A stretch of 64,000 bases of DNA, from NCBI RefSeq assembly GCF_004104055.1, contig NZ_QOVJ01000010.1, positions 1 through 64,000 of the forward strand. The letters run 5' to 3'. Each line of letters starts with the position of its first letter. Positions within the stretch are counted from its first letter, which is position 1. This stretch comes from Leeuwenhoekiella aestuarii (lineage in GTDB: Bacteria; Bacteroidota; Bacteroidia; Flavobacteriales; Flavobacteriaceae). The notes below the pieces were generated by a model. The model was given only the letters and a program-made list of their open reading frames with translations, ran no database searches and was not told the origin of the DNA. Shown one piece after another: positions 1-64,000 of this stretch. The translations under genes were made by a program, and so were the position numbers.

Positions 1-1006
1 CAATATTGAGATTGTAAGCTGAACCTTGCAAGGCAAGCAGGTCAGACATTCCGTGGTCATTATAATCTTTATCGGTAAGGCTCAAAATGGTCTTACTGGT
101 CTTTTCGCACAACCAGAAAACAGCCTTTGCAGTCAATTCTTTGGTCCAGTCACAGGTACCTACCAGCCAGGGTGTTTTAACACGTGTAAGCTCAGATGCG
201 GCTGCATCGTCAAGTACAAAGGTGGTATTCTCATGCTCCTGTAAATAAGTTGCAGGAACTATTGAAGATATCTCTCCTTCAATAGTCTCTTTTAAAATTT
301 CGGCTTTGTTTTGACCCCATCCTAAAAGCACAATGCGTTTGGCGTTCAACACCGTATTGATCCCCATCGTGATCGCTTTTTTAGGCACATTAGAGAGCCC
401 TCTAAATGATCCCGCTGCATCGGCGCGGGTCAGGTAATCCAGAGTAATCATACGGGTACCGGAATTGAAGTGTGAACCCGGTTCATTAAAACCAATGTGA
501 CCGGTACGACCGATTCCCAACAGCTGAAAATCAAGTCCGCCGGCAGCTTTAATTTTGGCTTCGTAAGCGATACAAAACGGTTTGATCTCTTCCTGATCTA
601 TCGTCCCGTCAGGGATGTTTACCTGATCAGCCGGAATATCCACGTGATTGAATAAATGCTCGTGCATAAAATAATGGTAACTCTGCACGTCAGACTTATC
701 CATTGGCCAATATTCATCCAGATTAAAGGTGATCACATTTTTAAAACTTAATCCTTCTTCCTTATGCATACGTACCAGCTCTGCATACACATTAATAGGG
801 GAAGAGCCTGTGGCCAGTCCCAAAACGCATTTTTCACCAGCAGCTTCTTTACTGCAGATCAAATCAGCGATTTCCTGAGCTACAATAGCCGAAGCCTGTG
901 TTGATTGTTCAAAACTGATGTTGTGTATCTTCTCAAAACGGGTCTCTTCAAACTTACCTGCGGGTTCGTAGGTGATTTGTTTGCTATCTTCTGAAGTTGT
1001 TTTCAT
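1..1006 (-). CDS. nagB: Glucosamine-6-phosphate deaminase-like protein, two-domain type (partial, 3' end outside window)
   Basis: The frame starts at ATG 1006 and is still open at base 1, so at least 335 residues are present and the C-terminus is missing. NagB-type motifs are visible: GLATGSSP near residue 60, FNLDEYW near 90, and LGIGRTGHIGFNEPGS in the middle, which carries the HIGFNEP active-site loop. NagB converts glucosamine-6-phosphate to fructose-6-phosphate and ammonia in the cytoplasm. Ordinary NagB proteins end near 260-270 residues; this one continues with a segment containing KTPWLVGTCDW and HGMSDLL. That pattern is known from long Bacteroidota NagB-like proteins that carry a C-terminal PIG-L/LmbE deacetylase-like domain, which would lie outside the window. 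It is the last visible gene of the minus-strand operon, 19 bases after the GH95 gene, and fits use of GlcN/GlcNAc released by the GH89 enzyme. Confidence 0.85.
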   Translation of the reverse strand, partial: MKTTSEDSKQITYEPAGKFEETRFEKIHNISFEQSTQASAIVAQEIADLICSKEAAGEKCVLGLATGSSPINVYAELVRMHKEEGLSFKNVITFNLDEYWPMDKSDVQSYHYFMHEHLFNHVDIPADQVNIPDGTIDQEEIKPFCIAYEAKIKAAGGLDFQLLGIGRTGHIGFNEPGSHFNSGTRMITLDYLTRADAAGSFRGLSNVPKKAITMGINTVLNAKRIVLLGWGQNKAEILKETIEGEISSIVPATYLQEHENTTFVLDDAAASELTRVKTPWLVGTCDWTKELTAKAVFWLCEKTSKTILSLTDKDYNDHGMSDLLALQGSAYNLNI

Positions 1007-1025
1007 AATTAATAAAAAACTTAGA

Positions 1026-3527
1026 TTAGTTGTTTTTGGTTGTTATCTGGTACGTCTGGTCTGCTTCTACTGAAAAAGTAGTAAGAAAATAGTCGCCCTC
1101 TGCTTTTGACTCGAAAATTTTGGTATCCGCTTCAACAGGTATTTGCGTGCGCAAGGTGATTTTTCCGGTATTGTTTGTTTTTATCTTAGCATATTGAAGT
1201 CTTCCCTGTAACCATTTTATGTCTACTTCAAAATTCCCACGGGCTTTTAATCCATTTACCTCACCGTCAGCCCAGGCATCAGGTAGGGCAGGGAGCAGGT
1301 GCAATTCGCCCAGATGGCTTTGCAACAGCATTTCGGCTATGCCGGCAGTCGCTCCAAAATTCCCGTCAATTTGAAATGGGGGATGCGCGTCAAATAAATT
1401 GGGGTAGGTACCACCTTTATGTTCTTTAGAGTACGGGTCTACATAAAACATCAATTCGCGAATCATTTTATAGGCGTGATCGCCATCCAGTAAACGTGCA
1501 GCAAAATTGATTTTCCAGGCTTTACTCCAACCGGTTCCTTCATCACCACGCAGTTCAAATGTCTTTTCCGTAGCTTTTGCTAATTCCGGAGTGGTAAGCG
1601 GTGAGATGGAATTACCCGGATGTAGTCCAAATAAATGCGAAACATGACGATGATGCGGGTCTTCTTCTTCAAAATCCAGATTCCATTCCTGCAACTGGCC
1701 TTTAGCACCTATTTGATATGGAATCAAACGGTCCTGAGCTGCGCTAAGTTCTTGTCTAAAGTCTGCATCTTTTCCTAAAATTTCAGAAGCTTTAATGGTG
1801 TTGCTAAAGAGTTCGCGAATGATGGCGATATCCATTGTCGCACCTTCGGTAACTGCATATCCTTTGCCGTCTACCAGAAATAAGTTTTCAGGAGAGGTGG
1901 AAGGAGCGGTAGTTAATTTGCCATCGTGTTCTACCAACCAATCCAGCGTAAAAACGGCTGCTTCTTTCATCACCGGGTATACTTTAGCGAGATAGTCTTG
2001 ATCCTGAGTAAAGGCATAATGCTCCCACAAGTGCAACGTAAGCCAGTTACCGCCCATATACCAATTGGCCCATAACGGGTCGCCGTCACCGCGATCTCCA
2101 ACCGGATTTGCCGTTGCCCAGATGTCTGAATTGTGATGTAATACCCAGCCGGGTGCGTTGTAAAACTCTTTAGCTACACGGCTTCCGGTAACCGAAGCGT
2201 TTTGGATATAGGCTAAAAAGGGCTGATGCATCTCACTCAGATTGGTGGTTTCCGCGGGCCAGTAATTCATTTCGGCATTGATGTTTGTGGTGTAATTAGA
2301 ACTCCAGGGCGGGCGCATTTCTTTATTCCAAATCCCTTGTAGGTTGGCCGCAATGGCACCGGGTCTGGAAGAAGACACGAGCAAATACCTGCCGTACTGA
2401 AAATACAAAGCTTCCAACTCGGGATCGTTTGCACCTTCTGAATAATCTTTTAAACGTGTATCGGTAGGTTTATTCAATTGATCATCTGAAGTTTTGCCTA
2501 AATCAAGCGCGACCCGTTGCATATAAGTCGAAAAATCTGCAATGTGATCTGATTTTAACTGCTCAAACGACTTGGCCGAAGCCGCCTGCATAAATTCGCT
2601 AGCCAATCTGGCTTCGTCAAGTCCGTCTTTGTCCGGGCATTTGTCAAAACCGTTAAAACTGGTTGCTGCGGTAAGTAAAATAACCACTTCTGAAGCATCA
2701 GCGATCGCGAGACTAGTATCCTGAGTGGTTAGTTTGCCATCTGTTTTCAACACTTTGATTCGGTATTGAAAACGCATGCCGTTGCATCCTTCAGGGTCGT
2801 CGTAAGTAATGGGTTCTACACCTTCGGGATTGTAGTAATTGGGATTTACGTTTGCCGGGGCCTTGCCGCTTACCACCAATTCCTGATTTTCGGTCACCGA
2901 AACTTCAGCGCGCAATTGGCTTTCTGCGGAAAGATGCAGGTTTAGAGCTTGAGCTGCATCTGCAGTCAGTTTCATGACCAAAACATTATTAGGAGCAGAA
3001 GTGAAAAACTCCCGGGTATAGTTCACACCATCAGACTCAAAAAAAGTCGTTGTGATCGCATGTTCTATATTCAAGGTACGTTTATAGGCGTTTACCGAAT
3101 CATTTTTAAGTTCCTGATGCAGTAATAAATCACCCATCGGCATATAGGATTGGGTATAATAGCCCTGCATTTTTTTAGCCAAAAGCGTCGCCTGTGCATA
3201 GTCTTTGTCAAAAATCGCCTCGCGCAGGGGTTGCAAATAGGAAGCCGCATCGGGGTTGATACTTTGTGGAACCGGGCCGCCGCTGTACAGCGAACTTTCA
3301 TTTAGCTGAATCAATTCGTCACTTACGCGCCCAAAAACCATCGCACCTATTTTACCATTTCCTAGCGGCAGGGCCTCAACCCACTCGCGTGCAGGGGCAT
3401 CGTACCACAATTCTGGCAATTCAGCCTGAGCGGTTTCAGGATCTGAATTTTCTTCATTGGTACAGGAAAGCAGTGCAAAGAGCACCAGAAGAAGCAACGA
3501 AGAACTACGGAAGAACATTTTTTTCAT
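1026..3527 (-). CDS. GH95 alpha-L-fucosidase / alpha-L-galactosidase, lipoprotein
   Basis: 833 residues. ATG 3527 is preferred to a TTG one codon upstream. The N-terminus is a lipoprotein signal ending in the lipobox LFALLSC, so the enzyme is probably membrane-anchored, facing the periplasm or cell surface. The mature part opens with the GH95 signature [19 protein letters not shown]. Catalytic-region motifs of the family are in order: NINAEMNYW (the two Asn that activate water), TAPSTSPEN (general acid Glu) and FQIDGNFGA (Asp). Length is normal for GH95. The family is inverting and includes alpha-1,2-L-fucosidases and alpha-L-galactosidases; sequence alone does not separate them. It lies 38 bases downstream of the GH2 gene and 19 bases upstream of nagB in one operon. 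Confidence 0.9.
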
Positions 3528-3565
3528 CAATCGGTTTTTAAAGTAAAGGATGCCATCCTTTTAAA

Positions 3566-6685
<3,120 letters not shown>

Positions 6686-7816
6686 TTATATTTTGACGTA
6701 GATTTTCTTTTTGTCCATCCAGTAGCCCAGTGCCCAGCACAGAAGCATAAAGACAATAGCCGTCATCAGCACTCCAAAGGAACCCGGGAATATGCGTTGA
6801 AAAATTACTTCACTTACCCATTCAAAAGCATCCTGATTTTCATTTACTGGAATCAGGCGCAGCGTGATGTAAAACAGTTCGGAAAAGAGATAAATCACCA
6901 GAGGATTTTTGCCAAAGACGTTGAAGAAATTTGTGCCAAATTTGATGTTTTTCAGTTCTACCGCAAAGATGAGTGCTGCCAGCATAGACAGGTTAAGGCC
7001 TATGGTTAACATCGCAAATGGACTCGTCCATAACTTTTTAGAAAGCGGAAAAATAAGCGCCCACCATTCTGCAAGGGCAAAAACGAGAAAACCGGCCAGC
7101 ATCAGCTTGGCAATGGTCTCATAAGATTTGCCTTTTCGTCTGATAAATACACCGGCAAGGTAACCGGCAAGAACGTTTACAATACTGGGCAGCGTGCTCA
7201 GGATACCTTCTGGGTCAAAGGGAATAGCATCTTTTTTATAGATGTGGCCTTCGCCCAAAATAGCATAGTCAAATTGTGCCGCTGCATTGGTCGCCATCTC
7301 GAGTTCGCCTCCTGGTTCGCCAAAGGCATATAGAATTCCCCAGTAAGCGAGTAGGATCACCACACAAGAAATAAAAATCGCCCTGACTGAAAAATACCGT
7401 ACCATCACCGCACCAAAAAAGTAACACAGCGCAATACGCTGTAAAACGCCCATTACTCGGGTTTCTGAAAATGGAGATAATTGCAGTTGCCCGTCATTGA
7501 ATTCAAAAAAGGGAAACCAGTACATCAGGAATCCCAGCAGGAAGATGATGGCAGTACGTTTAAGTACTTTTTTCCAAAAGTCTGCGGGTGCAGCTTCCTG
7601 AAAGCGACGCATCGAGAAGCTCATGGCATTACCCACCGCAAACAGAAAGGACGGAAAAACTAAATCTGCCAGCGTAAACCCAAACCATTGTGCGTGCACC
7701 AGATATGGATACATAGCTGCACCGGTGCCCGGAGTGTTTACCAGGATCATCAGGGCGATGGTAAGCCCTCTAAATACGTCGAGCGATAAAAAGCGTTCTG
7801 AAGTTTTTACAGTCAT
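6686..7816 (-). CDS. HGSNAT-like / DUF5009 multi-spanning membrane acyltransferase
   Basis: 376 residues from ATG 7816. The frame is open further upstream, but that part overlaps the GH89 gene and is out of register with homologues. The protein starts SERFLSLDVFRGLTIALMI, the usual opening of the heparan-alpha-glucosaminide N-acetyltransferase domain, and shows about ten hydrophobic segments. Motif HAQWFGFTLADLVFP near residue 41 places a histidine where human HGSNAT has its active-site histidine. HGSNAT moves acetyl from cytosolic acetyl-CoA across the membrane to the amino group of a terminal alpha-glucosamine. The gene directly follows the GH89 gene (10-base gap), the enzyme that in lysosomes acts next in the same pathway. 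The acceptor here is inferred; many Bacteroidota paralogues have no known substrate. Confidence 0.78.
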   Translation of the reverse strand: MTVKTSERFLSLDVFRGLTIALMILVNTPGTGAAMYPYLVHAQWFGFTLADLVFPSFLFAVGNAMSFSMRRFQEAAPADFWKKVLKRTAIIFLLGFLMYWFPFFEFNDGQLQLSPFSETRVMGVLQRIALCYFFGAVMVRYFSVRAIFISCVVILLAYWGILYAFGEPGGELEMATNAAAQFDYAILGEGHIYKKDAIPFDPEGILSTLPSIVNVLAGYLAGVFIRRKGKSYETIAKLMLAGFLVFALAEWWALIFPLSKKLWTSPFAMLTIGLNLSMLAALIFAVELKNIKFGTNFFNVFGKNPLVIYLFSELFYITLRLIPVNENQDAFEWVSEVIFQRIFPGSFGVLMTAIVFMLLCWALGYWMDKKKIYVKI

Positions 7817-7826
7817 AGGCTGGTTT

Positions 7827-10079
7827 TTAATAGTTATAGTCAATAGGTGGCATAATCTGGGTGATCGGAGCAATTTTGCTTCGGTATTTAGCGTGAAGCT
7901 CTTTTGCGATTTCAAAGGCATTGCCGCTGGGTTCGGTAGGGTAGGATTCTTCTTTATTAACCCATTTCCATTCCCATTTTTTGATTTTTTCATCAAAAGC
8001 CTCCTGATCAAAATTCCCCCAGCTTGCTTCAACATCGGTAATAAATTGTTGCCAGCGTGGTTTGTAAAAATCATCCATTACACCGCTCCATTGGCGACAG
8101 GAGTATTCGTGCAACGGATTATCAGGGCCTCCCCAAAGGGTGATGAGGTCGCGGGCATTACGCTCGTAAAGCGCTTTTTCTTCAGGAGTGATGCCCCAAC
8201 TTCGGGCATCTGCGATCCAGGGTCCAAGCAGAAAATCATTGCGTGTAGCGAGTAGTTTGTCCAGATCACTAATGAGTGTCAGGAGTTCGTCGCTGTGTTT
8301 TTTAAAGGCTTCTTTGTCGTTGTTTTCATAAGCGATACGCATTTGCTGTTGCACCGGTAGGGCATAGTTGGCAAGCACCTGACGGCTAAGGTCTACCAGG
8401 TCGTATTCAAAACCATCTGAATTTTTAAACGTATCACTGGCGCCAATAAACAGGTCCCAGGCAGGTAGCAAATCAAGCGGATCGTAATTCATCTTAGTAC
8501 GTGCCCAGCGGCGGTACCCTTCAAAAGTAGGTCGTGCTGCGATGATAGACTCGGCACCGTCACGTATGGTAGTACCGTTATAGGCGGTTGCTACCAAGAT
8601 ATCCCAGGCTTCAAGAATGCTGTCGTTTACCGCACCATAGCGGTTGCGGGTATAGTTCTTTAGCCAGGACTTGAGTTCGATAGGCGTATCCCGCCAGGTA
8701 TTATCGGTCATCAACTCGTAAAGCACCGGGTTTTGTTCAATGGCTTCCATCGTAAGACCAATACCTTTTAAATTTCCCGAAGTGCTGTCGTTTAAGGCCA
8801 GTGCCGGCTGTTCGGCAACGGTCTCGATACGGCCAAACATACTGATGTTTCCGCCAAAATTGTGCAGCATATTCCAGATCCATTGTTTGCCGTAGAAAGC
8901 TTCGGTCTGCTTCCAGACGGGTTCGATTTCGGTGGCCAGATCGAGAATGATCATACGATCATCAGGCACTGTGCTGAGCAAGCCTTTGATTTGCGGCGTT
9001 TTCCAAAAGTCTTTATGACTGTAAAACAACCAACCCTGCATCACCCAGGTTGCTTTGGGATCTGCGGCTTTCATTCCTTCAAAAATCTTTTCGCTCAACT
9101 CCCCCAAATATTTAGGATCGTCCGAGGGCGGCTCATTCTCATTAAACGTATCTGCCGTGTAGAAGTGATCTGTACCAAAAACTTCCTCCTGTTTTTCTAA
9201 AAAGCGTTTTCCAATTTCTGCGAAAAGCGGATCTTCTGCATCAAGGATATAGGTGTCTCCAAAATCATTGCCCCAGTTGGTCTTTTTAAGATCGGCATCA
9301 GGGAAGAATTTTTTAAAGGAGGCAGGCACATGTCCCGTAAATGCCGGAAGCACGGGTTTCATCCCCAATTCGCGCGAACGCTTTAAAATCTTTTTTTGCA
9401 GGTCGCGGTGGCTTTCTTTCCAGCTTTGCGGAAGCGGACCGCCCCAACCGTCCAGATTTCCCATCCAAAACCACGAGAAATACGACGGGCCGCTGAAGAA
9501 ATCCTTAAGGTCTTCATCGGTAAAGCCGTAGGATTTGTAAACTTCGCCCCAGATGTATTCTTCGCCGGTAATAGCCAGAGGCATATTGATGCCGTGAAGC
9601 GCCATCCAGTCGATTTCCTTTTCCCAGCGCTCCCAATCCCACCAGCTCATCGAGTAGTTGAACGTGCAATAGTTGAGGTAATAGCGATATTCGTATGGTG
9701 ATTCTTTGCGCACCGGTTGCTCGGGCAAGGGCAGTGATTCCGGGAAGTTGAGGTTGGTACCATTCCAAGTGATCTGCCCGTGCGCATACTCTTTGATGTA
9801 GTAATACAGCGCCGAGGCGATAGCGACCCCATTGTTTCCTCTCAAACTGATTTTACCATCCTGAGCTGCAATTTCAAAAGCCTGATCGCCGGCACCGGGC
9901 AGCGAATCGATGATAAACTCCTCTGCATATTCGGGAACAACCCGATTCAGCAGGCCTTGGTAGGGAGCTTCTGCTGCAGGCGCTTGTTTGGTTTCCTTTT
10001 GACAGGAATTCAGGCCGAAAATAAGTAGCAGGCAACTTGCAAGCTGCACGAATGATGAATAATTAAGTTTGAGAATCAT
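7827..10079 (-). CDS. GH89 alpha-N-acetylglucosaminidase (NAGLU family), lipoprotein
   Basis: 750 residues with a lipoprotein signal ending LLIFGLNSC. NAGLU hallmarks are clear: NYCTFNYSMSWWDWERWEKE near residue 135, HGINMPLAITGEE, the tryptophan-rich FSWFWMGNLDGWGGPLP, the first catalytic Glu in DTFNENEPP and the second in GIGLTMEAIEQN. The family hydrolyses terminal alpha-linked N-acetylglucosamine from heparan-type chains or from alpha-GlcNAc-capped glycans. Length and motif order match human NAGLU. It sits 23 bases after the inositol oxygenase gene and 10 bases before the HGSNAT-like gene, whose product would convert alpha-GlcN ends into the alpha-GlcNAc ends this enzyme needs. Confidence 0.93.
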   Translation of the reverse strand: MILKLNYSSFVQLASCLLLIFGLNSCQKETKQAPAAEAPYQGLLNRVVPEYAEEFIIDSLPGAGDQAFEIAAQDGKISLRGNNGVAIASALYYYIKEYAHGQITWNGTNLNFPESLPLPEQPVRKESPYEYRYYLNYCTFNYSMSWWDWERWEKEIDWMALHGINMPLAITGEEYIWGEVYKSYGFTDEDLKDFFSGPSYFSWFWMGNLDGWGGPLPQSWKESHRDLQKKILKRSRELGMKPVLPAFTGHVPASFKKFFPDADLKKTNWGNDFGDTYILDAEDPLFAEIGKRFLEKQEEVFGTDHFYTADTFNENEPPSDDPKYLGELSEKIFEGMKAADPKATWVMQGWLFYSHKDFWKTPQIKGLLSTVPDDRMIILDLATEIEPVWKQTEAFYGKQWIWNMLHNFGGNISMFGRIETVAEQPALALNDSTSGNLKGIGLTMEAIEQNPVLYELMTDNTWRDTPIELKSWLKNYTRNRYGAVNDSILEAWDILVATAYNGTTIRDGAESIIAARPTFEGYRRWARTKMNYDPLDLLPAWDLFIGASDTFKNSDGFEYDLVDLSRQVLANYALPVQQQMRIAYENNDKEAFKKHSDELLTLISDLDKLLATRNDFLLGPWIADARSWGITPEEKALYERNARDLITLWGGPDNPLHEYSCRQWSGVMDDFYKPRWQQFITDVEASWGNFDQEAFDEKIKKWEWKWVNKEESYPTEPSGNAFEIAKELHAKYRSKIAPITQIMPPIDYNY

Positions 10080-10102
10080 AACAGGTATTACTAAAAAATG
10101 AT

Positions 10103-10966
10103 CTAAAATTTCAGGGTGTCCGGTAAGAATTTGGCAGCCAAATCCTCATAATAGGGACGCAGTTCTTTTACGTTTGGTGGGGTAGGAGCCTTGGAGTACA
10201 AATCGTACGGATTGAATTTTTCTACCCATTTAAACATCTCGTGATCGTGAGCACTCATCAGGTGATCGTAAGCTCCTTCGCGGTGTTGCGAATAAAACGA
10301 ATGATACCGTATCATATACAGGGCAGGATCGGGGAGGTAGTCTTTTAAAATATGATAAAGATATTCATCGTGACCCCAGGACATATGTACTTTATCCAAT
10401 CCGCAATACGGACTGTATACACCAAATTTGGTATTTAGTTCTTCATTTTTGTAATCGGGGTTCTGTTTAAAGAATTCCGGGTACACGATTTTGTCTGAAA
10501 AGGCACAACCTACAGGGAATGTGTCTCCAACAACGGCCCATTGGGGTTCGCCAAAAAGACAAAGTACTTTGCCTAAATCGTGCAAAAACCCCGTTAACAC
10601 AAACCAGTCTGAATGTCCGTCTGCACGTATCGCTTCAGAAGTTTGTAGCAAGTGCTGGGTTTGATCCAGATCAATATCCGGGTCAGAATCGTCAACGAGG
10701 GTATTTAGAAACTCAACGGCATCCCAAAGTGACATCTCCCGGCGGTTAAACTGCAGAAAGTCTTTTTTCTTTTCAAGCACAAAATCATAGGTCTGATTGA
10801 TGTGATTGATGCGGTAAAATTCTTTTACCGTGTCGCGGGCAGGAGCCTCGTAATTGCGAAATTCTTCCTTGGCTTTAGGAGCCTCTTCAGGATAACGACG
10901 TACCACATCATCTTCCCATTCATCAAGACTGCCAAGCGGTTGCGCGTTTTGATTGCTATCTTTCAT
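10103..10966 (-). CDS. myo-Inositol oxygenase (MIOX)
   Basis: 287 residues, no signal peptide, cytoplasmic. All six di-iron ligands known from mammalian MIOX can be placed: His in QTQHLLQ, His-Asp in GFLHDLGK, His in SWGHDEY, His in IRYHSFYSQ and Asp in FNPYDLYSK. Length is close to the roughly 285 residues of animal MIOX. The enzyme opens the myo-inositol ring with O2 to give D-glucuronate. It is best known from animals, plants and fungi and is less often described in bacteria. It lies between a sodium symporter gene and the GH89 gene, so inositol could be imported and oxidised. The glucuronate could enter UxaC, encoded at 51.4 kb; the fructuronate steps UxuB/UxuA are not in this window. Confidence 0.93.
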
Positions 10967-11065
10967 AAATATAAATTCAGGTTAAACAGTTCTTTTAATT
11001 CTTCATTTTAGAGGCACATGTGGCCAATTCAATTCCCGCTATGCGGGTTTCATCAGTCAAAGCAT

Positions 11066-13225
11066 TTAAGACCCGAGGGAAACCATCAGGTAAAGTAATC
11101 CAATAATGAGTATAACAATGAGACAGGCCAGCAAGAAGCCGGTACGGTCTTTTTTATTCCAGGTATAGATTTCCCAATTGCTGTTTGGGAATAAAAGTTT
11201 TTCGGTGGTGGGCTGATTCTTCAGAATGCTATTGTCTACTGCGCGGGTACGCATTTTACGGTAAAATTCAGCTAAATGTTTATCTGAATCCGGTTTAGTT
11301 GCTAAAGCGATAAGAAACAGCACCAAGAATGGGAATAACAGTCGAATTCCCAGTCTTATGGTTTCGTTTAAGGCATATGGGTTTTTTGAAAGATCCCACC
11401 CCAAACTGTCCAGCAGGTACAATTCAAGATAAATATAACCGCGGCTGTAGGAGGTACCGTCTTTCTCGGTCGTAACCCCTTTAGACCAAAATATAGCCTG
11501 TCGCGGCATGGCATAATCCACAGCATTTGTACCGCCCAGCGCAAGTTCTTCAGGTTTACTGATCTGTTCTTTTTCGCTTTGCGGAAGCTTTTCCCATTGC
11601 GCGATATCGTGTATGCGGTTATCCAGATCGACTTCCTTTACCTCATAATTTCGGGTTACAATACGGGAATCGGTAAGCTTCGTAAGGCTTTCATCGGTAC
11701 GCATCGCCGGAAAAATATTAGGTAACAGCGTCGGAATTAGATAAAACAAGGTAAAGGTGAGCAGAATCGAACTCCACGCGGCAATTCGGTTTGCTCTTCG
11801 CCATTTTAAGCCCAGCCAGAAGGCGGCTACAAAGACCACAAAAAACTCCCAGATGAACTTTAATATCTGTAAAATCGTGTCAAATTGAGTCGTAATGATT
11901 GCCGCCCCAATTAGGAATATAGCTCCCGAAATACGTGCGGCCCAGATGTAATGCCTGGCAGATTTTTCCGGAAAAAAGTATTTGTAAAAATTGTTAACCA
12001 CCAACCCGGACACGGTAATCATCAGGCAGTCTGCTGTAGACATTAAAGCGGCCATCAAACTGGCAAGCATCAGCCCTACAAGGCCCAATCCCAGAGGTGC
12101 TAATAGTTGTGTGGTGGCGTGACCCCAAACGAAATCGGAGTTCATGATTTTACCGCCATAAAGCAATATGGCACAAAGGCCCACCATTCCCCACAAGATG
12201 GTCACAATACGCTTCATAAACGTACCGGTCACAAAGCCCGTACGCGCGGCGTCTTCACTTTTTGCGGCTCCCGCAGTTACGAGTTGATTAGGCTGCGCGA
12301 CAACTGTCATCCCAGATACTAACGCGGCCATAACTATGAAATACCAGGTAAAATCTAAGGTTGCAGGCGAACCAAAAATTTCAAAAGTACTTTCGGGCAA
12401 TTGCTCGTGCAGATTCGAAAGCGCATCCATCATTCCGCTGCCGCCAAATTGCTCATTAATTGCCGACCAGGCAAAAGGAATGAGAATTATAGAAAGCAAA
12501 ATGATAAAAATACCCTGAAGCAAATCAGTGTAAAAAGCAGCTTCGAGTCCTCCCATTGCGGTGTAAAACAGAACGATGAAACAGATGGTCCAGATAAGTA
12601 CATCTTCAGAAAAATAACTGAATAACGCCCGCGGATTTTCCTGTCTGAGTTCGGCTAATTCCTGTTTCTCAGCTTGCGAGAGGTAGGTGAAGTTTTCGTT
12701 AGATAATTCAAAAAGGCGGTCTGCTTTTTCTTTTTCGACTTTTTCAGTCACAGTCAGTGCGGTATCCGGCTTTCCGGTCATAGCCATTGCGGTTGTGGTA
12801 ACCGCTTTATACCCTACAGAGAGCAAGCCCATCATCCCGATGGTGCCCACAAGAGCATAAGTTGCGGCCATTTTTCGCGAAGCGTAACGTTGCTCGTAAA
12901 AATCACCCATTGTCGTGATGCGCAGCCGTCGTAACCACGGAGCTGTGATCCAAAATAAAGGAGTGGCAAAAAGCATTAAAAGCGAACTCCAGATTCCGCT
13001 GGCGCCGTTCTTGAAGGTTGTTGTTGCTACACCTGCCGGACCGTCTGCTGAGGTTGCCTGCCCAAAACTGGCAAATGTTGAAAAAAGTTTTCCAAACTGT
13101 CTGCCGCCCAGAAAATAATCTTCCTCCTTTTTAATCTTCAGGCTAGATCGTATACCGATATACACAATGACGCCGAAGTACAGCACCAAAACTACAATAT
13201 CCAGATATGACAAGCCTAAAACCAT
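11066..13225 (-). CDS. Sodium:solute symporter (SSS/SLC5 family)
   Basis: 719 residues, about 13-14 hydrophobic segments. It opens LSYLDIVVLVLYFGVIVYIG and continues with EEDYFLGGRQFGK and FASFGQATSADGPAG, typical of solute:sodium symporters with the LeuT fold. MSTADCLMITVSGL in the middle matches the region that contributes to the sodium site. It is longer than the usual 500-550 residues because of two hydrophilic insertions, near residues 165-205 and 500-575; long forms like this are common near sugar loci in Bacteroidota. The start lies 2 bases after the GH28 stop. SLC5 members carry sugars, uronates or myo-inositol; the adjacent MIOX gene makes inositol a reasonable guess for the cargo. 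Confidence 0.88.
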   Translation of the reverse strand: MVLGLSYLDIVVLVLYFGVIVYIGIRSSLKIKKEEDYFLGGRQFGKLFSTFASFGQATSADGPAGVATTTFKNGASGIWSSLLMLFATPLFWITAPWLRRLRITTMGDFYEQRYASRKMAATYALVGTIGMMGLLSVGYKAVTTTAMAMTGKPDTALTVTEKVEKEKADRLFELSNENFTYLSQAEKQELAELRQENPRALFSYFSEDVLIWTICFIVLFYTAMGGLEAAFYTDLLQGIFIILLSIILIPFAWSAINEQFGGSGMMDALSNLHEQLPESTFEIFGSPATLDFTWYFIVMAALVSGMTVVAQPNQLVTAGAAKSEDAARTGFVTGTFMKRIVTILWGMVGLCAILLYGGKIMNSDFVWGHATTQLLAPLGLGLVGLMLASLMAALMSTADCLMITVSGLVVNNFYKYFFPEKSARHYIWAARISGAIFLIGAAIITTQFDTILQILKFIWEFFVVFVAAFWLGLKWRRANRIAAWSSILLTFTLFYLIPTLLPNIFPAMRTDESLTKLTDSRIVTRNYEVKEVDLDNRIHDIAQWEKLPQSEKEQISKPEELALGGTNAVDYAMPRQAIFWSKGVTTEKDGTSYSRGYIYLELYLLDSLGWDLSKNPYALNETIRLGIRLLFPFLVLFLIALATKPDSDKHLAEFYRKMRTRAVDNSILKNQPTTEKLLFPNSNWEIYTWNKKDRTGFLLACLIVILIIGLLYLMVSLGS

Positions 13226-13227
13226 AA

Positions 13228-14640
13228 TCAGTTTGCGATTTTTTCGAGTTGAGTTTTTCCTTTTTTAACAATGCTTTCCAAATGTTCAAAGGCCGCCGTT
13301 CCATTAAAATTATCAAGAACCAGCGGGGTTATATTTTCTGCGTAAAGTGCGTTTCCATAATAATCAGGTCTTTGGGCTCCCCAATTTACCGTGGTGTTTG
13401 AAATGTACACATTACTGGCGTTTACCATATAAAAACCTGCGGTCTGCTCGCCTATAAAGTCATCGTCTTTGCAGGGTCTGCAGTCGTAATAACCCCCAGG
13501 GTATTCGGTGGTTTTTGAAACCTCCAGGTCAATATCGTTAAAACGAATATTATCCAGAAGATCTGTTGATGCCGCTCCCAGAAAAATACCGTTTTCACTT
13601 TTGCATCTGATGTTTGCGAAGGTGATGTTAGAAACTTTACCAATACCGGCTTCTTTAGCTCCGGGTTTTAACCTCCAGCCTGCATCTTTGTGATTGTGTG
13701 AGGCGCGGGGATAGGCTGTAATGTAAATAGGCTCTGCCATTCCCCACCAAACGTCAGAAAACTGCTTGCATTCTACCATGATGTTAGAGAAAATAATGTC
13801 TGACACGGTGCCCTCGTCCCGGTTTTGAATACCTATACCTCTGCAACTGCCGGTAATGATGCAGTTGTTAAAGGTAACGTGGCTAATGGCATCCATATTT
13901 TCGGAGCCAATTTTAATCGCACAGGAAGTGCTGATCAATGTACAGTTTGAAATGACGATATTTTTGCAGGGACCCAATTCTTCATATTCCCTTCTGTTTT
14001 TGAGGCAGATACAATCGTCACCTGATTCGATATGGCAATTGCTGATGCGTACATTTTGGCAATGATCGAGATCAATACCGTCGCTGTTGCGTACTTTGAT
14101 ATCATTATAGATTGAAATGTTTGCGATTGAAACATCATAGCAACCTATAAAATGCAGCGCCCAGTAAGCAGCATTACTTACGGTAATGCCGTGCATCTTT
14201 ACGTTTTTACAAGATACCAGGGTTAGAATGTGCGGTCTGGGATCTATCGTCTCAAAAGGCTTGAGCTCATAGGAGTCGTGTAGCTCATCACCCATGAAAA
14301 AGATGCCATTACCATCTATAGTGCCACCGCCTGTAAATGAAATCTGGCTGAGATTTTCTCCACCTATCCAGATGGTGCCTTCTCCCAGATTTTTTCTGAA
14401 GGCGCTTTTAGTATAAACATCTTCGTCAGGGTAGGCTTTTAGCACAGCACCCTGCTCCAGATGTAATTCAATATTTGATTTGAGGTCAAAAGGTCCCGAA
14501 AGGAACGGTTTACCGGGCGGAATGACAACTTTTCCGCCACCAAGATCGGCACAATGATCTATGGCCTTTTGAATGGCCAACGAATTATTCGTAAAGTCAT
14601 CATTTACGGCACCAAAATCGTTTATATTCGTTATATTCAT
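13228..14640 (-). CDS. GH28-family right-handed beta-helix protein, no signal peptide, atypical active site
   Basis: 470 residues beginning MNITNINDFGAVNDDFTNNS, the standard GH28 start but with no export signal, so it is probably cytoplasmic. The fold is marked by GGGKVVIPPGKPFLSGPF and repeated short beta-helix rungs. The first two catalytic blocks are present: NSDGIDLD (NTD block) and ESGDDCICLK (DD block). At the expected GHG block the sequence reads STSCAIKIGSE, and the RIK block is replaced by RGIGIQNRD. Activity on ordinary polygalacturonan is therefore doubtful; an exo-activity on an imported small saccharide is possible. It is the first gene of the minus-strand operon, divergent from the GntR regulator, with an inverted repeat 8 bases upstream of its start. 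Confidence 0.8.
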   Translation of the reverse strand: MNITNINDFGAVNDDFTNNSLAIQKAIDHCADLGGGKVVIPPGKPFLSGPFDLKSNIELHLEQGAVLKAYPDEDVYTKSAFRKNLGEGTIWIGGENLSQISFTGGGTIDGNGIFFMGDELHDSYELKPFETIDPRPHILTLVSCKNVKMHGITVSNAAYWALHFIGCYDVSIANISIYNDIKVRNSDGIDLDHCQNVRISNCHIESGDDCICLKNRREYEELGPCKNIVISNCTLISTSCAIKIGSENMDAISHVTFNNCIITGSCRGIGIQNRDEGTVSDIIFSNIMVECKQFSDVWWGMAEPIYITAYPRASHNHKDAGWRLKPGAKEAGIGKVSNITFANIRCKSENGIFLGAASTDLLDNIRFNDIDLEVSKTTEYPGGYYDCRPCKDDDFIGEQTAGFYMVNASNVYISNTTVNWGAQRPDYYGNALYAENITPLVLDNFNGTAAFEHLESIVKKGKTQLEKIAN

Positions 14641-14647
14641 TAATTTT

Positions 14648-14662
14648 ATATGTAGGACATAT
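14648..14662. promoter_or_regulatory. Inverted repeat ATATGT-AGG-ACATAT, probable GntR/FCD operator
   Basis: Perfect six-base arms flank a three-base spacer between the divergent GH28 operon and the gntR gene. FCD-type GntR regulators often bind TNGT-N3-ACNA palindromes with this spacing. A nearly identical site lies before susC at 20429-20441. Binding by the adjacent regulator is inferred. Confidence 0.6.
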
Positions 14663-14764
14663 TTTAATATAGCAATATATTTAAAATATATGTTAAAATT
14701 ACTTTTTGAATGTTTTAAGTTTTAGTTGTTTTACCAAATATTTGCAATTAACCATCAAACCATT

Positions 14765-15463
14765 ATGTCTTCCAAAATCAAACCCATTAAATCTGTTTCA
14801 CTGGTTGAGCAGGTAGAACAGCGTATTCTCGAATTTTTAAAGGAGAATCGTTTTAAGTCTGGAGACTCTTTACCAGGTGAAATTGAACTCGCTGAAAATC
14901 TGGGCGTAAGCCGTAACATTGTGCGTGAATCGCTTAGCCGCCTACGCATGCTTGGCGTAGTCGAATCTAAAAAGCGTAAGGGAATGTTTATTGCAGAACC
15001 TGATATTTTAAGCGGAATAGAGCGCATTATGGACCCCGACCTTCTTGGGGAAGAAGCCATGCAACACATATTTGAACTGCGACTGGTTCTTGAAGTAGGT
15101 ATGAGTGAGTTGTTATTCATTAGAAAAAAAGATTCTGATATTGTTAAGTTACAAGAAATAGTAGACCGGGAGGCTAATGATCCGCTTTGTAAAACCGATC
15201 TTCAAACCCGTCTTGCTTACGAGATCGAATTTCACTCGTATCTCTATAAGATGTCTGGTAACGGAACCTTAAACCGTTTTCAATCTATGTTGCTACCGGT
15301 TTTTCATTTTATGATGCAGCAGGAATCAAAGGCTGCCGCAGAACCAAAGCGGGGTAGCATCTCTCACAATGATCTGGTTGAAACCTTGCGTAATGGCACT
15401 GCTTATGAATTTAGAGAAAACATGCGCAACCATCTTACTCCACACTTTAGCAAACTGAGCTAA
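14765..15463 (+). CDS. GntR-family transcriptional regulator, FadR/FCD subfamily
   Basis: 232 residues from ATG 14765; an upstream TTG at 14726 would add 13 residues without homology value. The N-terminal winged helix is recognisable: SLVEQVEQRILEFL, then SGDSLPGEIELAENLGVSRN and VRESLSRLRMLGVVESKKRKG. The C-terminal two-thirds is a helical FCD domain with candidate metal-binding histidines in IEFHSYLY, SHNDLVE and RNHL. FCD regulators are usually repressors released by uronates, hexonates or other organic acids. It is divergent from the GH28-to-nagB operon and lies next to the susCD pair; palindromes in both control regions point to it controlling both units and itself. Confidence 0.9.
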   Translation: MSSKIKPIKSVSLVEQVEQRILEFLKENRFKSGDSLPGEIELAENLGVSRNIVRESLSRLRMLGVVESKKRKGMFIAEPDILSGIERIMDPDLLGEEAMQHIFELRLVLEVGMSELLFIRKKDSDIVKLQEIVDREANDPLCKTDLQTRLAYEIEFHSYLYKMSGNGTLNRFQSMLLPVFHFMMQQESKAAAEPKRGSISHNDLVETLRNGTAYEFRENMRNHLTPHFSKLS

Positions 15464-15574
15464 ATTTTGTTGGAATCGCCACAGGATATTACCCCGACGC
15501 TCTTGCTTTTATTCAGGTTTTAGATTCTTCTTGAGCGCTTGCTGTAAGCTAATTAAATTTAAAACTGAATAAAA

Positions 15575-15617
15575 AAAATCCGTCAATCCAGGACTAACCT
15601 TGTGATTGACGGATTTT
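15575..15617 (-). terminator. Rho-independent terminator of the susCD operon
   Basis: A 14-base perfect stem (AAAATCCGTCAATC with its complement) and 15-base loop, followed on the minus strand by a run of eight T. It ends 7 bases beyond the SusD stop. Confidence 0.85.
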
Positions 15618-15623
15618 CCGGTT

Positions 15624-17240
15624 TTAATAACCGGGGTTTTGGCTAATTGTCTTACCGGAAGCATCAATCTCAGACTGTGGTACGGGTCTCAGAAGATTTT
15701 TCTCGGTAATTGCATTGTTAAGCGCTGCGTGCGGGTTGTATTCTAAAACGCGTGATATCAAAGTACCGGTACGCTTTAAATCCATCCAGCGGTTTACTTC
15801 GCCTATAAGTTCACGGGCTCTTTCATCTAATATCAACGCGATATCCACATCACCTGCAGTAAGCGGAGTTGTGATACCGGCACGTGAACGTACGGTATTA
15901 AGATAAGTGGCAGCTGCACCGGGATTATTATTTTGAAAAGCGGCCTCGGCTGCAATAAGATAAGCTTCAGCTCCGCGCATCATTACCATATCGCGATCGC
16001 CTAAAGCACGCTCATTGGCGTATACGAAAGGAGCTCCCGGATCTTCAAATTTCTTAAACATAGGGAAGTGTACATTTGTCACTCCGTCGTTAACCAAATA
16101 CTCATCGGGATTAATGACTGCGTAAGGCTTGCTATCTATACGTTCCTGACTCCATGCTGTTTTAGGAAAGTAAATGGCGGTGTCTCCTACTTCAAGTCCG
16201 TCTTCAGCCACATCAGCATACATAACATATCGTAAGGTTTCTTCATTACGGGTGTCTTCTTCATCAAACATATTGAAGAAGTATGGGGTAGGCATTCTTC
16301 CTATACCATTTTGATATAAGCTACCACGAGCTAAACCGGGATAGTTAAAGTATTCAAATTTGTATAGTAAATGTTTGGTGTTACCCCAGCCTACACTTGA
16401 ACTCTCGCTTCCAAAAAGGAATGAAAAGATCACTTCGTCATTGCGCTGGTTTTCGATATCTACCACATCTGCAAAAGTAGTTTCAAGGGGGTGATTGGCA
16501 ATTACAGTTTCTGCTAAAGAAATTGCGAGGGTATAATCATCAGATGCTGCGAAAGGCTTATAGCCACGGGTTAAAAGCACCTTAGATAATAGGTGGCGGG
16601 CAGCATCTTTAGAAACACGACCGTATTCGTCGGGGGTTTCATCAACAGCGCTAATGGCGTCATTTAGATCATTAACAATTAGTGTATATACTTCTTCTTC
16701 AGACGCACGCATAAAATCAGACTGAGCTGTAGTGATGGGTTCTGTAACAAGAGGTACTCCTCCGTAATTTTCTACCAGATTAAAATAAGACCAGGCTCTG
16801 AAAAATTTGGCTTCACCAACTCCTCTGTTTTTTAAACTTTCTTCTACACCTTCAATCAAATCAGCGTTTTCAAGCAGCGTATTTGCGGCAGCGATCTGCT
16901 TATATTGGTTAGCCCAATAAACCTGCATCACGTAATTTGATGCGTTCATATCTACATAATCGTTTATCGCATCAACACCAGTAAGAGGAGAAGCGCGGGT
17001 CACAATATCAGTACCGAGATCTTCCAGTACATAAAGCATATCTGGTGCATAACGGGTGGTGTTGTCACGTGTTACTTCGTAGATATAATTAACGAGTTGT
17101 GGAAAGCTTTCTTCATTTTCTCTTGAAGATGGAATACTTATAGCCTGTCTGTTTGTTTCCTCAAGAAAATCATCGCAACTCGTTACCAGCGTACCGGTAA
17201 GCAGAAGTGCTAGAGCTGAGGTATAAATTGATTTTTTCAT
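15624..17240 (-). CDS. susD: SusD/RagB-family nutrient-binding outer-membrane lipoprotein
   Basis: 538 residues with lipoprotein signal ending LLTGTLVTSCDDFLE. The N-terminal SusD-like part contains the TPR-like helices (QYKQIAAANTLLENAD, then GEAKFFRAWSYFNLVENYGG). The C-terminal RagB/SusD part carries RDMVMMRGAEAYLIAAEA and LDERARELIGEVNRWMDLKRTG, both typical of the family. SusD proteins cap the SusC channel and hold oligosaccharide at the cell surface. The gene follows susC after 16 bases, in the usual order. It is separate from the glycanase operon but shares an operator-like palindrome with it, so it is the probable uptake partner. Confidence 0.95.
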   Translation of the reverse strand: MKKSIYTSALALLLTGTLVTSCDDFLEETNRQAISIPSSRENEESFPQLVNYIYEVTRDNTTRYAPDMLYVLEDLGTDIVTRASPLTGVDAINDYVDMNASNYVMQVYWANQYKQIAAANTLLENADLIEGVEESLKNRGVGEAKFFRAWSYFNLVENYGGVPLVTEPITTAQSDFMRASEEEVYTLIVNDLNDAISAVDETPDEYGRVSKDAARHLLSKVLLTRGYKPFAASDDYTLAISLAETVIANHPLETTFADVVDIENQRNDEVIFSFLFGSESSSVGWGNTKHLLYKFEYFNYPGLARGSLYQNGIGRMPTPYFFNMFDEEDTRNEETLRYVMYADVAEDGLEVGDTAIYFPKTAWSQERIDSKPYAVINPDEYLVNDGVTNVHFPMFKKFEDPGAPFVYANERALGDRDMVMMRGAEAYLIAAEAAFQNNNPGAAATYLNTVRSRAGITTPLTAGDVDIALILDERARELIGEVNRWMDLKRTGTLISRVLEYNPHAALNNAITEKNLLRPVPQSEIDASGKTISQNPGY

Positions 17241-17256
17241 AATACTATTTATTTTT

Positions 17257-20200
17257 TTAGAAAGTAAAGTTTATACCGGCCATATACGTACGTGCCATAA
17301 ATGACGCACCATAGGTATTTCTACCGGCGTTTTCAGGGTCCCAACCGTCATAGTCACTAAAGGTAAATGGGTTCTGAACTGTAGTGTACAGGCGTAGCTT
17401 TTGAATACCCAATTTTTGAATGGTCTCTTGAGGAAGCGCATAACCCAGGGTCATGAAACCAACTTTTACGAAAGAAACATCCATATTTTTGATAGCTCCC
17501 TGGTATGGTCCTCCGTTACCGGGTTGAAACCAGTTATTAGTAGGGTTCTCAGGTGTCCAGTAATTGGTGTCGTAACCATTCCACAAACGAGCAGGTTCAC
17601 CATCATATGAGAATGCGCGGGCATTGTGAAAATTACTGGAGATCGTTACGCCCTGACTGGTATATACAAAGAATGAGAAGTCAAAGTTTTTATAGTTCAT
17701 CGTGCTGGTAAAACCTCCGGTCCATTTTGGAAGTGGATTTCCTAAAACTACCCGGTCACCTTGTTCAGTAATTTGTCCGTCACCATTAACGTCAACTACA
17801 CGTACCTGCCCCGGCTTCTGACCGAAAGATTCAGCTTCTGCAGCCTGATCCAGTTGCCAGATTCCGTCGTACTTAAAGCCATAAAGTGATCCTGTTGGTT
17901 CTCCTACACGGTGAATAAAAGTTCCACCCTGTGCTCCAAAAATGATTTCATCACTATTACCATATAGATTTACGATCTCATTACGATTACTGGCAAAATT
18001 GAGGTTGGTGCTCCAGGTAAAATCTTCATTGTCTATAATTTTAGCATTAAGTCCTACTTCTATACCTCGGTTGCGAGACTCCCCGATATTGTCAAAGGTT
18101 CCTCCAAAACCGGTTGCTGTGGGCAAAGGTCTAAAGAAGATGATGTCCTTAATATTACGGTTGTAAACATCAACACTACCAGTCAAGCGGTTGTTTAGGA
18201 AACCAAAGTCAAAACCAACGTTTACTTCTGATGTGCGTTCCCAGGTTAGATCTTGGTTAGCAAGACCATTAACAAATAGTGTAGATACACTTGCATCGCC
18301 AATATTAGTATAACTCGATTCTAGTAATGAAAGGGTTCCCAGCGGGTTTAGTCCTCCACCGATACCGTTGTTACCAGTTTGCCCGTAGCTTAAACGTAAC
18401 TTAAGATCTGAAAATACCTTTTGATTACGCATAAAATCTTCGCGTATCACACGGTAAGCAAATGATGCTGAAGGGAAAAATGCCCATTTGTTATCATCAG
18501 ATAATACTGAGGCTCCATCGTATCTACCGGTAAGGGTAAGAATGTAACGGTCCATCAAATTATAATTGATACGTGCTGTATAAGATTCTAGCGTCTGTCT
18601 TTTAAACCCGCTTCCATACGAGTTCACATTTGAACCGGCTCCCAGATTATAAAATAAGAAGTTGTCTGATGTGAAGTTTCTAACCTGAATACCATAGGAT
18701 TCATTGTCCTGTAAAAATCTTGAATAGACAAGTGTTGCTGCCAGGCTGTTGTCATTGTTAATATCTAAGCTGTAATCAACAATGTTATCCCAAGTATACG
18801 AATAGTCTAAGAAGTTGTTTACCTCTGCACGGGTATTACTCTGGTTACCAATTGCACTTTTGGTGTACAGACCACGATATTCTCCCACACGGGTATATTT
18901 GATGTTAGGTGCAAACTTTGTAGTAATGCTAAGTCCTTCTAACGGTTTAACGCTAAGGGAAATGTTACCAATAAAATTAATGTATTTGTTTTCTAATTTC
19001 CAGTTTTGGGTATCAAAAATAGGGTTACTTAACTGGGTCTCTTTTTGAGTAGGCAGGAACAATAAATCCCCGTTATCGTCATAAGCTCTTCCGATTGGCT
19101 TTAAACGATACGCACTTCTAAAAGCTTCTAAACTACCTTCGTTTGTTTTTGCTAAAGTGATGTAGTTATCGTATCCAAAGGTTAACCAATCAGTAAGATC
19201 ACTTTGAATATTTCCTTTTAAAGTATAGCGATTAAAATCTTCACCGTAAACGGTTCCCTGATCCTGAGTATAGCCCAATCCGGCAGCATAAACTGTATTT
19301 TCATTTCCTCCGCTTATATCGAGGGTATGGTTTTGTTGAAATCCGTTGCGCGTGATGAGGTCTACCCAATCTGTACTCACACCATTTGCAATGTTTTGAA
19401 GTTCTTCATCACTTAGGTAGTCATTAATATTCACCGCTGCTGCAGAGTACTGGCCATAGTTACCGTCTTTGTTAGAAGCAAACTGGTTACCTACTACTAC
19501 ATCTCTAAGGAAGGGAATGTAGCTCTTACCATTAAAAACAGGTGGCAGGTTATAAATTTCTTTAAAACCTACGTAGTTATTATAACGCACAGTCATTTTT
19601 CCTTCTTTCCCTTTCTTGGTCTGAATAATAACAACCCCGTTTGTGCCACGCGAACCATAGATTGCAGCGGAAGCCGCATCTTTAAGTACATCCATACGCT
19701 CAATGTCAGCGGGATTCAGGAAGGAAATATCGTCAACAAAAATTCCATCTACTACAAATAACGGGTTTTGACCAGGGCTGTATCCGCCATTTCCAGAACC
19801 TGTATTAATAGTATTTGCACCTCTTACGCGAATGTTGAAGCCTCCTCCACCGGGTTTGTTATCTGTACGTTGTACCGTCACACCGGCTACCTGACCCTGT
19901 ATAGAAGAAACAGCATCTACTTTGTTAGTTTGTTCAAGCGTTTCTGCGCTAACCGTAGATACAGATCCTGTAAGGTTAGAGCGCTTTACTTTACCATAAC
20001 CAATAATAGCAACCTCTTCAAGAGACTGTATGTCAGTTTCCAGATTTACAGTAAGTGAAGTCTGGTTTTGTACAGGTACTTCTTGAGTCAAGTAACCAAC
20101 ATAACTAAATACGAGTACTGCACCCGGCTCAACCTGTAATTGAAATGAGCCGTCTAAATCAGTAATAGTACCGGTATTGGCGCCTTTAATACTAACACTT

Positions 20201-20379
20201 ACACCTGGTAAAGTTTCTCCAGATTGTGTGTCGTAGACCACTCCCGAAATCGTTTTCTGTTCATAGCTGAAAGAAATTTCTGCAAATAGAGGAGCAGCCA
20301 TAATTGTGGTTGTACTCAATAATGCCAAAGTCACTAACGTGATTTTTTTAAGCATCCTGAGTTGTAAAAATGTTCTCAT
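17257..20379 (-). CDS. susC: SusC/RagA-family TonB-dependent outer-membrane transporter
   Basis: 1040 residues. A signal sequence is followed by a carboxypeptidase-regulatory-like domain (ISGVVYDTQSGETLPGVSVS), a TonB box region, the plug with PLFVVDGIFVDD and the SusC hallmark MDVLKDAASAAIYGSRGTNG, then a long 22-strand-type barrel ending in ARTYMAGINFTF with the C-terminal aromatic residue expected of outer-membrane barrels. It imports oligosaccharides bound by SusD using TonB energy. It heads a two-gene operon with susD; a palindrome matching the one before the GH28 operon lies 50 bases upstream of the start. Confidence 0.96.
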   Translation of the reverse strand: MRTFLQLRMLKKITLVTLALLSTTTIMAAPLFAEISFSYEQKTISGVVYDTQSGETLPGVSVSIKGANTGTITDLDGSFQLQVEPGAVLVFSYVGYLTQEVPVQNQTSLTVNLETDIQSLEEVAIIGYGKVKRSNLTGSVSTVSAETLEQTNKVDAVSSIQGQVAGVTVQRTDNKPGGGGFNIRVRGANTINTGSGNGGYSPGQNPLFVVDGIFVDDISFLNPADIERMDVLKDAASAAIYGSRGTNGVVIIQTKKGKEGKMTVRYNNYVGFKEIYNLPPVFNGKSYIPFLRDVVVGNQFASNKDGNYGQYSAAAVNINDYLSDEELQNIANGVSTDWVDLITRNGFQQNHTLDISGGNENTVYAAGLGYTQDQGTVYGEDFNRYTLKGNIQSDLTDWLTFGYDNYITLAKTNEGSLEAFRSAYRLKPIGRAYDDNGDLLFLPTQKETQLSNPIFDTQNWKLENKYINFIGNISLSVKPLEGLSITTKFAPNIKYTRVGEYRGLYTKSAIGNQSNTRAEVNNFLDYSYTWDNIVDYSLDINNDNSLAATLVYSRFLQDNESYGIQVRNFTSDNFLFYNLGAGSNVNSYGSGFKRQTLESYTARINYNLMDRYILTLTGRYDGASVLSDDNKWAFFPSASFAYRVIREDFMRNQKVFSDLKLRLSYGQTGNNGIGGGLNPLGTLSLLESSYTNIGDASVSTLFVNGLANQDLTWERTSEVNVGFDFGFLNNRLTGSVDVYNRNIKDIIFFRPLPTATGFGGTFDNIGESRNRGIEVGLNAKIIDNEDFTWSTNLNFASNRNEIVNLYGNSDEIIFGAQGGTFIHRVGEPTGSLYGFKYDGIWQLDQAAEAESFGQKPGQVRVVDVNGDGQITEQGDRVVLGNPLPKWTGGFTSTMNYKNFDFSFFVYTSQGVTISSNFHNARAFSYDGEPARLWNGYDTNYWTPENPTNNWFQPGNGGPYQGAIKNMDVSFVKVGFMTLGYALPQETIQKLGIQKLRLYTTVQNPFTFSDYDGWDPENAGRNTYGASFMARTYMAGINFTF

Positions 20380-20428
20380 AAATGTGTGTTTTAGTTTTGA
20401 TATTCAAATCATTATGTATTTATGTAAT

Positions 20429-20450
20429 TATGTACTACATATCAATATTA
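20429..20450 (-). promoter_or_regulatory. susC control region: operator TATGT-ACT-ACATA next to a TAATATTG -7 element
   Basis: On the minus strand a -7-like TAATATTG (20450-20443; consensus TAnnTTTG, one mismatch) is followed after one base by ATATGTAGTACATA. This is the same palindrome, with the same 3-base spacer, as at 14648-14662. No TTG is seen at the -33 position (TTA instead). A regulator bound here would overlap the start of transcription, which suggests repression. Confidence 0.55.
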
Positions 20451-20959
20451 TGAAAATATTTTGTTTGTAAAGTACTTTAGTTAAAAATTTAACATTTGTA
20501 AATTGTCCTGATTTTAAATTGTATGCGTATGAATACTAGTTTGTAATAGTATTTTTTTTTGATTTTAAGAAGGTTTTTCAAATCATTTAAGAGAGTGAAG
20601 TATAAGCTTAACTTTTGTATTCTAATAGCATCTTGCGTAGTTGGTTATAGTAGCTCTGCTGTTTATTTAGAAAAACTAAAATTTTTTCTGCTTTAGGATT
20701 TTATGACTATTACAGAAAATAGTTTTAACCATAATGAATAAATAGTGTCTAGAAATACCGAATTAGGATTTGAAGATTAAAAATAATCCCTATTTCAGGA
20801 TAGGTTTTGGTATTTTCTTACTTTTCGCTTTGTCCAAAAGCGTATTTATCTTCAAGGAAATACATTAGATTGTTATTCATTGATTTTTTTAAAAGATAAT
20901 AAGAAGGATAGCTATGAGGCTAAGGATTCTGACTAGTATAGGGGGTAACAATAAACTGA
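20451..20959. other. About 510 bp AT-rich intergenic stretch, no gene recognised
   Basis: The stretch lies between the susC promoter and the tRNA-Arg terminator. No reading frame with a recognisable product, no structured RNA and no repeat was found by eye on either strand. It may hold upstream regulatory sequence for susC. Confidence 0.5.
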
Positions 20960-20986
20960 AAAGACCTCACAATTTGCGAGGTCTTT
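20960..20986 (-). terminator. Hairpin terminator downstream of tRNA-Arg
   Basis: Stem AAAGACCTC/GAGGTCTTT with a 9-base loop lies 33 bases beyond the tRNA 3' end. The T-run on the minus strand is short, so termination may be moderate. Confidence 0.65.
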
Positions 20987-21019
20987 AAGAATTTTATAGT
21001 CAAATGTAGACTTATTTTG

Positions 21020-21093
21020 TGACCTTGCCAGGATTCAAACCTGGAACCTCCTGAGCCGTAATCAGGTGCGCTATTCAGTTGCGCCACAAGGCC
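21020..21093 (-). tRNA. tRNA-Arg (anticodon ACG)
   Basis: The minus strand folds as a full cloverleaf. Acceptor GGCCTTG pairs with CAAGGTC (one G-T), the D-stem is GCGC/GCGC, the anticodon stem CCTGA/TCAGG encloses the loop TTACGGC with anticodon ACG, and the T-stem CCAGG/CCTGG encloses TTTGAAT. The discriminator is A and no CCA is encoded. ACG is normally edited to ICG and reads CGN arginine codons. No integrase gene lies nearby, so there is no sign that it is an attachment site. Confidence 0.97.
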
Positions 21094-21140
21094 TTTATTT
21101 TTGCAAAAATTCGATATTTATTTACCTCATTTTGCGGGTG

Positions 21141-21170
21141 CAAATATAAGTCTTTTTTGAATATCTGCAA
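21141..21170 (-). promoter_or_regulatory. Bacteroidota-type promoter of tRNA-Arg
   Basis: The minus strand carries TTG (21170-21168), 19 bases, then TATATTTG (21148-21141). This is a full match to the Bacteroidota TTG-N19-TAnnTTTG pattern, 47 bases before the tRNA 5' end. Confidence 0.75.
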
Positions 21171-21184
21171 ACTTAAAAAATAAA

Positions 21185-21212
21185 AAAAGCCATTTTAATT
21201 AAAATGGCTTTT
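21185..21212 (-). terminator. Terminator of the HEIGH metallopeptidase gene
   Basis: A 12-base stem AAAAGCCATTTT with its complement around an AATT loop, followed on the minus strand by a T-rich tail. It lies 18 bases after the gene's stop. Confidence 0.85.
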
Positions 21213-21230
21213 GAAGTGGTTAATTAATAC

Positions 21231-22100
21231 TTAGTACATATTGTTTAAAGCAGTAATATCATTAGCGTTGAATTCACCATCTTCACTAGCACTAAAGCAA
21301 GCCAGCATAATAGATGTTGAGTCATACCCGGTTGGAGTTCCCGAAATGTGGTTAGTATCTCCACCTTCATTTACATTTTGACCACAACTTTGTCTGCTAA
21401 ACCAGTCTGTGTGTCTAAATCCTACAGAGTGACCTATTTCATGAGTTAATACGTGCTCAACGACATTCGTGTCATAATTAGTAAGGCCATAAATCTGTAC
21501 AAATTTAAAAGGCAATCCATTACTAGGAAAACCAGCGCTACCACCTGCACCACTAGGGTTGTTGACGGTGTTGTTATAGACAACCATGTCTTTACTTTGA
21601 TAATCTGTACCAAAAGTTAAATTGAAACTAATGCTTACACCACTTAGACGATTATAGTTTGCTACTGCCCACTCAAGTGCTGTACGTTCTTTTTGGCTCA
21701 AAGCCTGGCTGCCGCCAGTATACCCAATTATCGAAATCGTGCGTCCCTGACTCACTAAAGCAGATGTACTATATTGTTTAGAATCTCCTTTACCATCTTT
21801 AGTTTGCTTAATGTTAGCGGTCATTTCAGCTAATTGATCTGGAGTTACAATAACATCTTCTTCTAAGAAAAGTCTGGGCTCTGAAGAACCGTCAGGAAAG
21901 TAGAAGGCGTCCCAACGAATATAATTAGTATTCATTCCTAAATTTTCAACCTGATCAATGATGGCTTGTGAAACCTCAAGATTAGTGGTAGGTCGTGCAG
22001 CTTCAGTTGTGCTTTCTGAAGCCTCTTCAGAACAAGAAGCAAATACCATTGAAATTCCCAGGCTAAAAAGGCCTACTTTTTTAATTGTTTCTGATAACAT
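21231..22100 (-). CDS. HEIGH-type zinc metallopeptidase (M57-like), lipoprotein
   Basis: 289 residues. The N-terminus is a lipoprotein signal ending in FASCSEEAS. The catalytic motif HEIGHSVGFRHTDWF near residue 220 is a metzincin-like HExxHxxGxxH zinc site, and the HEIGH core is the signature of the dual-action HEIGH metallopeptidase family. Just before it lies LTNYDTNVVEHVLTHE. Upstream, IIGYTGGSQ and LEWAVANYNRLSG are usual for these Bacteroidota secreted proteases. Substrate is unknown. It is monocistronic, between tRNA-Arg and clpS, with its own terminator; no cognate inhibitor or secretion gene lies beside it. Confidence 0.85.
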   Translation of the reverse strand: MLSETIKKVGLFSLGISMVFASCSEEASESTTEAARPTTNLEVSQAIIDQVENLGMNTNYIRWDAFYFPDGSSEPRLFLEEDVIVTPDQLAEMTANIKQTKDGKGDSKQYSTSALVSQGRTISIIGYTGGSQALSQKERTALEWAVANYNRLSGVSISFNLTFGTDYQSKDMVVYNNTVNNPSGAGGSAGFPSNGLPFKFVQIYGLTNYDTNVVEHVLTHEIGHSVGFRHTDWFSRQSCGQNVNEGGDTNHISGTPTGYDSTSIMLACFSASEDGEFNANDITALNNMY

Positions 22101-22225
22101 ATAATAATAGTTAGTGTTTATATTACTTGTAAAATATCATAAAAAAATAACATGCAAAGCTTTAAATCGTTAAAATTATAACTTTTAACGATTTAAAATT
22201 TCATTTAATTAATGATTATGTAAGA

Positions 22226-22250
22226 AAAAAGCCTCTTCGAGAGGCTTTTT
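22226..22250 (-). terminator. Terminator of the clpS operon
   Basis: Stem AAAAAGCCTCT/AGAGGCTTTTT with a TCG loop, 23 bases beyond the clpS stop. It is A/T-flanked on both sides, so it could work in either direction. Confidence 0.85.
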
Positions 22251-22273
22251 ATACTTAGGCTATTTTATTGAAT

Positions 22274-22549
22274 TTATATGATCTCTGCACTGAGGCCAGC
22301 ATCTAAAAGTGCACTACAGCGCGGTTCAAGGTCATCATAGCTTCCGGTCTTTACAGTACATTTTCCTTTATAATGTACTATCAGTGAACATTGTTCTGCT
22401 TGTATTGGGGTATGATCGCAAACGTGTACTAAAGTATTTATTACGTGATCAAATGTGTTGACATCATCATTGTATACAATAATTTCATTATTTCGATCTT
22501 CTGCCTCGAGGACGTCTACTTCTTCTTGGATCTTTTCTCTTGTGCTCAT
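22274..22549 (-). CDS. clpS: ClpS, ATP-dependent Clp protease adaptor
   Basis: 91 residues, the usual size. Motifs VYNDDVNTFDHVINTLVHVC near residue 25 and AEQCSLIVHYKGKCTVKTG match the ClpS core, including the NDD-x-T-F-x-H-V segment that shapes the N-degron pocket. ClpS brings N-end-rule substrates to ClpAP in the cytoplasm. It is the last gene of a minus-strand run with prmA and tpiA, 25 bases after prmA. Confidence 0.95.
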   Translation of the reverse strand: MSTREKIQEEVDVLEAEDRNNEIIVYNDDVNTFDHVINTLVHVCDHTPIQAEQCSLIVHYKGKCTVKTGSYDDLEPRCSALLDAGLSAEII

Positions 22550-22574
22550 TTGTAAAAAACTTATATACAGGGGA

Positions 22575-23411
22575 TTAATTTTTTACAAATTTACAAGCTA
22601 CCCAATTATTTTTTTCAAAATTCATGATAAAATTTAATCCGTGTTGATTGCAAACGTTAGTAATCGCCGGAATATCTTGAGTGTAAAACCCACTTAAGAG
22701 CAAAATACCTTCATGATTTAAGCAACCTGCGTAGGTGGGAATATCATTAATTAGAATGTTTCGGTTAATGTTTGCGATGATCAGATCATATTGTTTGCCT
22801 TTTAAAAGACTAGAGTCACCCTCGTAAGCTTTAATAAAATCAACATCATTACGGGATACATTTTCTACAGTATTCTCATAACACCACGGGTCAATATCTA
22901 TTGCATCTACCGGTTTTGCGCCTTTTAGTGCAGCAAGAATAGCAAGTATTCCTGTACCACAACCCATATCAAGTGTTTTTAAGCCAGCAACTTCAATTTT
23001 TAGAAGATGTTTGATCATGAGATGTGTGGTCTCGTGATGCCCGGTACCGAAAGACATTTTAGGTTCAATAACAATATCAAACTCCATCTGTGGTTTAGGA
23101 TGAAAAGGAGCTCTTACCGAGCAAATACCATCAACTTCAATGGGTTCAAAATTCTTTTCCCATTCTTCGTTCCAATTTACCGGCTCTATAAGCTTAATAG
23201 AGTATGAAACTTCAAATTCAGGGTTATTGAGTAGATAGATGTCTTCTAAAAGATTTTCTTTATCTAAGGCAGAGAGGATGTATGCCTTTACACCCTCTTC
23301 TGTCTCATCAAAACTTTCAAAATCAAGCTGACTCAATTCAGCAATGAGTATTTCTGCACCGGGATTTACCGGTATTACTTTAAACGCGTATTCAGAATAT
23401 GCTTCAGCCAT
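22575..23411 (-). CDS. prmA: PrmA, ribosomal protein L11 methyltransferase
   Basis: 278 residues. The SAM-binding motif LDMGCGTGILAILAALKG lies near residue 145, preceded by KMSFGTGHHETTHLMI and followed by DIDPWCYENTVENV and LIIANINRNIL, the usual PrmA order. It trimethylates ribosomal protein L11 at several amino groups. The N-terminal domain is shorter and more divergent than in E. coli, as is normal in Bacteroidota. It lies between tpiA (8-base gap) and clpS. Confidence 0.94.
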   Translation of the reverse strand: MAEAYSEYAFKVIPVNPGAEILIAELSQLDFESFDETEEGVKAYILSALDKENLLEDIYLLNNPEFEVSYSIKLIEPVNWNEEWEKNFEPIEVDGICSVRAPFHPKPQMEFDIVIEPKMSFGTGHHETTHLMIKHLLKIEVAGLKTLDMGCGTGILAILAALKGAKPVDAIDIDPWCYENTVENVSRNDVDFIKAYEGDSSLLKGKQYDLIIANINRNILINDIPTYAGCLNHEGILLLSGFYTQDIPAITNVCNQHGLNFIMNFEKNNWVACKFVKN

Positions 23412-23419
23412 AAATTATT

Positions 23420-24169
23420 TTAAAATGCGTTTACGATCGCCATAAAGTCTTCGGCTTTTAAAGAAGCACCACCTATAAGGCCACCATCAACATCTGGCTT
23501 TGAAAATATCTCTTTAGCGTTGGCAGGTTTTACACTACCACCATAAAGAACAGTGACGCTGTCTGCTACTTCTTGAGAATATTCATCAGCAATAGTTTTT
23601 CTGATAAAAGCGTGCATTTCCTGAGCTTGATCTGGGCTTGCTGTTTCTCCTGTGCCTATTGCCCAAACCGGTTCATAAGCTAGTATGATGTGCTTCCAGG
23701 CATCTGCATCCAGATGAAAAAGCGCCTGACTGATTTGTTTATTTACTACTTCAAAATGCTCGCTGAAGTTTCGATCTTTAAGCTCTTCACCAAAACAGTA
23801 AATCACTTTTATATCATTTTCTAAAGCGGTATTTACTTTTTCTGCAAGTAAATCTTCTTTCTCTTCAAAATAAGCTCTGCGCTCGCTATGTCCTAATATT
23901 ACTGTTTTAACACCAACACCTTTTAACATAGAAGCACTGATCTCACCGGTAAAAGCACCAGAAGTAGATTGATGCATATTTTGTGCTGCAACTTCAATAC
24001 CAGATCCTTTTAATGCTTCAAAAGCACTATAAAGGTTTGTAAAAGGAGGTGCTATAATAATTTCTGCATCAGAAGTTTTAGCTATAGATTTTAGTCCGCC
24101 GATCAATTCTTGCGTATCTGCAAGATCTGTATTCATTTTCCAGTTACCGGCTACGATGTTTTTTCTCAT
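23420..24169 (-). CDS. tpiA: Triosephosphate isomerase
   Basis: 249 residues, standard length. All TIM signatures are present: GNWKMN at the N-terminus (catalytic Lys), VILGHSERR (catalytic His), LAYEPVWAIGTG (catalytic Glu) and VLYGGSVKPAN (phosphate loop). It interconverts dihydroxyacetone phosphate and glyceraldehyde-3-phosphate in glycolysis. Its ATG overlaps the stop of the thioredoxin-like gene as ATGA, so translation is likely coupled. Confidence 0.98.
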   Translation of the reverse strand: MRKNIVAGNWKMNTDLADTQELIGGLKSIAKTSDAEIIIAPPFTNLYSAFEALKGSGIEVAAQNMHQSTSGAFTGEISASMLKGVGVKTVILGHSERRAYFEEKEDLLAEKVNTALENDIKVIYCFGEELKDRNFSEHFEVVNKQISQALFHLDADAWKHIILAYEPVWAIGTGETASPDQAQEMHAFIRKTIADEYSQEVADSVTVLYGGSVKPANAKEIFSKPDVDGGLIGGASLKAEDFMAIVNAF

Positions 24170-24648
24170 TGTATTTGATTTAGTAGTTGATTGTTTTTTG
24201 TGGTTATTGCTTTATAAACTTTAATTTTTCCAGATTCATCAAGCAAAATATAGCGAGGAATCCAGTCCAGATCTATACTGCTGCATAGCGGTCCTTTCCA
24301 ACCAAGTTTGATGAAGTAATGACTTCCCTGTAGGTTGTATTTATCAATACCTGCTTTCCAACGCTCTGTATCTTTGTCTAGTGAAAGAAAAACGTAATCT
24401 ATATTAGGATTATCTTCTTGTAGTTTATTTAGATCAGGGAAACCGGCAATACAGTCTTTACACCAGGATGCCCAGATATCAATCAGCACAGTTTTGCCTT
24501 TATGCATTTCTAAAACAGATTCAAAAGTGACTTCAGAACCGCTAGTATTGATCAAGACATCCTGAAGTGCTTCGGCAGAAAATGATTTTTCCTGAGAAAA
24601 ACCTACTGAAAAACAAAGTATTGTTAATAATGTAAGTATGATTTTCAT
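24166..24648 (-). CDS. Secreted TlpA/ResA-like thioredoxin-fold protein
   Basis: 160 residues. Signal peptide ILTLLTILCFSVGFSQ, then a thioredoxin fold with DIWASWCKDCIAGFPDLNKL holding the redox pair CKDC, and a cis-proline region at LDWIPRYILLDE. It probably works in the periplasm as a thiol-disulfide reductase, for instance in cytochrome maturation or repair of exported cysteines. It overlaps tpiA by 4 bases and follows the permease gene by 55 bases. Confidence 0.85.
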   Translation of the reverse strand: MKIILTLLTILCFSVGFSQEKSFSAEALQDVLINTSGSEVTFESVLEMHKGKTVLIDIWASWCKDCIAGFPDLNKLQEDNPNIDYVFLSLDKDTERWKAGIDKYNLQGSHYFIKLGWKGPLCSSIDLDWIPRYILLDESGKIKVYKAITTKNNQLLNQIQ

Positions 24649-24703
24649 AAAAGCGAATAAGATATAAAATTAGGATTAGTCAGCCTATTCTACAACAATA
24701 TGG

Positions 24704-25780
24704 CTATCTAATGCGCACTTTAGGGTCCAGAAGACCATAAATTATATCAACGAGAATATTTATAAGAATAAACATCGTTGCGATGACGAGCACAGCACCC
24801 ATAATTATGGGTAAGTCAAGCGTATTTAAGGCATCAACGATCTCTTTACCAAGGCCGTTCCATCCAAAAATATACTCCACAAAAACAGCACCGGCAAGCA
24901 TAGAAGCAAACCAGCCCGAAACTGCTGTTACCACAGGGTTTAAAGCATTTTTTAATGCATGTCGCCACACGATCTGATGCTGATTGAGTCCTTTTGCCTG
25001 AGCAGTACGGATGTATTCCTGATTGTATACTTCTAAAAGTGAATTACGCATCAATTGAATTACAACCGCTAAAGGGCGTATTCCTAAAACCAGAGCAGGT
25101 AAGACAATATTTTTCCACTGAATGGTTATGGCTTCACCGAAATCATCCATCTCATAAAGGCTTCCCGTCATATTGAGATTTGTGTATTCGTGTAGTATAT
25201 AACCAAAAAACCAGGCAAATAAAATAGCACTGAAAAAACTGGGAACACTCATTCCAAAGGTACTCACAACCTGAATCAATTTATCAAGCCAAGTGTCTCT
25301 GGCATTTGCCGAAATGACTCCTAGAAATATACCCAAAAGAATAGCAAGTGTTATTGCACTCACTGCAAGAACTATGGTGTTGGGTAAGGTTTCAGAAATG
25401 ACTGCTACAACCGTTTTTCCTGTTTTTTGAAAAGACTCTCGTAGGTACGGTTTTTTTATAACCAGTGTATGATTTTCAATTGAAAATATTCTCGTGTAAT
25501 TATATTTTCCGGAAGTTAAACTCGTATAATTACCTCCATTTTTGTTGTGAATAGAAATGGGAGATAAATCATTAATGTAATACGCGTATTGGGTAAGCAC
25601 AGGTTGATCAAAACCGTATTTATGTTTTATTATCGCTAATTGCTCAGGGTCTTCATTTTGGTCCAGCATCATGCGTGCAGGATCTCCTGGAAGAACTGTA
25701 AATAATAAAAACACAACTGTTACTACCCCAAAAAGGGTAAGTAAAGCGTAGAACAATTTATTTAAGATATATTGAATCAG
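24704..25780 (-). CDS. ABC transporter permease, DppB/OppB type, with non-ATG start
   Basis: About 358 residues if translation begins at CTG 25780, or 350 from TTG 25756. No ATG exists between the in-frame stop just upstream and the conserved N-terminus. The CTG reading gives IQYILNKLFYALLTLFGVV, which aligns with the usual DppB start, and its CTGA overlaps the stop of the DoxX gene. Family motifs are LFTVLPGDPARMMLDQNEDP near the N-terminus and the permease EAA-like loop YIRTAQAKGLNQHQIVWRHALKNA. A periplasmic insertion near residues 75-125 is typical of Bacteroidota homologues. It should be one half of a peptide importer, but no second permease, ATPase or binding protein lies in this window. 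Confidence 0.85.
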   Translation of the reverse strand: MIQYILNKLFYALLTLFGVVTVVFLLFTVLPGDPARMMLDQNEDPEQLAIIKHKYGFDQPVLTQYAYYINDLSPISIHNKNGGNYTSLTSGKYNYTRIFSIENHTLVIKKPYLRESFQKTGKTVVAVISETLPNTIVLAVSAITLAILLGIFLGVISANARDTWLDKLIQVVSTFGMSVPSFFSAILFAWFFGYILHEYTNLNMTGSLYEMDDFGEAITIQWKNIVLPALVLGIRPLAVVIQLMRNSLLEVYNQEYIRTAQAKGLNQHQIVWRHALKNALNPVVTAVSGWFASMLAGAVFVEYIFGWNGLGKEIVDALNTLDLPIIMGAVLVIATMFILINILVDIIYGLLDPKVRIR

Positions 25781-27489
25781 AGTCTTTTGATTTCAGAGAT
25801 TTTAAGGGCTTTAAATTTAGCATCTTTGCCCATCAGGTCGGCTACATATTCTTCAATAGTGCGTTTAAACCCTGCTTCTTTTCTACGTTGATTTACCGTT
25901 TCTGGGTCTTTAATTGGCCAGATGAAAAAGCCGTTTTCAGCAGTGATCTGAGCCTGGCTCCCATAGAGTTGCTCTTTATCTTGCATCATTAAAAATTTAT
26001 CTTCTAAAACCGCTACCTTAGTTATAGGTATTTCGCCTTGAGCTGCAGCTTTTTTAAATAAATCTATATACTGATCTATTTGTATGGGATTGTGTTCAAT
26101 AACTTCTAGCGCAATAAGATTTGTAGGTTCACCCACTAATGATTTACCGGGATAGCCGTGATTGTCAAGAATAGCTTTTACGACTTTAAGGTTACTGGTG
26201 TCAAGCATGCGTTGCTTTTTCCATAGATCACCTGTGTAATCTTCTTTAGGAATACCCATTTCTTCTGCCAGTGCAATGCGTTTTGCTTCATCTGTTTCTT
26301 GTAACAAAGGTCTATACAATTGATCATAACGTGCAATACTGTCTAAGCGTTGTTTCAATTCTAGATTAAGAGCTGGTTTGGCAGAGGGCAAGACTTCAAG
26401 ATCAATTTCATCAACATCATTCCAATGTTTTTTCTGAATGATCGTGCCTTTGTTGAGTTTTAAAATTCCCGGATTACTGCGTACAATAGTTTTAAGTGTT
26501 GTAGCATCAGTGAAATAAAAATCAAAATTGATATTCTGTTTGTTTTGTAGATCACGCACAGCTTCATCGCCAGATGCGGTAAGACCAATTACTGTATACC
26601 CTTTTTTTAATGCTTCATCTGTAAGATCTTTAACTGCCGGCCAGCCATTCCATTCGGTTTTGCTTAGATCATACGCAATGATTATAATGAGATTAGGCGT
26701 ATTGAGAAAATCTTCAGTATAACTCTCGCCGTCTTTTTCTATAGTGAAATCGTGAATAGGGGGTACGTAACCTTCGGAAACAACTTCTGTATTTACTTCT
26801 AAAAATTCGCCTTCACTTGATGGGTATTCTCCCTGGGTTGTAATTATTTTTTCTTCTCCATTAATATTGAATTTCCAATGGTAATCAAAAACAGCTTCAG
26901 GAGACCCCTCAGGTATGGTCATGCCTTCACTGATATTTACACCCACTTTATAAGCTCTGAAATCAATTGCCGGTAGATGCATCAATACATAATAAGCAAA
27001 ACCTAAACAGCCTATAAAAGTCATGAAAATTAAGATCGAACGCGTAAAATTTGTGAAAAAAGGCTTGATCTGTTTCAGATTGAAAAACAAAAAGAGAATC
27101 ATAACTAGCAGGATGACGTCTTTTGTGAACGACTGCCAAGACGTAAGCGGTAACGCATCACCAAAACAACCACAATCTGTCACTTTGTTGAAGTATGCTG
27201 AATAGAATGTAAGAAAGGTGAAGAAAATAATCATAAGGAGCAATAGCCACATTGTTAGTTTTTTGTAGTAGCCTATTATTAAAGCGATACCTAAAACAAG
27301 TTCTACAATGACTAAGATAATAGCGAGTCCTAAAGCAAATGGACTCATAAACTCGATATTTAAAACATCAGGAGCAAAATATTCCTGCAGCTTGAATGAA
27401 AACCCTACCGGATCATTGAGTTTTACAAACCCTGAAATGATAAACAGGACTCCAACAAAAATGCGTATGAAACTTACTAGTTTTTTCAA
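25777..27489 (-). CDS. DoxX/MauE-domain membrane protein of the BT_3928 type
   Basis: 570 residues from TTG 27489, one base after the DUF1599 stop; an alternative TTG at 27519 would overlap that gene by 29 bases. No ATG is available near the N-terminus. The first 150 residues are a DoxX/MauE-like four-helix domain (IRIFVGVLFIISGFVKLNDP; KVTDCGCFGDALPLT with a CxCxxD pair). A further helix follows near residue 155, then a soluble region with a thioredoxin-like stretch (LIIIIAYDLSKTEWNG) and an uncharacterised C-terminal third with TEEAKRIALAEEMGIP-like repeats. MauE-type proteins supply or relay disulfide reduction. A redox role fits the thioredoxin-like gene two places downstream. Confidence 0.78.
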   Translation of the reverse strand: MKKLVSFIRIFVGVLFIISGFVKLNDPVGFSFKLQEYFAPDVLNIEFMSPFALGLAIILVIVELVLGIALIIGYYKKLTMWLLLLMIIFFTFLTFYSAYFNKVTDCGCFGDALPLTSWQSFTKDVILLVMILFLFFNLKQIKPFFTNFTRSILIFMTFIGCLGFAYYVLMHLPAIDFRAYKVGVNISEGMTIPEGSPEAVFDYHWKFNINGEEKIITTQGEYPSSEGEFLEVNTEVVSEGYVPPIHDFTIEKDGESYTEDFLNTPNLIIIIAYDLSKTEWNGWPAVKDLTDEALKKGYTVIGLTASGDEAVRDLQNKQNINFDFYFTDATTLKTIVRSNPGILKLNKGTIIQKKHWNDVDEIDLEVLPSAKPALNLELKQRLDSIARYDQLYRPLLQETDEAKRIALAEEMGIPKEDYTGDLWKKQRMLDTSNLKVVKAILDNHGYPGKSLVGEPTNLIALEVIEHNPIQIDQYIDLFKKAAAQGEIPITKVAVLEDKFLMMQDKEQLYGSQAQITAENGFFIWPIKDPETVNQRRKEAGFKRTIEEYVADLMGKDAKFKALKISEIKRL

Positions 27490-27490
27490 A

Positions 27491-28045
27491 TTAAGAGGTT
27501 TTAGTTGTAGCTTCTTCAATTAATATCATCGCAAAAACAGCATAATTAATCATATCCTGGTAGTTTGCACCTATACCTTCAGAAACTAAGGTTTTACCTT
27601 TATTGTTTTCTATTTGCTTTACGCGTAAGAGTTTTTGCAAAATCAGGTCTGTAAGTGAGCTGATGCGCATATCGCGCCAGGCTTCACCATAATCATGATT
27701 CTTGTTTTGCATCAATTCTTTAGTGATTTGAACTTGCTCGTCATAAGCAATAAGTGATCGTTCCAAATTAAAATCAGGTTGCTCTACAACACCTTCTTTA
27801 AGTTGTATAAGAGCCATTATCGAATAATTGATAATCCCTACAAATTCTGAAGCTTCGTCCTCATCAACTTTATGAACAGCGTTTTGCTGCAATCCGCGTA
27901 TGCGCTGTGCTTTTATAAAAATTTGATCGGTAAGTGACGGGAGTCTTAGAATACGCCAGGCACTACCGTAATCACTCATTTTTTTTGAAAATAAATCGCG
28001 GCAGATCTTAATTACCGCATCGTATTGTTCTGAAGTTTGCTCCAT
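27491..28045 (-). CDS. DUF1599-domain protein
   Basis: 184 residues. The protein holds two copies of the DUF1599 motif: IKICRDLFSKKMSDYGSAWR near residue 12 and ITKELMQNKNHDYGEAWRDM near residue 107, each followed by SLTDLI-like and K-x-x-R-x segments. The family resembles small all-alpha nucleotide-handling folds, but no activity is established. It is the first gene of the minus-strand operon that runs through DoxX, permease, thioredoxin-like, tpiA, prmA and clpS, and it is divergent from folP. Confidence 0.85.
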   Translation of the reverse strand: MEQTSEQYDAVIKICRDLFSKKMSDYGSAWRILRLPSLTDQIFIKAQRIRGLQQNAVHKVDEDEASEFVGIINYSIMALIQLKEGVVEQPDFNLERSLIAYDEQVQITKELMQNKNHDYGEAWRDMRISSLTDLILQKLLRVKQIENNKGKTLVSEGIGANYQDMINYAVFAMILIEEATTKTS

Positions 28046-28172
28046 TAAAAATATATAAAGCCGCTTAGCCTGAATTTTAAAAACTCAAAGCACATTTATT
28101 AACGGCTGAGGTCAACGATTTTCTGTAAATTTCGCCTAAAATAAGCAATCTAGAAAAACATCGCTCTATTTC

Positions 28173-29006
28173 ATGAGAAGCATTAACTGTAAAGGCAAAC
28201 TAATTTACTTGGACACACCAAATGTGATGGGGGTTCTAAACATCACTCCAGATTCTTTCTACGACGGCGGAAGCTATAAAGATGAGCAAGATATTTTAAG
28301 ACAAGCTGAGAAAATGCTTAATGATGGAGCAACATTTATTGATGTTGGGGCATACAGTTCTAGACCCGGAGCTACAGATGTTTCTGTTGATGAAGAATGT
28401 ATGAGGTTGATTCCCGTAGTAAAGCTTTTAGTTAAAAATTTTCCAGATATACTTTTATCTATAGATACATTTAGAGCCAAAGTCGCACGGGAAGCTGTGT
28501 TAGTAGGTGCCTCACTCATTAATGATATTTCGGCAGGTTTGATAGATGATCAAATGTTGCAAACGGTTTCAGAATTAAAGGTTCCTTATATATTAATGCA
28601 TATGCGGGGAACACCACAAACTATGAAAGCGCTTACTCAATATGAGGATCTTGTTAAAGAAGTGATTTCTTATCTAAGTGAACGTGTAGCTGCGGCAAGA
28701 GTATTAGGTATTAACGATGTTATTATTGATCCCGGATTTGGGTTTGCAAAAACAGTATCTCAAAATTTTAAATTGCTTAATGCTACAGATCAATTACAAA
28801 TTCTCGATTTACCATTGCTGATAGGTCTTTCTAGAAAATCTATGATTACAAAAACACTTGATGTTGATGCGCAATCAGCTTTAAACGGAACAACCGTTTT
28901 AAATACGATTGCATTAGAAAAGGGAGCGTCTATTTTGCGTGTTCACGATGTTAAAGAAGCTGTCGAAGCTGTAAAACTTTATCAGACGCTTATAGCTTCT
29001 GCTTAG
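28173..29006 (+). CDS. folP: Dihydropteroate synthase
   Basis: 277 residues. DHPS motifs are in order: NVMGVLNITPDSFYDGG at the N-terminus (pterin/diphosphate loop), DVGAYSSRPGA, LSIDTFRAKVA, LINDISAG, MHMRGTPQTM, IIDPGFGFAKT and IGLSRKSMI. It condenses p-aminobenzoate with dihydropterin pyrophosphate in folate synthesis and is the sulfonamide target. It is monocistronic or the first of two genes with the downstream exchanger, and divergent from the DUF1599 operon. Confidence 0.97.
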   Translation: MRSINCKGKLIYLDTPNVMGVLNITPDSFYDGGSYKDEQDILRQAEKMLNDGATFIDVGAYSSRPGATDVSVDEECMRLIPVVKLLVKNFPDILLSIDTFRAKVAREAVLVGASLINDISAGLIDDQMLQTVSELKVPYILMHMRGTPQTMKALTQYEDLVKEVISYLSERVAAARVLGINDVIIDPGFGFAKTVSQNFKLLNATDQLQILDLPLLIGLSRKSMITKTLDVDAQSALNGTTVLNTIALEKGASILRVHDVKEAVEAVKLYQTLIASA

Positions 29007-29060
29007 TTTCGTATCAGTTAGATTGGGTTGCTTATCTTCGCAGCCATAAAGAATGATTTT

Positions 29061-29999
29061 ATGAGTATAATTTTTGTGATGCTTGGCTTATTGCTACTTG
29101 TAATAGGTGGTGAGTTTTTAGTTCGGGCATCGGTAGGGTTGTCTTTTAAGCTTAACCTTTCTAAAATGGTTATTGGCCTTACGGTAGTTTCGTTTGCTAC
29201 ATCAGCGCCAGAACTTTTAGTTAGTTTACAGGCAGCTTTAGACGGTTCACCAGATATTGCTTTAGGAAATGTGATAGGTAGTAATATTGCTAATATTGCT
29301 TTAGTCTTAGGGATCACCGCAATTATTTCAACACTAGGTATTGATCGAGATTTTTTTAGATTCAATTGGCCGGTGATGGTTTTATTTTCATTGGGATTAT
29401 ATCTAGCTCTTGTAAATGATGGAATGATCTCGAAGCTTGAGGGTTTTCTTTTGTTTTCCTCATTAATAGCTTATTTGGTTCTTTTAATCCGCAGAGCGAA
29501 AAAAGCAAGAACAGTGGATGATGAGGTTGACCCCGGACTATCTGGAGCTTCTTATTTTAAAATTGTCATTTGGCTGATAATTGGCGGGGTATCACTTTAT
29601 TTTGGTTCCGAGTGGTTAGTTAGAGGAGCAAAAGAGTTAGCACATATGATGGGAGTGAGTGATTATGCAATATCGGTTACGGTTATAGCTATAGGAACTA
29701 GCGTACCTGAACTTGCGGCTTCGGTTATTGCAGCACTTAAAAAGGAAAAAGCACTTTCGCTAGGAAATTTAATAGGCTCTAATATTTTTAATATTGCTTC
29801 AGTTTTAGGTCTTACGGCAATTATAAAACCCATACAGGTTATTGATGGTAGTATTTTAAACAATATGTTTTGGCTTTTAGGCTTCGCAGTTGTATTACTT
29901 CCGCTAGGCTTTCTTCCTTTAAAATTAGAATTGAACCGCTGGAAGGGTTTTGTGCTTTTTGCAGCGTATTGCATTTTTATAGGCTTAGCTTTTAGTTGA
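29061..29999 (+). CDS. Na+/Ca2+ (K+-independent) exchanger, CaxA/YrbG family
   Basis: 312 residues from ATG 29061; an upstream TTG at 29028 adds 11 residues before the first membrane helix and is less likely. About ten hydrophobic segments contain the two inverted alpha-repeats: VVSFATSAPELLVS with LGNVIGSNIANIALVLG, and VIAIGTSVPELAASVI with LGNLIGSNIFNIASVLG. These form the ion-binding core of the CaCA superfamily. The protein extrudes calcium in exchange for sodium across the inner membrane. It lies 54 bases after folP and ends at a bidirectional terminator shared with glnA. Confidence 0.93.
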   Translation: MSIIFVMLGLLLLVIGGEFLVRASVGLSFKLNLSKMVIGLTVVSFATSAPELLVSLQAALDGSPDIALGNVIGSNIANIALVLGITAIISTLGIDRDFFRFNWPVMVLFSLGLYLALVNDGMISKLEGFLLFSSLIAYLVLLIRRAKKARTVDDEVDPGLSGASYFKIVIWLIIGGVSLYFGSEWLVRGAKELAHMMGVSDYAISVTVIAIGTSVPELAASVIAALKKEKALSLGNLIGSNIFNIASVLGLTAIIKPIQVIDGSILNNMFWLLGFAVVLLPLGFLPLKLELNRWKGFVLFAAYCIFIGLAFS

Positions 30000-30023
30000 G
30001 ATTTGAGAACATTATAAAAAGAT

Positions 30024-30047
30024 AAAAGCCCGCAATCGCGGGCTTTT
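30024..30047. terminator. Bidirectional terminator between the exchanger gene and glnA
   Basis: Stem AAAAGCCCGC/GCGGGCTTTT with a 4-base loop. The A-run before and T-run after make it usable by both convergent genes. Confidence 0.9.
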
Positions 30048-30075
30048 ATAATTTATGCTAGAGAAAACTGAAAAC

Positions 30076-31092
30076 TTATATTTTCTTTTCAGCTTCTAAT
30101 ACCGTTTTAACGATACGACCCGCTACTTTGTACGGGTCAGCATTAGATGCAGGACGACGATCTTCTAACCATCCTTTATACCCTTTTTCTACTGTGATAA
30201 TAGGAATACGTATAGATGCTCCACGGTCAGAAATTCCGTAAGAGAAATCGTGAATAGAAGCAGTCTCATGCTTACCAGTTAAACGCTGGTCGTTAAACTC
30301 ACCGTAAACTTCAATGTGTTCTTTAGTTACAGGACGGAAAGCTTCACAGATAGTATCATAAACTTCTTTAGAACCCGCAGTTCTTAAAGTAGTGTTTGAG
30401 AAGTTAGCGTGCATACCAGAACCATTCCAGTCACCTTTAATTGGTTTTGGGTGGTATTCTATATAGTACCCATAATCTTCAGTAAGACGTTGTAATAAAT
30501 AACGTGCTACCCATATCTCATCACCAGCTTTTTTAGCTCCTTTTGCAAAAAGTTGAAATTCCCATTGTCCACTAGCAACCTCTTGGTTGATACCTTCAAA
30601 GTTAAGACCAGCATCAATACAAAGATCTGCGTGCTCTTCAACAAATGCTCTACCGTGTGTATTTTTACCACCTACAGAACAGTAGTACATACCTTGAGGA
30701 CCAGGATAACCACCTACAGGGAAACCTAATGGAAGTTGAGTTTCCTTGTCCATAATAAAATATTCCTGCTCAAAACCGAACCAGAAATCATCATCTTGAT
30801 CAGCAATTGTAGCTCTTGCATTAGATTCGTGTGGAGTACCATCAGCATTAAGAACTTCAGTCATTACCAAGTAACCATCTCTACGAGCTGGATCTGGGTA
30901 TATTGCAACGGGCTTCAGCAGACAATCAGAAGAGCCTCCTTCGGCTTGTTTAGTTGAAGAACCATCAAATGACCATACCGGGCAGTCTTCTAACTTTCCG
31001 CTAAAATCATCTTCTACTTTGGTTTTACTTCTAAGATTGGCAGTTGGTGTATAACCATCTAACCAGAGATACTCTAATTTTGATTTGCCCAT
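30076..31092 (-). CDS. glnA: Glutamine synthetase, type II (eukaryote-like, beta-grasp)
   Basis: 338 residues, much shorter than the 470 of GSI. It begins KLEYLWLDGYTPTANLRSKT and includes VWSFDGSSTKQAEGGSSDC, FGFEQEYFIMD, GINQEVASGQWEFQ, GDWNGSGMHANFSNTTLR and SDRGASIRIPI, all GSII signatures including ATP- and glutamate-binding residues. It makes glutamine from glutamate, ammonia and ATP. It is divergent from a GSIII gene, so two unrelated-length GS types share one 200-bp control region. Why both are kept is not visible; differential regulation by nitrogen is a plausible guess. Confidence 0.95.
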   Translation of the reverse strand: MGKSKLEYLWLDGYTPTANLRSKTKVEDDFSGKLEDCPVWSFDGSSTKQAEGGSSDCLLKPVAIYPDPARRDGYLVMTEVLNADGTPHESNARATIADQDDDFWFGFEQEYFIMDKETQLPLGFPVGGYPGPQGMYYCSVGGKNTHGRAFVEEHADLCIDAGLNFEGINQEVASGQWEFQLFAKGAKKAGDEIWVARYLLQRLTEDYGYYIEYHPKPIKGDWNGSGMHANFSNTTLRTAGSKEVYDTICEAFRPVTKEHIEVYGEFNDQRLTGKHETASIHDFSYGISDRGASIRIPIITVEKGYKGWLEDRRPASNADPYKVAGRIVKTVLEAEKKI

Positions 31093-31132
31093 AATAAATT
31101 GATTTAAATTTTTTTTTGAATTAAACTAATAA

Positions 31133-31140
31133 CAAATATA
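31133..31140 (-). promoter_or_regulatory. -7 element TATATTTG of the glnA (GSII) promoter
   Basis: Full match to TAnnTTTG on the minus strand, 40 bases before the start codon. The -33 position 19 bases further reads TTA rather than TTG. Confidence 0.5.
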
Positions 31141-31294
31141 ACATTTCTTTAATATCTGATAATTGTTTTAGTGGGGGGTGTAAGGGTTTATTAACGGAAT
31201 AAATTTAATAAGACCCTTAAAAAATAGGGGTGTATTACGAAATCATATATTTTTACACCTCTGAATTCTGAATTTCATAAAAATCAACTAAAAT

Positions 31295-33478
31295 ATGAGC
31301 ACATTGCGATTTTTTGCCTTAAAGGAAAGCCTTAGCCGTTTACCCATAACTATATCTGAAAATAAAAAAAGGTCAGAGCTTTTTGGTAAGCATGTTTTTG
31401 GAAAAGAAGCTATGAGACAAGTCTTGTCTCACGAGGCTTTTCAGGCAGTTGAAGCAGCTATTAATACAGGAGCTAAAATAGATCGTTTGATGGCAGATAG
31501 TATTGCTGCCGGAATGAAACAATGGGCATTAGAATTAGGAGCAACACATTATACGCATTGGTTTCAGCCATTAACAGGAGCAACTGCAGAAAAGCATGAT
31601 GCTTTTTTTGAACAAACTCCAGAGGGAAACGCAATTGAAAAATTTGAAGGTGCAAAACTCGTTCAGCAAGAGCCCGATGCCTCTTCTTTTCCGCACGGCG
31701 GAATTAGAAATACCTTTGAAGCAAGAGGTTATACCGCCTGGGATCCTACTTCGCCTGCTTTTATTTTAGATACTACGTTATGCATTCCCACTGTATTTGT
31801 TTCCTATACTGGTGAAGCTTTAGATAATAAAACCCCGCTTTTACGTGCTTTAGCAGCAATAGATCATCATGCGACAGAAGTGGCTAAATACTTTAATAAA
31901 AGTGTAAGCAAGGTAACGGCTACATTAGGCTGGGAGCAAGAATATTTTTTAATAGATTCAGCACTTGCAGCTTCACGCCCTGATATTATGCAAACAGGAA
32001 GGGCGTTATTAGGTCACGCGCCCGCAAAAGGGCAACAGCTAGACGATCATTATTTTGGGTCAATACCAGCCCGAGCTTTGAATTTTATGAAAGATTTGGA
32101 GCAACAATGCATGTTTTTAGGTATTCCTGTAAAAACGAGGCACAATGAGGTTGCTCCTAACCAGTTTGAATTGGCTCCTATTTTTGAGGAAGCTAATCTT
32201 GCAGTAGACCATAATTCACTCATTATGGATTTGATGGATCGAATTGCAGAGCGACATAATCTTAAAGTTCTTTTTCATGAAAAACCATTTGCCGGAGTTA
32301 ACGGTAGTGGTAAACATAATAATTGGTCTTTAGCGACAGATACGGGAGTTAATTTGTTGAGTCCGGGTACGACACCTATGAAGAACTTACAGTTTCTTAC
32401 CTTTTTTGTGAATACTATAAAAGCAGTACAGGATAATGAAGAATTGATTAGAGCTTCAGTGGCATCAGCGTCTAACGATCACAGATTGGGAGCGCATGAA
32501 GCACCGCCGGCAATTATGTCTGTTTTTATAGGTAAACAACTTACAGCTGTTTTAGACGAGTTAGAAAAAGTTACAGACGGTAAACTGTCGCCCCAGGAAA
32601 AAACGGATTTAAAACTCAACGTGGTAGGTAAAATTCCTGAAATACTTTTAGATAATACAGACCGAAACCGAACTTCACCTTTTGCATTTACCGGTAACAA
32701 ATTTGAATTTCGTGCTGTAGGTTCGACAACAAATTGTGCTAAACCAATGGTAGTATTAAATACCATTGTAGCTAAGCAGCTTAAAGACTTTAAGAATGAA
32801 GTAGATAAGCTGATTGATAAGAAAAAAATGAAGAAAGATGATGCGATCTTCAATATTCTTAGAGAGTATATAAAAGCATCTAAGAAAATTCGTTTTGAGG
32901 GAGATGGGTATAGTGAGGCCTGGGAGCAAGAAGCTTTAAAACGAAAGTTAAGCAACCACAGCAGTACTCCTGAAGCTTTAGCCATTCAATTAGATAAGCG
33001 TTCTGTTTCAGTTTTTGAAGAAATGGCTGTGATGAATAGCGTAGAACTTAAAGCCCGTCATGAAATTGAGCTAGAAGAATATATAAAGCGCATTCAAATT
33101 GAAAGTAGGGTTTTAGGAAATATTGCTAAAAACCATATAATTCCTACAGCTATACGGTATCAAAATTTATTGATCAAAAATGTAGAAGGTCTTAAGAATA
33201 TTTTTGCTAATGACTATGAAAACCTTGCACAAGAGCAAATAGCCCTTATAACTCAAATATCTAAATATATAGGTGATATCAACCGTGATATTAATGCTAT
33301 GGTTGAGTCTAGAAAGTCTGCAAATAAGTTAAATATAAAAGAGCGAGCTATAGATTACAATAAAAATGTGCTTCCGTTTTTTGATACTATACGTTATGCT
33401 TCTGATAAGTTAGAGTTATTAGTTGAAGATAAACTTTGGCCCTTAGCAAAAAATAGAGAATTACTCAATTTAAATTAA
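31295..33478 (+). CDS. glnN: Glutamine synthetase, type III
   Basis: 727 residues, the length typical of GSIII. It starts MSTLRFFALKESLSRLPITI and carries the GSIII N-terminal SRLP region, FPHGGIRNTFEARGYTAWD, TLGWEQEYFLID, KTRHNEVAPNQFELAPIFEE, GVNGSGKHNNWSLATDTG and NRTSPFAFTGNKFEFRAVGS. These cover the ATP, glutamate and metal sites. GSIII forms double-ring dodecamers and is common in Bacteroidota. It is divergent from GSII and closed by a terminator. Confidence 0.96.
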   Translation: MSTLRFFALKESLSRLPITISENKKRSELFGKHVFGKEAMRQVLSHEAFQAVEAAINTGAKIDRLMADSIAAGMKQWALELGATHYTHWFQPLTGATAEKHDAFFEQTPEGNAIEKFEGAKLVQQEPDASSFPHGGIRNTFEARGYTAWDPTSPAFILDTTLCIPTVFVSYTGEALDNKTPLLRALAAIDHHATEVAKYFNKSVSKVTATLGWEQEYFLIDSALAASRPDIMQTGRALLGHAPAKGQQLDDHYFGSIPARALNFMKDLEQQCMFLGIPVKTRHNEVAPNQFELAPIFEEANLAVDHNSLIMDLMDRIAERHNLKVLFHEKPFAGVNGSGKHNNWSLATDTGVNLLSPGTTPMKNLQFLTFFVNTIKAVQDNEELIRASVASASNDHRLGAHEAPPAIMSVFIGKQLTAVLDELEKVTDGKLSPQEKTDLKLNVVGKIPEILLDNTDRNRTSPFAFTGNKFEFRAVGSTTNCAKPMVVLNTIVAKQLKDFKNEVDKLIDKKKMKKDDAIFNILREYIKASKKIRFEGDGYSEAWEQEALKRKLSNHSSTPEALAIQLDKRSVSVFEEMAVMNSVELKARHEIELEEYIKRIQIESRVLGNIAKNHIIPTAIRYQNLLIKNVEGLKNIFANDYENLAQEQIALITQISKYIGDINRDINAMVESRKSANKLNIKERAIDYNKNVLPFFDTIRYASDKLELLVEDKLWPLAKNRELLNLN

Positions 33479-33490
33479 AAATTAAAATAG

Positions 33491-33564
33491 AAAACACCCT
33501 GCTTCTTACATGTTGTGTAGGATTATTCTTATAAATGTATTTTTAGAGAATAAAAGGGTGTTTT
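33491..33564 (+). terminator. Terminator downstream of the GSIII gene
   Basis: Arms AAAACACCCT and AGGGTGTTTT enclose a long 54-base loop and are followed by a T/C-rich tract. The arms are perfect, but the loop is unusually long. Confidence 0.55.
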
Positions 33565-33851
33565 TCCCTTTTTTCATATTAAAGCGAGCATTTGTATAGC
33601 TTGAGTCGCTACAACGATTTCGCTGCTGTTTGAATTTCATCGAAAAGTTATAGTATTCTTAAAATCAGAGCATTGTTTTTATATAAATTAGCAAAGCGTT
33701 AGAGTTCAAGCTGATGATGTAAATGAACTAATGCAAACCTTGACTCCCCTTTATTAACTTTTGATTTGACAAGCCCGGTCAAACATGTCAAAAGTCTAGA
33801 ATAGCATTTTATTAACCATTCTATATATTATTAATTTAAAACTTTTCTATT
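33565..33851. other. Leader / control region of the curli locus, no gene seen
   Basis: Together with the terminator this forms a 373-bp gap. It contains TTGACAAGCCCGGTCAAACA near 33766 and a string of short AT-rich tracts before the curlin gene, but no full TAnnTTTG promoter or clear operator was found. A CsgD-like regulator gene is not nearby. Confidence 0.4.
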
Positions 33852-35348
33852 ATGAAAAAAGTTATTTTAAGCGCAGCAGCATTAGCTTTTGGAGCTATTG
33901 CATTTGCACAAACCACGCCACCAACGGCTCCTAGTACAGTTAGTGTTGAAATGCCTTCGACGTTAAACGCAGAAGATGGGGATCAGGGTGAGTCAATTCA
34001 AACAGGTAATGACAACCGTGTTCGAGTACGTCAGGCCGGTGTTAATCAATCTGTTTACACAAATCAGGCTAATGGTTCTGGAACCGGAGGAAACCTTGCC
34101 TGGACAATTCAAACCGGGCAGGTAGGTGATGCTACCAATCCCACTCCTGGAACCAGTGGTATGGACAATGCTGTTGAAGTAAGACAGCAAGGTACTGAAA
34201 ACTCTTCTTACACCAAACAAGAGGGTGATGATAATAAGGCGGAAACCTTACAAGGTATGAACAATGATGCCAGTGCAAGAAACGTAGCTTACATACGTCA
34301 AGGGACTGGGCAACAAGCTCAGTCAAACGAGGCCAGTATCAGTCAGGATGGCGACGGTAACAAGGCTCATACGGTTCAAACCTTTGATAACAATGACGCT
34401 TTCACAATTCAAAATGGTACAGGAAACGAGTCTGATATCAATCAAAGAGCTAATCCTAATGCCGCTCCAGGTCACTATGCTTATGTTGATCAGGATGGTA
34501 TGGATAACCAATCTAAAGTTGATCAGGACGGTTCTGCAACACAACGTGCTGAAACGCTACAATTAGGTAATGACAACGATGCACGTCAAACTCAGAGTGG
34601 AGATGCTCCTGGTAATACTGCCTTGATCAATCAAGGATACCAAACCAAGTATGATGGTCCTACTAGAGGGACTATTGGTCAGGACTTATTGGATGTAGAT
34701 GACTGGACCGGTGGTGGCCCAACTGGTGATAATTCTTATGGTGCAACTGCCGTACAGGAACAAACCGGTTCTAACAACGCAGGAGAAATAGCGCAGTATG
34801 GTGAAGCAGATGGTGATGCTAGTGGTAATAATGCTAGTCAACAACAAAAGGGTGATAATGGAGCTGCCTTTATTGTTCAGAATGCTTATGGAAATACTGA
34901 TGGAGGTAGAAATTACGCATTTCAGATCCAGGAAGCTGGTGACGGAAATGTTGCCGGTATCGCTCAAAATGGTGAAGGTCACAAGGCTTGGCAATACCAA
35001 GAGGGAGATATGAACTCTGCATTATCAACTCAAAGAGGAGAAGGAAACAAAGCTAAAACGAGTCAAATAGGTAGCGATAATGATGTTACTACAGCTCAAA
35101 GAGGTCAAATGAATGTTGCATTAGTATCTCAAATGACTGATGGAGCTAGCTATGTAGCAAGCCAAAATGTTGCTGACGGTTTCAATTTCGGTGGCAATCA
35201 AATTGATGTTCTTCAGGTAGGACCTGGAACAGATGATTTTACTGAGCCATCAGGATTAGACTGTGAATTCACTGATTCTTTAGAAATGGGTGGTTTGACT
35301 CTTTCAAATTCCATTACACTTGATCCAATCTGCACAGATTGTGACTAA
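33852..35348 (+). CDS. Curlin-repeat amyloid subunit, CsgA-like, long form
   Basis: 498 residues with a Sec signal peptide ending in AIAFAQT. Most of the protein is a degenerate array of curlin-type repeats, each with spaced Gln, Gly and Asn (for example VRQQGTENSSYTKQEGDDN, ISQDGDGNKAHTVQT and AGIAQNGEGHKAWQYQEGD), predicting a stacked beta-arcade amyloid. E. coli CsgA has five repeats in 151 residues; here the array is several times longer. The C-terminus is non-repetitive and carries three cysteines (LDCEFTD and ICTDCD). It is the first gene of the curli locus, followed by a hairpin and the CsgB-like gene. It should be exported through CsgG to form extracellular fibres. Confidence 0.85.
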   Translation: MKKVILSAAALAFGAIAFAQTTPPTAPSTVSVEMPSTLNAEDGDQGESIQTGNDNRVRVRQAGVNQSVYTNQANGSGTGGNLAWTIQTGQVGDATNPTPGTSGMDNAVEVRQQGTENSSYTKQEGDDNKAETLQGMNNDASARNVAYIRQGTGQQAQSNEASISQDGDGNKAHTVQTFDNNDAFTIQNGTGNESDINQRANPNAAPGHYAYVDQDGMDNQSKVDQDGSATQRAETLQLGNDNDARQTQSGDAPGNTALINQGYQTKYDGPTRGTIGQDLLDVDDWTGGGPTGDNSYGATAVQEQTGSNNAGEIAQYGEADGDASGNNASQQQKGDNGAAFIVQNAYGNTDGGRNYAFQIQEAGDGNVAGIAQNGEGHKAWQYQEGDMNSALSTQRGEGNKAKTSQIGSDNDVTTAQRGQMNVALVSQMTDGASYVASQNVADGFNFGGNQIDVLQVGPGTDDFTEPSGLDCEFTDSLEMGGLTLSNSITLDPICTDCD

Positions 35349-35403
35349 TTTGAGGTTTAATCTCACTCTAAGAGATAGATAATTCAATTTTAATTGAGGG
35401 AGA

Positions 35404-35431
35404 GGGGGTTATTTTAACAACCCCCTTTTTT
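35404..35431 (+). terminator. Hairpin between the csgA-like and csgB-like genes (terminator or attenuator)
   Basis: Stem GGGGGTT/AACCCCC with an 8-base loop followed by TTTTTT. Because the next gene starts only 19 bases on, with no obvious promoter, this probably lets some read-through and raises the ratio of subunit to downstream proteins. Confidence 0.8.
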
Positions 35432-35449
35432 CTCTTAAAAAATAAACAG

Positions 35450-35974
35450 ATGAAAACTAAGAGTATCTTTTTTTTAGTGTTTTTCATTACTTGTGCTTTT
35501 TCAAATAAATCATACAGCCAAACTTATAAAGAAAATGAAACAGCAGAAGCTCAGATTGAAAGAGAACCAATGACGGCACAGATGCTTCAGAGTTTAGGTA
35601 TAACTATTAATCCAGAAGTGAATTTTGATGTGGTTCAGGGAAACTCAGTGTTCTTGACCCAAATAGGAGAATTCAATAGTGCTGAAATTTTTACAAGTAC
35701 TGAAAATAGTGATATCAAACTTGATCAAGAAGGAAATTATAATACCACGTCTTTAAGTTACAGGGCTAGGACAGCTATAGCTGATTTAAAACAAGAAGGT
35801 GACTATAATAGAATTACAGATATAATTAATAACCCTGATCTTGATGTCTCTTTACAACTCGATCAGCAAGGAGATTATCTCAATTTTGAGCGTCAAGGTG
35901 TAAATAACTTGACTAAATCTCTCAAATTCACACAAACTAATGCATCCCCAAGTCTGATTATAAGAAGCAATTAA
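35450..35974 (+). CDS. CsgB-like minor curlin / nucleator candidate
   Basis: 174 residues with a signal peptide ending KSYSQTY. The second half has curlin-like repeats with the Q-x-G-x-x-N spacing: VFLTQIGEFNSAEI, IKLDQEGNYNTTSL, ADLKQEGDYNRI and LQLDQQGDYLNF, followed by LKFTQTNASPSL. Size and repeat number fit CsgB of E. coli (151 residues), which anchors and nucleates CsgA fibres on the cell surface. It lies between the long CsgA-like gene and the csgE gene. The nucleator role is inferred from repeat content and position. Confidence 0.75.
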   Translation: MKTKSIFFLVFFITCAFSNKSYSQTYKENETAEAQIEREPMTAQMLQSLGITINPEVNFDVVQGNSVFLTQIGEFNSAEIFTSTENSDIKLDQEGNYNTTSLSYRARTAIADLKQEGDYNRITDIINNPDLDVSLQLDQQGDYLNFERQGVNNLTKSLKFTQTNASPSLIIRSN

Positions 35975-35985
35975 AACTTATAACA

Positions 35986-36759
35986 ATGTTTGTTTTAAAC
36001 CCCAAACATACAACACTATTCTTCCTGTTATTTATAAATCTGGCAACCGCTCAGTTTATGAATAAAGATATACGTGCAACAATTTTATTAGAGCGTAACA
36101 GCGAATTCTTAAAGTTTATTCCTACGGCAGAAAATCGTACCAATGTCGATTATAATTTGCGTTTTGATTTTATGGTTTTTGAAACAAAACCAGACGGTAA
36201 AATCGAGAAAGGTAATAAAGAAGACCGAATTTTTCTAAAAGCAAGAGAAAAACTGATTTTACCTTATGTTACTATTGACTACAACGCCACAAATAAAATT
36301 ATAATTGTATTAATCATTTACGATTTGGAAAACAGACCTATTGGTCAGGATCGTATTGTACTCGATAAAGGCGGACAAACTGATTTATCAACTTTTGAAA
36401 ACGTAATAGATGGTCAAAATCTTTCTCCAGATCAGGCCAGACCACAAGATGGTTTTGTATTAAACGGTTTTGTAATAGAAAATACCATTACCAAAGCAGG
36501 TAAAGATTTTTACCGCTTTTACTATAATGAATATTTTAACAAACAAATAAAAACGCCTCACAATATTCTTATTGAAGAAGTGCCGGGAAGGGGGCGGTTT
36601 ACTCGGGTTTCCGTCAAAGTTGCAGACCAGTTGGTTTGGCAATTTTTTGCCCAACCCCGTAAAGAAATTCTAAAAAAGAACGCATCTATAGCATTGAGCA
36701 GATCTATCGCTTACCTCCAGCAATTAGAGCAACGTAAAGATGAATTTATTCACTATTAA
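35986..36759 (+). CDS. csgE: CsgE curli assembly factor with N-terminal CsgC/CsgH-like domain
   Basis: 257 residues with a signal peptide ending in INLATAQF. E. coli CsgE has about 129 residues, and its equivalent is the second half here: NGFVIENTITKAGKDFYRFY near residue 163, then ILIEEVPGRGRFTRVSVKV and VWQFFAQPRKEILKK, matching CsgE segments around its HDFYRAF and NERPSARWGSW motifs. The first half (residues about 28-128) reads like an Ig-type beta-sandwich, with LKFIPTAENRT, IFLKAREKLILP and NKIIIVLIIYDLENRPIGQD. It recalls CsgC/CsgH, the periplasmic inhibitor of premature curlin aggregation. CsgE caps the CsgG channel and delivers CsgA. The fused domain is my inference from residue patterns. 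Confidence 0.85.
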   Translation: MFVLNPKHTTLFFLLFINLATAQFMNKDIRATILLERNSEFLKFIPTAENRTNVDYNLRFDFMVFETKPDGKIEKGNKEDRIFLKAREKLILPYVTIDYNATNKIIIVLIIYDLENRPIGQDRIVLDKGGQTDLSTFENVIDGQNLSPDQARPQDGFVLNGFVIENTITKAGKDFYRFYYNEYFNKQIKTPHNILIEEVPGRGRFTRVSVKVADQLVWQFFAQPRKEILKKNASIALSRSIAYLQQLEQRKDEFIHY

Positions 36760-36760
36760 T

Positions 36761-37168
36761 ATGAAAAGAACATTACTTTTTTTGATTTTATTCAACTCTG
36801 TAGGTTTGTTTGCTCAGCAATTCACCTATAAACCACTCAACCCAGCATTTGGTGGTGACACGTTTAATTATAACTGGTTGCTGAGCTCTGCGACCGCTCA
36901 AAATAAACTAACTGCCCCACGGAGTGCTGCAGAGCAACGCTCAGAATTAGAGCAGTTTGGTGACAATTTAAATCGTCAGGTTTTGAGTCAAATTTCACGT
37001 AGGCTCCTGCAACAACAGATAGAAGGTATAGGTGACTTTACAGAAGAAGGGACGTTTACATACGGAACTTTAGCCGTAGAAGTTTTTGAATCTGAAGAAG
37101 GCTTGGTTATTAACATTCTAGATACATCAACCGGAGAGCAAACTCAGGTAATTGTCCCCAATCAATAA
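36761..37168 (+). CDS. csgF: CsgF curli assembly factor
   Basis: 135 residues from ATG 36761, one base after the csgE stop; an in-frame ATG at 36740 would overlap csgE and spoil the signal peptide. Signal TLLFLILFNSVGLFAQ, then the CsgF hallmark FTYKPLNPAFGGDTFNYNWL and LLSSATAQN, which in E. coli inserts into the CsgG barrel as a second constriction. The C-terminal part (GTFTYGTLAVEVFESEEGLV, DTSTGEQTQVIV) matches the CsgF neck and head. It couples fibre nucleation to the secretion pore at the outer membrane. Confidence 0.93.
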   Translation: MKRTLLFLILFNSVGLFAQQFTYKPLNPAFGGDTFNYNWLLSSATAQNKLTAPRSAAEQRSELEQFGDNLNRQVLSQISRRLLQQQIEGIGDFTEEGTFTYGTLAVEVFESEEGLVINILDTSTGEQTQVIVPNQ

Positions 37169-37175
37169 TAAATTT

Positions 37176-38603
37176 ATGAAGTATTACAAGCTGTATGTCA
37201 TATTGATTTTGACATCACTATTCAATTCGTGCGGTGCCTATTTTAATCAACCTTTTGATCAAACCCCGGCTCGACTAGGTGAACAGTCAAAATCAACACA
37301 AAATTTACTCGATCTTCCACCGGCTCAAGCTCCCGTTGAGGTTGCTGTTTATAATTTTTCAGATCAGACCGGTCAATATAAAGCAGTTGAGAATGGGAGT
37401 ACTTTTAGTACCGCGGTAACTCAGGGCTCAACAGCAATTTTACTCAAAGCACTTGAAGATAGTGGGTGGTTTATTCCTATTGAAAGAGAGAATCTGAGTA
37501 ACCTTTCTACAGAGCGTAATATCATTAGGAATACAAAACAGGAATATATCAAAAACCTCAATCCTAATGAGCCTCCGCTACCTCCTTTAAAATATGCAGG
37601 GATTATTCTTGAAGGTGGTATAGTTTCTTATGACACTAATATTATTACAGGTGGTGTAGGTGCCAGATATTTTGGTTTGGGTGGTTCAGCAAAATACCGT
37701 CAAGATCGTATTACTGTTTACCTGAGAATGGTCTCTACTAGTAATGGCGAAATTTTAAAGACTGTTTATGTTTCTAAAACAATACTGTCGCAGGCACTTG
37801 ACGCAAGTTTATTTCGATTTGTGAAGTTTCAAAGATTATTAGAAACCGAAATGGGTATTACCCGTAATGAGCCGGTTCAATTAGCAGTAAAAGACGCTGT
37901 AGAAAAGGCAGTACACGATCTTATTATAGAAGGTATTGCTGATGGATTCTGGTCTGCAAAAGGGGGTAATTCTGTAAACACTGAAGTTGTAGATAATTAT
38001 AAAGAAGAAAAAAAGATTGAAGAATCTACCGGGATTTATAACAGATTGTTTTTTCAGCAAAAGTTTAAAAATTCGATCAATTTTTCTTTAGGTACAACTT
38101 TATTAGATGCAGACTTTAGTGACAAACGTTTAGGAATGATGGCGAAATTAGGCTATGATTATGCACTAGGGGAGGTTGTAAGCCTCAATTTTAATACTGC
38201 ATTTCTAAATTTCAAATCGGGAAGTTCATTTGACGAGTCATTTGCGAGTGCAGATTTAAATGCGGTTTTTAGACTTTTACGTAATGACAAATTATCTCCT
38301 TATGTCTACGCGGGTGGCGGTATTCTTTTAGGTTTTGAAGAGGATAAGGGTTTTCTGGGACTAGATGCAGATCAAACCGATGCAAAAGTTCAATATGGTG
38401 CTGGTTTAGAATATGCACTTTCGCCGAGAATAGGATTGAGGTTATGGGGAGAACATAATATTACTTTCACAGATAAGGTAGATAATCTGGTAAATGGTAA
38501 GCGTGATGATCATTATTTAAACTTTGGGATGGGTTTAAAATACTACTTTGATTTTTCTGGAAAAAAAGAAGAAAATAATTCAGTAAGCACTCCAAAACAA
38601 TAA
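37176..38603 (+). CDS. csgG: CsgG curli secretion pore fused to a C-terminal outer-membrane beta-barrel domain
   Basis: 475 residues from ATG 37176 (a TTG 8 codons upstream overlaps csgF). Lipoprotein signal ending SLFNSCGAY. Residues about 30-265 are CsgG: VAVYNFSDQTGQYK, STAVTQGSTAILLKALEDSG, WFIPIERENLSNLSTERNII, GGVGARYFGLGGSAKYRQD and FRFVKFQRLLETEMG, matching E. coli CsgG closely. E. coli CsgG ends near 277 residues. Here a further 185-190 residues from about 288 form alternating strands ending in YLNFGMGLKYYFDF, like an eight-stranded OmpA/OmpW-type barrel (VYAGGGILLGFEED; YGAGLEYALSPRIGLRLWGE). The pore part exports curlin; the role of the added barrel is unknown. Confidence 0.92.
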   Translation: MKYYKLYVILILTSLFNSCGAYFNQPFDQTPARLGEQSKSTQNLLDLPPAQAPVEVAVYNFSDQTGQYKAVENGSTFSTAVTQGSTAILLKALEDSGWFIPIERENLSNLSTERNIIRNTKQEYIKNLNPNEPPLPPLKYAGIILEGGIVSYDTNIITGGVGARYFGLGGSAKYRQDRITVYLRMVSTSNGEILKTVYVSKTILSQALDASLFRFVKFQRLLETEMGITRNEPVQLAVKDAVEKAVHDLIIEGIADGFWSAKGGNSVNTEVVDNYKEEKKIEESTGIYNRLFFQQKFKNSINFSLGTTLLDADFSDKRLGMMAKLGYDYALGEVVSLNFNTAFLNFKSGSSFDESFASADLNAVFRLLRNDKLSPYVYAGGGILLGFEEDKGFLGLDADQTDAKVQYGAGLEYALSPRIGLRLWGEHNITFTDKVDNLVNGKRDDHYLNFGMGLKYYFDFSGKKEENNSVSTPKQ

Positions 38604-38605
38604 TT

Positions 38606-40132
38606 ATGAAAAAGAAATATATCTATATAATATTCAGTCTTGCTTTGATAGTTTTGGGATGTAGTGAAGATACTATTGAAGAAAATGGTCTAGGAAGGTT
38701 AGAGGGTACAGTTGTAGAGAAAGTAACAAATACTCCTTTAGCAAATGTAAAAATTGTTACCAGCCCTTCATCAAGTACGGTTTTTACAGATGAGACAGGT
38801 AGTTTTAGTATAGAAACAATAGCGACGGGTGAGTATTCTGTACAAGCAGAGTTAGATGGCTATACAGATGCATTTGAGGCTGTCACCATACTTAATGAGC
38901 AGACTAGTACTGTCATTTTTGAATTGGGAGAAGGTAATACCACAAACAGGTCGCCACTTGTTCCTCAATTATTAACTCCTGAAGACGGTAGTTCTGATCT
39001 GGATCCAACAATAACTTTTGTCTGGTCTTCTTCTAAAAATGATTCAGATGACATTACTTATACACTAGAGTTGCGCAACGGTTCTACAAATGAAACGCAG
39101 ACTTTAGAAGTCGTGTCAGACACAACAACTACCATTAATAACTTGAAATTAGGGACTAACTATTTTTGGCAGGTCACAGCTTCTGATGCTATAAATGATG
39201 ATGTAGAAAGTAGTTTAAGCCAGTTTAGCACTAATAGTTCTCCGCAAAACGATTATTTATATGTAAGATCTATAAATGGAAATAGTGTGATTTTTTCAGG
39301 TGCAAATGATAATACTGGTGATGATACTGATGAAAACGAAGTTAATTTTAATGAATTTCAATTGACCTCAGAATCCTTCAACAGTTTTAGACCACATCGC
39401 AATATTGAAATTTCAAAAATTGCCTTTTTGAGAACTGTTAATGGTGCGACTCAACTTCATACAATGAACCTAGACGGTAGTGGTATAAAGCGAATTACAA
39501 ATTCCGTTCCCGTGAATGGATTCCGTATTACAGAGTTAAATTACACGTGGGCACAGAATGGAGGGAAATTATATTACCCCAGTTTTGATAAATTGTATAG
39601 TATTAATCCTGATGGCGGAGCACTTGCTATGATTTATCAAACTCCTGACGGCAGTTTTATTTCTGAAGTTAGTGCTGCAACTTTTGATGATAATCTAATT
39701 GCGATTAAAACCAATAACAGTGATGGTTACAATGTGCGGGTTTATACAGTGAGATTATCTTCAGGTACAATAGAAAATGTTGTTTATGAGAATACACCTG
39801 GAGCAGTAACCGGAATTGATTTAAATGCTAATGCTACACAGTTAGTATATTCTAAAGATATCTCTGGTTCACAAAATGCTCAGTACAGACAGTTCAATAG
39901 TAGAATATTTATCTATAATTTAAGCTCAGGTACAGAAAGTGCCTTTAATAATGGGGCGGTAAACGGTTCTAATGATTTTCAACCAGTTTGGTCACCTTCT
40001 GAAGGAGAAATTTTATTTACGCGTAAACCCAGTAATTTGAATTCAGAATCCAATGTTTTAGTAACTCCAATAGCTAATTTTTCAAATGATGATTTGTTAT
40101 TTACAAACGCATCAATGCCAGACTGGAAATAG
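38606..40132 (+). CDS. Lipoprotein with carboxypeptidase-regulatory-like, FN3-like and TolB-like propeller domains
   Basis: 508 residues. Lipoprotein signal ending LALIVLGCSEDT. Residues about 30-108 are a carboxypeptidase-regulatory-like beta domain (LEGTVVEKVTNTPLANVKIV, TGEYSVQAELDGYTDAFEA). Residues about 115-205 resemble a fibronectin-III repeat (PQLLTPEDGSSDLDPTITFV, TNYFWQVTASDA). The rest looks like a TolB/WD40-type propeller with repeated TMNLDGSGIKRITN-like, YSINPDGGALAMIYQ and FQPVWSPSEGEILFTRKPS blades. It is the last gene of the curli locus, 2 bases after csgG, and has no counterpart in the E. coli csg operons. A surface adaptor or fibre-binding role is a guess from position. Confidence 0.72.
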   Translation: MKKKYIYIIFSLALIVLGCSEDTIEENGLGRLEGTVVEKVTNTPLANVKIVTSPSSSTVFTDETGSFSIETIATGEYSVQAELDGYTDAFEAVTILNEQTSTVIFELGEGNTTNRSPLVPQLLTPEDGSSDLDPTITFVWSSSKNDSDDITYTLELRNGSTNETQTLEVVSDTTTTINNLKLGTNYFWQVTASDAINDDVESSLSQFSTNSSPQNDYLYVRSINGNSVIFSGANDNTGDDTDENEVNFNEFQLTSESFNSFRPHRNIEISKIAFLRTVNGATQLHTMNLDGSGIKRITNSVPVNGFRITELNYTWAQNGGKLYYPSFDKLYSINPDGGALAMIYQTPDGSFISEVSAATFDDNLIAIKTNNSDGYNVRVYTVRLSSGTIENVVYENTPGAVTGIDLNANATQLVYSKDISGSQNAQYRQFNSRIFIYNLSSGTESAFNNGAVNGSNDFQPVWSPSEGEILFTRKPSNLNSESNVLVTPIANFSNDDLLFTNASMPDWK

Positions 40133-40155
40133 ACCTGAATTTTAAGCATATTTAA

Positions 40156-40183
40156 AAAACGTCCTGAAATTTCAGGACGTTTT
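40156..40183 (+). terminator. Terminator closing the curli locus
   Basis: A near-continuous palindrome AAAACGTCCTGAA with its complement, followed by T-rich sequence, 24 bases after the propeller lipoprotein stop. Confidence 0.9.
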
Positions 40184-40190
40184 TATTTCT

Positions 40191-40198
40191 TACTTTTG
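40191..40198 (+). promoter_or_regulatory. -7 element TACTTTTG of the purM promoter
   Basis: Full match to TAnnTTTG, 17 bases before the purM ATG and 7 bases after the curli terminator. No TTG is seen at the -33 position, which falls inside the hairpin. Confidence 0.45.
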
Positions 40199-40215
40199 CA
40201 AAATAATAATATACA

Positions 40216-41394
40216 ATGAGTCAAGAGATTTCAAAAAGGTACGCTCAACGCGGAGTTTCAGCAGGAAAAGAAGAAGTTCACAACGCAATAAAAAATGTAG
40301 ATAAAGGATTGTTTCCGCAGGCCTTTTGTAAAATAGTTCCAGATTATTTGACGGGTAGTGATGAGCACTGCTTGATTATGCATGCTGATGGTGCTGGTAC
40401 AAAATCTTCTTTGGCTTACATGTACTGGAAGGAGACCGGTGATATTTCAGTCTGGAAAGGTATCGCTCAAGATGCATTAATCATGAATATTGATGATTTA
40501 TTATGTGTAGGAGCAACAGATAATATTTTACTTTCTTCAACAATAGGTAGAAATAAAAACCTGATTACCGGCGAAGTGATTTCGGCCATAATTAATGGTA
40601 CTGAAGAATTGATTGCTGATTTAGAAACGCATGGCGTTTCTATAAAAAGTACAGGTGGTGAGACCGCAGATGTAGGAGATTTGGTGCGTACCATAATCGT
40701 TGATTCTACTGTAACTGCTAGAATGAAGAAGGAAGATGTAGTTAATAATGCCAATATAAAAGCAGGAGATCTTATTGTAGGTCTGGCTAGTTTTGGTCAG
40801 TCTACTTATGAGACCCAATATAATGGAGGGATGGGCAGTAACGGTTTAACTTCTGCCAGACACGATGTATTTAATAAGTATTTAGCGGAAAAATTCCCGG
40901 AAAGTTTTGATAAAGCTGTACCTGAAGAATTAGTTTACAGCGGTTCAAAAAAATTGACCGATGCTGTCGAAAAAAGCCCTCTTGATGCAGGTAAGTTAGT
41001 TTTATCTCCTACGCGTACATATGCTCCGGTAATCAAGAAGGTTTTAGCAGAAGTTGATAAAAGTAAATTGCATGGTATGGTGCATTGTAGTGGAGGTGCG
41101 CAAACAAAAATTTTACACTTTGTAGATAAACTTCATATTATAAAAGACAATCTATTTGAAGTACCGCCTTTATTTAAATTGATTCAGGAAGAAAGTGGTA
41201 CAGACTGGAAAGAGATGTATCAGGTATTTAATATGGGGCACCGTATGGAGCTTTACGTAGATCCTGCTATTACTGATGAAGTTATCGCTATTTCAAAGTC
41301 TTTTAATATTGATGCGCAAATTATAGGAAGAGTTGAAGATTCAGAAAATAAAGAATTAACAATTAAATCTCAGTTTGGTACGTTTAACTATTAA
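40216..41394 (+). CDS. purM: Phosphoribosylformylglycinamidine cyclo-ligase (AIR synthetase), Bacteroidota type
   Basis: 392 residues, longer than the E. coli enzyme (345) as usual for this lineage. It starts ISKRYAQRGVSAGKEEVHNA and includes CLIMHADGAGTKSSLAYMYW, ALIMNIDDLLCVGATDNIL, STGGETADVGDLVRTIIVDS and VHCSGGAQTKILHF, typical of the PurM/ThiL ATP-binding fold. It forms aminoimidazole ribonucleotide in purine synthesis. Its stop overlaps the next start as TAATG. Confidence 0.95.
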   Translation: MSQEISKRYAQRGVSAGKEEVHNAIKNVDKGLFPQAFCKIVPDYLTGSDEHCLIMHADGAGTKSSLAYMYWKETGDISVWKGIAQDALIMNIDDLLCVGATDNILLSSTIGRNKNLITGEVISAIINGTEELIADLETHGVSIKSTGGETADVGDLVRTIIVDSTVTARMKKEDVVNNANIKAGDLIVGLASFGQSTYETQYNGGMGSNGLTSARHDVFNKYLAEKFPESFDKAVPEELVYSGSKKLTDAVEKSPLDAGKLVLSPTRTYAPVIKKVLAEVDKSKLHGMVHCSGGAQTKILHFVDKLHIIKDNLFEVPPLFKLIQEESGTDWKEMYQVFNMGHRMELYVDPAITDEVIAISKSFNIDAQIIGRVEDSENKELTIKSQFGTFNY

Positions 41395-42416
41395 TGACTA
41401 ACCTAAAAAACCATAGTTTGAAAAAAATATTCTTCTTCAGCCTATTTAGTTTACTGCTTTTATTTGGAGTGCAAGTTCGAGCACAACATGTTGCTTTTCC
41501 GCTGCCTATTAAAAAGAATTTGGTAAAGCGTTTAACAGAACAGCTAGCTCCTAAACCCAAGACTAATTGGAAAGAAGTTAATCGAGTTGGTCTTGATCTA
41601 AGCGAAGTAGCATTTGTAAACTGGAATGCCGGAGGAAGTAATTCTATCTCAGGTTTGGCAGAGTTGGTTCTTGAAAGAAATTATTCTGACAATCAAAGAA
41701 AGTGGCGTAATAAACTTACAACGCGTTATGGTGTTAATAGTCAAGAAGGACAAGAGTTACGCAAAACAGATGATATGCTAGAGGTAACTTCAGACTTTGG
41801 ATATCGTCGTGATACGATTTCAAACTGGTATTATTCAGCCAAGTTTAGATTTGCATCACAGTTTACTAATGGGTATAAATATCCAGATACAAGTACTCCT
41901 ATTTCTCAATTTATGGCTCCGGGTTATGTATTCTTAGGTGTAGGTGGAGAATACGGTCAAAAGCTAGATAATTTATCAATTTATGCCTCACCTTTAACTT
42001 ACAAATCAACTTTTGTACTCGATCAAGATTTGGCAAACAATGGTGCTTTTGGTGTAGATCCGGCTATTTACGATGATGCTGGTAATATTATTCGTCAGGG
42101 ATCAAATGTAAATAGCGAATTAGGGATACTTTTGCAGAGTTCTCTGAATGCCAAGGTTATGGAAAATATTAACCTGACTAACTTGGTAAATCTTTATACA
42201 GATTATCTCAATAGTTTTGGCAATATTGATATTGATTGGGAGATGAATTTAAATTTTAAAGTAAACAGTTTTGTTCTTGCCAAAGTAGGGTCTCATCTTA
42301 AGTATGATAATGATGTTAAAATTACGGAGACAAATGTAGATGGAGAAGAGGTGACAATGGGAGCAAGAACACAGTGGAAACAACAGCTGGGTATAGGTGT
42401 AGTTGTTGATTTTTAA
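41394..42416 (+). CDS. DUF3078 outer-membrane-type protein
   Basis: 340 residues. The signal peptide ends LLFGVQVRAQH. The body begins with LDLSEVAFVNWNAGGSNSIS, the characteristic DUF3078 opening with NWxxGGxN, and continues as alternating beta strands with many aromatic girdle residues, ending LGIGVVVDF. It is predicted to be a small outer-membrane beta-barrel of unknown function, widespread in Bacteroidota. It overlaps the purM stop by one base, so it is cotranscribed with it, although no functional link is known. Confidence 0.82.
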   Translation: MTNLKNHSLKKIFFFSLFSLLLLFGVQVRAQHVAFPLPIKKNLVKRLTEQLAPKPKTNWKEVNRVGLDLSEVAFVNWNAGGSNSISGLAELVLERNYSDNQRKWRNKLTTRYGVNSQEGQELRKTDDMLEVTSDFGYRRDTISNWYYSAKFRFASQFTNGYKYPDTSTPISQFMAPGYVFLGVGGEYGQKLDNLSIYASPLTYKSTFVLDQDLANNGAFGVDPAIYDDAGNIIRQGSNVNSELGILLQSSLNAKVMENINLTNLVNLYTDYLNSFGNIDIDWEMNLNFKVNSFVLAKVGSHLKYDNDVKITETNVDGEEVTMGARTQWKQQLGIGVVVDF

Positions 42417-42501
42417 AAAAAATGCACTAATAAAAAACTAAGTTTGCAATTTTTGCGTAAATAAATAATAATTCCTAAACTTATAAGGTGAATATAAAAT
42501 T

Positions 42502-43242
42502 ATGAGCTCTAAATTTTTTAATAATGATAAATTAATTTTTATCACTTTAATTGTATTAGCTGCAATAGTCAACCTGTCTGTTGTTGCTTTTATGGATTTA
42601 GAGTCTAGTAGATTTGCACGTTTTATTACCATCTTACTTTTTCTAGTTTATTTTTTAGTAAAAAAGAAAGTCATTAATTTTTGGACGCTTTCAGCTTTGT
42701 TGTTTTTTACTGTCCGCGATGTATTTTTTCAATTTTATGAGGAGCCTTGGGGATACAAGCTTTATCTGCTTATAGGTATATTGTGTTATACCACAATAGT
42801 TCTTGAGCGTATGCCTAAGATTTCAGAAATAAACATCAAACCTTCTGTTATCGTTGTAACCTTATTACTGGTTGCAGCAAATACTTATACGCTTTATGTT
42901 ATAATGAATATGAGTATGGTGACGCATACTTTTCATGATAATTTAGAGCCTCTTTTGCTTTATGGGTATGGTGCGGCAATGATGGTTTTAGGTGTTCAGG
43001 CTATTGCTTATAATAACAAATACAACAGTAACCGCTCGTTGCTATACACTTTCTTTGCATTTGGTTTTATATTCTCAGATATCGCAGCCTTGTTTGCGTA
43101 TTATTTCAATTTTGAATTGTTCTATTTCTTTGACCGATTTTTCTTCTTAGGGTCTTTAGCGATGCTTGTTAACTACGGACTCAATTTTGAAAGTGTTAAG
43201 GAAGAATATTATCAATACGAGATGATCGATAAGAAACTCTAG
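42502..43242 (+). CDS. Multi-spanning membrane protein, possibly YhhN/TMEM86-like
   Basis: 246 residues with about eight hydrophobic segments and almost no soluble part. It is not firmly recognised. The last third, FAFGFIFSDIAALFAYYF, resembles the S-D motif segment of YhhN-family lysoplasmalogenases, and the overall length also fits, but other YhhN landmarks are weak. It lies 85 bases after the DUF3078 gene and 83 bases before the next gene, so an operon is possible. Function remains open. Confidence 0.55.
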   Translation: MSSKFFNNDKLIFITLIVLAAIVNLSVVAFMDLESSRFARFITILLFLVYFLVKKKVINFWTLSALLFFTVRDVFFQFYEEPWGYKLYLLIGILCYTTIVLERMPKISEINIKPSVIVVTLLLVAANTYTLYVIMNMSMVTHTFHDNLEPLLLYGYGAAMMVLGVQAIAYNNKYNSNRSLLYTFFAFGFIFSDIAALFAYYFNFELFYFFDRFFFLGSLAMLVNYGLNFESVKEEYYQYEMIDKKL

Positions 43243-43325
43243 TTTTTTCTACATTTTTTATTTTGATTTAATTTTATTAAAATAAGGTAGCTTTCTATCT
43301 TGTAATAAATTTAAACTGAAAATTA

Positions 43326-43859
43326 ATGGGAACACTTTTGGGCATCGGCTCACGCATAAAACATGATGAATTAGGAGCTGGCGTAATAACTAATGTTACT
43401 TCAAAACATTATTGGGTAACCTTTATAGAAAGCGGCTTAGAAACTTTAGATCTGAATACAGATTTTGAAGTAATCGAGGCAGTAGAGGATGAGGTTGATA
43501 CGATAAGCTTTTATGAAGTTGAAAAAACACTCAGAGAGCTTCTAAAGCACTATTCTGATATATCTGAAGTAGTTCCACTCGCAGATAAATGGAAGGGGGG
43601 AAGCATCACGTTAAACCCGGCAGATCCTAATCTTTCTAATAAAGAAATTTCAATAGATACATTTTTCCATAAAATCGTAATGGTGCGTGACCGCATTCGT
43701 GTTATGGAGCAAAAGATCAACGCTAGTAAAAGTCTGGATGATCAGGAGAAAATAGACTTACAGCAATATATTACCCGCATCTACGGTAGCCTGACAACGT
43801 TTAATGTGTTGTTTAAAAACAGTTCTCAAAACTTTAAAGGAGAGGGTAAAAAGAAATAA
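43326..43859 (+). CDS. Uncharacterised protein with N-terminal SH3/KOW-like segment
   Basis: 177 residues, soluble, no signal. The first 55 residues (GIGSRIKHDELGAGVITNV, HYWVTFIESGLETLDL) look like a small beta-barrel of the kind seen in nucleic-acid-binding or helicase-associated domains. A charged helical region follows (EVEKTLRELLKHYSDISEVV), then an amphipathic helix VMVRDRIRVMEQKINASKSL that could form a coiled coil. No catalytic motif is seen. It ends at a strong bidirectional terminator. I do not recognise a characterised family. Confidence 0.6.
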   Translation: MGTLLGIGSRIKHDELGAGVITNVTSKHYWVTFIESGLETLDLNTDFEVIEAVEDEVDTISFYEVEKTLRELLKHYSDISEVVPLADKWKGGSITLNPADPNLSNKEISIDTFFHKIVMVRDRIRVMEQKINASKSLDDQEKIDLQQYITRIYGSLTTFNVLFKNSSQNFKGEGKKK

Positions 43860-43860
43860 T

Positions 43861-43896
43861 AAAAATAAGGCTGGTCGAAAGACCAGCCTTATTTTT
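43861..43896. terminator. Strong bidirectional terminator, GAAA tetraloop
   Basis: Perfect 16-base arms (AAAAATAAGGCTGGTC and complement) around GAAA, flanked by A and T runs. It separates the convergent 43.3-kb gene and the rhaM operon and marks the left border of the pectin locus. Confidence 0.95.
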
Positions 43897-43908
43897 TATT
43901 ATTTAGAA

Positions 43909-44226
43909 TTAGTTCTGAAGTTCAAAAACCTCTTTTAAGGGTGTTTCAATAGGAGAATTGTCTGGATTCGTTTCCATAATATCAGCCATAAAGGCCCACC
44001 ATTTTTTTACTATTGGATCCTGAGGTATGGTCTCGGTAGTATGATTTTTTTTTAGGGTTTGAAAAGCAAACAAAGTTCCTGTTTTTTCATCTAAAAAAAT
44101 ATGGTACTGTTCTATTCCAGCTTCATTTAGAAGCGACTGAAGTTCTGGCCAGATCTCGTCGTGACGTTTTTTATATTCTTCTTCAAAACCCGGTTTGAGT
44201 TTCATCGTAAAAGCTTGTGTTTGCAT
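43909..44226 (-). CDS. rhaM: L-rhamnose mutarotase
   Basis: 105 residues, the family length. RhaM motifs are clear: FTMKLKPGFEEEYKKRHDEI at the N-terminus (catalytic His), LNEAGIEQYHIFLDEKTGTL and a C-terminal KKWWAFMADIMETNPDNSP. It interconverts the alpha and beta anomers of L-rhamnose. It is the last gene of the sulfatase-DUF4861-rhaM operon and implies that the glycan broken down by this locus contains rhamnose, as in rhamnogalacturonan or ulvan. RhaA, RhaB and RhaD are not in this window. Confidence 0.94.
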   Translation of the reverse strand: MQTQAFTMKLKPGFEEEYKKRHDEIWPELQSLLNEAGIEQYHIFLDEKTGTLFAFQTLKKNHTTETIPQDPIVKKWWAFMADIMETNPDNSPIETPLKEVFELQN

Positions 44227-44230
44227 AATT

Positions 44231-45538
44231 TTATTCTGAAATCTTTTGATTTTCGGTATTTATTCTCATATCTATTTCTGTGTAAAGAGTGTTAGCTAGA
44301 TCAATAACATATTGTTTGAAAAAAGCAGCATCTTTAAAACGTTTTTCCTGACTCAACTCCCATCCTGAAACTCCGTAATAGGTTATGCTTTCGTCATTTT
44401 TGACGTTTACTTTTGCAAGATAAGACTGCGTAAACTTACCAGTCTTTGGAGCTTCACTATAATTCATATACTTGTCTGAAGGTAAAATTAGCGCAGTACC
44501 CATAACCCAAGTTCTATCATAGGTTAAAGAATCATGCTGAATTAATGCAGTCCACTTTTCGGTCTTTAATTCTTCAACACCATTTAGATTATTAATATTA
44601 GATAGGCCTATAGCCAAAGTGTCTTTTTGAGTTAAACCGCTAACTGCAACTTTGTTTTGAAAAGCATACATTCCCGGCCAAATTGTAGTGATTTCTTTTG
44701 CCTGATAGGTGTTTTCTTCAGTATTCCAATTTGTATAGAGGTATTCCATCGAAGATCTAACAGGACCTTTCTCCAGAATTTTAAAAGTTGTTTCTTCAAT
44801 ATTGCTCAACGTATCTGTGACTAAAATTCCCAGACGCTGAATTTTTCCGTCAGCTAAAATTCCAAAGCCACCTAAACCTACAGAATTTCCAACCGGGAAA
44901 ACATCGCGACCCCAAGCCTCCATAGTGTGATAATTGTCTACTACCGCATTAACCGAATCAAGACCTACATCATCTGGAGATATTGCAGCTGTTTTCTTAC
45001 CATAAACATCTATTGCATTTCTCCCATCCAGATAATGTCTAAAGGCAACCTTATCATTCTCCCAGGTGGGGCCATCGGTTTGATACTTCTGAAATCCAAG
45101 AGCTTTAGGCATGTCTGTCGCGCTAAGTGTTTCTGAAATTACAGGTTTTACCGGATCGTCTTTAGTTTCTCTTTTTCCAAAACGGATGTTGGTTTTTAAT
45201 GCATATTGGGGTGCTTTCTCAGTCCATTTAAATTGAATTTTCTTAGAAGCTTTTGCAGGAATATCTATTACAAAGAATAATTCATTCTTTTTGCCGTCGT
45301 TGTTGGTGTCGCTCAATTGTGAGGCGATGGTATCTCCGTCAATTGATATTAACGGATATTTAGCTGTATTATCTTTTTCAGGAAGTTTATTAAGTTCAAT
45401 GCTAACAGCTTTTTGTATGAGATCAAAATCACTAGAATTTGATAGCGTGATAAGAGTGATGCTTTCTTTATTAGACGTATTACAACTCACTAAAACAAGC
45501 GCTAGGAGTATTACATGAGGATAAATTAGCTTTTTCAT
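44231..45538 (-). CDS. DUF4861-family lipoprotein (paralogue 1)
   Basis: 435 residues. Lipoprotein signal ending LALVLVSCNTS. The conserved core includes VAFRHYLDGRNAIDVYGKKT near residue 168 and AWGRDVFPVGNSVGLGGFG near residue 208, which recur as LDWRNAIDIFGKK and PWGQDILKAGQSMGIGGYG in the second copy at 48.5 kb. The fold is predominantly beta, suggestive of a galactose-mutarotase or lyase-like sandwich. The family is found beside pectin and rhamnogalacturonan genes but has no settled activity that I know of. It lies 4 bases upstream of rhaM and 59 bases after the sulfatase. Confidence 0.82.
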   Translation of the reverse strand: MKKLIYPHVILLALVLVSCNTSNKESITLITLSNSSDFDLIQKAVSIELNKLPEKDNTAKYPLISIDGDTIASQLSDTNNDGKKNELFFVIDIPAKASKKIQFKWTEKAPQYALKTNIRFGKRETKDDPVKPVISETLSATDMPKALGFQKYQTDGPTWENDKVAFRHYLDGRNAIDVYGKKTAAISPDDVGLDSVNAVVDNYHTMEAWGRDVFPVGNSVGLGGFGILADGKIQRLGILVTDTLSNIEETTFKILEKGPVRSSMEYLYTNWNTEENTYQAKEITTIWPGMYAFQNKVAVSGLTQKDTLAIGLSNINNLNGVEELKTEKWTALIQHDSLTYDRTWVMGTALILPSDKYMNYSEAPKTGKFTQSYLAKVNVKNDESITYYGVSGWELSQEKRFKDAAFFKQYVIDLANTLYTEIDMRINTENQKISE

Positions 45539-45597
45539 TGAAAAGGTTTAAAATTCTTTCAAAAGGAATATAAAGTTATTAAATGTAATACTAACAT

Positions 45598-47007
45598 TTA
45601 ATCTTTTAGGCTTACATTAACTTCATCTGTGTCTTTTGCAAATTCTTTTTTTAGGATTGCTAGAAGTTTGGCGACTTCTTCTTGATTTTTATCAGCCAAA
45701 TTTTTCCCTTCGGAAGGGTCTTCTTCAATATTATAGAGCTCTAACTCTGTTTCGCTATTGAGATGTCTGGTACGAATCAGTTTAAAAGGCTTTACAATAA
45801 CCGATTCTTGCAAATGACCCCTGACGTAAATAGGGGAGTTGCGATTTTGATTTTCTGATGAAATCAAATCGGAAACATTTTTACCTTCTACAGAATTCGG
45901 AATTTTTTCAGTATTTGCCCATTTCAAGAAAGTGGGCATAAAATCTATAACACTCAAGAAGTTTTTTGAAGTTCCTGTTTTTAAGTGCTGAGGCCAAGAT
46001 ATAATTGCCGGAACTCGTATAGCGCCTTCATAATTAGAGGTCTTAAAATCTCTCAGTGGTAGATTAATTCCTAAACTATAGTTAGGTCCATATTTACCAT
46101 CATATTGTGTAGTAGGTAACCATTTTTCCTGCGCGCCATTATCACTAAAAAAAAGAACAACGGTGTTTTTATCTAACTTTTGATTTTTTAAAGTTTTAAA
46201 GATTTCACCAATACCGTAATCCATATGGGACATTGCAGCTGCATAAGCTTGCCTGGAGCTGTCTTTTATTGTGCTGTATTGCTCCAGCCAAAAATCAGGT
46301 TCTTGTAACGGAATATGAGGCGCGCTATAAGCAATTTGTAAATAAAAAGAATCAGTCGAATCTTGCTCTTTGATGTAGTTTATTGCTTCATTTGTGAGTA
46401 AATCGGTTACGTGACCTTCTTCAGAAATGAATTTTCCATTTTTGTACCATGTGCTGTCGCCATTTTTATAGGTGTGAGCATATTGATCAAGCTGACCGTG
46501 CAAAAATCCGTAAGAATAATCAAAACCATAAACTTCGGGTCCGTTCTCAGGCTGCAAACCCAAGTGCCATTTCCCCATCAAAGCGGTTTTGTAATTTAGG
46601 TCGTTAAGTGCTTGTGGGAGTGTTTTAATGCTATCAGGTAATTTAAGTTTGCTTTTTCCGCTAATAGGAGCGACAATGCCCATGCGACTCGCCGGTCTGC
46701 CGGTTAAAAAACTTGCCCGTGCGGGAGAGCAGGTGGGATAGGTGTAAAACCGATCTAGTATCAAACCTTGATTAGCCAAACTATCTAGTGCCGGAGTGTT
46801 AATCTCTGATCCATGAAAACTAAAATCATTCCAACCGGCATCATCAGCAATGATGACTATAAAATTGGGTTTTGTTACTTCTGAATCTACTTCTTCTGGT
46901 TGCTCTTTTTTGCAAGCAGTAACATTATAAAACAACAATGCTACGGCAAACAACCGTAGCACTATCATCTCAAAATTAGAATTGAATCTAAACACACAAA
47001 TATTCAT
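45598..47007 (-). CDS. Sulfatase (S1 type), lipoprotein
   Basis: 469 residues from ATG 47007; ATG 46968 (Met14) gives a shorter, equally good lipoprotein signal ending FYNVTACKK. Metal-binding N-terminus PNFIVIIADDAGWNDFSFHG, then TYPTCSPARASFLTGRPASR with the CxPxR motif whose cysteine becomes formylglycine. Later come MGKWHLGL and FFSDNGAQEKW, all S1 sulfatase marks. It removes sulfate esters from a carbohydrate; exact position and sugar cannot be read from the sequence. It is divergent from the GH105 operon and leads sulfatase-DUF4861-rhaM. A sulfated glycan suggests an algal or marine source, or a sulfated pectin-like polymer. Confidence 0.93.
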   Translation of the reverse strand: MNICVFRFNSNFEMIVLRLFAVALLFYNVTACKKEQPEEVDSEVTKPNFIVIIADDAGWNDFSFHGSEINTPALDSLANQGLILDRFYTYPTCSPARASFLTGRPASRMGIVAPISGKSKLKLPDSIKTLPQALNDLNYKTALMGKWHLGLQPENGPEVYGFDYSYGFLHGQLDQYAHTYKNGDSTWYKNGKFISEEGHVTDLLTNEAINYIKEQDSTDSFYLQIAYSAPHIPLQEPDFWLEQYSTIKDSSRQAYAAAMSHMDYGIGEIFKTLKNQKLDKNTVVLFFSDNGAQEKWLPTTQYDGKYGPNYSLGINLPLRDFKTSNYEGAIRVPAIISWPQHLKTGTSKNFLSVIDFMPTFLKWANTEKIPNSVEGKNVSDLISSENQNRNSPIYVRGHLQESVIVKPFKLIRTRHLNSETELELYNIEEDPSEGKNLADKNQEEVAKLLAILKKEFAKDTDEVNVSLKD

Positions 47008-47125
47008 TTATAAATTAATTTTCATCTTCACTTACAGAAGATAAATACCGGTTGCAAAATTTTTGAGTTTTTCAATAGTTTTTCATTTAAAATTTAAAAT
47101 TATAAGATGAATTGTATACCAGCGT

Positions 47126-47151
47126 CCTGTGCTTGCCTGTGCTTGCCTGTG
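47126..47151. repeat. Short tandem repeat, CCTGTGCTTG x 2.6
   Basis: Two full 10-base units and CCTGTG of a third. They lie in the 300-bp region between the divergent sulfatase and GH105 genes, outside the core promoter. The rest of that region holds the GH105 promoter and LacI operator. Confidence 0.8.
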
Positions 47152-47210
47152 TTGTTATCTCCCTTTTTCTGTTAAAATGTTCCAATTACATAATTCTTTT
47201 AGATTTTATT

Positions 47211-47240
47211 TTGATTATATGAAACGGAATATTAAGTTTG
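47211..47240 (+). promoter_or_regulatory. Promoter of the GH105-kdu-uxa operon
   Basis: TTG (47211-47213), 19 bases, TAAGTTTG (47233-47240): a full match to the Bacteroidota TTG-N19-TAnnTTTG pattern. The LacI-type palindrome follows directly. Confidence 0.75.
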
Positions 47241-47254
47241 TGTAATCGATTGCA
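47241..47254. promoter_or_regulatory. LacI-family operator TGTAATCGATTGCA before GH105
   Basis: A 14-base palindrome centred on CG, of the kind bound by LacI-family regulators. It starts at the base after the -7 element and so covers the transcription start. Matching sites lie at 61445-61458 and 61629-61642. Confidence 0.75.
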
Positions 47255-47307
47255 TTTTTGTTTTCATTTACAAAAATCGTTTTCGTTAAAACCAATTCTA
47301 GTTCACA

Positions 47308-48525
47308 ATGAGTAATTCACATTTTTTAAAAATATTCTTTTTAGCTCTCCTGATAGCATTTTCCGCTTGTAAAAGGGAGAAGAAAAATACTGAGGTAAAA
47401 GAAATTACAACTATTGATCTCGCTTCAGAAAAATGGTCTGTGCAAATGGCAAAGTCTATAATGATGCGTAACCCAGAAGCTTATCAAATTGATGGGCGAG
47501 ACGTAGCTAAGTGGGATTATGTTCACGGTTTGGTACTTAAAGGTTTTCTAGACTTATATGAGAAAACCAGTGATTCTGCTTATTTTGATTATGCAGAACA
47601 CTATACAGACGAATTGGTGCATGAAGATGGTTCTATCTCAACCTATAATTTAGAAGATTACAATATAGATATGATTAACGCCGGTAAAATTTTATTTCCG
47701 GTTTATGAGAAAACCAAGAAGGAGAAATATAAGAAAGCCATGCAGCTGTTAGATAAGCAACTACAAGGACATCCACGGACTTCTGAAGGTGGTTTTTGGC
47801 ACAAAAATAGGTACCCATATCAGATGTGGTTAGATGGCCTTTATATGGGCGCGCCTTTTTATGCTGAATACACTTCTCTTTATGAAGATGACAAGCGCTT
47901 AGATGATGTTGCTAAACAATTTGAGTTGATTCAAAAACATGCAATAGACCCCGAGACTCAATTATTGTATCATGGTTGGGATGAAAGTAAAGAGCAGAAG
48001 TGGGCAAATCAGGAAAGTGGTGTTTCACCTAATTTTTGGTCGCGATCTTTAGGCTGGTACGCGATGGCGCTGGTAGATGTATTGGATTATTTTCCTCAAG
48101 ATCATCCTAAACGAGCAAAGCTTATTCAGTATTTAAATGACCTTGCAGATGCTTTAACTCCATATCAAGATAAGACAGGTTTATGGTATCAAGTTCCTAC
48201 ATTATCAGATAAAGACGGTAACTATTTAGAGGCATCTGGGAGTTCTATGTTTGCATATGCCTTTGCAAAAGGAGCGAACAAAGGTTATCTTGACAGCACT
48301 TATAATGATTTGGCAAATAAGGCTTTTGATGGGCTTACAGAAGAACTCATTAAGCGTAATGAGGATGGCACAATTACTTTAACTCAGGTGTGTGCGGTTG
48401 CCGGTTTAGGTGGTAATCCTTATCGTGATGGTTCTTATGAGTATTACATTAACGAACGTAAACAAGACAATGATCCTAAAGGTACGGGGCCATTTATAAT
48501 GGCCGCATTACAATTAGATCGCTAA
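47308..48525 (+). CDS. GH105 unsaturated rhamnogalacturonyl/glucuronyl hydrolase, lipoprotein
   Basis: 405 residues with a lipoprotein signal ending LIAFSACKRE. An (alpha/alpha)6 barrel is indicated by GRDVAKWDYVHGLVLKGFL, YQMWLDGLYMGAPFYAEY (catalytic Asp in WLDGLYMG), FWSRSLGWYAMALVDVLDYF and SGSSMFAYAFAKG. GH105 removes the 4,5-unsaturated uronic acid left at the non-reducing end by pectin, rhamnogalacturonan or ulvan lyases, and the product rearranges to 5-keto-4-deoxyuronate, the substrate of KduI encoded downstream. It heads a long plus-strand run and has its own promoter and LacI operator. Confidence 0.94.
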   Translation: MSNSHFLKIFFLALLIAFSACKREKKNTEVKEITTIDLASEKWSVQMAKSIMMRNPEAYQIDGRDVAKWDYVHGLVLKGFLDLYEKTSDSAYFDYAEHYTDELVHEDGSISTYNLEDYNIDMINAGKILFPVYEKTKKEKYKKAMQLLDKQLQGHPRTSEGGFWHKNRYPYQMWLDGLYMGAPFYAEYTSLYEDDKRLDDVAKQFELIQKHAIDPETQLLYHGWDESKEQKWANQESGVSPNFWSRSLGWYAMALVDVLDYFPQDHPKRAKLIQYLNDLADALTPYQDKTGLWYQVPTLSDKDGNYLEASGSSMFAYAFAKGANKGYLDSTYNDLANKAFDGLTEELIKRNEDGTITLTQVCAVAGLGGNPYRDGSYEYYINERKQDNDPKGTGPFIMAALQLDR

Positions 48526-48540
48526 CCAAAAAAAATAAAA

Positions 48541-49545
48541 ATGAATTCCAGAATTGTTTTAGGAGCATTTGCTCTAACTGCACTAGTAGCTTGTAAAGAG
48601 AAAGAAAATAAAAATATAGTTGAAGAAATTATTGAAATAGAAGAAGTACAACCCACTACTTACGCAGAGATATCTGTTAAAGAAGGAGGAAGCTGGAAAG
48701 AAGGTACTCGGGAATACATTGATGGAAGTTTTGTAAATGTTGATGAGATGGAAGTTCCGGAGCAACACACAGATCACTCTTGGTATATTCGCTACGAAGG
48801 GCCGGGTTGGGAAAATAAGCAAACCGCATATCGCCTGTATTTAGATTGGAGAAATGCTATAGATATTTTTGGTAAAAAGGTAGATACGCTTGTTTTACCC
48901 TATGTAGGTACAGATGGTTTTGATTCTTATCATAATGAAGCACCTTGGGGACAAGATATTTTAAAGGCTGGTCAATCTATGGGTATAGGAGGCTATGGTC
49001 GCTTTACGGGAGATACTATAGCACATTTTAATGAAGTCGAAAAAACACACGTCAAGGTTGATAATTCTAACTCAAGTTCTAGTGTAACAATAGATTATAA
49101 AGGTTGGAAGACCGGCGATGTAACAACAGACTTAGAATCTGTGATTAGTATTTTTCCTGAAGACCGTTTCTTAAAAGCCGAGTTGACACCTAGTGTTTCT
49201 TTTGACGGTCTGGCTACAGGGATTGTAAAATTTGATGATATTCCATTAATGCAAGAAACCAGTGAGACTGGAGAGTGGGCCTATATCGCGACGTATGGAG
49301 TGCAAACTTTAGCAGGGGAAAATGATAAGCTGGGTATGGCTATTTTTTACAAAACAGATGAGGCAAAGGCAATTGAAGGGCCACACGATCATTTGGTGGT
49401 ATTTAATCCTTCAACAAAAACACAGACTTATTACATTAACAGCGCCTGGGATCAGGAAAAAGGCGGTATTAAATCTGAAGAAGCTTTTAAGAAAGATTTA
49501 CAGACTAAGTTGTCAGAGCTAGACAACAACGGCAAATTAGAATAA
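48541..49545 (+). CDS. DUF4861-family lipoprotein (paralogue 2)
   Basis: 334 residues, about 100 shorter than the copy at 44.2 kb. Lipoprotein signal ending ALTALVACKEKE. Shared blocks are YLDWRNAIDIFGKK and PWGQDILKAGQSMGIGGYG, plus GWKTGDVTTDLESVISIFPE, matching the TTIWPGMYAFQNK region of the first copy. It lies 15 bases after GH105, so it is probably cotranscribed and acts in the periplasm on the same glycan. A mutarotase, lyase or binding role are all possible; no established activity can be assigned. Confidence 0.82.
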   Translation: MNSRIVLGAFALTALVACKEKENKNIVEEIIEIEEVQPTTYAEISVKEGGSWKEGTREYIDGSFVNVDEMEVPEQHTDHSWYIRYEGPGWENKQTAYRLYLDWRNAIDIFGKKVDTLVLPYVGTDGFDSYHNEAPWGQDILKAGQSMGIGGYGRFTGDTIAHFNEVEKTHVKVDNSNSSSSVTIDYKGWKTGDVTTDLESVISIFPEDRFLKAELTPSVSFDGLATGIVKFDDIPLMQETSETGEWAYIATYGVQTLAGENDKLGMAIFYKTDEAKAIEGPHDHLVVFNPSTKTQTYYINSAWDQEKGGIKSEEAFKKDLQTKLSELDNNGKLE

Positions 49546-49637
49546 ACTCTACCATACAGTACAGGATAAGTTTCAAAAAGAGTTCTTTAATTTTGAGTAC
49601 AATTCCTATTTGAAATAAAATCATTTCAGAAATTTTA

Positions 49638-49656
49638 AAATGTAAGTTTTACATTT
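49638..49656. promoter_or_regulatory. Palindrome AAATGTAA-GTT-TTACATTT upstream of kduI
   Basis: Perfect 8-base arms with a 3-base spacer. It differs from the LacI and GntR-type sites in this window. It overlaps the -33 position of the promoter at 49671, so it could be the site of another repressor. Confidence 0.5.
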
Positions 49657-49670
49657 AAAAATAGGAATCG

Positions 49671-49678
49671 TAAGTTTG
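49671..49678 (+). promoter_or_regulatory. -7 element TAAGTTTG of an internal kduI promoter
   Basis: Full match to TAnnTTTG, with TTA instead of TTG 19 bases upstream. It would let kduI-kduD-uxaC-kdgK-eda be expressed apart from GH105. Confidence 0.5.
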
Positions 49679-49721
49679 AGAAGTAACATTTTTAATTTTT
49701 ATCCAAAAAAATATATCAAAA

Positions 49722-50555
49722 ATGACAAAGTCAGAATTTAGATACGCACATCATCCAGAAGATGTAAAAAGATATACAACCAGTGAATTACGAGAGCATT
49801 TCTTGATTCCTGAGTTATTTGTAAAAAATGAGATCAATCTTACCTATACTATGTACGATCGCTATATCGCGGGTGGTGCATTCCCGGTAGATAAAGCGTT
49901 AAAGCTAGAAGCTATTGATGAGCTCAAAGCAGAAAACTTCTTAGATCGTCGCGAATTAGGTGTGATCAATGTGGGAGGAAAAGGTAAAGTAACTGTTGAT
50001 GGTGAGACTTATGAACTAGGTCACCGTGAAGCAATTTATGTAGGTAGAGGAGCTAAAGATGTTGTTTTTGAAGCAACTGAAGAGCAACCTTATTTTTATA
50101 TAAATTCAGCTCCTGCTCACAAATCCTACCCTACTAAAAAGGTTACAAAAGCTGATGCAGAAGTAGTAGAGTTAGGAGATGCAAAAACTTCTAACAAGCG
50201 GGTGATCAATAAATTACTCGTGAACAGTGTTGTTGAAACTTGCCAACTACAAATGGGAATGACAGAGCTTCAGGAAGGTAATGTATGGAATACAATGCCT
50301 CCACATACACACGAGCGTCGTATGGAAGTTTATTTTTATTTCGATCTAGAAGAAGGTCAATCGATCAGTCACTTTATGGGGCAGCCGCACGAAACCCGTC
50401 ACATTTTTATGAAAAATCATCAAGCCGTAATTTCGCCGGAGTGGTCTATTCACGCAGGAGCAGGGACTTCAAATTATACATTTATTTGGGGTATGGCTGG
50501 TGAGAATCTAGATTATGGTGATATGGATAAAGTAACTCCAGACGAATTAAAATAA
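49722..50555 (+). CDS. kduI: 4-Deoxy-L-threo-5-hexosulose-uronate ketol-isomerase
   Basis: 277 residues, same as E. coli KduI (278). Double cupin with LREHFLIPELFVKNEINLTY near the N-terminus, ELGVINVGGKGKVTVDGETY, and zinc ligands in NTMPPHTHERRMEVYFYFDL. It converts 5-keto-4-deoxyuronate to 3-deoxy-D-glycero-2,5-hexodiulosonate. That substrate arises from the GH105 product, and the next gene, kduD (7-base gap), completes the step to KDG. Confidence 0.97.
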   Translation: MTKSEFRYAHHPEDVKRYTTSELREHFLIPELFVKNEINLTYTMYDRYIAGGAFPVDKALKLEAIDELKAENFLDRRELGVINVGGKGKVTVDGETYELGHREAIYVGRGAKDVVFEATEEQPYFYINSAPAHKSYPTKKVTKADAEVVELGDAKTSNKRVINKLLVNSVVETCQLQMGMTELQEGNVWNTMPPHTHERRMEVYFYFDLEEGQSISHFMGQPHETRHIFMKNHQAVISPEWSIHAGAGTSNYTFIWGMAGENLDYGDMDKVTPDELK

Positions 50556-50562
50556 GAACATT

Positions 50563-51324
50563 ATGAGTCTATTTAGTTTAGAAGGAAAAACAGCATTAGT
50601 TACCGGTTGTAAGCGTGGTATTGGTTTCGCAATGGCGGAAGCTTTAGCAGAAGCCGGTGCTGATATTATTGGGGTTTCGGCATCTTTAGAAACTTCAGGA
50701 TCAGCTATAGAAAAAGCAGTTGAAGCAACTGGTAAATCTTTTAAAGGATATCAGTGTGATTTTTCAGATCGCAAATCACTTTATGATTTTATTGAAAAAG
50801 TAAAATCAGAAAATTCAACCATAGATATTCTAGTGAATAATGCAGGTACAATTTTACGTGCACCAGCAGCAGAGCACAGCGATGAATATTGGGATAAAGT
50901 GATTGAAGTTAACCAAAACGCTCAGTTTATTTTAAGTCGTGAGCTGGGGAAAGAGATGATAAAAAGAGGTAGTGGTAAAGTGATATTTACAGCATCTCTT
51001 TTAACATTTCAAGGTGGTATTACTGTTCCGGGTTATGCTGCTTCTAAAGGAGCAATCGGGCAGTTGACTATGGCATTGTCTAACGAATGGGCTGGAAAAG
51101 GTGTGCAGGTAAATGCTATCGCTCCGGGTTATATAGCTACAGACAATACTGAAGCGTTACGGGATGATCCTGATCGCAGTTCTTCTATTCTTGCCAGAAT
51201 TCCGGCAGGTAGATGGGGGAAGCCAGAGGATTTTAAAGGACCAATTACTTTTTTAGCTTCTAAAGCTAGTGATTATATGAGTGGGACTGTTATGACCGTA
51301 GATGGCGGTTGGATGGGTAGATAA
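50563..51324 (+). CDS. kduD: 2-Dehydro-3-deoxy-D-gluconate 5-dehydrogenase
   Basis: 253 residues, short-chain dehydrogenase. Cofactor motif VTGCKRGIGFAMAEALAEAG, then LVNNAGTILRAPA, FTASLLTFQGG and catalytic YAASKGAIG, with VNAIAPGYIATDNTEALRDD, the KduD-specific stretch. It reduces 3-deoxyhexodiulosonate to 2-keto-3-deoxygluconate with NADH. It follows kduI directly, the usual pair. Confidence 0.96.
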   Translation: MSLFSLEGKTALVTGCKRGIGFAMAEALAEAGADIIGVSASLETSGSAIEKAVEATGKSFKGYQCDFSDRKSLYDFIEKVKSENSTIDILVNNAGTILRAPAAEHSDEYWDKVIEVNQNAQFILSRELGKEMIKRGSGKVIFTASLLTFQGGITVPGYAASKGAIGQLTMALSNEWAGKGVQVNAIAPGYIATDNTEALRDDPDRSSSILARIPAGRWGKPEDFKGPITFLASKASDYMSGTVMTVDGGWMGR

Positions 51325-51376
51325 TTTAAATCTACAAAGCATAAAAATAGAAAATAGTATTAGTACAGCAGATACA

Positions 51377-52786
51377 ATGGCACAGGTAAAAAACACATTC
51401 ATAAAAGATAACTTTCTTTTATCAAACAAATATGCAGAAGAGCTTTATCATAATTATGCTGCTCCACAGCCTATAATAGATTATCATAATCATCTGCCAC
51501 CTGTAGAGATTGTGGCAGATCGTCAGTTTGAGAATATTTCTAAAGTATGGTTAAGTGGCGATCATTATAAATGGCGGGCTATGCGTGCGTTGGGTGTGAA
51601 TGAGCGTTTTATTACCGGTGAGGCTTCAGATGAAGAGAAATTTTTAGCTTGGGCTAAAACTGTTCCGCACACATTACGCAATCCATTGTTTCACTGGACG
51701 CACTTAGAACTGAAGCGTTATTTCGATATAGATGAATTTTTGAATTCACAATCTGGTTCTGAGATTTACAAGGAAGTAAACCGCCAATTGCAACTTAAAG
51801 AGAACAGTTGCCGCGGACTTTTAAAACAAATGAATGTAGAGACGGTGTGTACTACCGAAGATCCATTGGATACATTAGATCAGCACAGAGCTTATGTTAG
51901 TAAAGCTGGTGGTGTTAAAATGAGTACTGCTTTTCGTCCTGATAAAGCAATCTTAATTGATGCCGAAGGGTTCAATGACTATCTCAATCAGCTCGAAGAA
52001 GTTTCCGGGGTTACTATAGCCACCTATGATGATCTTAAGCAAGCACTACGTCAACGTATTGATTTCTTTAATCAAAACGGTTGCAGATTGTGTGATCACG
52101 GCTTAAATCAGATTTGCTGGGTTACAGCTACTGAAGCCGAGGTCAAAGAACTTTTTAAAAAACGAAGAGGTGGAGCAAGCCTTTCAGCAAAAGAAACAGA
52201 GCAATTTAAAACAGCTATTCTGTTATTTTTGGGAGAAACGTACCATGAGCTTGGGTGGGTGCAACAATTTCATTTAGGCGCGCTGCGTAACAATAATAAG
52301 CGTATGCTGGCTCAGTTAGGTCCTGATACAGGTTGGGATTCTATTGGTGATTATACACAAGCCGAATCCTTATCAAATTTTTTAAACGCATTAGACAGTA
52401 AAGATAAACTCACCAAAACCATTATTTATAACTTGAATCCTTCTGATAACGAAGTAATGGCGACAATGATCGGTAATTTTAACGATGGTAGTGTAAAAGG
52501 TAAAGTACAGTTAGGATCTGGCTGGTGGTTTTTAGACCAGAAAGACGGTATGGAAAAGCAAATGAATGCGCTTTCTAACATGGGACTTATCAGTTGTTTT
52601 GTAGGTATGCTTACAGACAGCCGAAGCTTTTTATCCTTTCCACGTCATGAATATTTCAGACGTGTGCTGTGTAATCTTTTTGGTAAAGAGATAGCTTCTG
52701 GTGAATTGCCTAACGATATGGATCTTGTAGGTAAAACCATTGCAGATATCAGTTATAATAATGCTAAAGAATACTTCAATTTTTAA
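51377..52786 (+). CDS. uxaC: Glucuronate/galacturonate isomerase
   Basis: 469 residues from ATG 51377; the open frame starts earlier inside kduD, but only this start aligns with UxaC (E. coli 470). Motifs PIIDYHNHLPPVEIV (metal ligands), HWTHLELKRYFDID, TTEDPLDTLDQH and VGMLTDSRSFLSFPRHEYFR are typical. It isomerises D-galacturonate to D-tagaturonate and D-glucuronate to D-fructuronate. Here it serves UxaB and UxaA encoded downstream, and could take the glucuronate made by the inositol oxygenase of region 1. Confidence 0.96.
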   Translation: MAQVKNTFIKDNFLLSNKYAEELYHNYAAPQPIIDYHNHLPPVEIVADRQFENISKVWLSGDHYKWRAMRALGVNERFITGEASDEEKFLAWAKTVPHTLRNPLFHWTHLELKRYFDIDEFLNSQSGSEIYKEVNRQLQLKENSCRGLLKQMNVETVCTTEDPLDTLDQHRAYVSKAGGVKMSTAFRPDKAILIDAEGFNDYLNQLEEVSGVTIATYDDLKQALRQRIDFFNQNGCRLCDHGLNQICWVTATEAEVKELFKKRRGGASLSAKETEQFKTAILLFLGETYHELGWVQQFHLGALRNNNKRMLAQLGPDTGWDSIGDYTQAESLSNFLNALDSKDKLTKTIIYNLNPSDNEVMATMIGNFNDGSVKGKVQLGSGWWFLDQKDGMEKQMNALSNMGLISCFVGMLTDSRSFLSFPRHEYFRRVLCNLFGKEIASGELPNDMDLVGKTIADISYNNAKEYFNF

Positions 52787-52792
52787 GATTCT

Positions 52793-53806
52793 ATGGCTAG
52801 AGCTCAAAAAATAATAACATTTGGAGAAGTACTACTGCGCCTTTCTCCTGCTGAGAATCGTAAATTATCTCAGGCCAAATCCTTAGATTTTTTCTTTGGA
52901 GGTACCGAAATGAACGTAGGTGCATCCCTTGCATTTATGGGAGAATCAGTAAAACACATCACTGCGGTATCTAATGATATTGTTGGAGATGCAGCACTGA
53001 GCAGTATGCGCCAATACGGTCTTGATGTTTCTTCAGTGCAACATGTTGATCATCCTATTGGTCAGTATTTGCTAGAAGTAGGTTCTGGTATGCGTAGTAG
53101 TCAGATTGCTTACAATCGGTTAAACGGCTCGTTTGCTAATATCCAGCCAGATCAAATAAACTGGAATTCTGAATTTGAAGATGCAAGTCTTTTTCATTGG
53201 ACGGGTATTACCCCTGCTATTTCAGAGAATGCATATCAAGCATTAAAAGCAGCTTTAATTTCTGCGAATGCAAAAGGATTAGACATTACTGCAGACCCGG
53301 CATATCGAAGCAATCTTTGGCAATACGGTCGTAATGGTCAAGAGGTTTTAAAAGAACTAGTAAGCTTGTCAACCATATTCATTGGAGGGGTTAATGAGAT
53401 CAATGAAATCTTAGGAACCAGCTTTGGTTTAGATAGGGATGGATTTATTGAGGCGAGTAAATATCTAATGACAGAATGCCCTAATATCAAACAGGTTTTT
53501 GACAAGATAAGAACGGGACTGAGTGCTTCCTGGCAAAAAATTTATGGTAGAGCATTTGTAGATAATACTTACTTGGAAACAGACGAACTGGAAATCACAC
53601 AAGTGGTTGACCGCATCGGAACAGGTGATGCGTATGCAGCCGGTTTGATTTATGGTTTACATCATCTTGATGCAGAAGAAGCCCTGAATTTCGCTAATGC
53701 AGCCTGCGCTTTAAAGCATACGATTCTAGGAGATGTAAATCTGGTTTCTGTAGCAGAAATAACTGAAGTTATGCAAGGAAATACCGGAGGACGAATTAAA
53801 AGATAA
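52793..53806 (+). CDS. kdgK: 2-Keto-3-deoxygluconate kinase
   Basis: 337 residues, PfkB/ribokinase fold. N-terminal IITFGEVLLRLSPAENRKLS, FFGGTEMNVGASLAFMGE, and the C-terminal anion-hole motif VVDRIGTGDAYAAGLIYGL with the catalytic Asp. It phosphorylates KDG to 2-keto-3-deoxy-6-phosphogluconate. It lies 6 bases after uxaC and 11 before eda, so the lower pathway is one transcription unit. Confidence 0.95.
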   Translation: MARAQKIITFGEVLLRLSPAENRKLSQAKSLDFFFGGTEMNVGASLAFMGESVKHITAVSNDIVGDAALSSMRQYGLDVSSVQHVDHPIGQYLLEVGSGMRSSQIAYNRLNGSFANIQPDQINWNSEFEDASLFHWTGITPAISENAYQALKAALISANAKGLDITADPAYRSNLWQYGRNGQEVLKELVSLSTIFIGGVNEINEILGTSFGLDRDGFIEASKYLMTECPNIKQVFDKIRTGLSASWQKIYGRAFVDNTYLETDELEITQVVDRIGTGDAYAAGLIYGLHHLDAEEALNFANAACALKHTILGDVNLVSVAEITEVMQGNTGGRIKR

Positions 53807-53817
53807 AACATAAATTA

Positions 53818-54489
53818 ATGGCAAAATATACCCGAATAGAGGTGGTGCTTCAGATGAAAGAAAACGGGATCGTACCGGTTTTTTACAATCCTGATGTTGA
53901 AGTTTGTAAACAGGTTTTAAAAGCCTGTTATGAAGGAGGGTTGCGCACCTTTGAGTTTACCAACCGTGGCGATTATGCGCACGAGGTTTTTAGTGAGCTC
54001 AACAAATATGCTAAAGCAGAATTAAACGGAATGATGATGGGGGTAGGCTCTGTTCTGGATGCCGGTACATCATCTTTATACCTTCAGTTGGGAGCAGATT
54101 TTATTGTGTCTCCTGTGGTAAATGCAGAAATGGCAAAGGCATGTAATCGTCGTAAGGTAGCCTGGATGCCGGGTTGTGGTTCAGTTACCGAAATTTCATT
54201 TGCTGAAGAACTAGGAGCCGAAGTAGTTAAGATATTCCCTGGAGCACAAGTAGGAGGCCCTGCCTTTGTAAAAGGTGTAAAAGGTCCGTTACCGTGGGCA
54301 AGTATAATGCCTACTGGTGGAGTAAGCCCTACCGAAGAAAACCTAAAAACTTGGTTTGATGCAGGAGTACATTGCGTAGGTATAGGCTCTAAACTTTTTG
54401 TAAAAGACGCTTCAGGTAAATATGATCTGGACGCTGTGACTTCGACAATAAAAAATGCGCTGGATATTGTTAAAAAACTACGCACATGA
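53818..54489 (+). CDS. eda: KDPG / 2-keto-4-hydroxyglutarate aldolase
   Basis: 223 residues, class I aldolase. Motifs IVPVFYNPDVEVCKQVLKAC, LRTFEFTNRGDYAHEVFSE (with the catalytic Glu), GVGSVLDAGTSSLY, AWMPGCGSVTEISFAEELGA and VVKIFPGAQVGGPAFVKGVK with the Schiff-base Lys. It splits KDPG into pyruvate and glyceraldehyde-3-phosphate. It overlaps dctP by 4 bases (ATGA), joining catabolism to transport. Confidence 0.95.
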   Translation: MAKYTRIEVVLQMKENGIVPVFYNPDVEVCKQVLKACYEGGLRTFEFTNRGDYAHEVFSELNKYAKAELNGMMMGVGSVLDAGTSSLYLQLGADFIVSPVVNAEMAKACNRRKVAWMPGCGSVTEISFAEELGAEVVKIFPGAQVGGPAFVKGVKGPLPWASIMPTGGVSPTEENLKTWFDAGVHCVGIGSKLFVKDASGKYDLDAVTSTIKNALDIVKKLRT

Positions 54490-55478
54490 GAAGTATTCAA
54501 GACTATTATTTGATTGCTTTAAGCTTTGTTCTATTGCTAGCAGTTACGAGTTGTGGCGAAGTATCTGATAAACGCGTTATAAAATTAGCACATGGTTTAG
54601 ATGTGACTCATCCGGTTCATAAAGCGATGGTTTTTATGGGCGAGCGCCTTGAGGAAAAATCAGGCGGTAAAATGAGTTTAGATATCTATCCCAGTCAGCA
54701 ATTGGGATCAGAGCGTGAATGTCTGGAACTTTTACAAATAGGAAGCCTTGGAATGACTAAAGTTTCAACAGGTGTATTAGAGAATTTTGCACCACAGCTT
54801 AAAGTTTTTGGTCTTCCGTTCTTATTTAGAGATGCAGAACATCGTTTTGAAGTATTAGAGGGACAAATAGGAGAAGAATTACTTAACTCGAGCGTCAAGC
54901 AACGTCTTAAAGGGCTAACCTTTTACGATGCCGGAAGCCGTAGTTTTTATACTAAAGAGCCCGTGCAAACACCTGAAGACCTTAAAGGTCTTAAACTTCG
55001 TGTTATGGAGAGCCAGACAGCTATAAATATGGTTAAAAATCTGGGGGGCTCACCTACACCCATTGCTTGGGGAGAATTATATACAGCCTTGCAACAAGGT
55101 GTTGTGGATGGCGCAGAAAACAATTTACCCAGTTTTTACCTATCTCATCATTATGAAGTGTGTAAGTACTATATCGTTGATGAACATACGGCTTTACCAG
55201 ATGAGTTATTGATCAGCACATTGATCTGGGATGAGCTTTCTGACCAAGAACAAAAATGGGTTAAAGAAGCAGCGATGGAGTCTCTGGAGTTTGAAAAGAA
55301 AATTTGGCACGAGGCAGAAATGGAAGCACTCGCAGAAATTAAGAAAGCTGGAGTAGAGGTTATTTATCCGGACAAAGAGCCTTTTCGAAATCGTGTGAAA
55401 TCTATGTATGAAGAGTTTTCCGAGAATGAAGAGATGAAGAATTTGATTGAAAAAATACAAGCGGTTAAATCCAATTAA
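54486..55478 (+). CDS. dctP: TRAP transporter solute-binding protein, lipoprotein form
   Basis: 330 residues. Unlike most DctP proteins, which are soluble in the periplasm, this one has a lipobox LAVTSCGEVSD. Family motifs: LAHGLDVTHPVHKAMVFM, IYPSQQLGSERECLELLQIG, KGLKLRVMESQTAINMVKNL with the carboxylate-binding Arg in LRVMES, and GELYTALQQGVVDGAENN. It should bind a uronate or small unsaturated uronate. It is followed by dctQ (1-base gap) and dctM. Confidence 0.94.
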   Translation: MRSIQDYYLIALSFVLLLAVTSCGEVSDKRVIKLAHGLDVTHPVHKAMVFMGERLEEKSGGKMSLDIYPSQQLGSERECLELLQIGSLGMTKVSTGVLENFAPQLKVFGLPFLFRDAEHRFEVLEGQIGEELLNSSVKQRLKGLTFYDAGSRSFYTKEPVQTPEDLKGLKLRVMESQTAINMVKNLGGSPTPIAWGELYTALQQGVVDGAENNLPSFYLSHHYEVCKYYIVDEHTALPDELLISTLIWDELSDQEQKWVKEAAMESLEFEKKIWHEAEMEALAEIKKAGVEVIYPDKEPFRNRVKSMYEEFSENEEMKNLIEKIQAVKSN

Positions 55479-55479
55479 T

Positions 55480-55950
55480 ATGAAAAAAAGACTCGATAAA
55501 ATATTAGGGACTATTTTGGTTTTCCTAATGGCTTCAATCGTTGTAGCTGTTTTGTGGCAAGTTTTTTCACGATACGTATTACAATCTGCAAGTTCGTTTA
55601 CCGAAGAAATAGCTCGGTTTTTATTGATTTGGATAGGGATTTTAGGAGCTGCGTATGCTGCCGGTCAGCAAGATCATTTAGCTATTAATGTGCTGCCTCC
55701 AAAACTTAATGAGTCAAACCGAATCAAACTGAGAATAGGTATCAATATTCTTATTATACTTTTTTCATTCTTCGCCTTAATAATAGGCGGTGGAAATCTG
55801 GTGTATGTCAATTTTGAACTGGGACAAAACTCAGCAGCTTTAGGCATTCCGTTAGGCTATGTTTATGTAGTACTTCCTTTAAGTGGAGCTTTAATAATCT
55901 GGTATAAAGCAATCGAACTGGCAAACCCTAAAAAATATTTAGCATCATGA
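55480..55950 (+). CDS. dctQ: TRAP transporter small permease
   Basis: 156 residues from ATG 55480; an upstream TTG inside dctP is not needed. Four hydrophobic helices with the DctQ motif ASSFTEEIARFLLIWIGILG. It pairs with DctM to form the sodium-driven importer. The end overlaps dctM by 4 bases. Confidence 0.92.
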   Translation: MKKRLDKILGTILVFLMASIVVAVLWQVFSRYVLQSASSFTEEIARFLLIWIGILGAAYAAGQQDHLAINVLPPKLNESNRIKLRIGINILIILFSFFALIIGGGNLVYVNFELGQNSAALGIPLGYVYVVLPLSGALIIWYKAIELANPKKYLAS

Positions 55951-57233
55951 TAGAAGTTTTAATTCTCGTACTGGTATTTTTTGTGTTGCTGGGAATAGGT
56001 GTACCGGTAGCCTGGTCTATAGGTATTTCTTGTTTGCTAACCATAATGGTATCGATAGATTCACTGGCTAGTTTTACAACAATCGCTCAGCGAATGGCGA
56101 CCGGTCTAGATAGTTTTTCTCTCTTGGCAATACCGTTATTTGTGCTTGCAGGTCAAATTATGAATCAAGGGGGAATCGCCCTGCGGCTCATTAATTTTGC
56201 AAAAGCTTTAATCGGTTCACTTCCTGGTGGACTCATTTATGTAAATGTAATTGCAGCGATGCTTTTTGGAGCGATATCTGGTTCGGCAGTAGCGGCTACT
56301 TCGGCGATAGGAGGTATTTTAGGTCCATTTATGGAAAAAGAAAACTATTCTAAGGAGTTTGGAGCTGCAATTAATATAACAGCATCTACCACCGGACTTA
56401 TTATTCCACCATCTAATGTTTTAATTGTGTATTCATTAGCCAGTGGTGGTGTTTCAATCGCGTCTTTGTTTTTAGCGGGATATGTTCCCGGTATTTTAAT
56501 GGGGCTTGCATTGATGCTGGTGGCAGCTTTTTGGATCAAGAAAAAAGGATACCCTGCTGGTGAACGTAGCAGTATGAAAACCGTATTGAAAACCTTTTTA
56601 GATGCATTTCCTAGTTTATTGCTTTTAGTTGTTGTGATCGGCGGTATTGTTACGGGTATTTTTACGGCGACAGAAGCTTCTGGGATTGCTGTTTTATATT
56701 GCTTGGCGTTATCATTTTTGTATCGTGAACTTAAAGTTTCAAGCTTAAAAAGTATTTTCCTGAGTTCTGTAGGAACCACAGCAATTGTGATGTTACTTAT
56801 CGCAACATCAATGAGTATGTCTTGGGTAATGTCTTTTGAAAACATCCCTCAAAATGTAAGTTCGGCTTTGCTTTCACTTAGCGAGAACAAATTTGTGATT
56901 CTTATCATCATCAACATTCTACTCTTATTTGTAGGGACGTTTATGGATATGACCCCCGCAGTACTGATTTTTACACCTATATTTTTACCGGTGGTAACCA
57001 GTATGGGGGTAGAGCCGGTTCAGTTTGGGATTATGATGGTAATGAATCTTTGTGTAGGCTTGTGTACGCCTCCTGTAGGAGCTGTATTATTTATTGGGGT
57101 TGGTGTGGCAAAAACATCAATTCAAAAAATTATGAAGCCACTTTTACCACTTTACGCCGTGATGGCACTTGTTTTACTTATGGTAACTTTTATACCGGCA
57201 ATCAGCCTGTGGTTACCTTCACTTTTTGAATAA
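55947..57233 (+). CDS. dctM: TRAP transporter large permease
   Basis: 428 residues, about 12 membrane segments. Signature LFVLAGQIMNQGGIALRLIN and AAMLFGAISGSAVAATSAIG near residue 110, then ITASTTGLIIPPSNVLIVYS, and the second half FVGTFMDMTPAVLIFTPIFL. It carries the sodium and substrate path of the TRAP importer for uronates released by this locus. Confidence 0.96.
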   Translation: MIEVLILVLVFFVLLGIGVPVAWSIGISCLLTIMVSIDSLASFTTIAQRMATGLDSFSLLAIPLFVLAGQIMNQGGIALRLINFAKALIGSLPGGLIYVNVIAAMLFGAISGSAVAATSAIGGILGPFMEKENYSKEFGAAINITASTTGLIIPPSNVLIVYSLASGGVSIASLFLAGYVPGILMGLALMLVAAFWIKKKGYPAGERSSMKTVLKTFLDAFPSLLLLVVVIGGIVTGIFTATEASGIAVLYCLALSFLYRELKVSSLKSIFLSSVGTTAIVMLLIATSMSMSWVMSFENIPQNVSSALLSLSENKFVILIIINILLLFVGTFMDMTPAVLIFTPIFLPVVTSMGVEPVQFGIMMVMNLCVGLCTPPVGAVLFIGVGVAKTSIQKIMKPLLPLYAVMALVLLMVTFIPAISLWLPSLFE

Positions 57234-57250
57234 TTTATCAATTACAACCT

Positions 57251-58690
57251 ATGAAAGACCTTAACAGAGCAAATGCTGGTTATAAAGAGAGTTTACCCTT
57301 AAAAGTCATTCAATACGGCGAGGGAAATTTTTTACGAGCCTTTGTAGATTATATTATAGATAAGCTGAATAAAGAAGCCGATTTTAATGCTGGTGTGGCA
57401 GTTGTTCAACCCTTAGCCAATGGCTTAATCAATATGCTTAATGAACAGGATGGTCTATACAATCTGTTTTTACGTGGAATAAAAAACGGGCAAGAAACTG
57501 AAGAGATTCATACTATTTCTTGTGTTCAGGAAGGAATCAATCCTTATGAGGATTATGATAAATATTTAGCTCTTGCTACAGAAGAAGAACTACAGTTTTT
57601 GATCTCTAATACAACTGAAGCAGGTATTAGTTTTGACGAGAAAGATACGCTTGAGGGGAAACCTCATAATAGTTTTCCTGCAAAAGTTACCGCTTTATTA
57701 TACAAGCGTTTTAATCATTTTGAGGGTGCTTCAGATATGGGATTAACGATTATTCCATGCGAATTGATCAATCATAATGCAGACACGCTTAAGAATATAA
57801 TTTTGCAATACGCAGATTTATGGGAGCTGGGTGATGCATTCAAATCCTGGGTCGAGACGAGTAATAGTTTCCACAATACATTAGTAGATCGCATCGTGCC
57901 AGGCTACCCTAAAGATGATGTCGAGACTTATCAAAGTCAGTTAAAATTTAAAGATAATCTTATTGTTTCCGCAGAAACCTTTTTATTGTGGGTGATTGAA
58001 GGTGATGATAAATTAAAAGCAAAGATTCCTTTTGATAAGATAGATGAGAATGTGCTTATTGTTAAAGATATGCAACCATATCGTACGCGTAAAGTGCGTA
58101 TTTTAAATGGTGCTCATACTACAATGGTTCCGTTTTCTATTCTTTATGGAAATGAAACCGTGAAGGAAACAGTAGATAATGATTTCACTGGGAAGTTTGT
58201 AAGAGATACAGTTTTTAAAGAAATCAACCCCACACTAGACCTCTCCGAAGAAGAATTGAATGCTTTTGCTAAAGCAGTATTTGATCGGTTTAGAAATCCG
58301 TTTATCAAGCATCAATTATCAAGTATAGCACTCAATACGGTGTCTAAATTTAAAGTTCGTGTTCTTCCTAGTTTATTAGCTTTTGAGAAAGAATACAATC
58401 GATTACCTGAAAGGCTTACTTTTGCACTGGCTTGCCTGATACGATTCTATAAAGGAACCTGGAATGGAAAGAACTTACCGGTACAGGATGATGCAGCGGT
58501 AATTGTAGAATTTGAAGCCGCCTGGAATAAAGGAGATTATAATTCTATTTCAAAAAGAATTTTGAGTAATATGACGTATTGGGATCAGGATCTCACTCAA
58601 ATTTCAGATTTAGAATCCCGTATCGCTCAGGCATTAGAATTGATTGAAGAGCACGGTATAGAAGCCGCTTATAAAAAGTTTACGGCCTAA
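57251..58690 (+). CDS. uxaB: Tagaturonate reductase (altronate oxidoreductase)
   Basis: 479 residues, close to E. coli UxaB (483). LPLKVIQYGEGNFLRAFVDY at the N-terminus is the UxaB form of the mannitol-dehydrogenase-family cofactor region; GLTIIPCELINHNADTLKNI, IVPGYPKDDVE and QPYRTRKVRILNGAHTTMVP follow. It reduces D-tagaturonate to D-altronate with NADH. Position between the TRAP genes and uxaA fits. The related UxuB acts on fructuronate; the QYGEGNFLRAF opening favours UxaB. Confidence 0.93.
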   Translation: MKDLNRANAGYKESLPLKVIQYGEGNFLRAFVDYIIDKLNKEADFNAGVAVVQPLANGLINMLNEQDGLYNLFLRGIKNGQETEEIHTISCVQEGINPYEDYDKYLALATEEELQFLISNTTEAGISFDEKDTLEGKPHNSFPAKVTALLYKRFNHFEGASDMGLTIIPCELINHNADTLKNIILQYADLWELGDAFKSWVETSNSFHNTLVDRIVPGYPKDDVETYQSQLKFKDNLIVSAETFLLWVIEGDDKLKAKIPFDKIDENVLIVKDMQPYRTRKVRILNGAHTTMVPFSILYGNETVKETVDNDFTGKFVRDTVFKEINPTLDLSEEELNAFAKAVFDRFRNPFIKHQLSSIALNTVSKFKVRVLPSLLAFEKEYNRLPERLTFALACLIRFYKGTWNGKNLPVQDDAAVIVEFEAAWNKGDYNSISKRILSNMTYWDQDLTQISDLESRIAQALELIEEHGIEAAYKKFTA

Positions 58691-58733
58691 GTAAATAACT
58701 AGGTTATTGAATAAACCTTTTAAAGTAAGAAAT

Positions 58734-60350
58734 ATGAAAAGCAAACTGATTAAAGTACATCCCGAAGATAATGTTGCGGTAGCGCTGGTAGATTTGTATG
58801 TAGGGGATACTGTAGAATTTGAAGGGCAAAAGCTTAATATTTTAACTGATTCTAAAGCAAAGCATAAGATCGCTTTGGTTGATTTAGCTGTAGAAGATGC
58901 GATTTATATGTATGGTGTTTTAGTGGGTAAAGCTTTGAGCCCAATTAAAGCAGGTGGTTTGCTAACTACAGAAAATGTAAAACATCAAGCAAGTTCAGTT
59001 TCTCAAAAGACAGAAACAACTTCGTGGACTGCTCCAGATATCACAAAGTGGAAAGACCGAACATTTATGGGATACCACCGTGAAGACGGACAAGTAGGAA
59101 CGCAAAATGTATGGTTGTTTTTTCCACTTGTATTTTGTGAAAACCGAAATATCGAATTGTTGAAAGATGTTTTTGAAAAAGAATTGTCTTTCCATAAAGC
59201 AAGTAAACAAAGGCAGTTGTTACGTAATTTAATTACAGGAGCCCCCGAGGATACTGAAGTTGCAGAAATTGAAGAAGAACAAGCCATTTTTGACAATATA
59301 GAAGTTAAATTCATTACTCATCAAGGTGGTTGTGGTGGTATTCGTCAGGACTCAGTTTCTTTGTCAAAACTTTTAGCAGGTTATGTAAATAATCCCAATG
59401 TAGCAGGAGCGACGGTTTTGAGTTTAGGATGCCAAAATTTACAAATAGATATCTTCAAAAATGCGTTAGCTGAAAAAAGTTTTGAAATTAAAAAGCCTGT
59501 CTTGATTTATGAACAACAACAGGAAGGAACTGTTGACGATATGCTTTCAAAAATCATAAAAGATTCCTTTGAAGGAATTAAAAGAGCCAATCAAATTAAG
59601 CGGCAACCCGCGTCCATTTCAAAATTAAAAATGGGATTAGAATGTGGAGGTTCTGATGGTTTTTCAGGTATTTCTGCTAACCCGGCATTGGGTTATGCAT
59701 CAGATATTCTGGCAGCAGTAGGAGGTTCACCCATTCTTTCAGAATTCCCTGAACTGTGTGGTGTAGAGCAGGAGTTGGTAAATCGTTGTGTTAACGACTA
59801 CGATGCCCAACGCTTTATGAAGTTGATGAAAGCTTATGAAAAATCTGCTATTGACGCCGGTTCTGGTTTTGATATGAATCCGTCACCGGGTAACATAAAA
59901 GATGGTTTAATTACAGACGCGATGAAGTCAGCAGGAGCTGCGAAAAAAGGCGGAACCTCACCTATACAGGCAATTTTAGACTATGGGGAATACGTTACAA
60001 AACCCGGTTTAAATTTACTCTGTACACCTGGTAATGATGTGGAGAGCACCACAGCAATGGTAGGAGCAGGGGCAAACGTAGTTGTATTTACTACCGGTCT
60101 GGGAACACCAACAGGAAATCCTATAGCTCCGGTTTTAAAAGTAGCTTCAAATAGCACATTGGCTCGCAGGATGCCAGATATTATAGATATTGATAGCGGT
60201 GGTGTTATCCGCGGAGAAAAAACCATTAAAGAAATGGGAGAAGAAATTCTAGAACATGTTATACAGGTTGCCAGTGGTGAAATAGAATCTAAAGCAGATG
60301 CCTTAGGACAGGATGACTTCATCCCCTGGAAACGCGGAGTGTCACTTTAA
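58734..60350 (+). CDS. uxaA: Altronate dehydratase
   Basis: 538 residues from ATG 58734; a TTG 9 codons upstream is less likely. N-terminal SAF domain (KVHPEDNVAVALVDLYVGDT), then the catalytic UxaA domain with RTFMGYHREDGQVGTQNVWL, THQGGCGGIRQDS and GLECGGSDGFSGISANPALG, whose cysteines bind iron. It dehydrates D-altronate to KDG. It ends the plus-strand run at a terminator whose stem overlaps the 3' end of lacI. Confidence 0.95.
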   Translation: MKSKLIKVHPEDNVAVALVDLYVGDTVEFEGQKLNILTDSKAKHKIALVDLAVEDAIYMYGVLVGKALSPIKAGGLLTTENVKHQASSVSQKTETTSWTAPDITKWKDRTFMGYHREDGQVGTQNVWLFFPLVFCENRNIELLKDVFEKELSFHKASKQRQLLRNLITGAPEDTEVAEIEEEQAIFDNIEVKFITHQGGCGGIRQDSVSLSKLLAGYVNNPNVAGATVLSLGCQNLQIDIFKNALAEKSFEIKKPVLIYEQQQEGTVDDMLSKIIKDSFEGIKRANQIKRQPASISKLKMGLECGGSDGFSGISANPALGYASDILAAVGGSPILSEFPELCGVEQELVNRCVNDYDAQRFMKLMKAYEKSAIDAGSGFDMNPSPGNIKDGLITDAMKSAGAAKKGGTSPIQAILDYGEYVTKPGLNLLCTPGNDVESTTAMVGAGANVVVFTTGLGTPTGNPIAPVLKVASNSTLARRMPDIIDIDSGGVIRGEKTIKEMGEEILEHVIQVASGEIESKADALGQDDFIPWKRGVSL

Positions 60351-60373
60351 AGATTTTCAAAATTAAGAATATT

Positions 60374-60408
60374 AAAAAAGGAAGTATTTAGTGAGTACTT
60401 CCTTTTTT
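60374..60408. terminator. Terminator of uxaA, overlapping the end of lacI
   Basis: Perfect 13-base arms AAAAAAGGAAGTA and complement around a 9-base loop, with a T7 tail on the plus strand. The second arm encodes the last residues of LacI on the other strand. Confidence 0.85.
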
Positions 60409-61428
60409 TAAGGAGGTTTCGCGCTCGTAAAGTTCTGGCATAAGCACTACTCTTTTCTCAACCTGAACGCTTTTATTTTTTTCCTTTATTTGTTCTAAAA
60501 ATACCTGAGCTGCAATCTGTCCCATAAGAACGGGAGTCTGACCAACAGTAGTAAGTGGTCGCTCCAGATATTTAGTGAAGGGTTCGTTACTAAAGCCTAC
60601 AATACCTACATCTTGTGGTATTTTAAAATCTCTGCTTCTCAATTCTCGCATTGCGCCTAGCGCTACATAATCACTGGCAGAGAATATTGCGTCAAATTCT
60701 GTTTTCTTATTCAGAAGATCTTGTACAGCTGCAATGCCAGCTTCAACAGTACTGCTCACTTCAAGAATTCGGCTTTCATCAACAGTAATGTTATTTACTT
60801 TAAGAGCTGCAATATACCCATCGTAGCGGTGTTTGTAGATCTGAAGTTTAGGGTCGCCACCTATATGTGCAATTTTAGTATAGCCTTGCTTGATAAGGTG
60901 TTCTGTTGCTGCAAAAGCTCCTTCGTAATCATTTATAGTAACCGAACTTACACCCGAAATGTCCTTTTTACGGTCAAAAAAGATAAGCGGAACGCCTTCG
61001 TCCCGAACTGCTTCAATATGCTTTATATCTTCAGTAGTTTTAGAAACTGAAATAAAAATGCCGTCAATATGAGTATTGAGCAAGGCTTTGATTTGTTTAG
61101 CTTCATTTTCGACATTTTCGTGCGATTGACATATTATCACATGATATCCTTTAGGCTCGAGTTCTTCCTCGATACCGCGAATAACCGAAGCAAAAAACGT
61201 GTGATTAATATAGGGGACAACAACACCTACATTAAAGGTTCTCCCGCTTTTTAAAGCCAAAGCCAGGGTGTTTTGTTGATAGTTAAGATCCTTAGCAGTT
61301 TTTAAAACCAGCTCTTTAGTCTTAAGACTAACACGGTTGCTGTTATTTAAAGCTCTTGAAACCGTAGCAGCACTGATATTCAACTTTTTTGAAATATCAT
61401 AAATTGTAACTTTTTCTTTTTGGCGCAT
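60388..61428 (-). CDS. LacI-family transcriptional regulator
   Basis: 346 residues. N-terminal helix-turn-helix VTIYDISKKLNISAATVSRA followed by the hinge helix region DLNYQQNTLALALKSG. The periplasmic-binding-type core holds VGVVVPYINHTFFASVIRGI, VPLIFFDRKKDISGVSSVTI and IGGDPKLQIYKHRYDGYIAA. LacI regulators mostly repress and release DNA on binding a sugar acid or sugar. It is divergent from GH28-susC, and three matching palindromes lie before lacI itself, GH28 and GH105. The effector is probably a pathway intermediate such as KDG or galacturonate; that is inferred. Confidence 0.95.
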   Translation of the reverse strand: MRQKEKVTIYDISKKLNISAATVSRALNNSNRVSLKTKELVLKTAKDLNYQQNTLALALKSGRTFNVGVVVPYINHTFFASVIRGIEEELEPKGYHVIICQSHENVENEAKQIKALLNTHIDGIFISVSKTTEDIKHIEAVRDEGVPLIFFDRKKDISGVSSVTINDYEGAFAATEHLIKQGYTKIAHIGGDPKLQIYKHRYDGYIAALKVNNITVDESRILEVSSTVEAGIAAVQDLLNKKTEFDAIFSASDYVALGAMRELRSRDFKIPQDVGIVGFSNEPFTKYLERPLTTVGQTPVLMGQIAAQVFLEQIKEKNKSVQVEKRVVLMPELYERETSLKKGSTH

Positions 61429-61444
61429 CTTTAGTTTAGGGTGT

Positions 61445-61458
61445 TGTAATCGTTTACA
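61445..61458. promoter_or_regulatory. LacI-family operator TGTAATCGTTTACA before lacI
   Basis: The palindrome lies 17 bases upstream of the lacI start on the minus strand and shares 11 of 14 bases with the GH105 site. It is probably used for autoregulation. Confidence 0.7.
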
Positions 61459-61598
61459 ATTTAAAATTTTTTTGATAAAAGCCTTATCTTTTACTCGATT
61501 TAATAATATTTATGTGTGATTTATTGACGATTTACGTTCTAAAATTGAAGTTTTAACTGTTAAAAAATGATTTTTTGCTAATTATTAGCACATTTTAT

Positions 61599-61628
61599 TT
61601 GGATACTGATAATTAATATTTATTTTCG
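61599..61628 (+). promoter_or_regulatory. Promoter of the GH28-susC operon
   Basis: TTG (61599-61601), 19 bases, TATTTTCG (61621-61628; consensus TAnnTTTG with one mismatch). Same geometry as the GH105 promoter. Confidence 0.65.
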
Positions 61629-61642
61629 TGCAATCGATTGTA
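61629..61642. promoter_or_regulatory. LacI-family operator TGCAATCGATTGTA before GH28-susC
   Basis: Exact reverse complement counterpart of the GH105 operator apart from the two outer positions being swapped, again starting at the base right after the -7 element. Confidence 0.75.
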
Positions 61643-61700
61643 TTTTGTTATTGATAGGGTTTAAGTTTTTCAAGAGTTGAATTTTTATAAAAATCTATAT

Positions 61701-63155
61701 ATGTTGAATTTTAAAAGAAATCGTTTTCGTAGCTGTGTTTTAGGCTTGTTGAACTGTTTTTTGTTGGTATTTATTTCTTGTAAAAACAATGAGCAGAAAA
61801 ACGAATCAAGTGAGTTAGCTAAAAAGACAGTTTGGAGTGAAGCAGATGCTATTATTGAAAAAATAGGCATTATAGAATTTCCGGATGCAACATTCAATAT
61901 AGCAGATTATGGTGCAATTGCAGATGGGGTTAGCCTAAACAACAAAGCATTTTCTGATGCAATAGCTGCCTGTAGCGAAGCAGGTGGAGGTAAAGTTGTT
62001 GTTCCTGCGGGCAAATATCTAACAGGTCCAATTCAATTAAAAAGTAACATAAATCTGCATTTAAAAGCTGGCTCTGAAATACTTTTTACAACAGACAAGA
62101 GTGCCTATCTCCCTGCTGTTCATACTTCATACGAAGGGATGGAAATTATGAATTACTCCCCGCTAATCTATGCAAAAGGTCAAAAGAATATTGCTGTTAC
62201 CGGTAAAGGAATTTTAAATGGACAAGCAGATAAAGCGAACTGGTGGCCTTGGTGTGGTGCAGATAAATATGGGCATCAAGAGGGAGCTCCACAACAAAAG
62301 GATGAGCATAATTTACCCACATTATTTAAAATGATTGAAGACGGTACTCCTGTTGAGCAACGTGTTTTTGGCGAAGGGCATCAACTCCGTCCATTATTTC
62401 TACAGACTTTAGAGTGTGAGCGTGTTCTTATTGAGGGAGTGACTTTTACTAATGCTCCATTTTGGGTAATTCATCCGCTAAAGTCTAGCTATGTGAAAGT
62501 TGATGGAGTAACGGTTAACAGTCACGGTCCTAATAATGACGGTTGCGATCCTGAATATTCAAAATATGTACACATTACCAATTGCAATTTTAATACAGGT
62601 GATGACTGTATAGCGATCAAATCTGGTCGCAATGGCGATGGCCGACGCGTTAATATTCCCAGTGAAAATATAGTTGTTGAAAATTGTGACATGAAAGATG
62701 GTCACGGCGGGGTCGTTATGGGAAGCGAGATATCTGCAGGAGTACGTAATGTTTTTGTGCGTAATTGTACGATGAACAGCCCTCATTTGGATCGTGCTAT
62801 ACGTATTAAAACAAACACTTTGCGAGGCGGGTTTGTAGAGAATGTATATGTCAAAGATATAGAAGTAGGTCAAGTGAAAGAAGCCGTTTTAAAAATCAAT
62901 ACTTATTACGGTATATATGGCGTGCAAGAGGGTGAATTTATACCCAGCATAAGTAATATAAACTTAGAAAATATTACAGTTGAAAATGGAGGGAAGTACG
63001 GCTTGTTGATAAGAGGTAGAGAAGAAAAGCCGGTTACAGGAATAAGCCTGAAAAATGTGACTATTAAAAATGCTGAAACACCTCTTTTAGTTGAGAACTG
63101 TGAACCTATCAATTATATAAACACAAAAATTAATGAAGTGAACTACAACGAATAA
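61701..63155 (+). CDS. GH28 polygalacturonase-family enzyme, lipoprotein
   Basis: 484 residues from ATG 61701 (a TTG 8 codons upstream is weaker). Lipoprotein signal ending LLVFISCKNN. Beta-helix start FNIADYGAIADGVSLNNKAF. All four GH28 blocks are intact: NNDGCDPEY (NxD), TGDDCIAIKSG (DD), DGHGGVVMGSE (GHG) and RAIRIKTNTLRGG (RIK). It hydrolyses alpha-1,4-galacturonic bonds, with an exo mode likely in this subgroup, giving galacturonate for UxaC. First gene of an operon with the following susC. Confidence 0.94.
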   Translation: MLNFKRNRFRSCVLGLLNCFLLVFISCKNNEQKNESSELAKKTVWSEADAIIEKIGIIEFPDATFNIADYGAIADGVSLNNKAFSDAIAACSEAGGGKVVVPAGKYLTGPIQLKSNINLHLKAGSEILFTTDKSAYLPAVHTSYEGMEIMNYSPLIYAKGQKNIAVTGKGILNGQADKANWWPWCGADKYGHQEGAPQQKDEHNLPTLFKMIEDGTPVEQRVFGEGHQLRPLFLQTLECERVLIEGVTFTNAPFWVIHPLKSSYVKVDGVTVNSHGPNNDGCDPEYSKYVHITNCNFNTGDDCIAIKSGRNGDGRRVNIPSENIVVENCDMKDGHGGVVMGSEISAGVRNVFVRNCTMNSPHLDRAIRIKTNTLRGGFVENVYVKDIEVGQVKEAVLKINTYYGIYGVQEGEFIPSISNINLENITVENGGKYGLLIRGREEKPVTGISLKNVTIKNAETPLLVENCEPINYINTKINEVNYNE

Positions 63156-63188
63156 ATTCGATTAAAACTTAAAAACAAACAATTTAAA

Positions 63189-64000
63189 ATGATGAGAAAT
63201 ACACACACAAATTTTCTTATCCGAAATAAAATGACTCTGTTCTTATTACTAGCGGGTTTTTTAATTTCGGGGAATGTCTTTAGTCAGGGAGGACGAACGA
63301 TCACGGGTACTATTACTTCAGTAGATGACAATATGCCTTTGCCTGGTGTAAACATTGTAGTAGAAGGTACTTCTGCTGCAACGGTAACAGATTTTGACGG
63401 AAACTTTCAACTTAGCGTTCCCGGGAATGATGCAGTACTTGTAATTAGTTATGTAGGTTTTCTTACTAAAAACGTACCCGTAGGCTCTCAAACAAACTTT
63501 ACGATATCGTTGGAGACAGATGTTCAGTCGCTAAGTGAAGTAGTTGTAGTAGGATACGGAACGGTGAAAAAATCAGATTTAACTGGAGCTGTAGGTACAA
63601 TTGATTCAGAAAGTCTAACCGAACGTAATATCACAAATCCGGTAGAATCTTTACAAGGTTTGGTTCCCGGTGTTCAGGTAAGCAACTCTACTGGTAGAAT
63701 AGGTGATGGTTTTAATATCACAATACGTGGTCAAAATTCAATTGGTGGCGGGGGTGACCCACTATTTGTTGTTGATGGGGTACCTACAGATAATATTGAC
63801 TTTTTGAATCCACAGGATATAGAACGTATGGATATCTTAAAGGATGCATCTTCTACCGCAATTTATGGTTCAAGAGGATCTAATGGTGTTGTGATTGTTA
63901 CAACTCGTAGTGGTGCCGGAGCAAAGGGAGGTTTAATCGTAAGCGTTGAATCTTTTGTAGGTGTTAAAGATGTTGCAAGATTACCTGATCTTATGGCTCC
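63189..64000 (+). CDS. susC: SusC/RagA-family TonB-dependent transporter (partial, runs off the right edge)
   Basis: 270 residues visible. Signal sequence LFLLLAGFLISGNVFSQG, then a carboxypeptidase-regulatory-like domain (TGTITSVDDNMPLPGVNIVV), the TonB box area VVVVGYGTVKKSDLTG and the plug with DPLFVVDGVPTD and the SusC hallmark MDILKDASSTAIYGSRGSNG. The barrel and the expected susD lie beyond the window. It starts 33 bases after the GH28 stop and is the probable importer of pectin oligosaccharides. Confidence 0.96.
   Translation, partial: MMRNTHTNFLIRNKMTLFLLLAGFLISGNVFSQGGRTITGTITSVDDNMPLPGVNIVVEGTSAATVTDFDGNFQLSVPGNDAVLVISYVGFLTKNVPVGSQTNFTISLETDVQSLSEVVVVGYGTVKKSDLTGAVGTIDSESLTERNITNPVESLQGLVPGVQVSNSTGRIGDGFNITIRGQNSIGGGGDPLFVVDGVPTDNIDFLNPQDIERMDILKDASSTAIYGSRGSNGVVIVTTRSGAGAKGGLIVSVESFVGVKDVARLPDLMA

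Follow-up and report, generated by a model that had tools for sequence, protein, structure and literature searches.

A polysaccharide utilization locus of Leeuwenhoekiella aestuarii with a putative role in the use of plant-type glycosyl inositol phosphorylceramide head groups

The lysosomal breakdown of heparan makes use of the HGSNAT–NAGLU pair. The usual target of the GH28 enzymes is the GalA of pectin; cleavage of glucuronosyl-inositol is not, to our knowledge, an activity of any GH28. Among inositol glycans, the published head groups of glycosyl inositol phosphorylceramides (GIPCs) include GlcNAc(a1-4)GlcA(a1-2)Ins-P-Cer, with GlcN, Man, Gal, and Ara—GlcA-IPC being described as plant specific—and GPI cores and some fungal GIPCs are described as bearing GlcN directly on inositol (PMC6151786).

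The window analysed here is a stretch of 64,000 nucleotides from L. aestuarii (contig NZ_QOVJ01000010.1, denoted C10). Profile searches of the translated ORFs identified positions 1–20379 as a polysaccharide utilization locus (PUL), in which a SusC/SusD-like pair adjoins CAZymes and a regulator, the order being SusC/SusD, FadR-type regulator, and then an operon of GH28-like, symporter, MIOX, GH89, HGSNAT-like, GH2, GH95, and NagB-like genes. We consider it reasonably probable, from gene content and comparison, that this PUL serves for the use of the glycan head of plant-type GIPCs, or of inositol(phosphate) glycans that have been split off GIPCs beforehand. The features are the following:

2–1006, minus strand: NagB-type deaminase half of a gene, probably NagB-PIG-L, that the end of the contig truncates (PF01182, 75.3 bits; NCBIfam PRK02122, 495.8 bits)
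1026–3530, minus strand: GH95 of the alpha-L-fucosidase / alpha-L-galactosidase type (PF22124, 609.3 bits)
3566–6682, minus strand: GH2 beta-galactosidase (NCBIfam beta_gal_Bga2A, 1041.1 bits, cut-off 999)
6686–7816 (predicted start), minus strand: HGSNAT-like membrane N-acetyltransferase (PF07786, HGSNAT_cat, 32.6 bits, cut-off 22, 7.8e-8)
7827–10079, minus strand: GH89 alpha-N-acetylglucosaminidase with a lipoprotein-like N-terminus by eye (PF05089, 498.2 bits; PDB 4xwh, 1.2e-161)
10103–10966, minus strand: myo-inositol oxygenase, MIOX (PF05153, 364.5 bits, profile 2–249 of 249; PDB inositol oxygenase 2huo, 2.5e-81)
11066–13225, minus strand: SSF-family symporter of 719 aa, here named SSF8 (PF00474, 94.8 bits)
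13228–14640, minus strand: GH28-like enzyme, here named GH28A, with no signal peptide by eye, a candidate uronosyl-inositol hydrolase (PF00295, 111 bits)
14726–15463, plus strand: divergent FadR/GntR-type regulator (GntR, 62.1 bits; FCD, 59.6 bits)
15624–17240, minus strand: SusD-like surface glycan-binding lipoprotein (PF07980, 1.2e-29)
17257–20379, minus strand: SusC-like TonB-dependent receptor (TIGR04056, 827.7 bits)
49722–60350, plus strand: hexuronate pathway genes—KduI/IolB family, SDR, UxaC (51302–52786), PfkB kinase, KDPG aldolase family, TRAP transporter, UxaB-type, UxaA-type

A sequence-only reading had described 1–14640 as an operon. All the genes that it named lie on the minus strand of that stretch, and the Pfam and NCBIfam profile scores confirmed the family of each; the locus is nevertheless longer, since the regulator and the SusD/SusC pair extend it to about 20379, thus making it a full PUL and not an operon alone. 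At the other end, base 1 is the terminus of contig C10 and falls inside the NagB-type gene, a second copy of which ends contig C1, with 94% identity across an alignment of 976 bases and no difference in the last 76; the contig thus breaks within a duplicated NagB-PIG-L gene, so that the locus is readable only to base 1. A homologue of that gene (L116:13807–15735, 57% identical) has both the NagB and the PIG-L domains. The gene order is conserved at 82–99% protein identity in other Leeuwenhoekiella and in a Zunongwangia (L032, L034–L038), the type strains of L. palythoae (L035) and L. marinoflava (L038) included, the GH2 and NagB genes being present in only some of them, which conservation indicates that the grouping is not due to chance.

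The MIOX has the full domain and is identical to PDB chain 2huo at 14 of the 14 residues that we take to be the iron ligands and inositol contacts. The GH89 protein scored over the cut-off for three NAGLU domains and kept, in the alignment to 4xwh, both segments containing the presumably catalytic Glu. The HGSNAT-like protein combines the HGSNAT_cat domain with a likeness to human HGSNAT (phmmer, 7.3e-23) that conserves the segment around what we take to be the catalytic His, as in a glucosamine N-acetyltransferase of the HGSNAT type; since it scored 168.8 bits with the NagX equivalog model, below the cut-off of 480, we do not claim the name NagX. Its ORF as listed (6686–8074) overlaps the GH89 gene; the relative in L034 begins at MTVKTSERF, from which start we place the gene at about 6686–7816. 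The GH95 family, for its part, is not specific to GIPC. SSF8 is remote to SGLT1; it had been read as a possible inositol symporter, and the cargo that we propose would be uronosyl-inositol.

The survey of 628 genomes revealed that the tightest partner of MIOX is GH28A, a clade found in 17 genomes, 16 of which have a MIOX no more than about 10 kb away. In the class sample, GH28A occurred in 10 of 345 genomes, every match being at E<=1e-178 and none other appearing up to the limit of 1e-60, which gap delimits a discrete clade; in nine of those 10, spanning four families, MIOX stands on the same contig at a distance of 10 kb or less, with MIOX being present in 29/345 overall (Fisher p 5.5e-10). 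In the order sample the clade was present in 10/296 genomes, nine of them from one genus, with MIOX within about 10 kb in all 10 (p 6.6e-15). Of the 80 MIOX loci that are closest, 67 show neither GH28A nor GH28B, some of these 67 being short contigs. As to GH89, a true MIOX was found in 12 of the 17 order-sample genomes having that enzyme versus 4/279 others, and in 9/14 versus 20/331 in the class sample; moreover, where both were present, they shared one locus (within about 27 kb) in 11/12 and 7/9 genomes, respectively, the GH89 of G402 and G566 not being near MIOX. The presence of MIOX beside GH89 by chance, the outcome that would have told against the sequence-only reading, is thus rejected: the two co-occur far beyond chance in both samples and usually within one locus.

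These figures bear on the possibility that the locus targets a glycosaminoglycan of the heparan kind, or the alpha-GlcNAc of mucin, with MIOX having joined it by chance. An alpha-GlcNAc locus of that nature would use GH89, HGSNAT, and NagB, and GH89–HGSNAT pairs stand side by side with no MIOX nearby in G159, G212, and G272; the 10 minus-strand PUL genes scanned, up to the contig end at base 1, nonetheless include no sulfatase and no heparin or other polysaccharide lyase. In view of that composition and of the MIOX link, we regard such a target as highly improbable.

The fold of GH28A was predicted with a pLDDT of 90.8, and the nearest folds are exo-polygalacturonases plus a galacturonidase; together with the PF00295 score and with Asp187, 208, and 209, invariant in 16 sequences, this result places the protein in the GH28 beta-helix family with its three catalytic Asp. 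It does not have the marks of a polygalacturonase: none of 24 GH28A locus sequences (a redundant set) keeps the GHG or the R-x-K motif, both of which the GH28 of the pectin locus in the window, at 61677, retains. In polygalacturonases, His223 and Arg256/Lys258 are described as lying near the cleavage site (PMC8952511); His223 is, however, also described as absent from rhamnogalacturonases, so that lacking this residue is not, on its own, enough to rule out pectin as a substrate. A search of plasmids gave 195 matching records, all below 60% identity, the best among the 30 listed being about 33%. The sequence-only reading had seen no enzyme for GlcA–inositol cleavage, which statement may be wrong: as the tightest partner of MIOX, this atypical GH28 is the best candidate in the locus for the step that would free inositol.

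A general flow into uronate metabolism might otherwise account for the association, with plant or algal debris yielding uronic-acid oligosaccharides and free inositol (or the inositol of phytate) together, and a hexuronate regulator keeping MIOX together with a GH28 that acts on pectin-type GalA in a single operon, although the two would share no substrate molecule. The products of MIOX and of a GH28 would indeed both feed the hexuronate pathway; UxuA lies within the MIOX loci G271, G406, G465, and L102; a pectin/galacturonate-like cluster is present on the same contig; phosphatases occur in some loci; and the glycosidases of the G566 locus suggest other plant glycans. We nevertheless consider that explanation unlikely in view of the replaced polygalacturonase motifs, of a GH28A–MIOX tie as specific as 16/17 genomes, and of the recurrence in the same loci of HGSNAT and GH89, for which pectin and phytate offer no use.

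The related loci add to GH28A and MIOX, in changing combinations, HGSNAT plus GH89, GH92, GH43/GH51, GH2, metallophosphatases, and mannonate dehydratase, with GH115 also occurring. By family, these partners would match GlcN/GlcNAc (HGSNAT plus GH89), Man (GH92), Ara (GH43/GH51), and Gal (GH2). Thus, in G373, G465, and G627 the order MIOX-SusC-SusD-metallophosphatase-HGSNAT-GH89-(GH28B)-GH92 adjoins SSF-GH28A; the G148 locus contains GH89, SusCD, two GH92, metallophosphatase, MIOX, GH2, HGSNAT, SSF, two GH28, and GH51; and in G366, the sole GH28A genome without MIOX, GH92, GH89, HGSNAT, SusCD, GH28A, and metallophosphatase are still together. The G566 locus also has GH106, GH97, GH39, and GH29, and a GH97 lies near the G373 locus; GIPC would have no obvious need for GH106, GH97, or GH39. 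For two proteins of these loci, named u16 (about 186–202 aa) and u26 (about 600 aa), a scan of one or two members found nothing in Pfam. Since genes in the fetched loci were called by a longest-ORF script and labelled with HMMs built on these same loci, a missing label is not proof of absence.

The metallophosphatase link is weak and serves as a supporting observation only: a stricter motif, which misses two of four known ones, showed no enrichment (0/13 GH28A loci vs 5/67), whereas a looser one did, in 9/24 GH28A loci vs 8/78 other MIOX loci (10 genes/733 kb vs 8/1500 kb), with the GH28A loci being read longer on average and redundant (L075 = G605 region, L057 = G566 region; seven Leeuwenhoekiella/Zunongwangia) and the control set leaving out the GH28B-only loci (L102, G406, G271), the C1-end stretch, and the GH89 loci with no MIOX in the stretch (G133a, G087, G212, G159, G272).

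These same loci could be read as directed to glycans with GlcN on inositol itself—GPI-anchor glycans or fungal/protozoan GIPCs, with GlcN(a1-2)Ins or Man3-GlcN(a1-6)Ins—in which the GlcN–inositol link would fall to HGSNAT and GH89, the mannose to GH92, and the inositol to MIOX. Such core structures exist (PMC6151786), so that glycans other than GIPC could call for MIOX and NAGLU together, and the sequence-only reading, which knew of no such common glycan, needs amending here; and the proposal does employ the HGSNAT-GH89-MIOX trio along with the GH92 and phosphatases of the related loci. Those glycans fit less well, though, because they contain no uronic acid and would leave a uronidase without a role on GPI; MIOX is tied more tightly to GH28A than to GH89, with six loci (L040, L080, L105, G402, G605, G566) having GH28A and MIOX and no GH89 in the stretch read; and GH43, GH51, and GH115 fit plant GIPC better. 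We therefore hold that target to be rather improbable. The plant-type GIPC head group, in contrast, would account for partners matching GlcN(Ac)/Man-GlcA-inositol-phosphate plus Ara/Gal, so that the substrate first proposed, a GlcN(Ac)-GlcA-inositol glycan and possibly GIPC, gains comparative support from the survey and from the agreeing loci in other families.

For the GIPC head group we propose the following scheme. The SusC/SusD pair would bind and import the head group, from which GH95 and GH2 would take off outer residues; the HGSNAT-like protein would convert glucosamine ends to GlcNAc, to be freed by GH89; SSF8 would carry the remaining uronosyl-inositol into the cell for cytoplasmic cleavage by GH28A; MIOX would oxidize the freed myo-inositol to D-glucuronate; and NagB-PIG-L would handle the amino sugar. 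Through cleavage and oxidation both halves of uronosyl-inositol would become hexuronate for the UxaC/UxuA pathway, whose genes at 49722–60350, followed by UxuA at C10:71569–72714, probably serve other substrates too. The UxuA of the MIOX loci G271, G406, G465, and L102 supports this scheme as well. Related loci combine a GH28-like enzyme bearing a signal peptide, of which L120:5081–6541 is an example, with a different symporter; cleavage in the periplasm and import of free inositol or GlcA are therefore probable there. These compartments, like the substrate, the GH28 specificity, the cargo, and the regulator ligand, we infer. Against the scheme, neither a ceramidase nor a phospholipase C, a GH92, or a phosphatase was recognised in the window PUL; a metallophosphatase homologue of this genome is on another contig, C12. 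Against it, too, the source bacterium is probably marine, whereas the literature seen on uronosyl GIPCs concerns plants.

More tentatively, at somewhat under an even chance, the GH28A clade may represent a new GH28 specificity, that of an alpha-uronosyl-(1->2)-myo-inositol hydrolase, and form with MIOX the core of an unrecognised system by which several Bacteroidota families would eat whole plant GIPC head groups, converting both GlcA–inositol halves to glucuronate, in a cytoplasmic form (the window type, with a large SSF importing the disaccharide) and a periplasmic one (the G148 and G373 types). If the proposed role is right, the locus and its relatives would name a testable enzyme for the head group glycan bonds, the uronosyl-inositol bond included; GH28A plus MIOX would be a genomic marker by which organisms that consume GIPC could be sought in further genomes and samples; and studies of GIPC structure would gain the enzymes as tools.

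Compared with the lysosomal pair, the locus would share the two-step logic for alpha-GlcN, acetylation and then hydrolysis, though here with an adjoining MIOX and GH28-like enzyme and no sulfatase in the window PUL. The GH28 exo-polygalacturonases and galacturonidase (3jur, 5olp, 2uve/2uvf) are the nearest solved folds, with the three catalytic Asp kept; GH28A differs from them in its 18–20% identity in the fold alignments, in the replacement of the His and R-x-K motifs in 24/24 locus sequences, and in a genome context of MIOX. The Botrytis GIPC phospholipase C (BcGIPC-PLC1, PMC11496612) likewise targets plant GIPC, and the inositol phosphate glycans that it releases could feed this locus; it is described as a lipase of the sphingomyelinase family whose action goes no further than freeing the head group, and none was recognised among the genes of the window PUL. 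With the known Bacteroidetes PULs, finally, the locus has in common the SusC/SusD pair, the series of exo-glycosidases, the local regulator, and the divergent transcription units, whereas here the added oxygenase would consume the glycan's cyclitol portion, and the proposed target is the head group of a sphingolipid and not a polysaccharide.

Contig C10, on which the locus lies, comprises 88,424 bases of a 4.43-Mb genome, the window covering its first 64 kb. The operon of glycan and inositol enzymes that the sequence-only reading had described was confirmed in its gene families and their order and, in view of the regulator and SusD/SusC genes upstream, forms the greater part of a PUL reaching 20379:

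14640 to 2, minus strand: GH28-like enzyme, SSF symporter, MIOX, GH89, HGSNAT-like protein, GH2, GH95 and NagB-type protein, in that order
upstream of the GH28-like gene, to 20379: divergent FadR/GntR-type regulator, then SusD/SusC
1-1006 and G000:C1:1375405-1376305 (L134, L166): near-identical NagB-type gene pair, each at a contig end
48541-63998 (and L180): separate hexuronate/pectin-like cluster with DUF4861, KduI/IolB-family, SDR, UxaC (51302-52786), PfkB kinase, KDPG aldolase-family, TRAP transporter, UxaB- and UxaA-type, LacI-like, GH28 and SusC/SusD genes, and UxuA (71569), on the same contig as the PUL

The genes of the 14640-2 run are separated by only 2-99 bases, and the nearest relatives at the locus are Leeuwenhoekiella species plus one Zunongwangia (MIOX identity 91-96%), on which basis the genome is treated as a Leeuwenhoekiella. 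An M57 metallopeptidase upstream of SusC (21231-22100) is probably unrelated. Base 1 is a contig break within the NagB-type gene, a second copy of which—preceded by a GH92-like gene—terminates contig C1 of the same genome (94% identity over 976 aligned bases, the last 76 identical); since the contigs of two related loci, L032 and L038, likewise stop inside this gene, the data suggest a repeat that breaks assemblies. The hexuronate cluster, for its part, resembles one for pectin/galacturonate and is not dedicated to the PUL.

The enzymes appear intact. For MIOX the match was 2huo, an inositol oxygenase in the PDB (E 2.5e-81), with identity at 14 of 14 iron and substrate residues; GH89 matched the alpha-N-acetylglucosaminidase 4xwh (1.2e-161), and the HGSNAT-like protein matched HGSNAT (7.3e-23), with conservation around the catalytic His. 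The GH28-like enzyme (13228-14640; clade GH28A) conserves the three catalytic Asp, and its AlphaFold model (mean pLDDT 90.8) has exo-polygalacturonases and a galacturonidase as nearest folds. The polygalacturonase His and R-x-K pair are nevertheless absent from 24 of 24 GH28A locus sequences, some of them identical, whereas the pectin-locus GH28 of the window (61677-63155) retains both. According to PMC8952511, Arg256/Lys258 lie at subsites -1/+1 and rhamnogalacturonases also lack the His. Judged from sequence, the R-x-K loss would agree with a neutral partner, for instance inositol, and GH28A may be specific for uronosyl-inositol.

The co-occurrence of GH89 and MIOX, for which the sequence-only reading had proposed a genome survey, was found in both samples, with p-values that kinship among genomes inflates (one genus supplies 9 of the 10 order genomes with GH28A). 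Among 296 order genomes, GH89 occurred in 17 and GH89 plus MIOX in 12 (p 1.4e-14); the MIOX profile matched 98 at E 0.001, of which only 16 exceeded 300 bits, the remainder being short partial matches. Both genes lay on one contig within ~27 kb in 11 of those 12, with separate contigs in G133. In the class sample (345 genomes) the counts were 29 for MIOX, 14 for GH89 and 9 for both (p 8.9e-8), with a common locus in 7 of the 9 (exceptions G402 and G566).

The GH28-like enzyme is more telling than GH89. GH28A, with 54-60% identity outside its own genome, was present in 10/345 class and 10/296 order genomes, or 17 distinct genomes of 628 (13, by handle, being common to both samples); all these matches had E<=5e-178, and none further appeared up to the limit of 1e-60. 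MIOX lay on the same contig, about 10 kb or less away, in 16 of the 17. The class genomes with GH28A cover five families, or four without the exception, G366, which lacks MIOX and carries the row GH92, u16, GH89, HGSNAT, SusC, SusD, GH28A, metallophosphatase. MIOX requires O2 and would bring no gain to an anaerobe, which G366, at a guess, might be. Within the set of 80 nearest MIOX loci, 67 had neither GH28A nor the second clade, GH28B, some of these 67 being short contigs.

Neighborhoods of 12-54 kb around GH28A/MIOX loci contained the following:

G373, G465, G627: MIOX-SusC-SusD-metallophosphatase-HGSNAT-GH89-GH92, adjoining LacI, SSF, GH28A; also GH28B (G373, G465), GH43 (G373), UxuA (G465)
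G002, G148, G018, G261: GH89, SusCD, two GH92, metallophosphatase, MIOX, GH2, HGSNAT, SSF, two GH28, GH51
G271: UxuA, HGSNAT, SSF, MIOX, GH89, GH115, GH28B, GH92
G406: SusCD, GH89, HGSNAT, GH28B, MIOX, UxuA
L040, G605: small form GntR-GH28A-SSF-MIOX, plus a purple acid phosphatase-like gene (L040) or GH92 and a weak GH115 match of 52.7 bits (G605)
L080, L105: small form LacI/SusCD-SSF-MIOX-GH28A
G566: GH28A, GH28B, MIOX, GH92, SusCD, with GH29, GH39, GH97, GH106
L119:8852-9412, L116:3588-4154, L145:1381-1953: ~190-aa secreted-looking protein (u16)
L116:801-2597, L147:17533-19359: ~600-aa protein in the GH28A loci of G002 and G402

G566 is the odd locus, with a gene set that would exceed GIPC needs. 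In G271, G406 and L102, GH28B occurs in the MIOX locus with no GH28A in the stretch examined; GH28B members (L161:8071-9633, L122:6305-7828, L120:3393-4922) share ~26-35% identity with the window GH28. The metallophosphatase stands immediately upstream of SusC in L. marinoflava (G633), its homologue in the window genome being on contig C12; its tie to GH28A/MIOX loci is not statistically secure. The ~190-aa protein recurs in G002, G148, G018, G261 and G366; neither it (two members scanned) nor the ~600-aa protein (one member) matched Pfam. In G148, a hybrid two-component regulator of 1343 aa is also encoded. At L130, L131 and L125 a remoter MIOX (45-49% identity) adjoins an SSF symporter, with no SusC/SusD within the 20 kb examined, which probably reflects plain inositol use.

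Two symporter types accompany GH28A. At loci with the 719-aa symporter (the window, L032, L034-L040, L075/G605) GH28A has no clear signal peptide, and at the 10 loci with the ~545-aa symporter, which is related to a solved sodium/glucose cotransporter, it has one, as judged by a crude hydrophobicity measure and by reading N-termini; L040 (2.27, ambiguous, its start codon choice being uncertain) and G402 (2.35) are borderline. This pattern suggests that the 719-aa symporter imports the uronosyl-inositol disaccharide and the ~545-aa symporter the free products.

A search of titles and abstract beginnings, covering few subscription journals and no bioRxiv preprints, found no bacterial GIPC locus; one of its hits, PMC9246714, deals with how gut Bacteroidetes metabolise inositol lipids. 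The bacterium probably lives in the sea, whereas the uronosyl GIPCs described in the sources covered are from plants, one source naming plants and algae. Published work gives GlcNAc(a1-4)GlcA(a1-2)inositol-1-phosphorylceramide as the best described head, GlcA as the first sugar in all characterised plant GIPCs, and GlcN, Man, Gal and Ara as further sugars (PMC8099651), together with fucose (PMC12201980); GlcA-IPC is restricted to plants, and deacetylation is thought to be the origin of GlcN forms (PMC9113257). Pooled, the loci hold GH89 plus HGSNAT, GH92, GH2, GH43/GH51, GH95/GH29, a phosphatase, and MIOX for inositol, and supply a matching enzyme for each published head sugar; the uronic acid calls for a uronidase, and GH28A recurs as the candidate for this role, as do GH28B or GH115 in some loci. 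We infer that the target is the GIPC head group.
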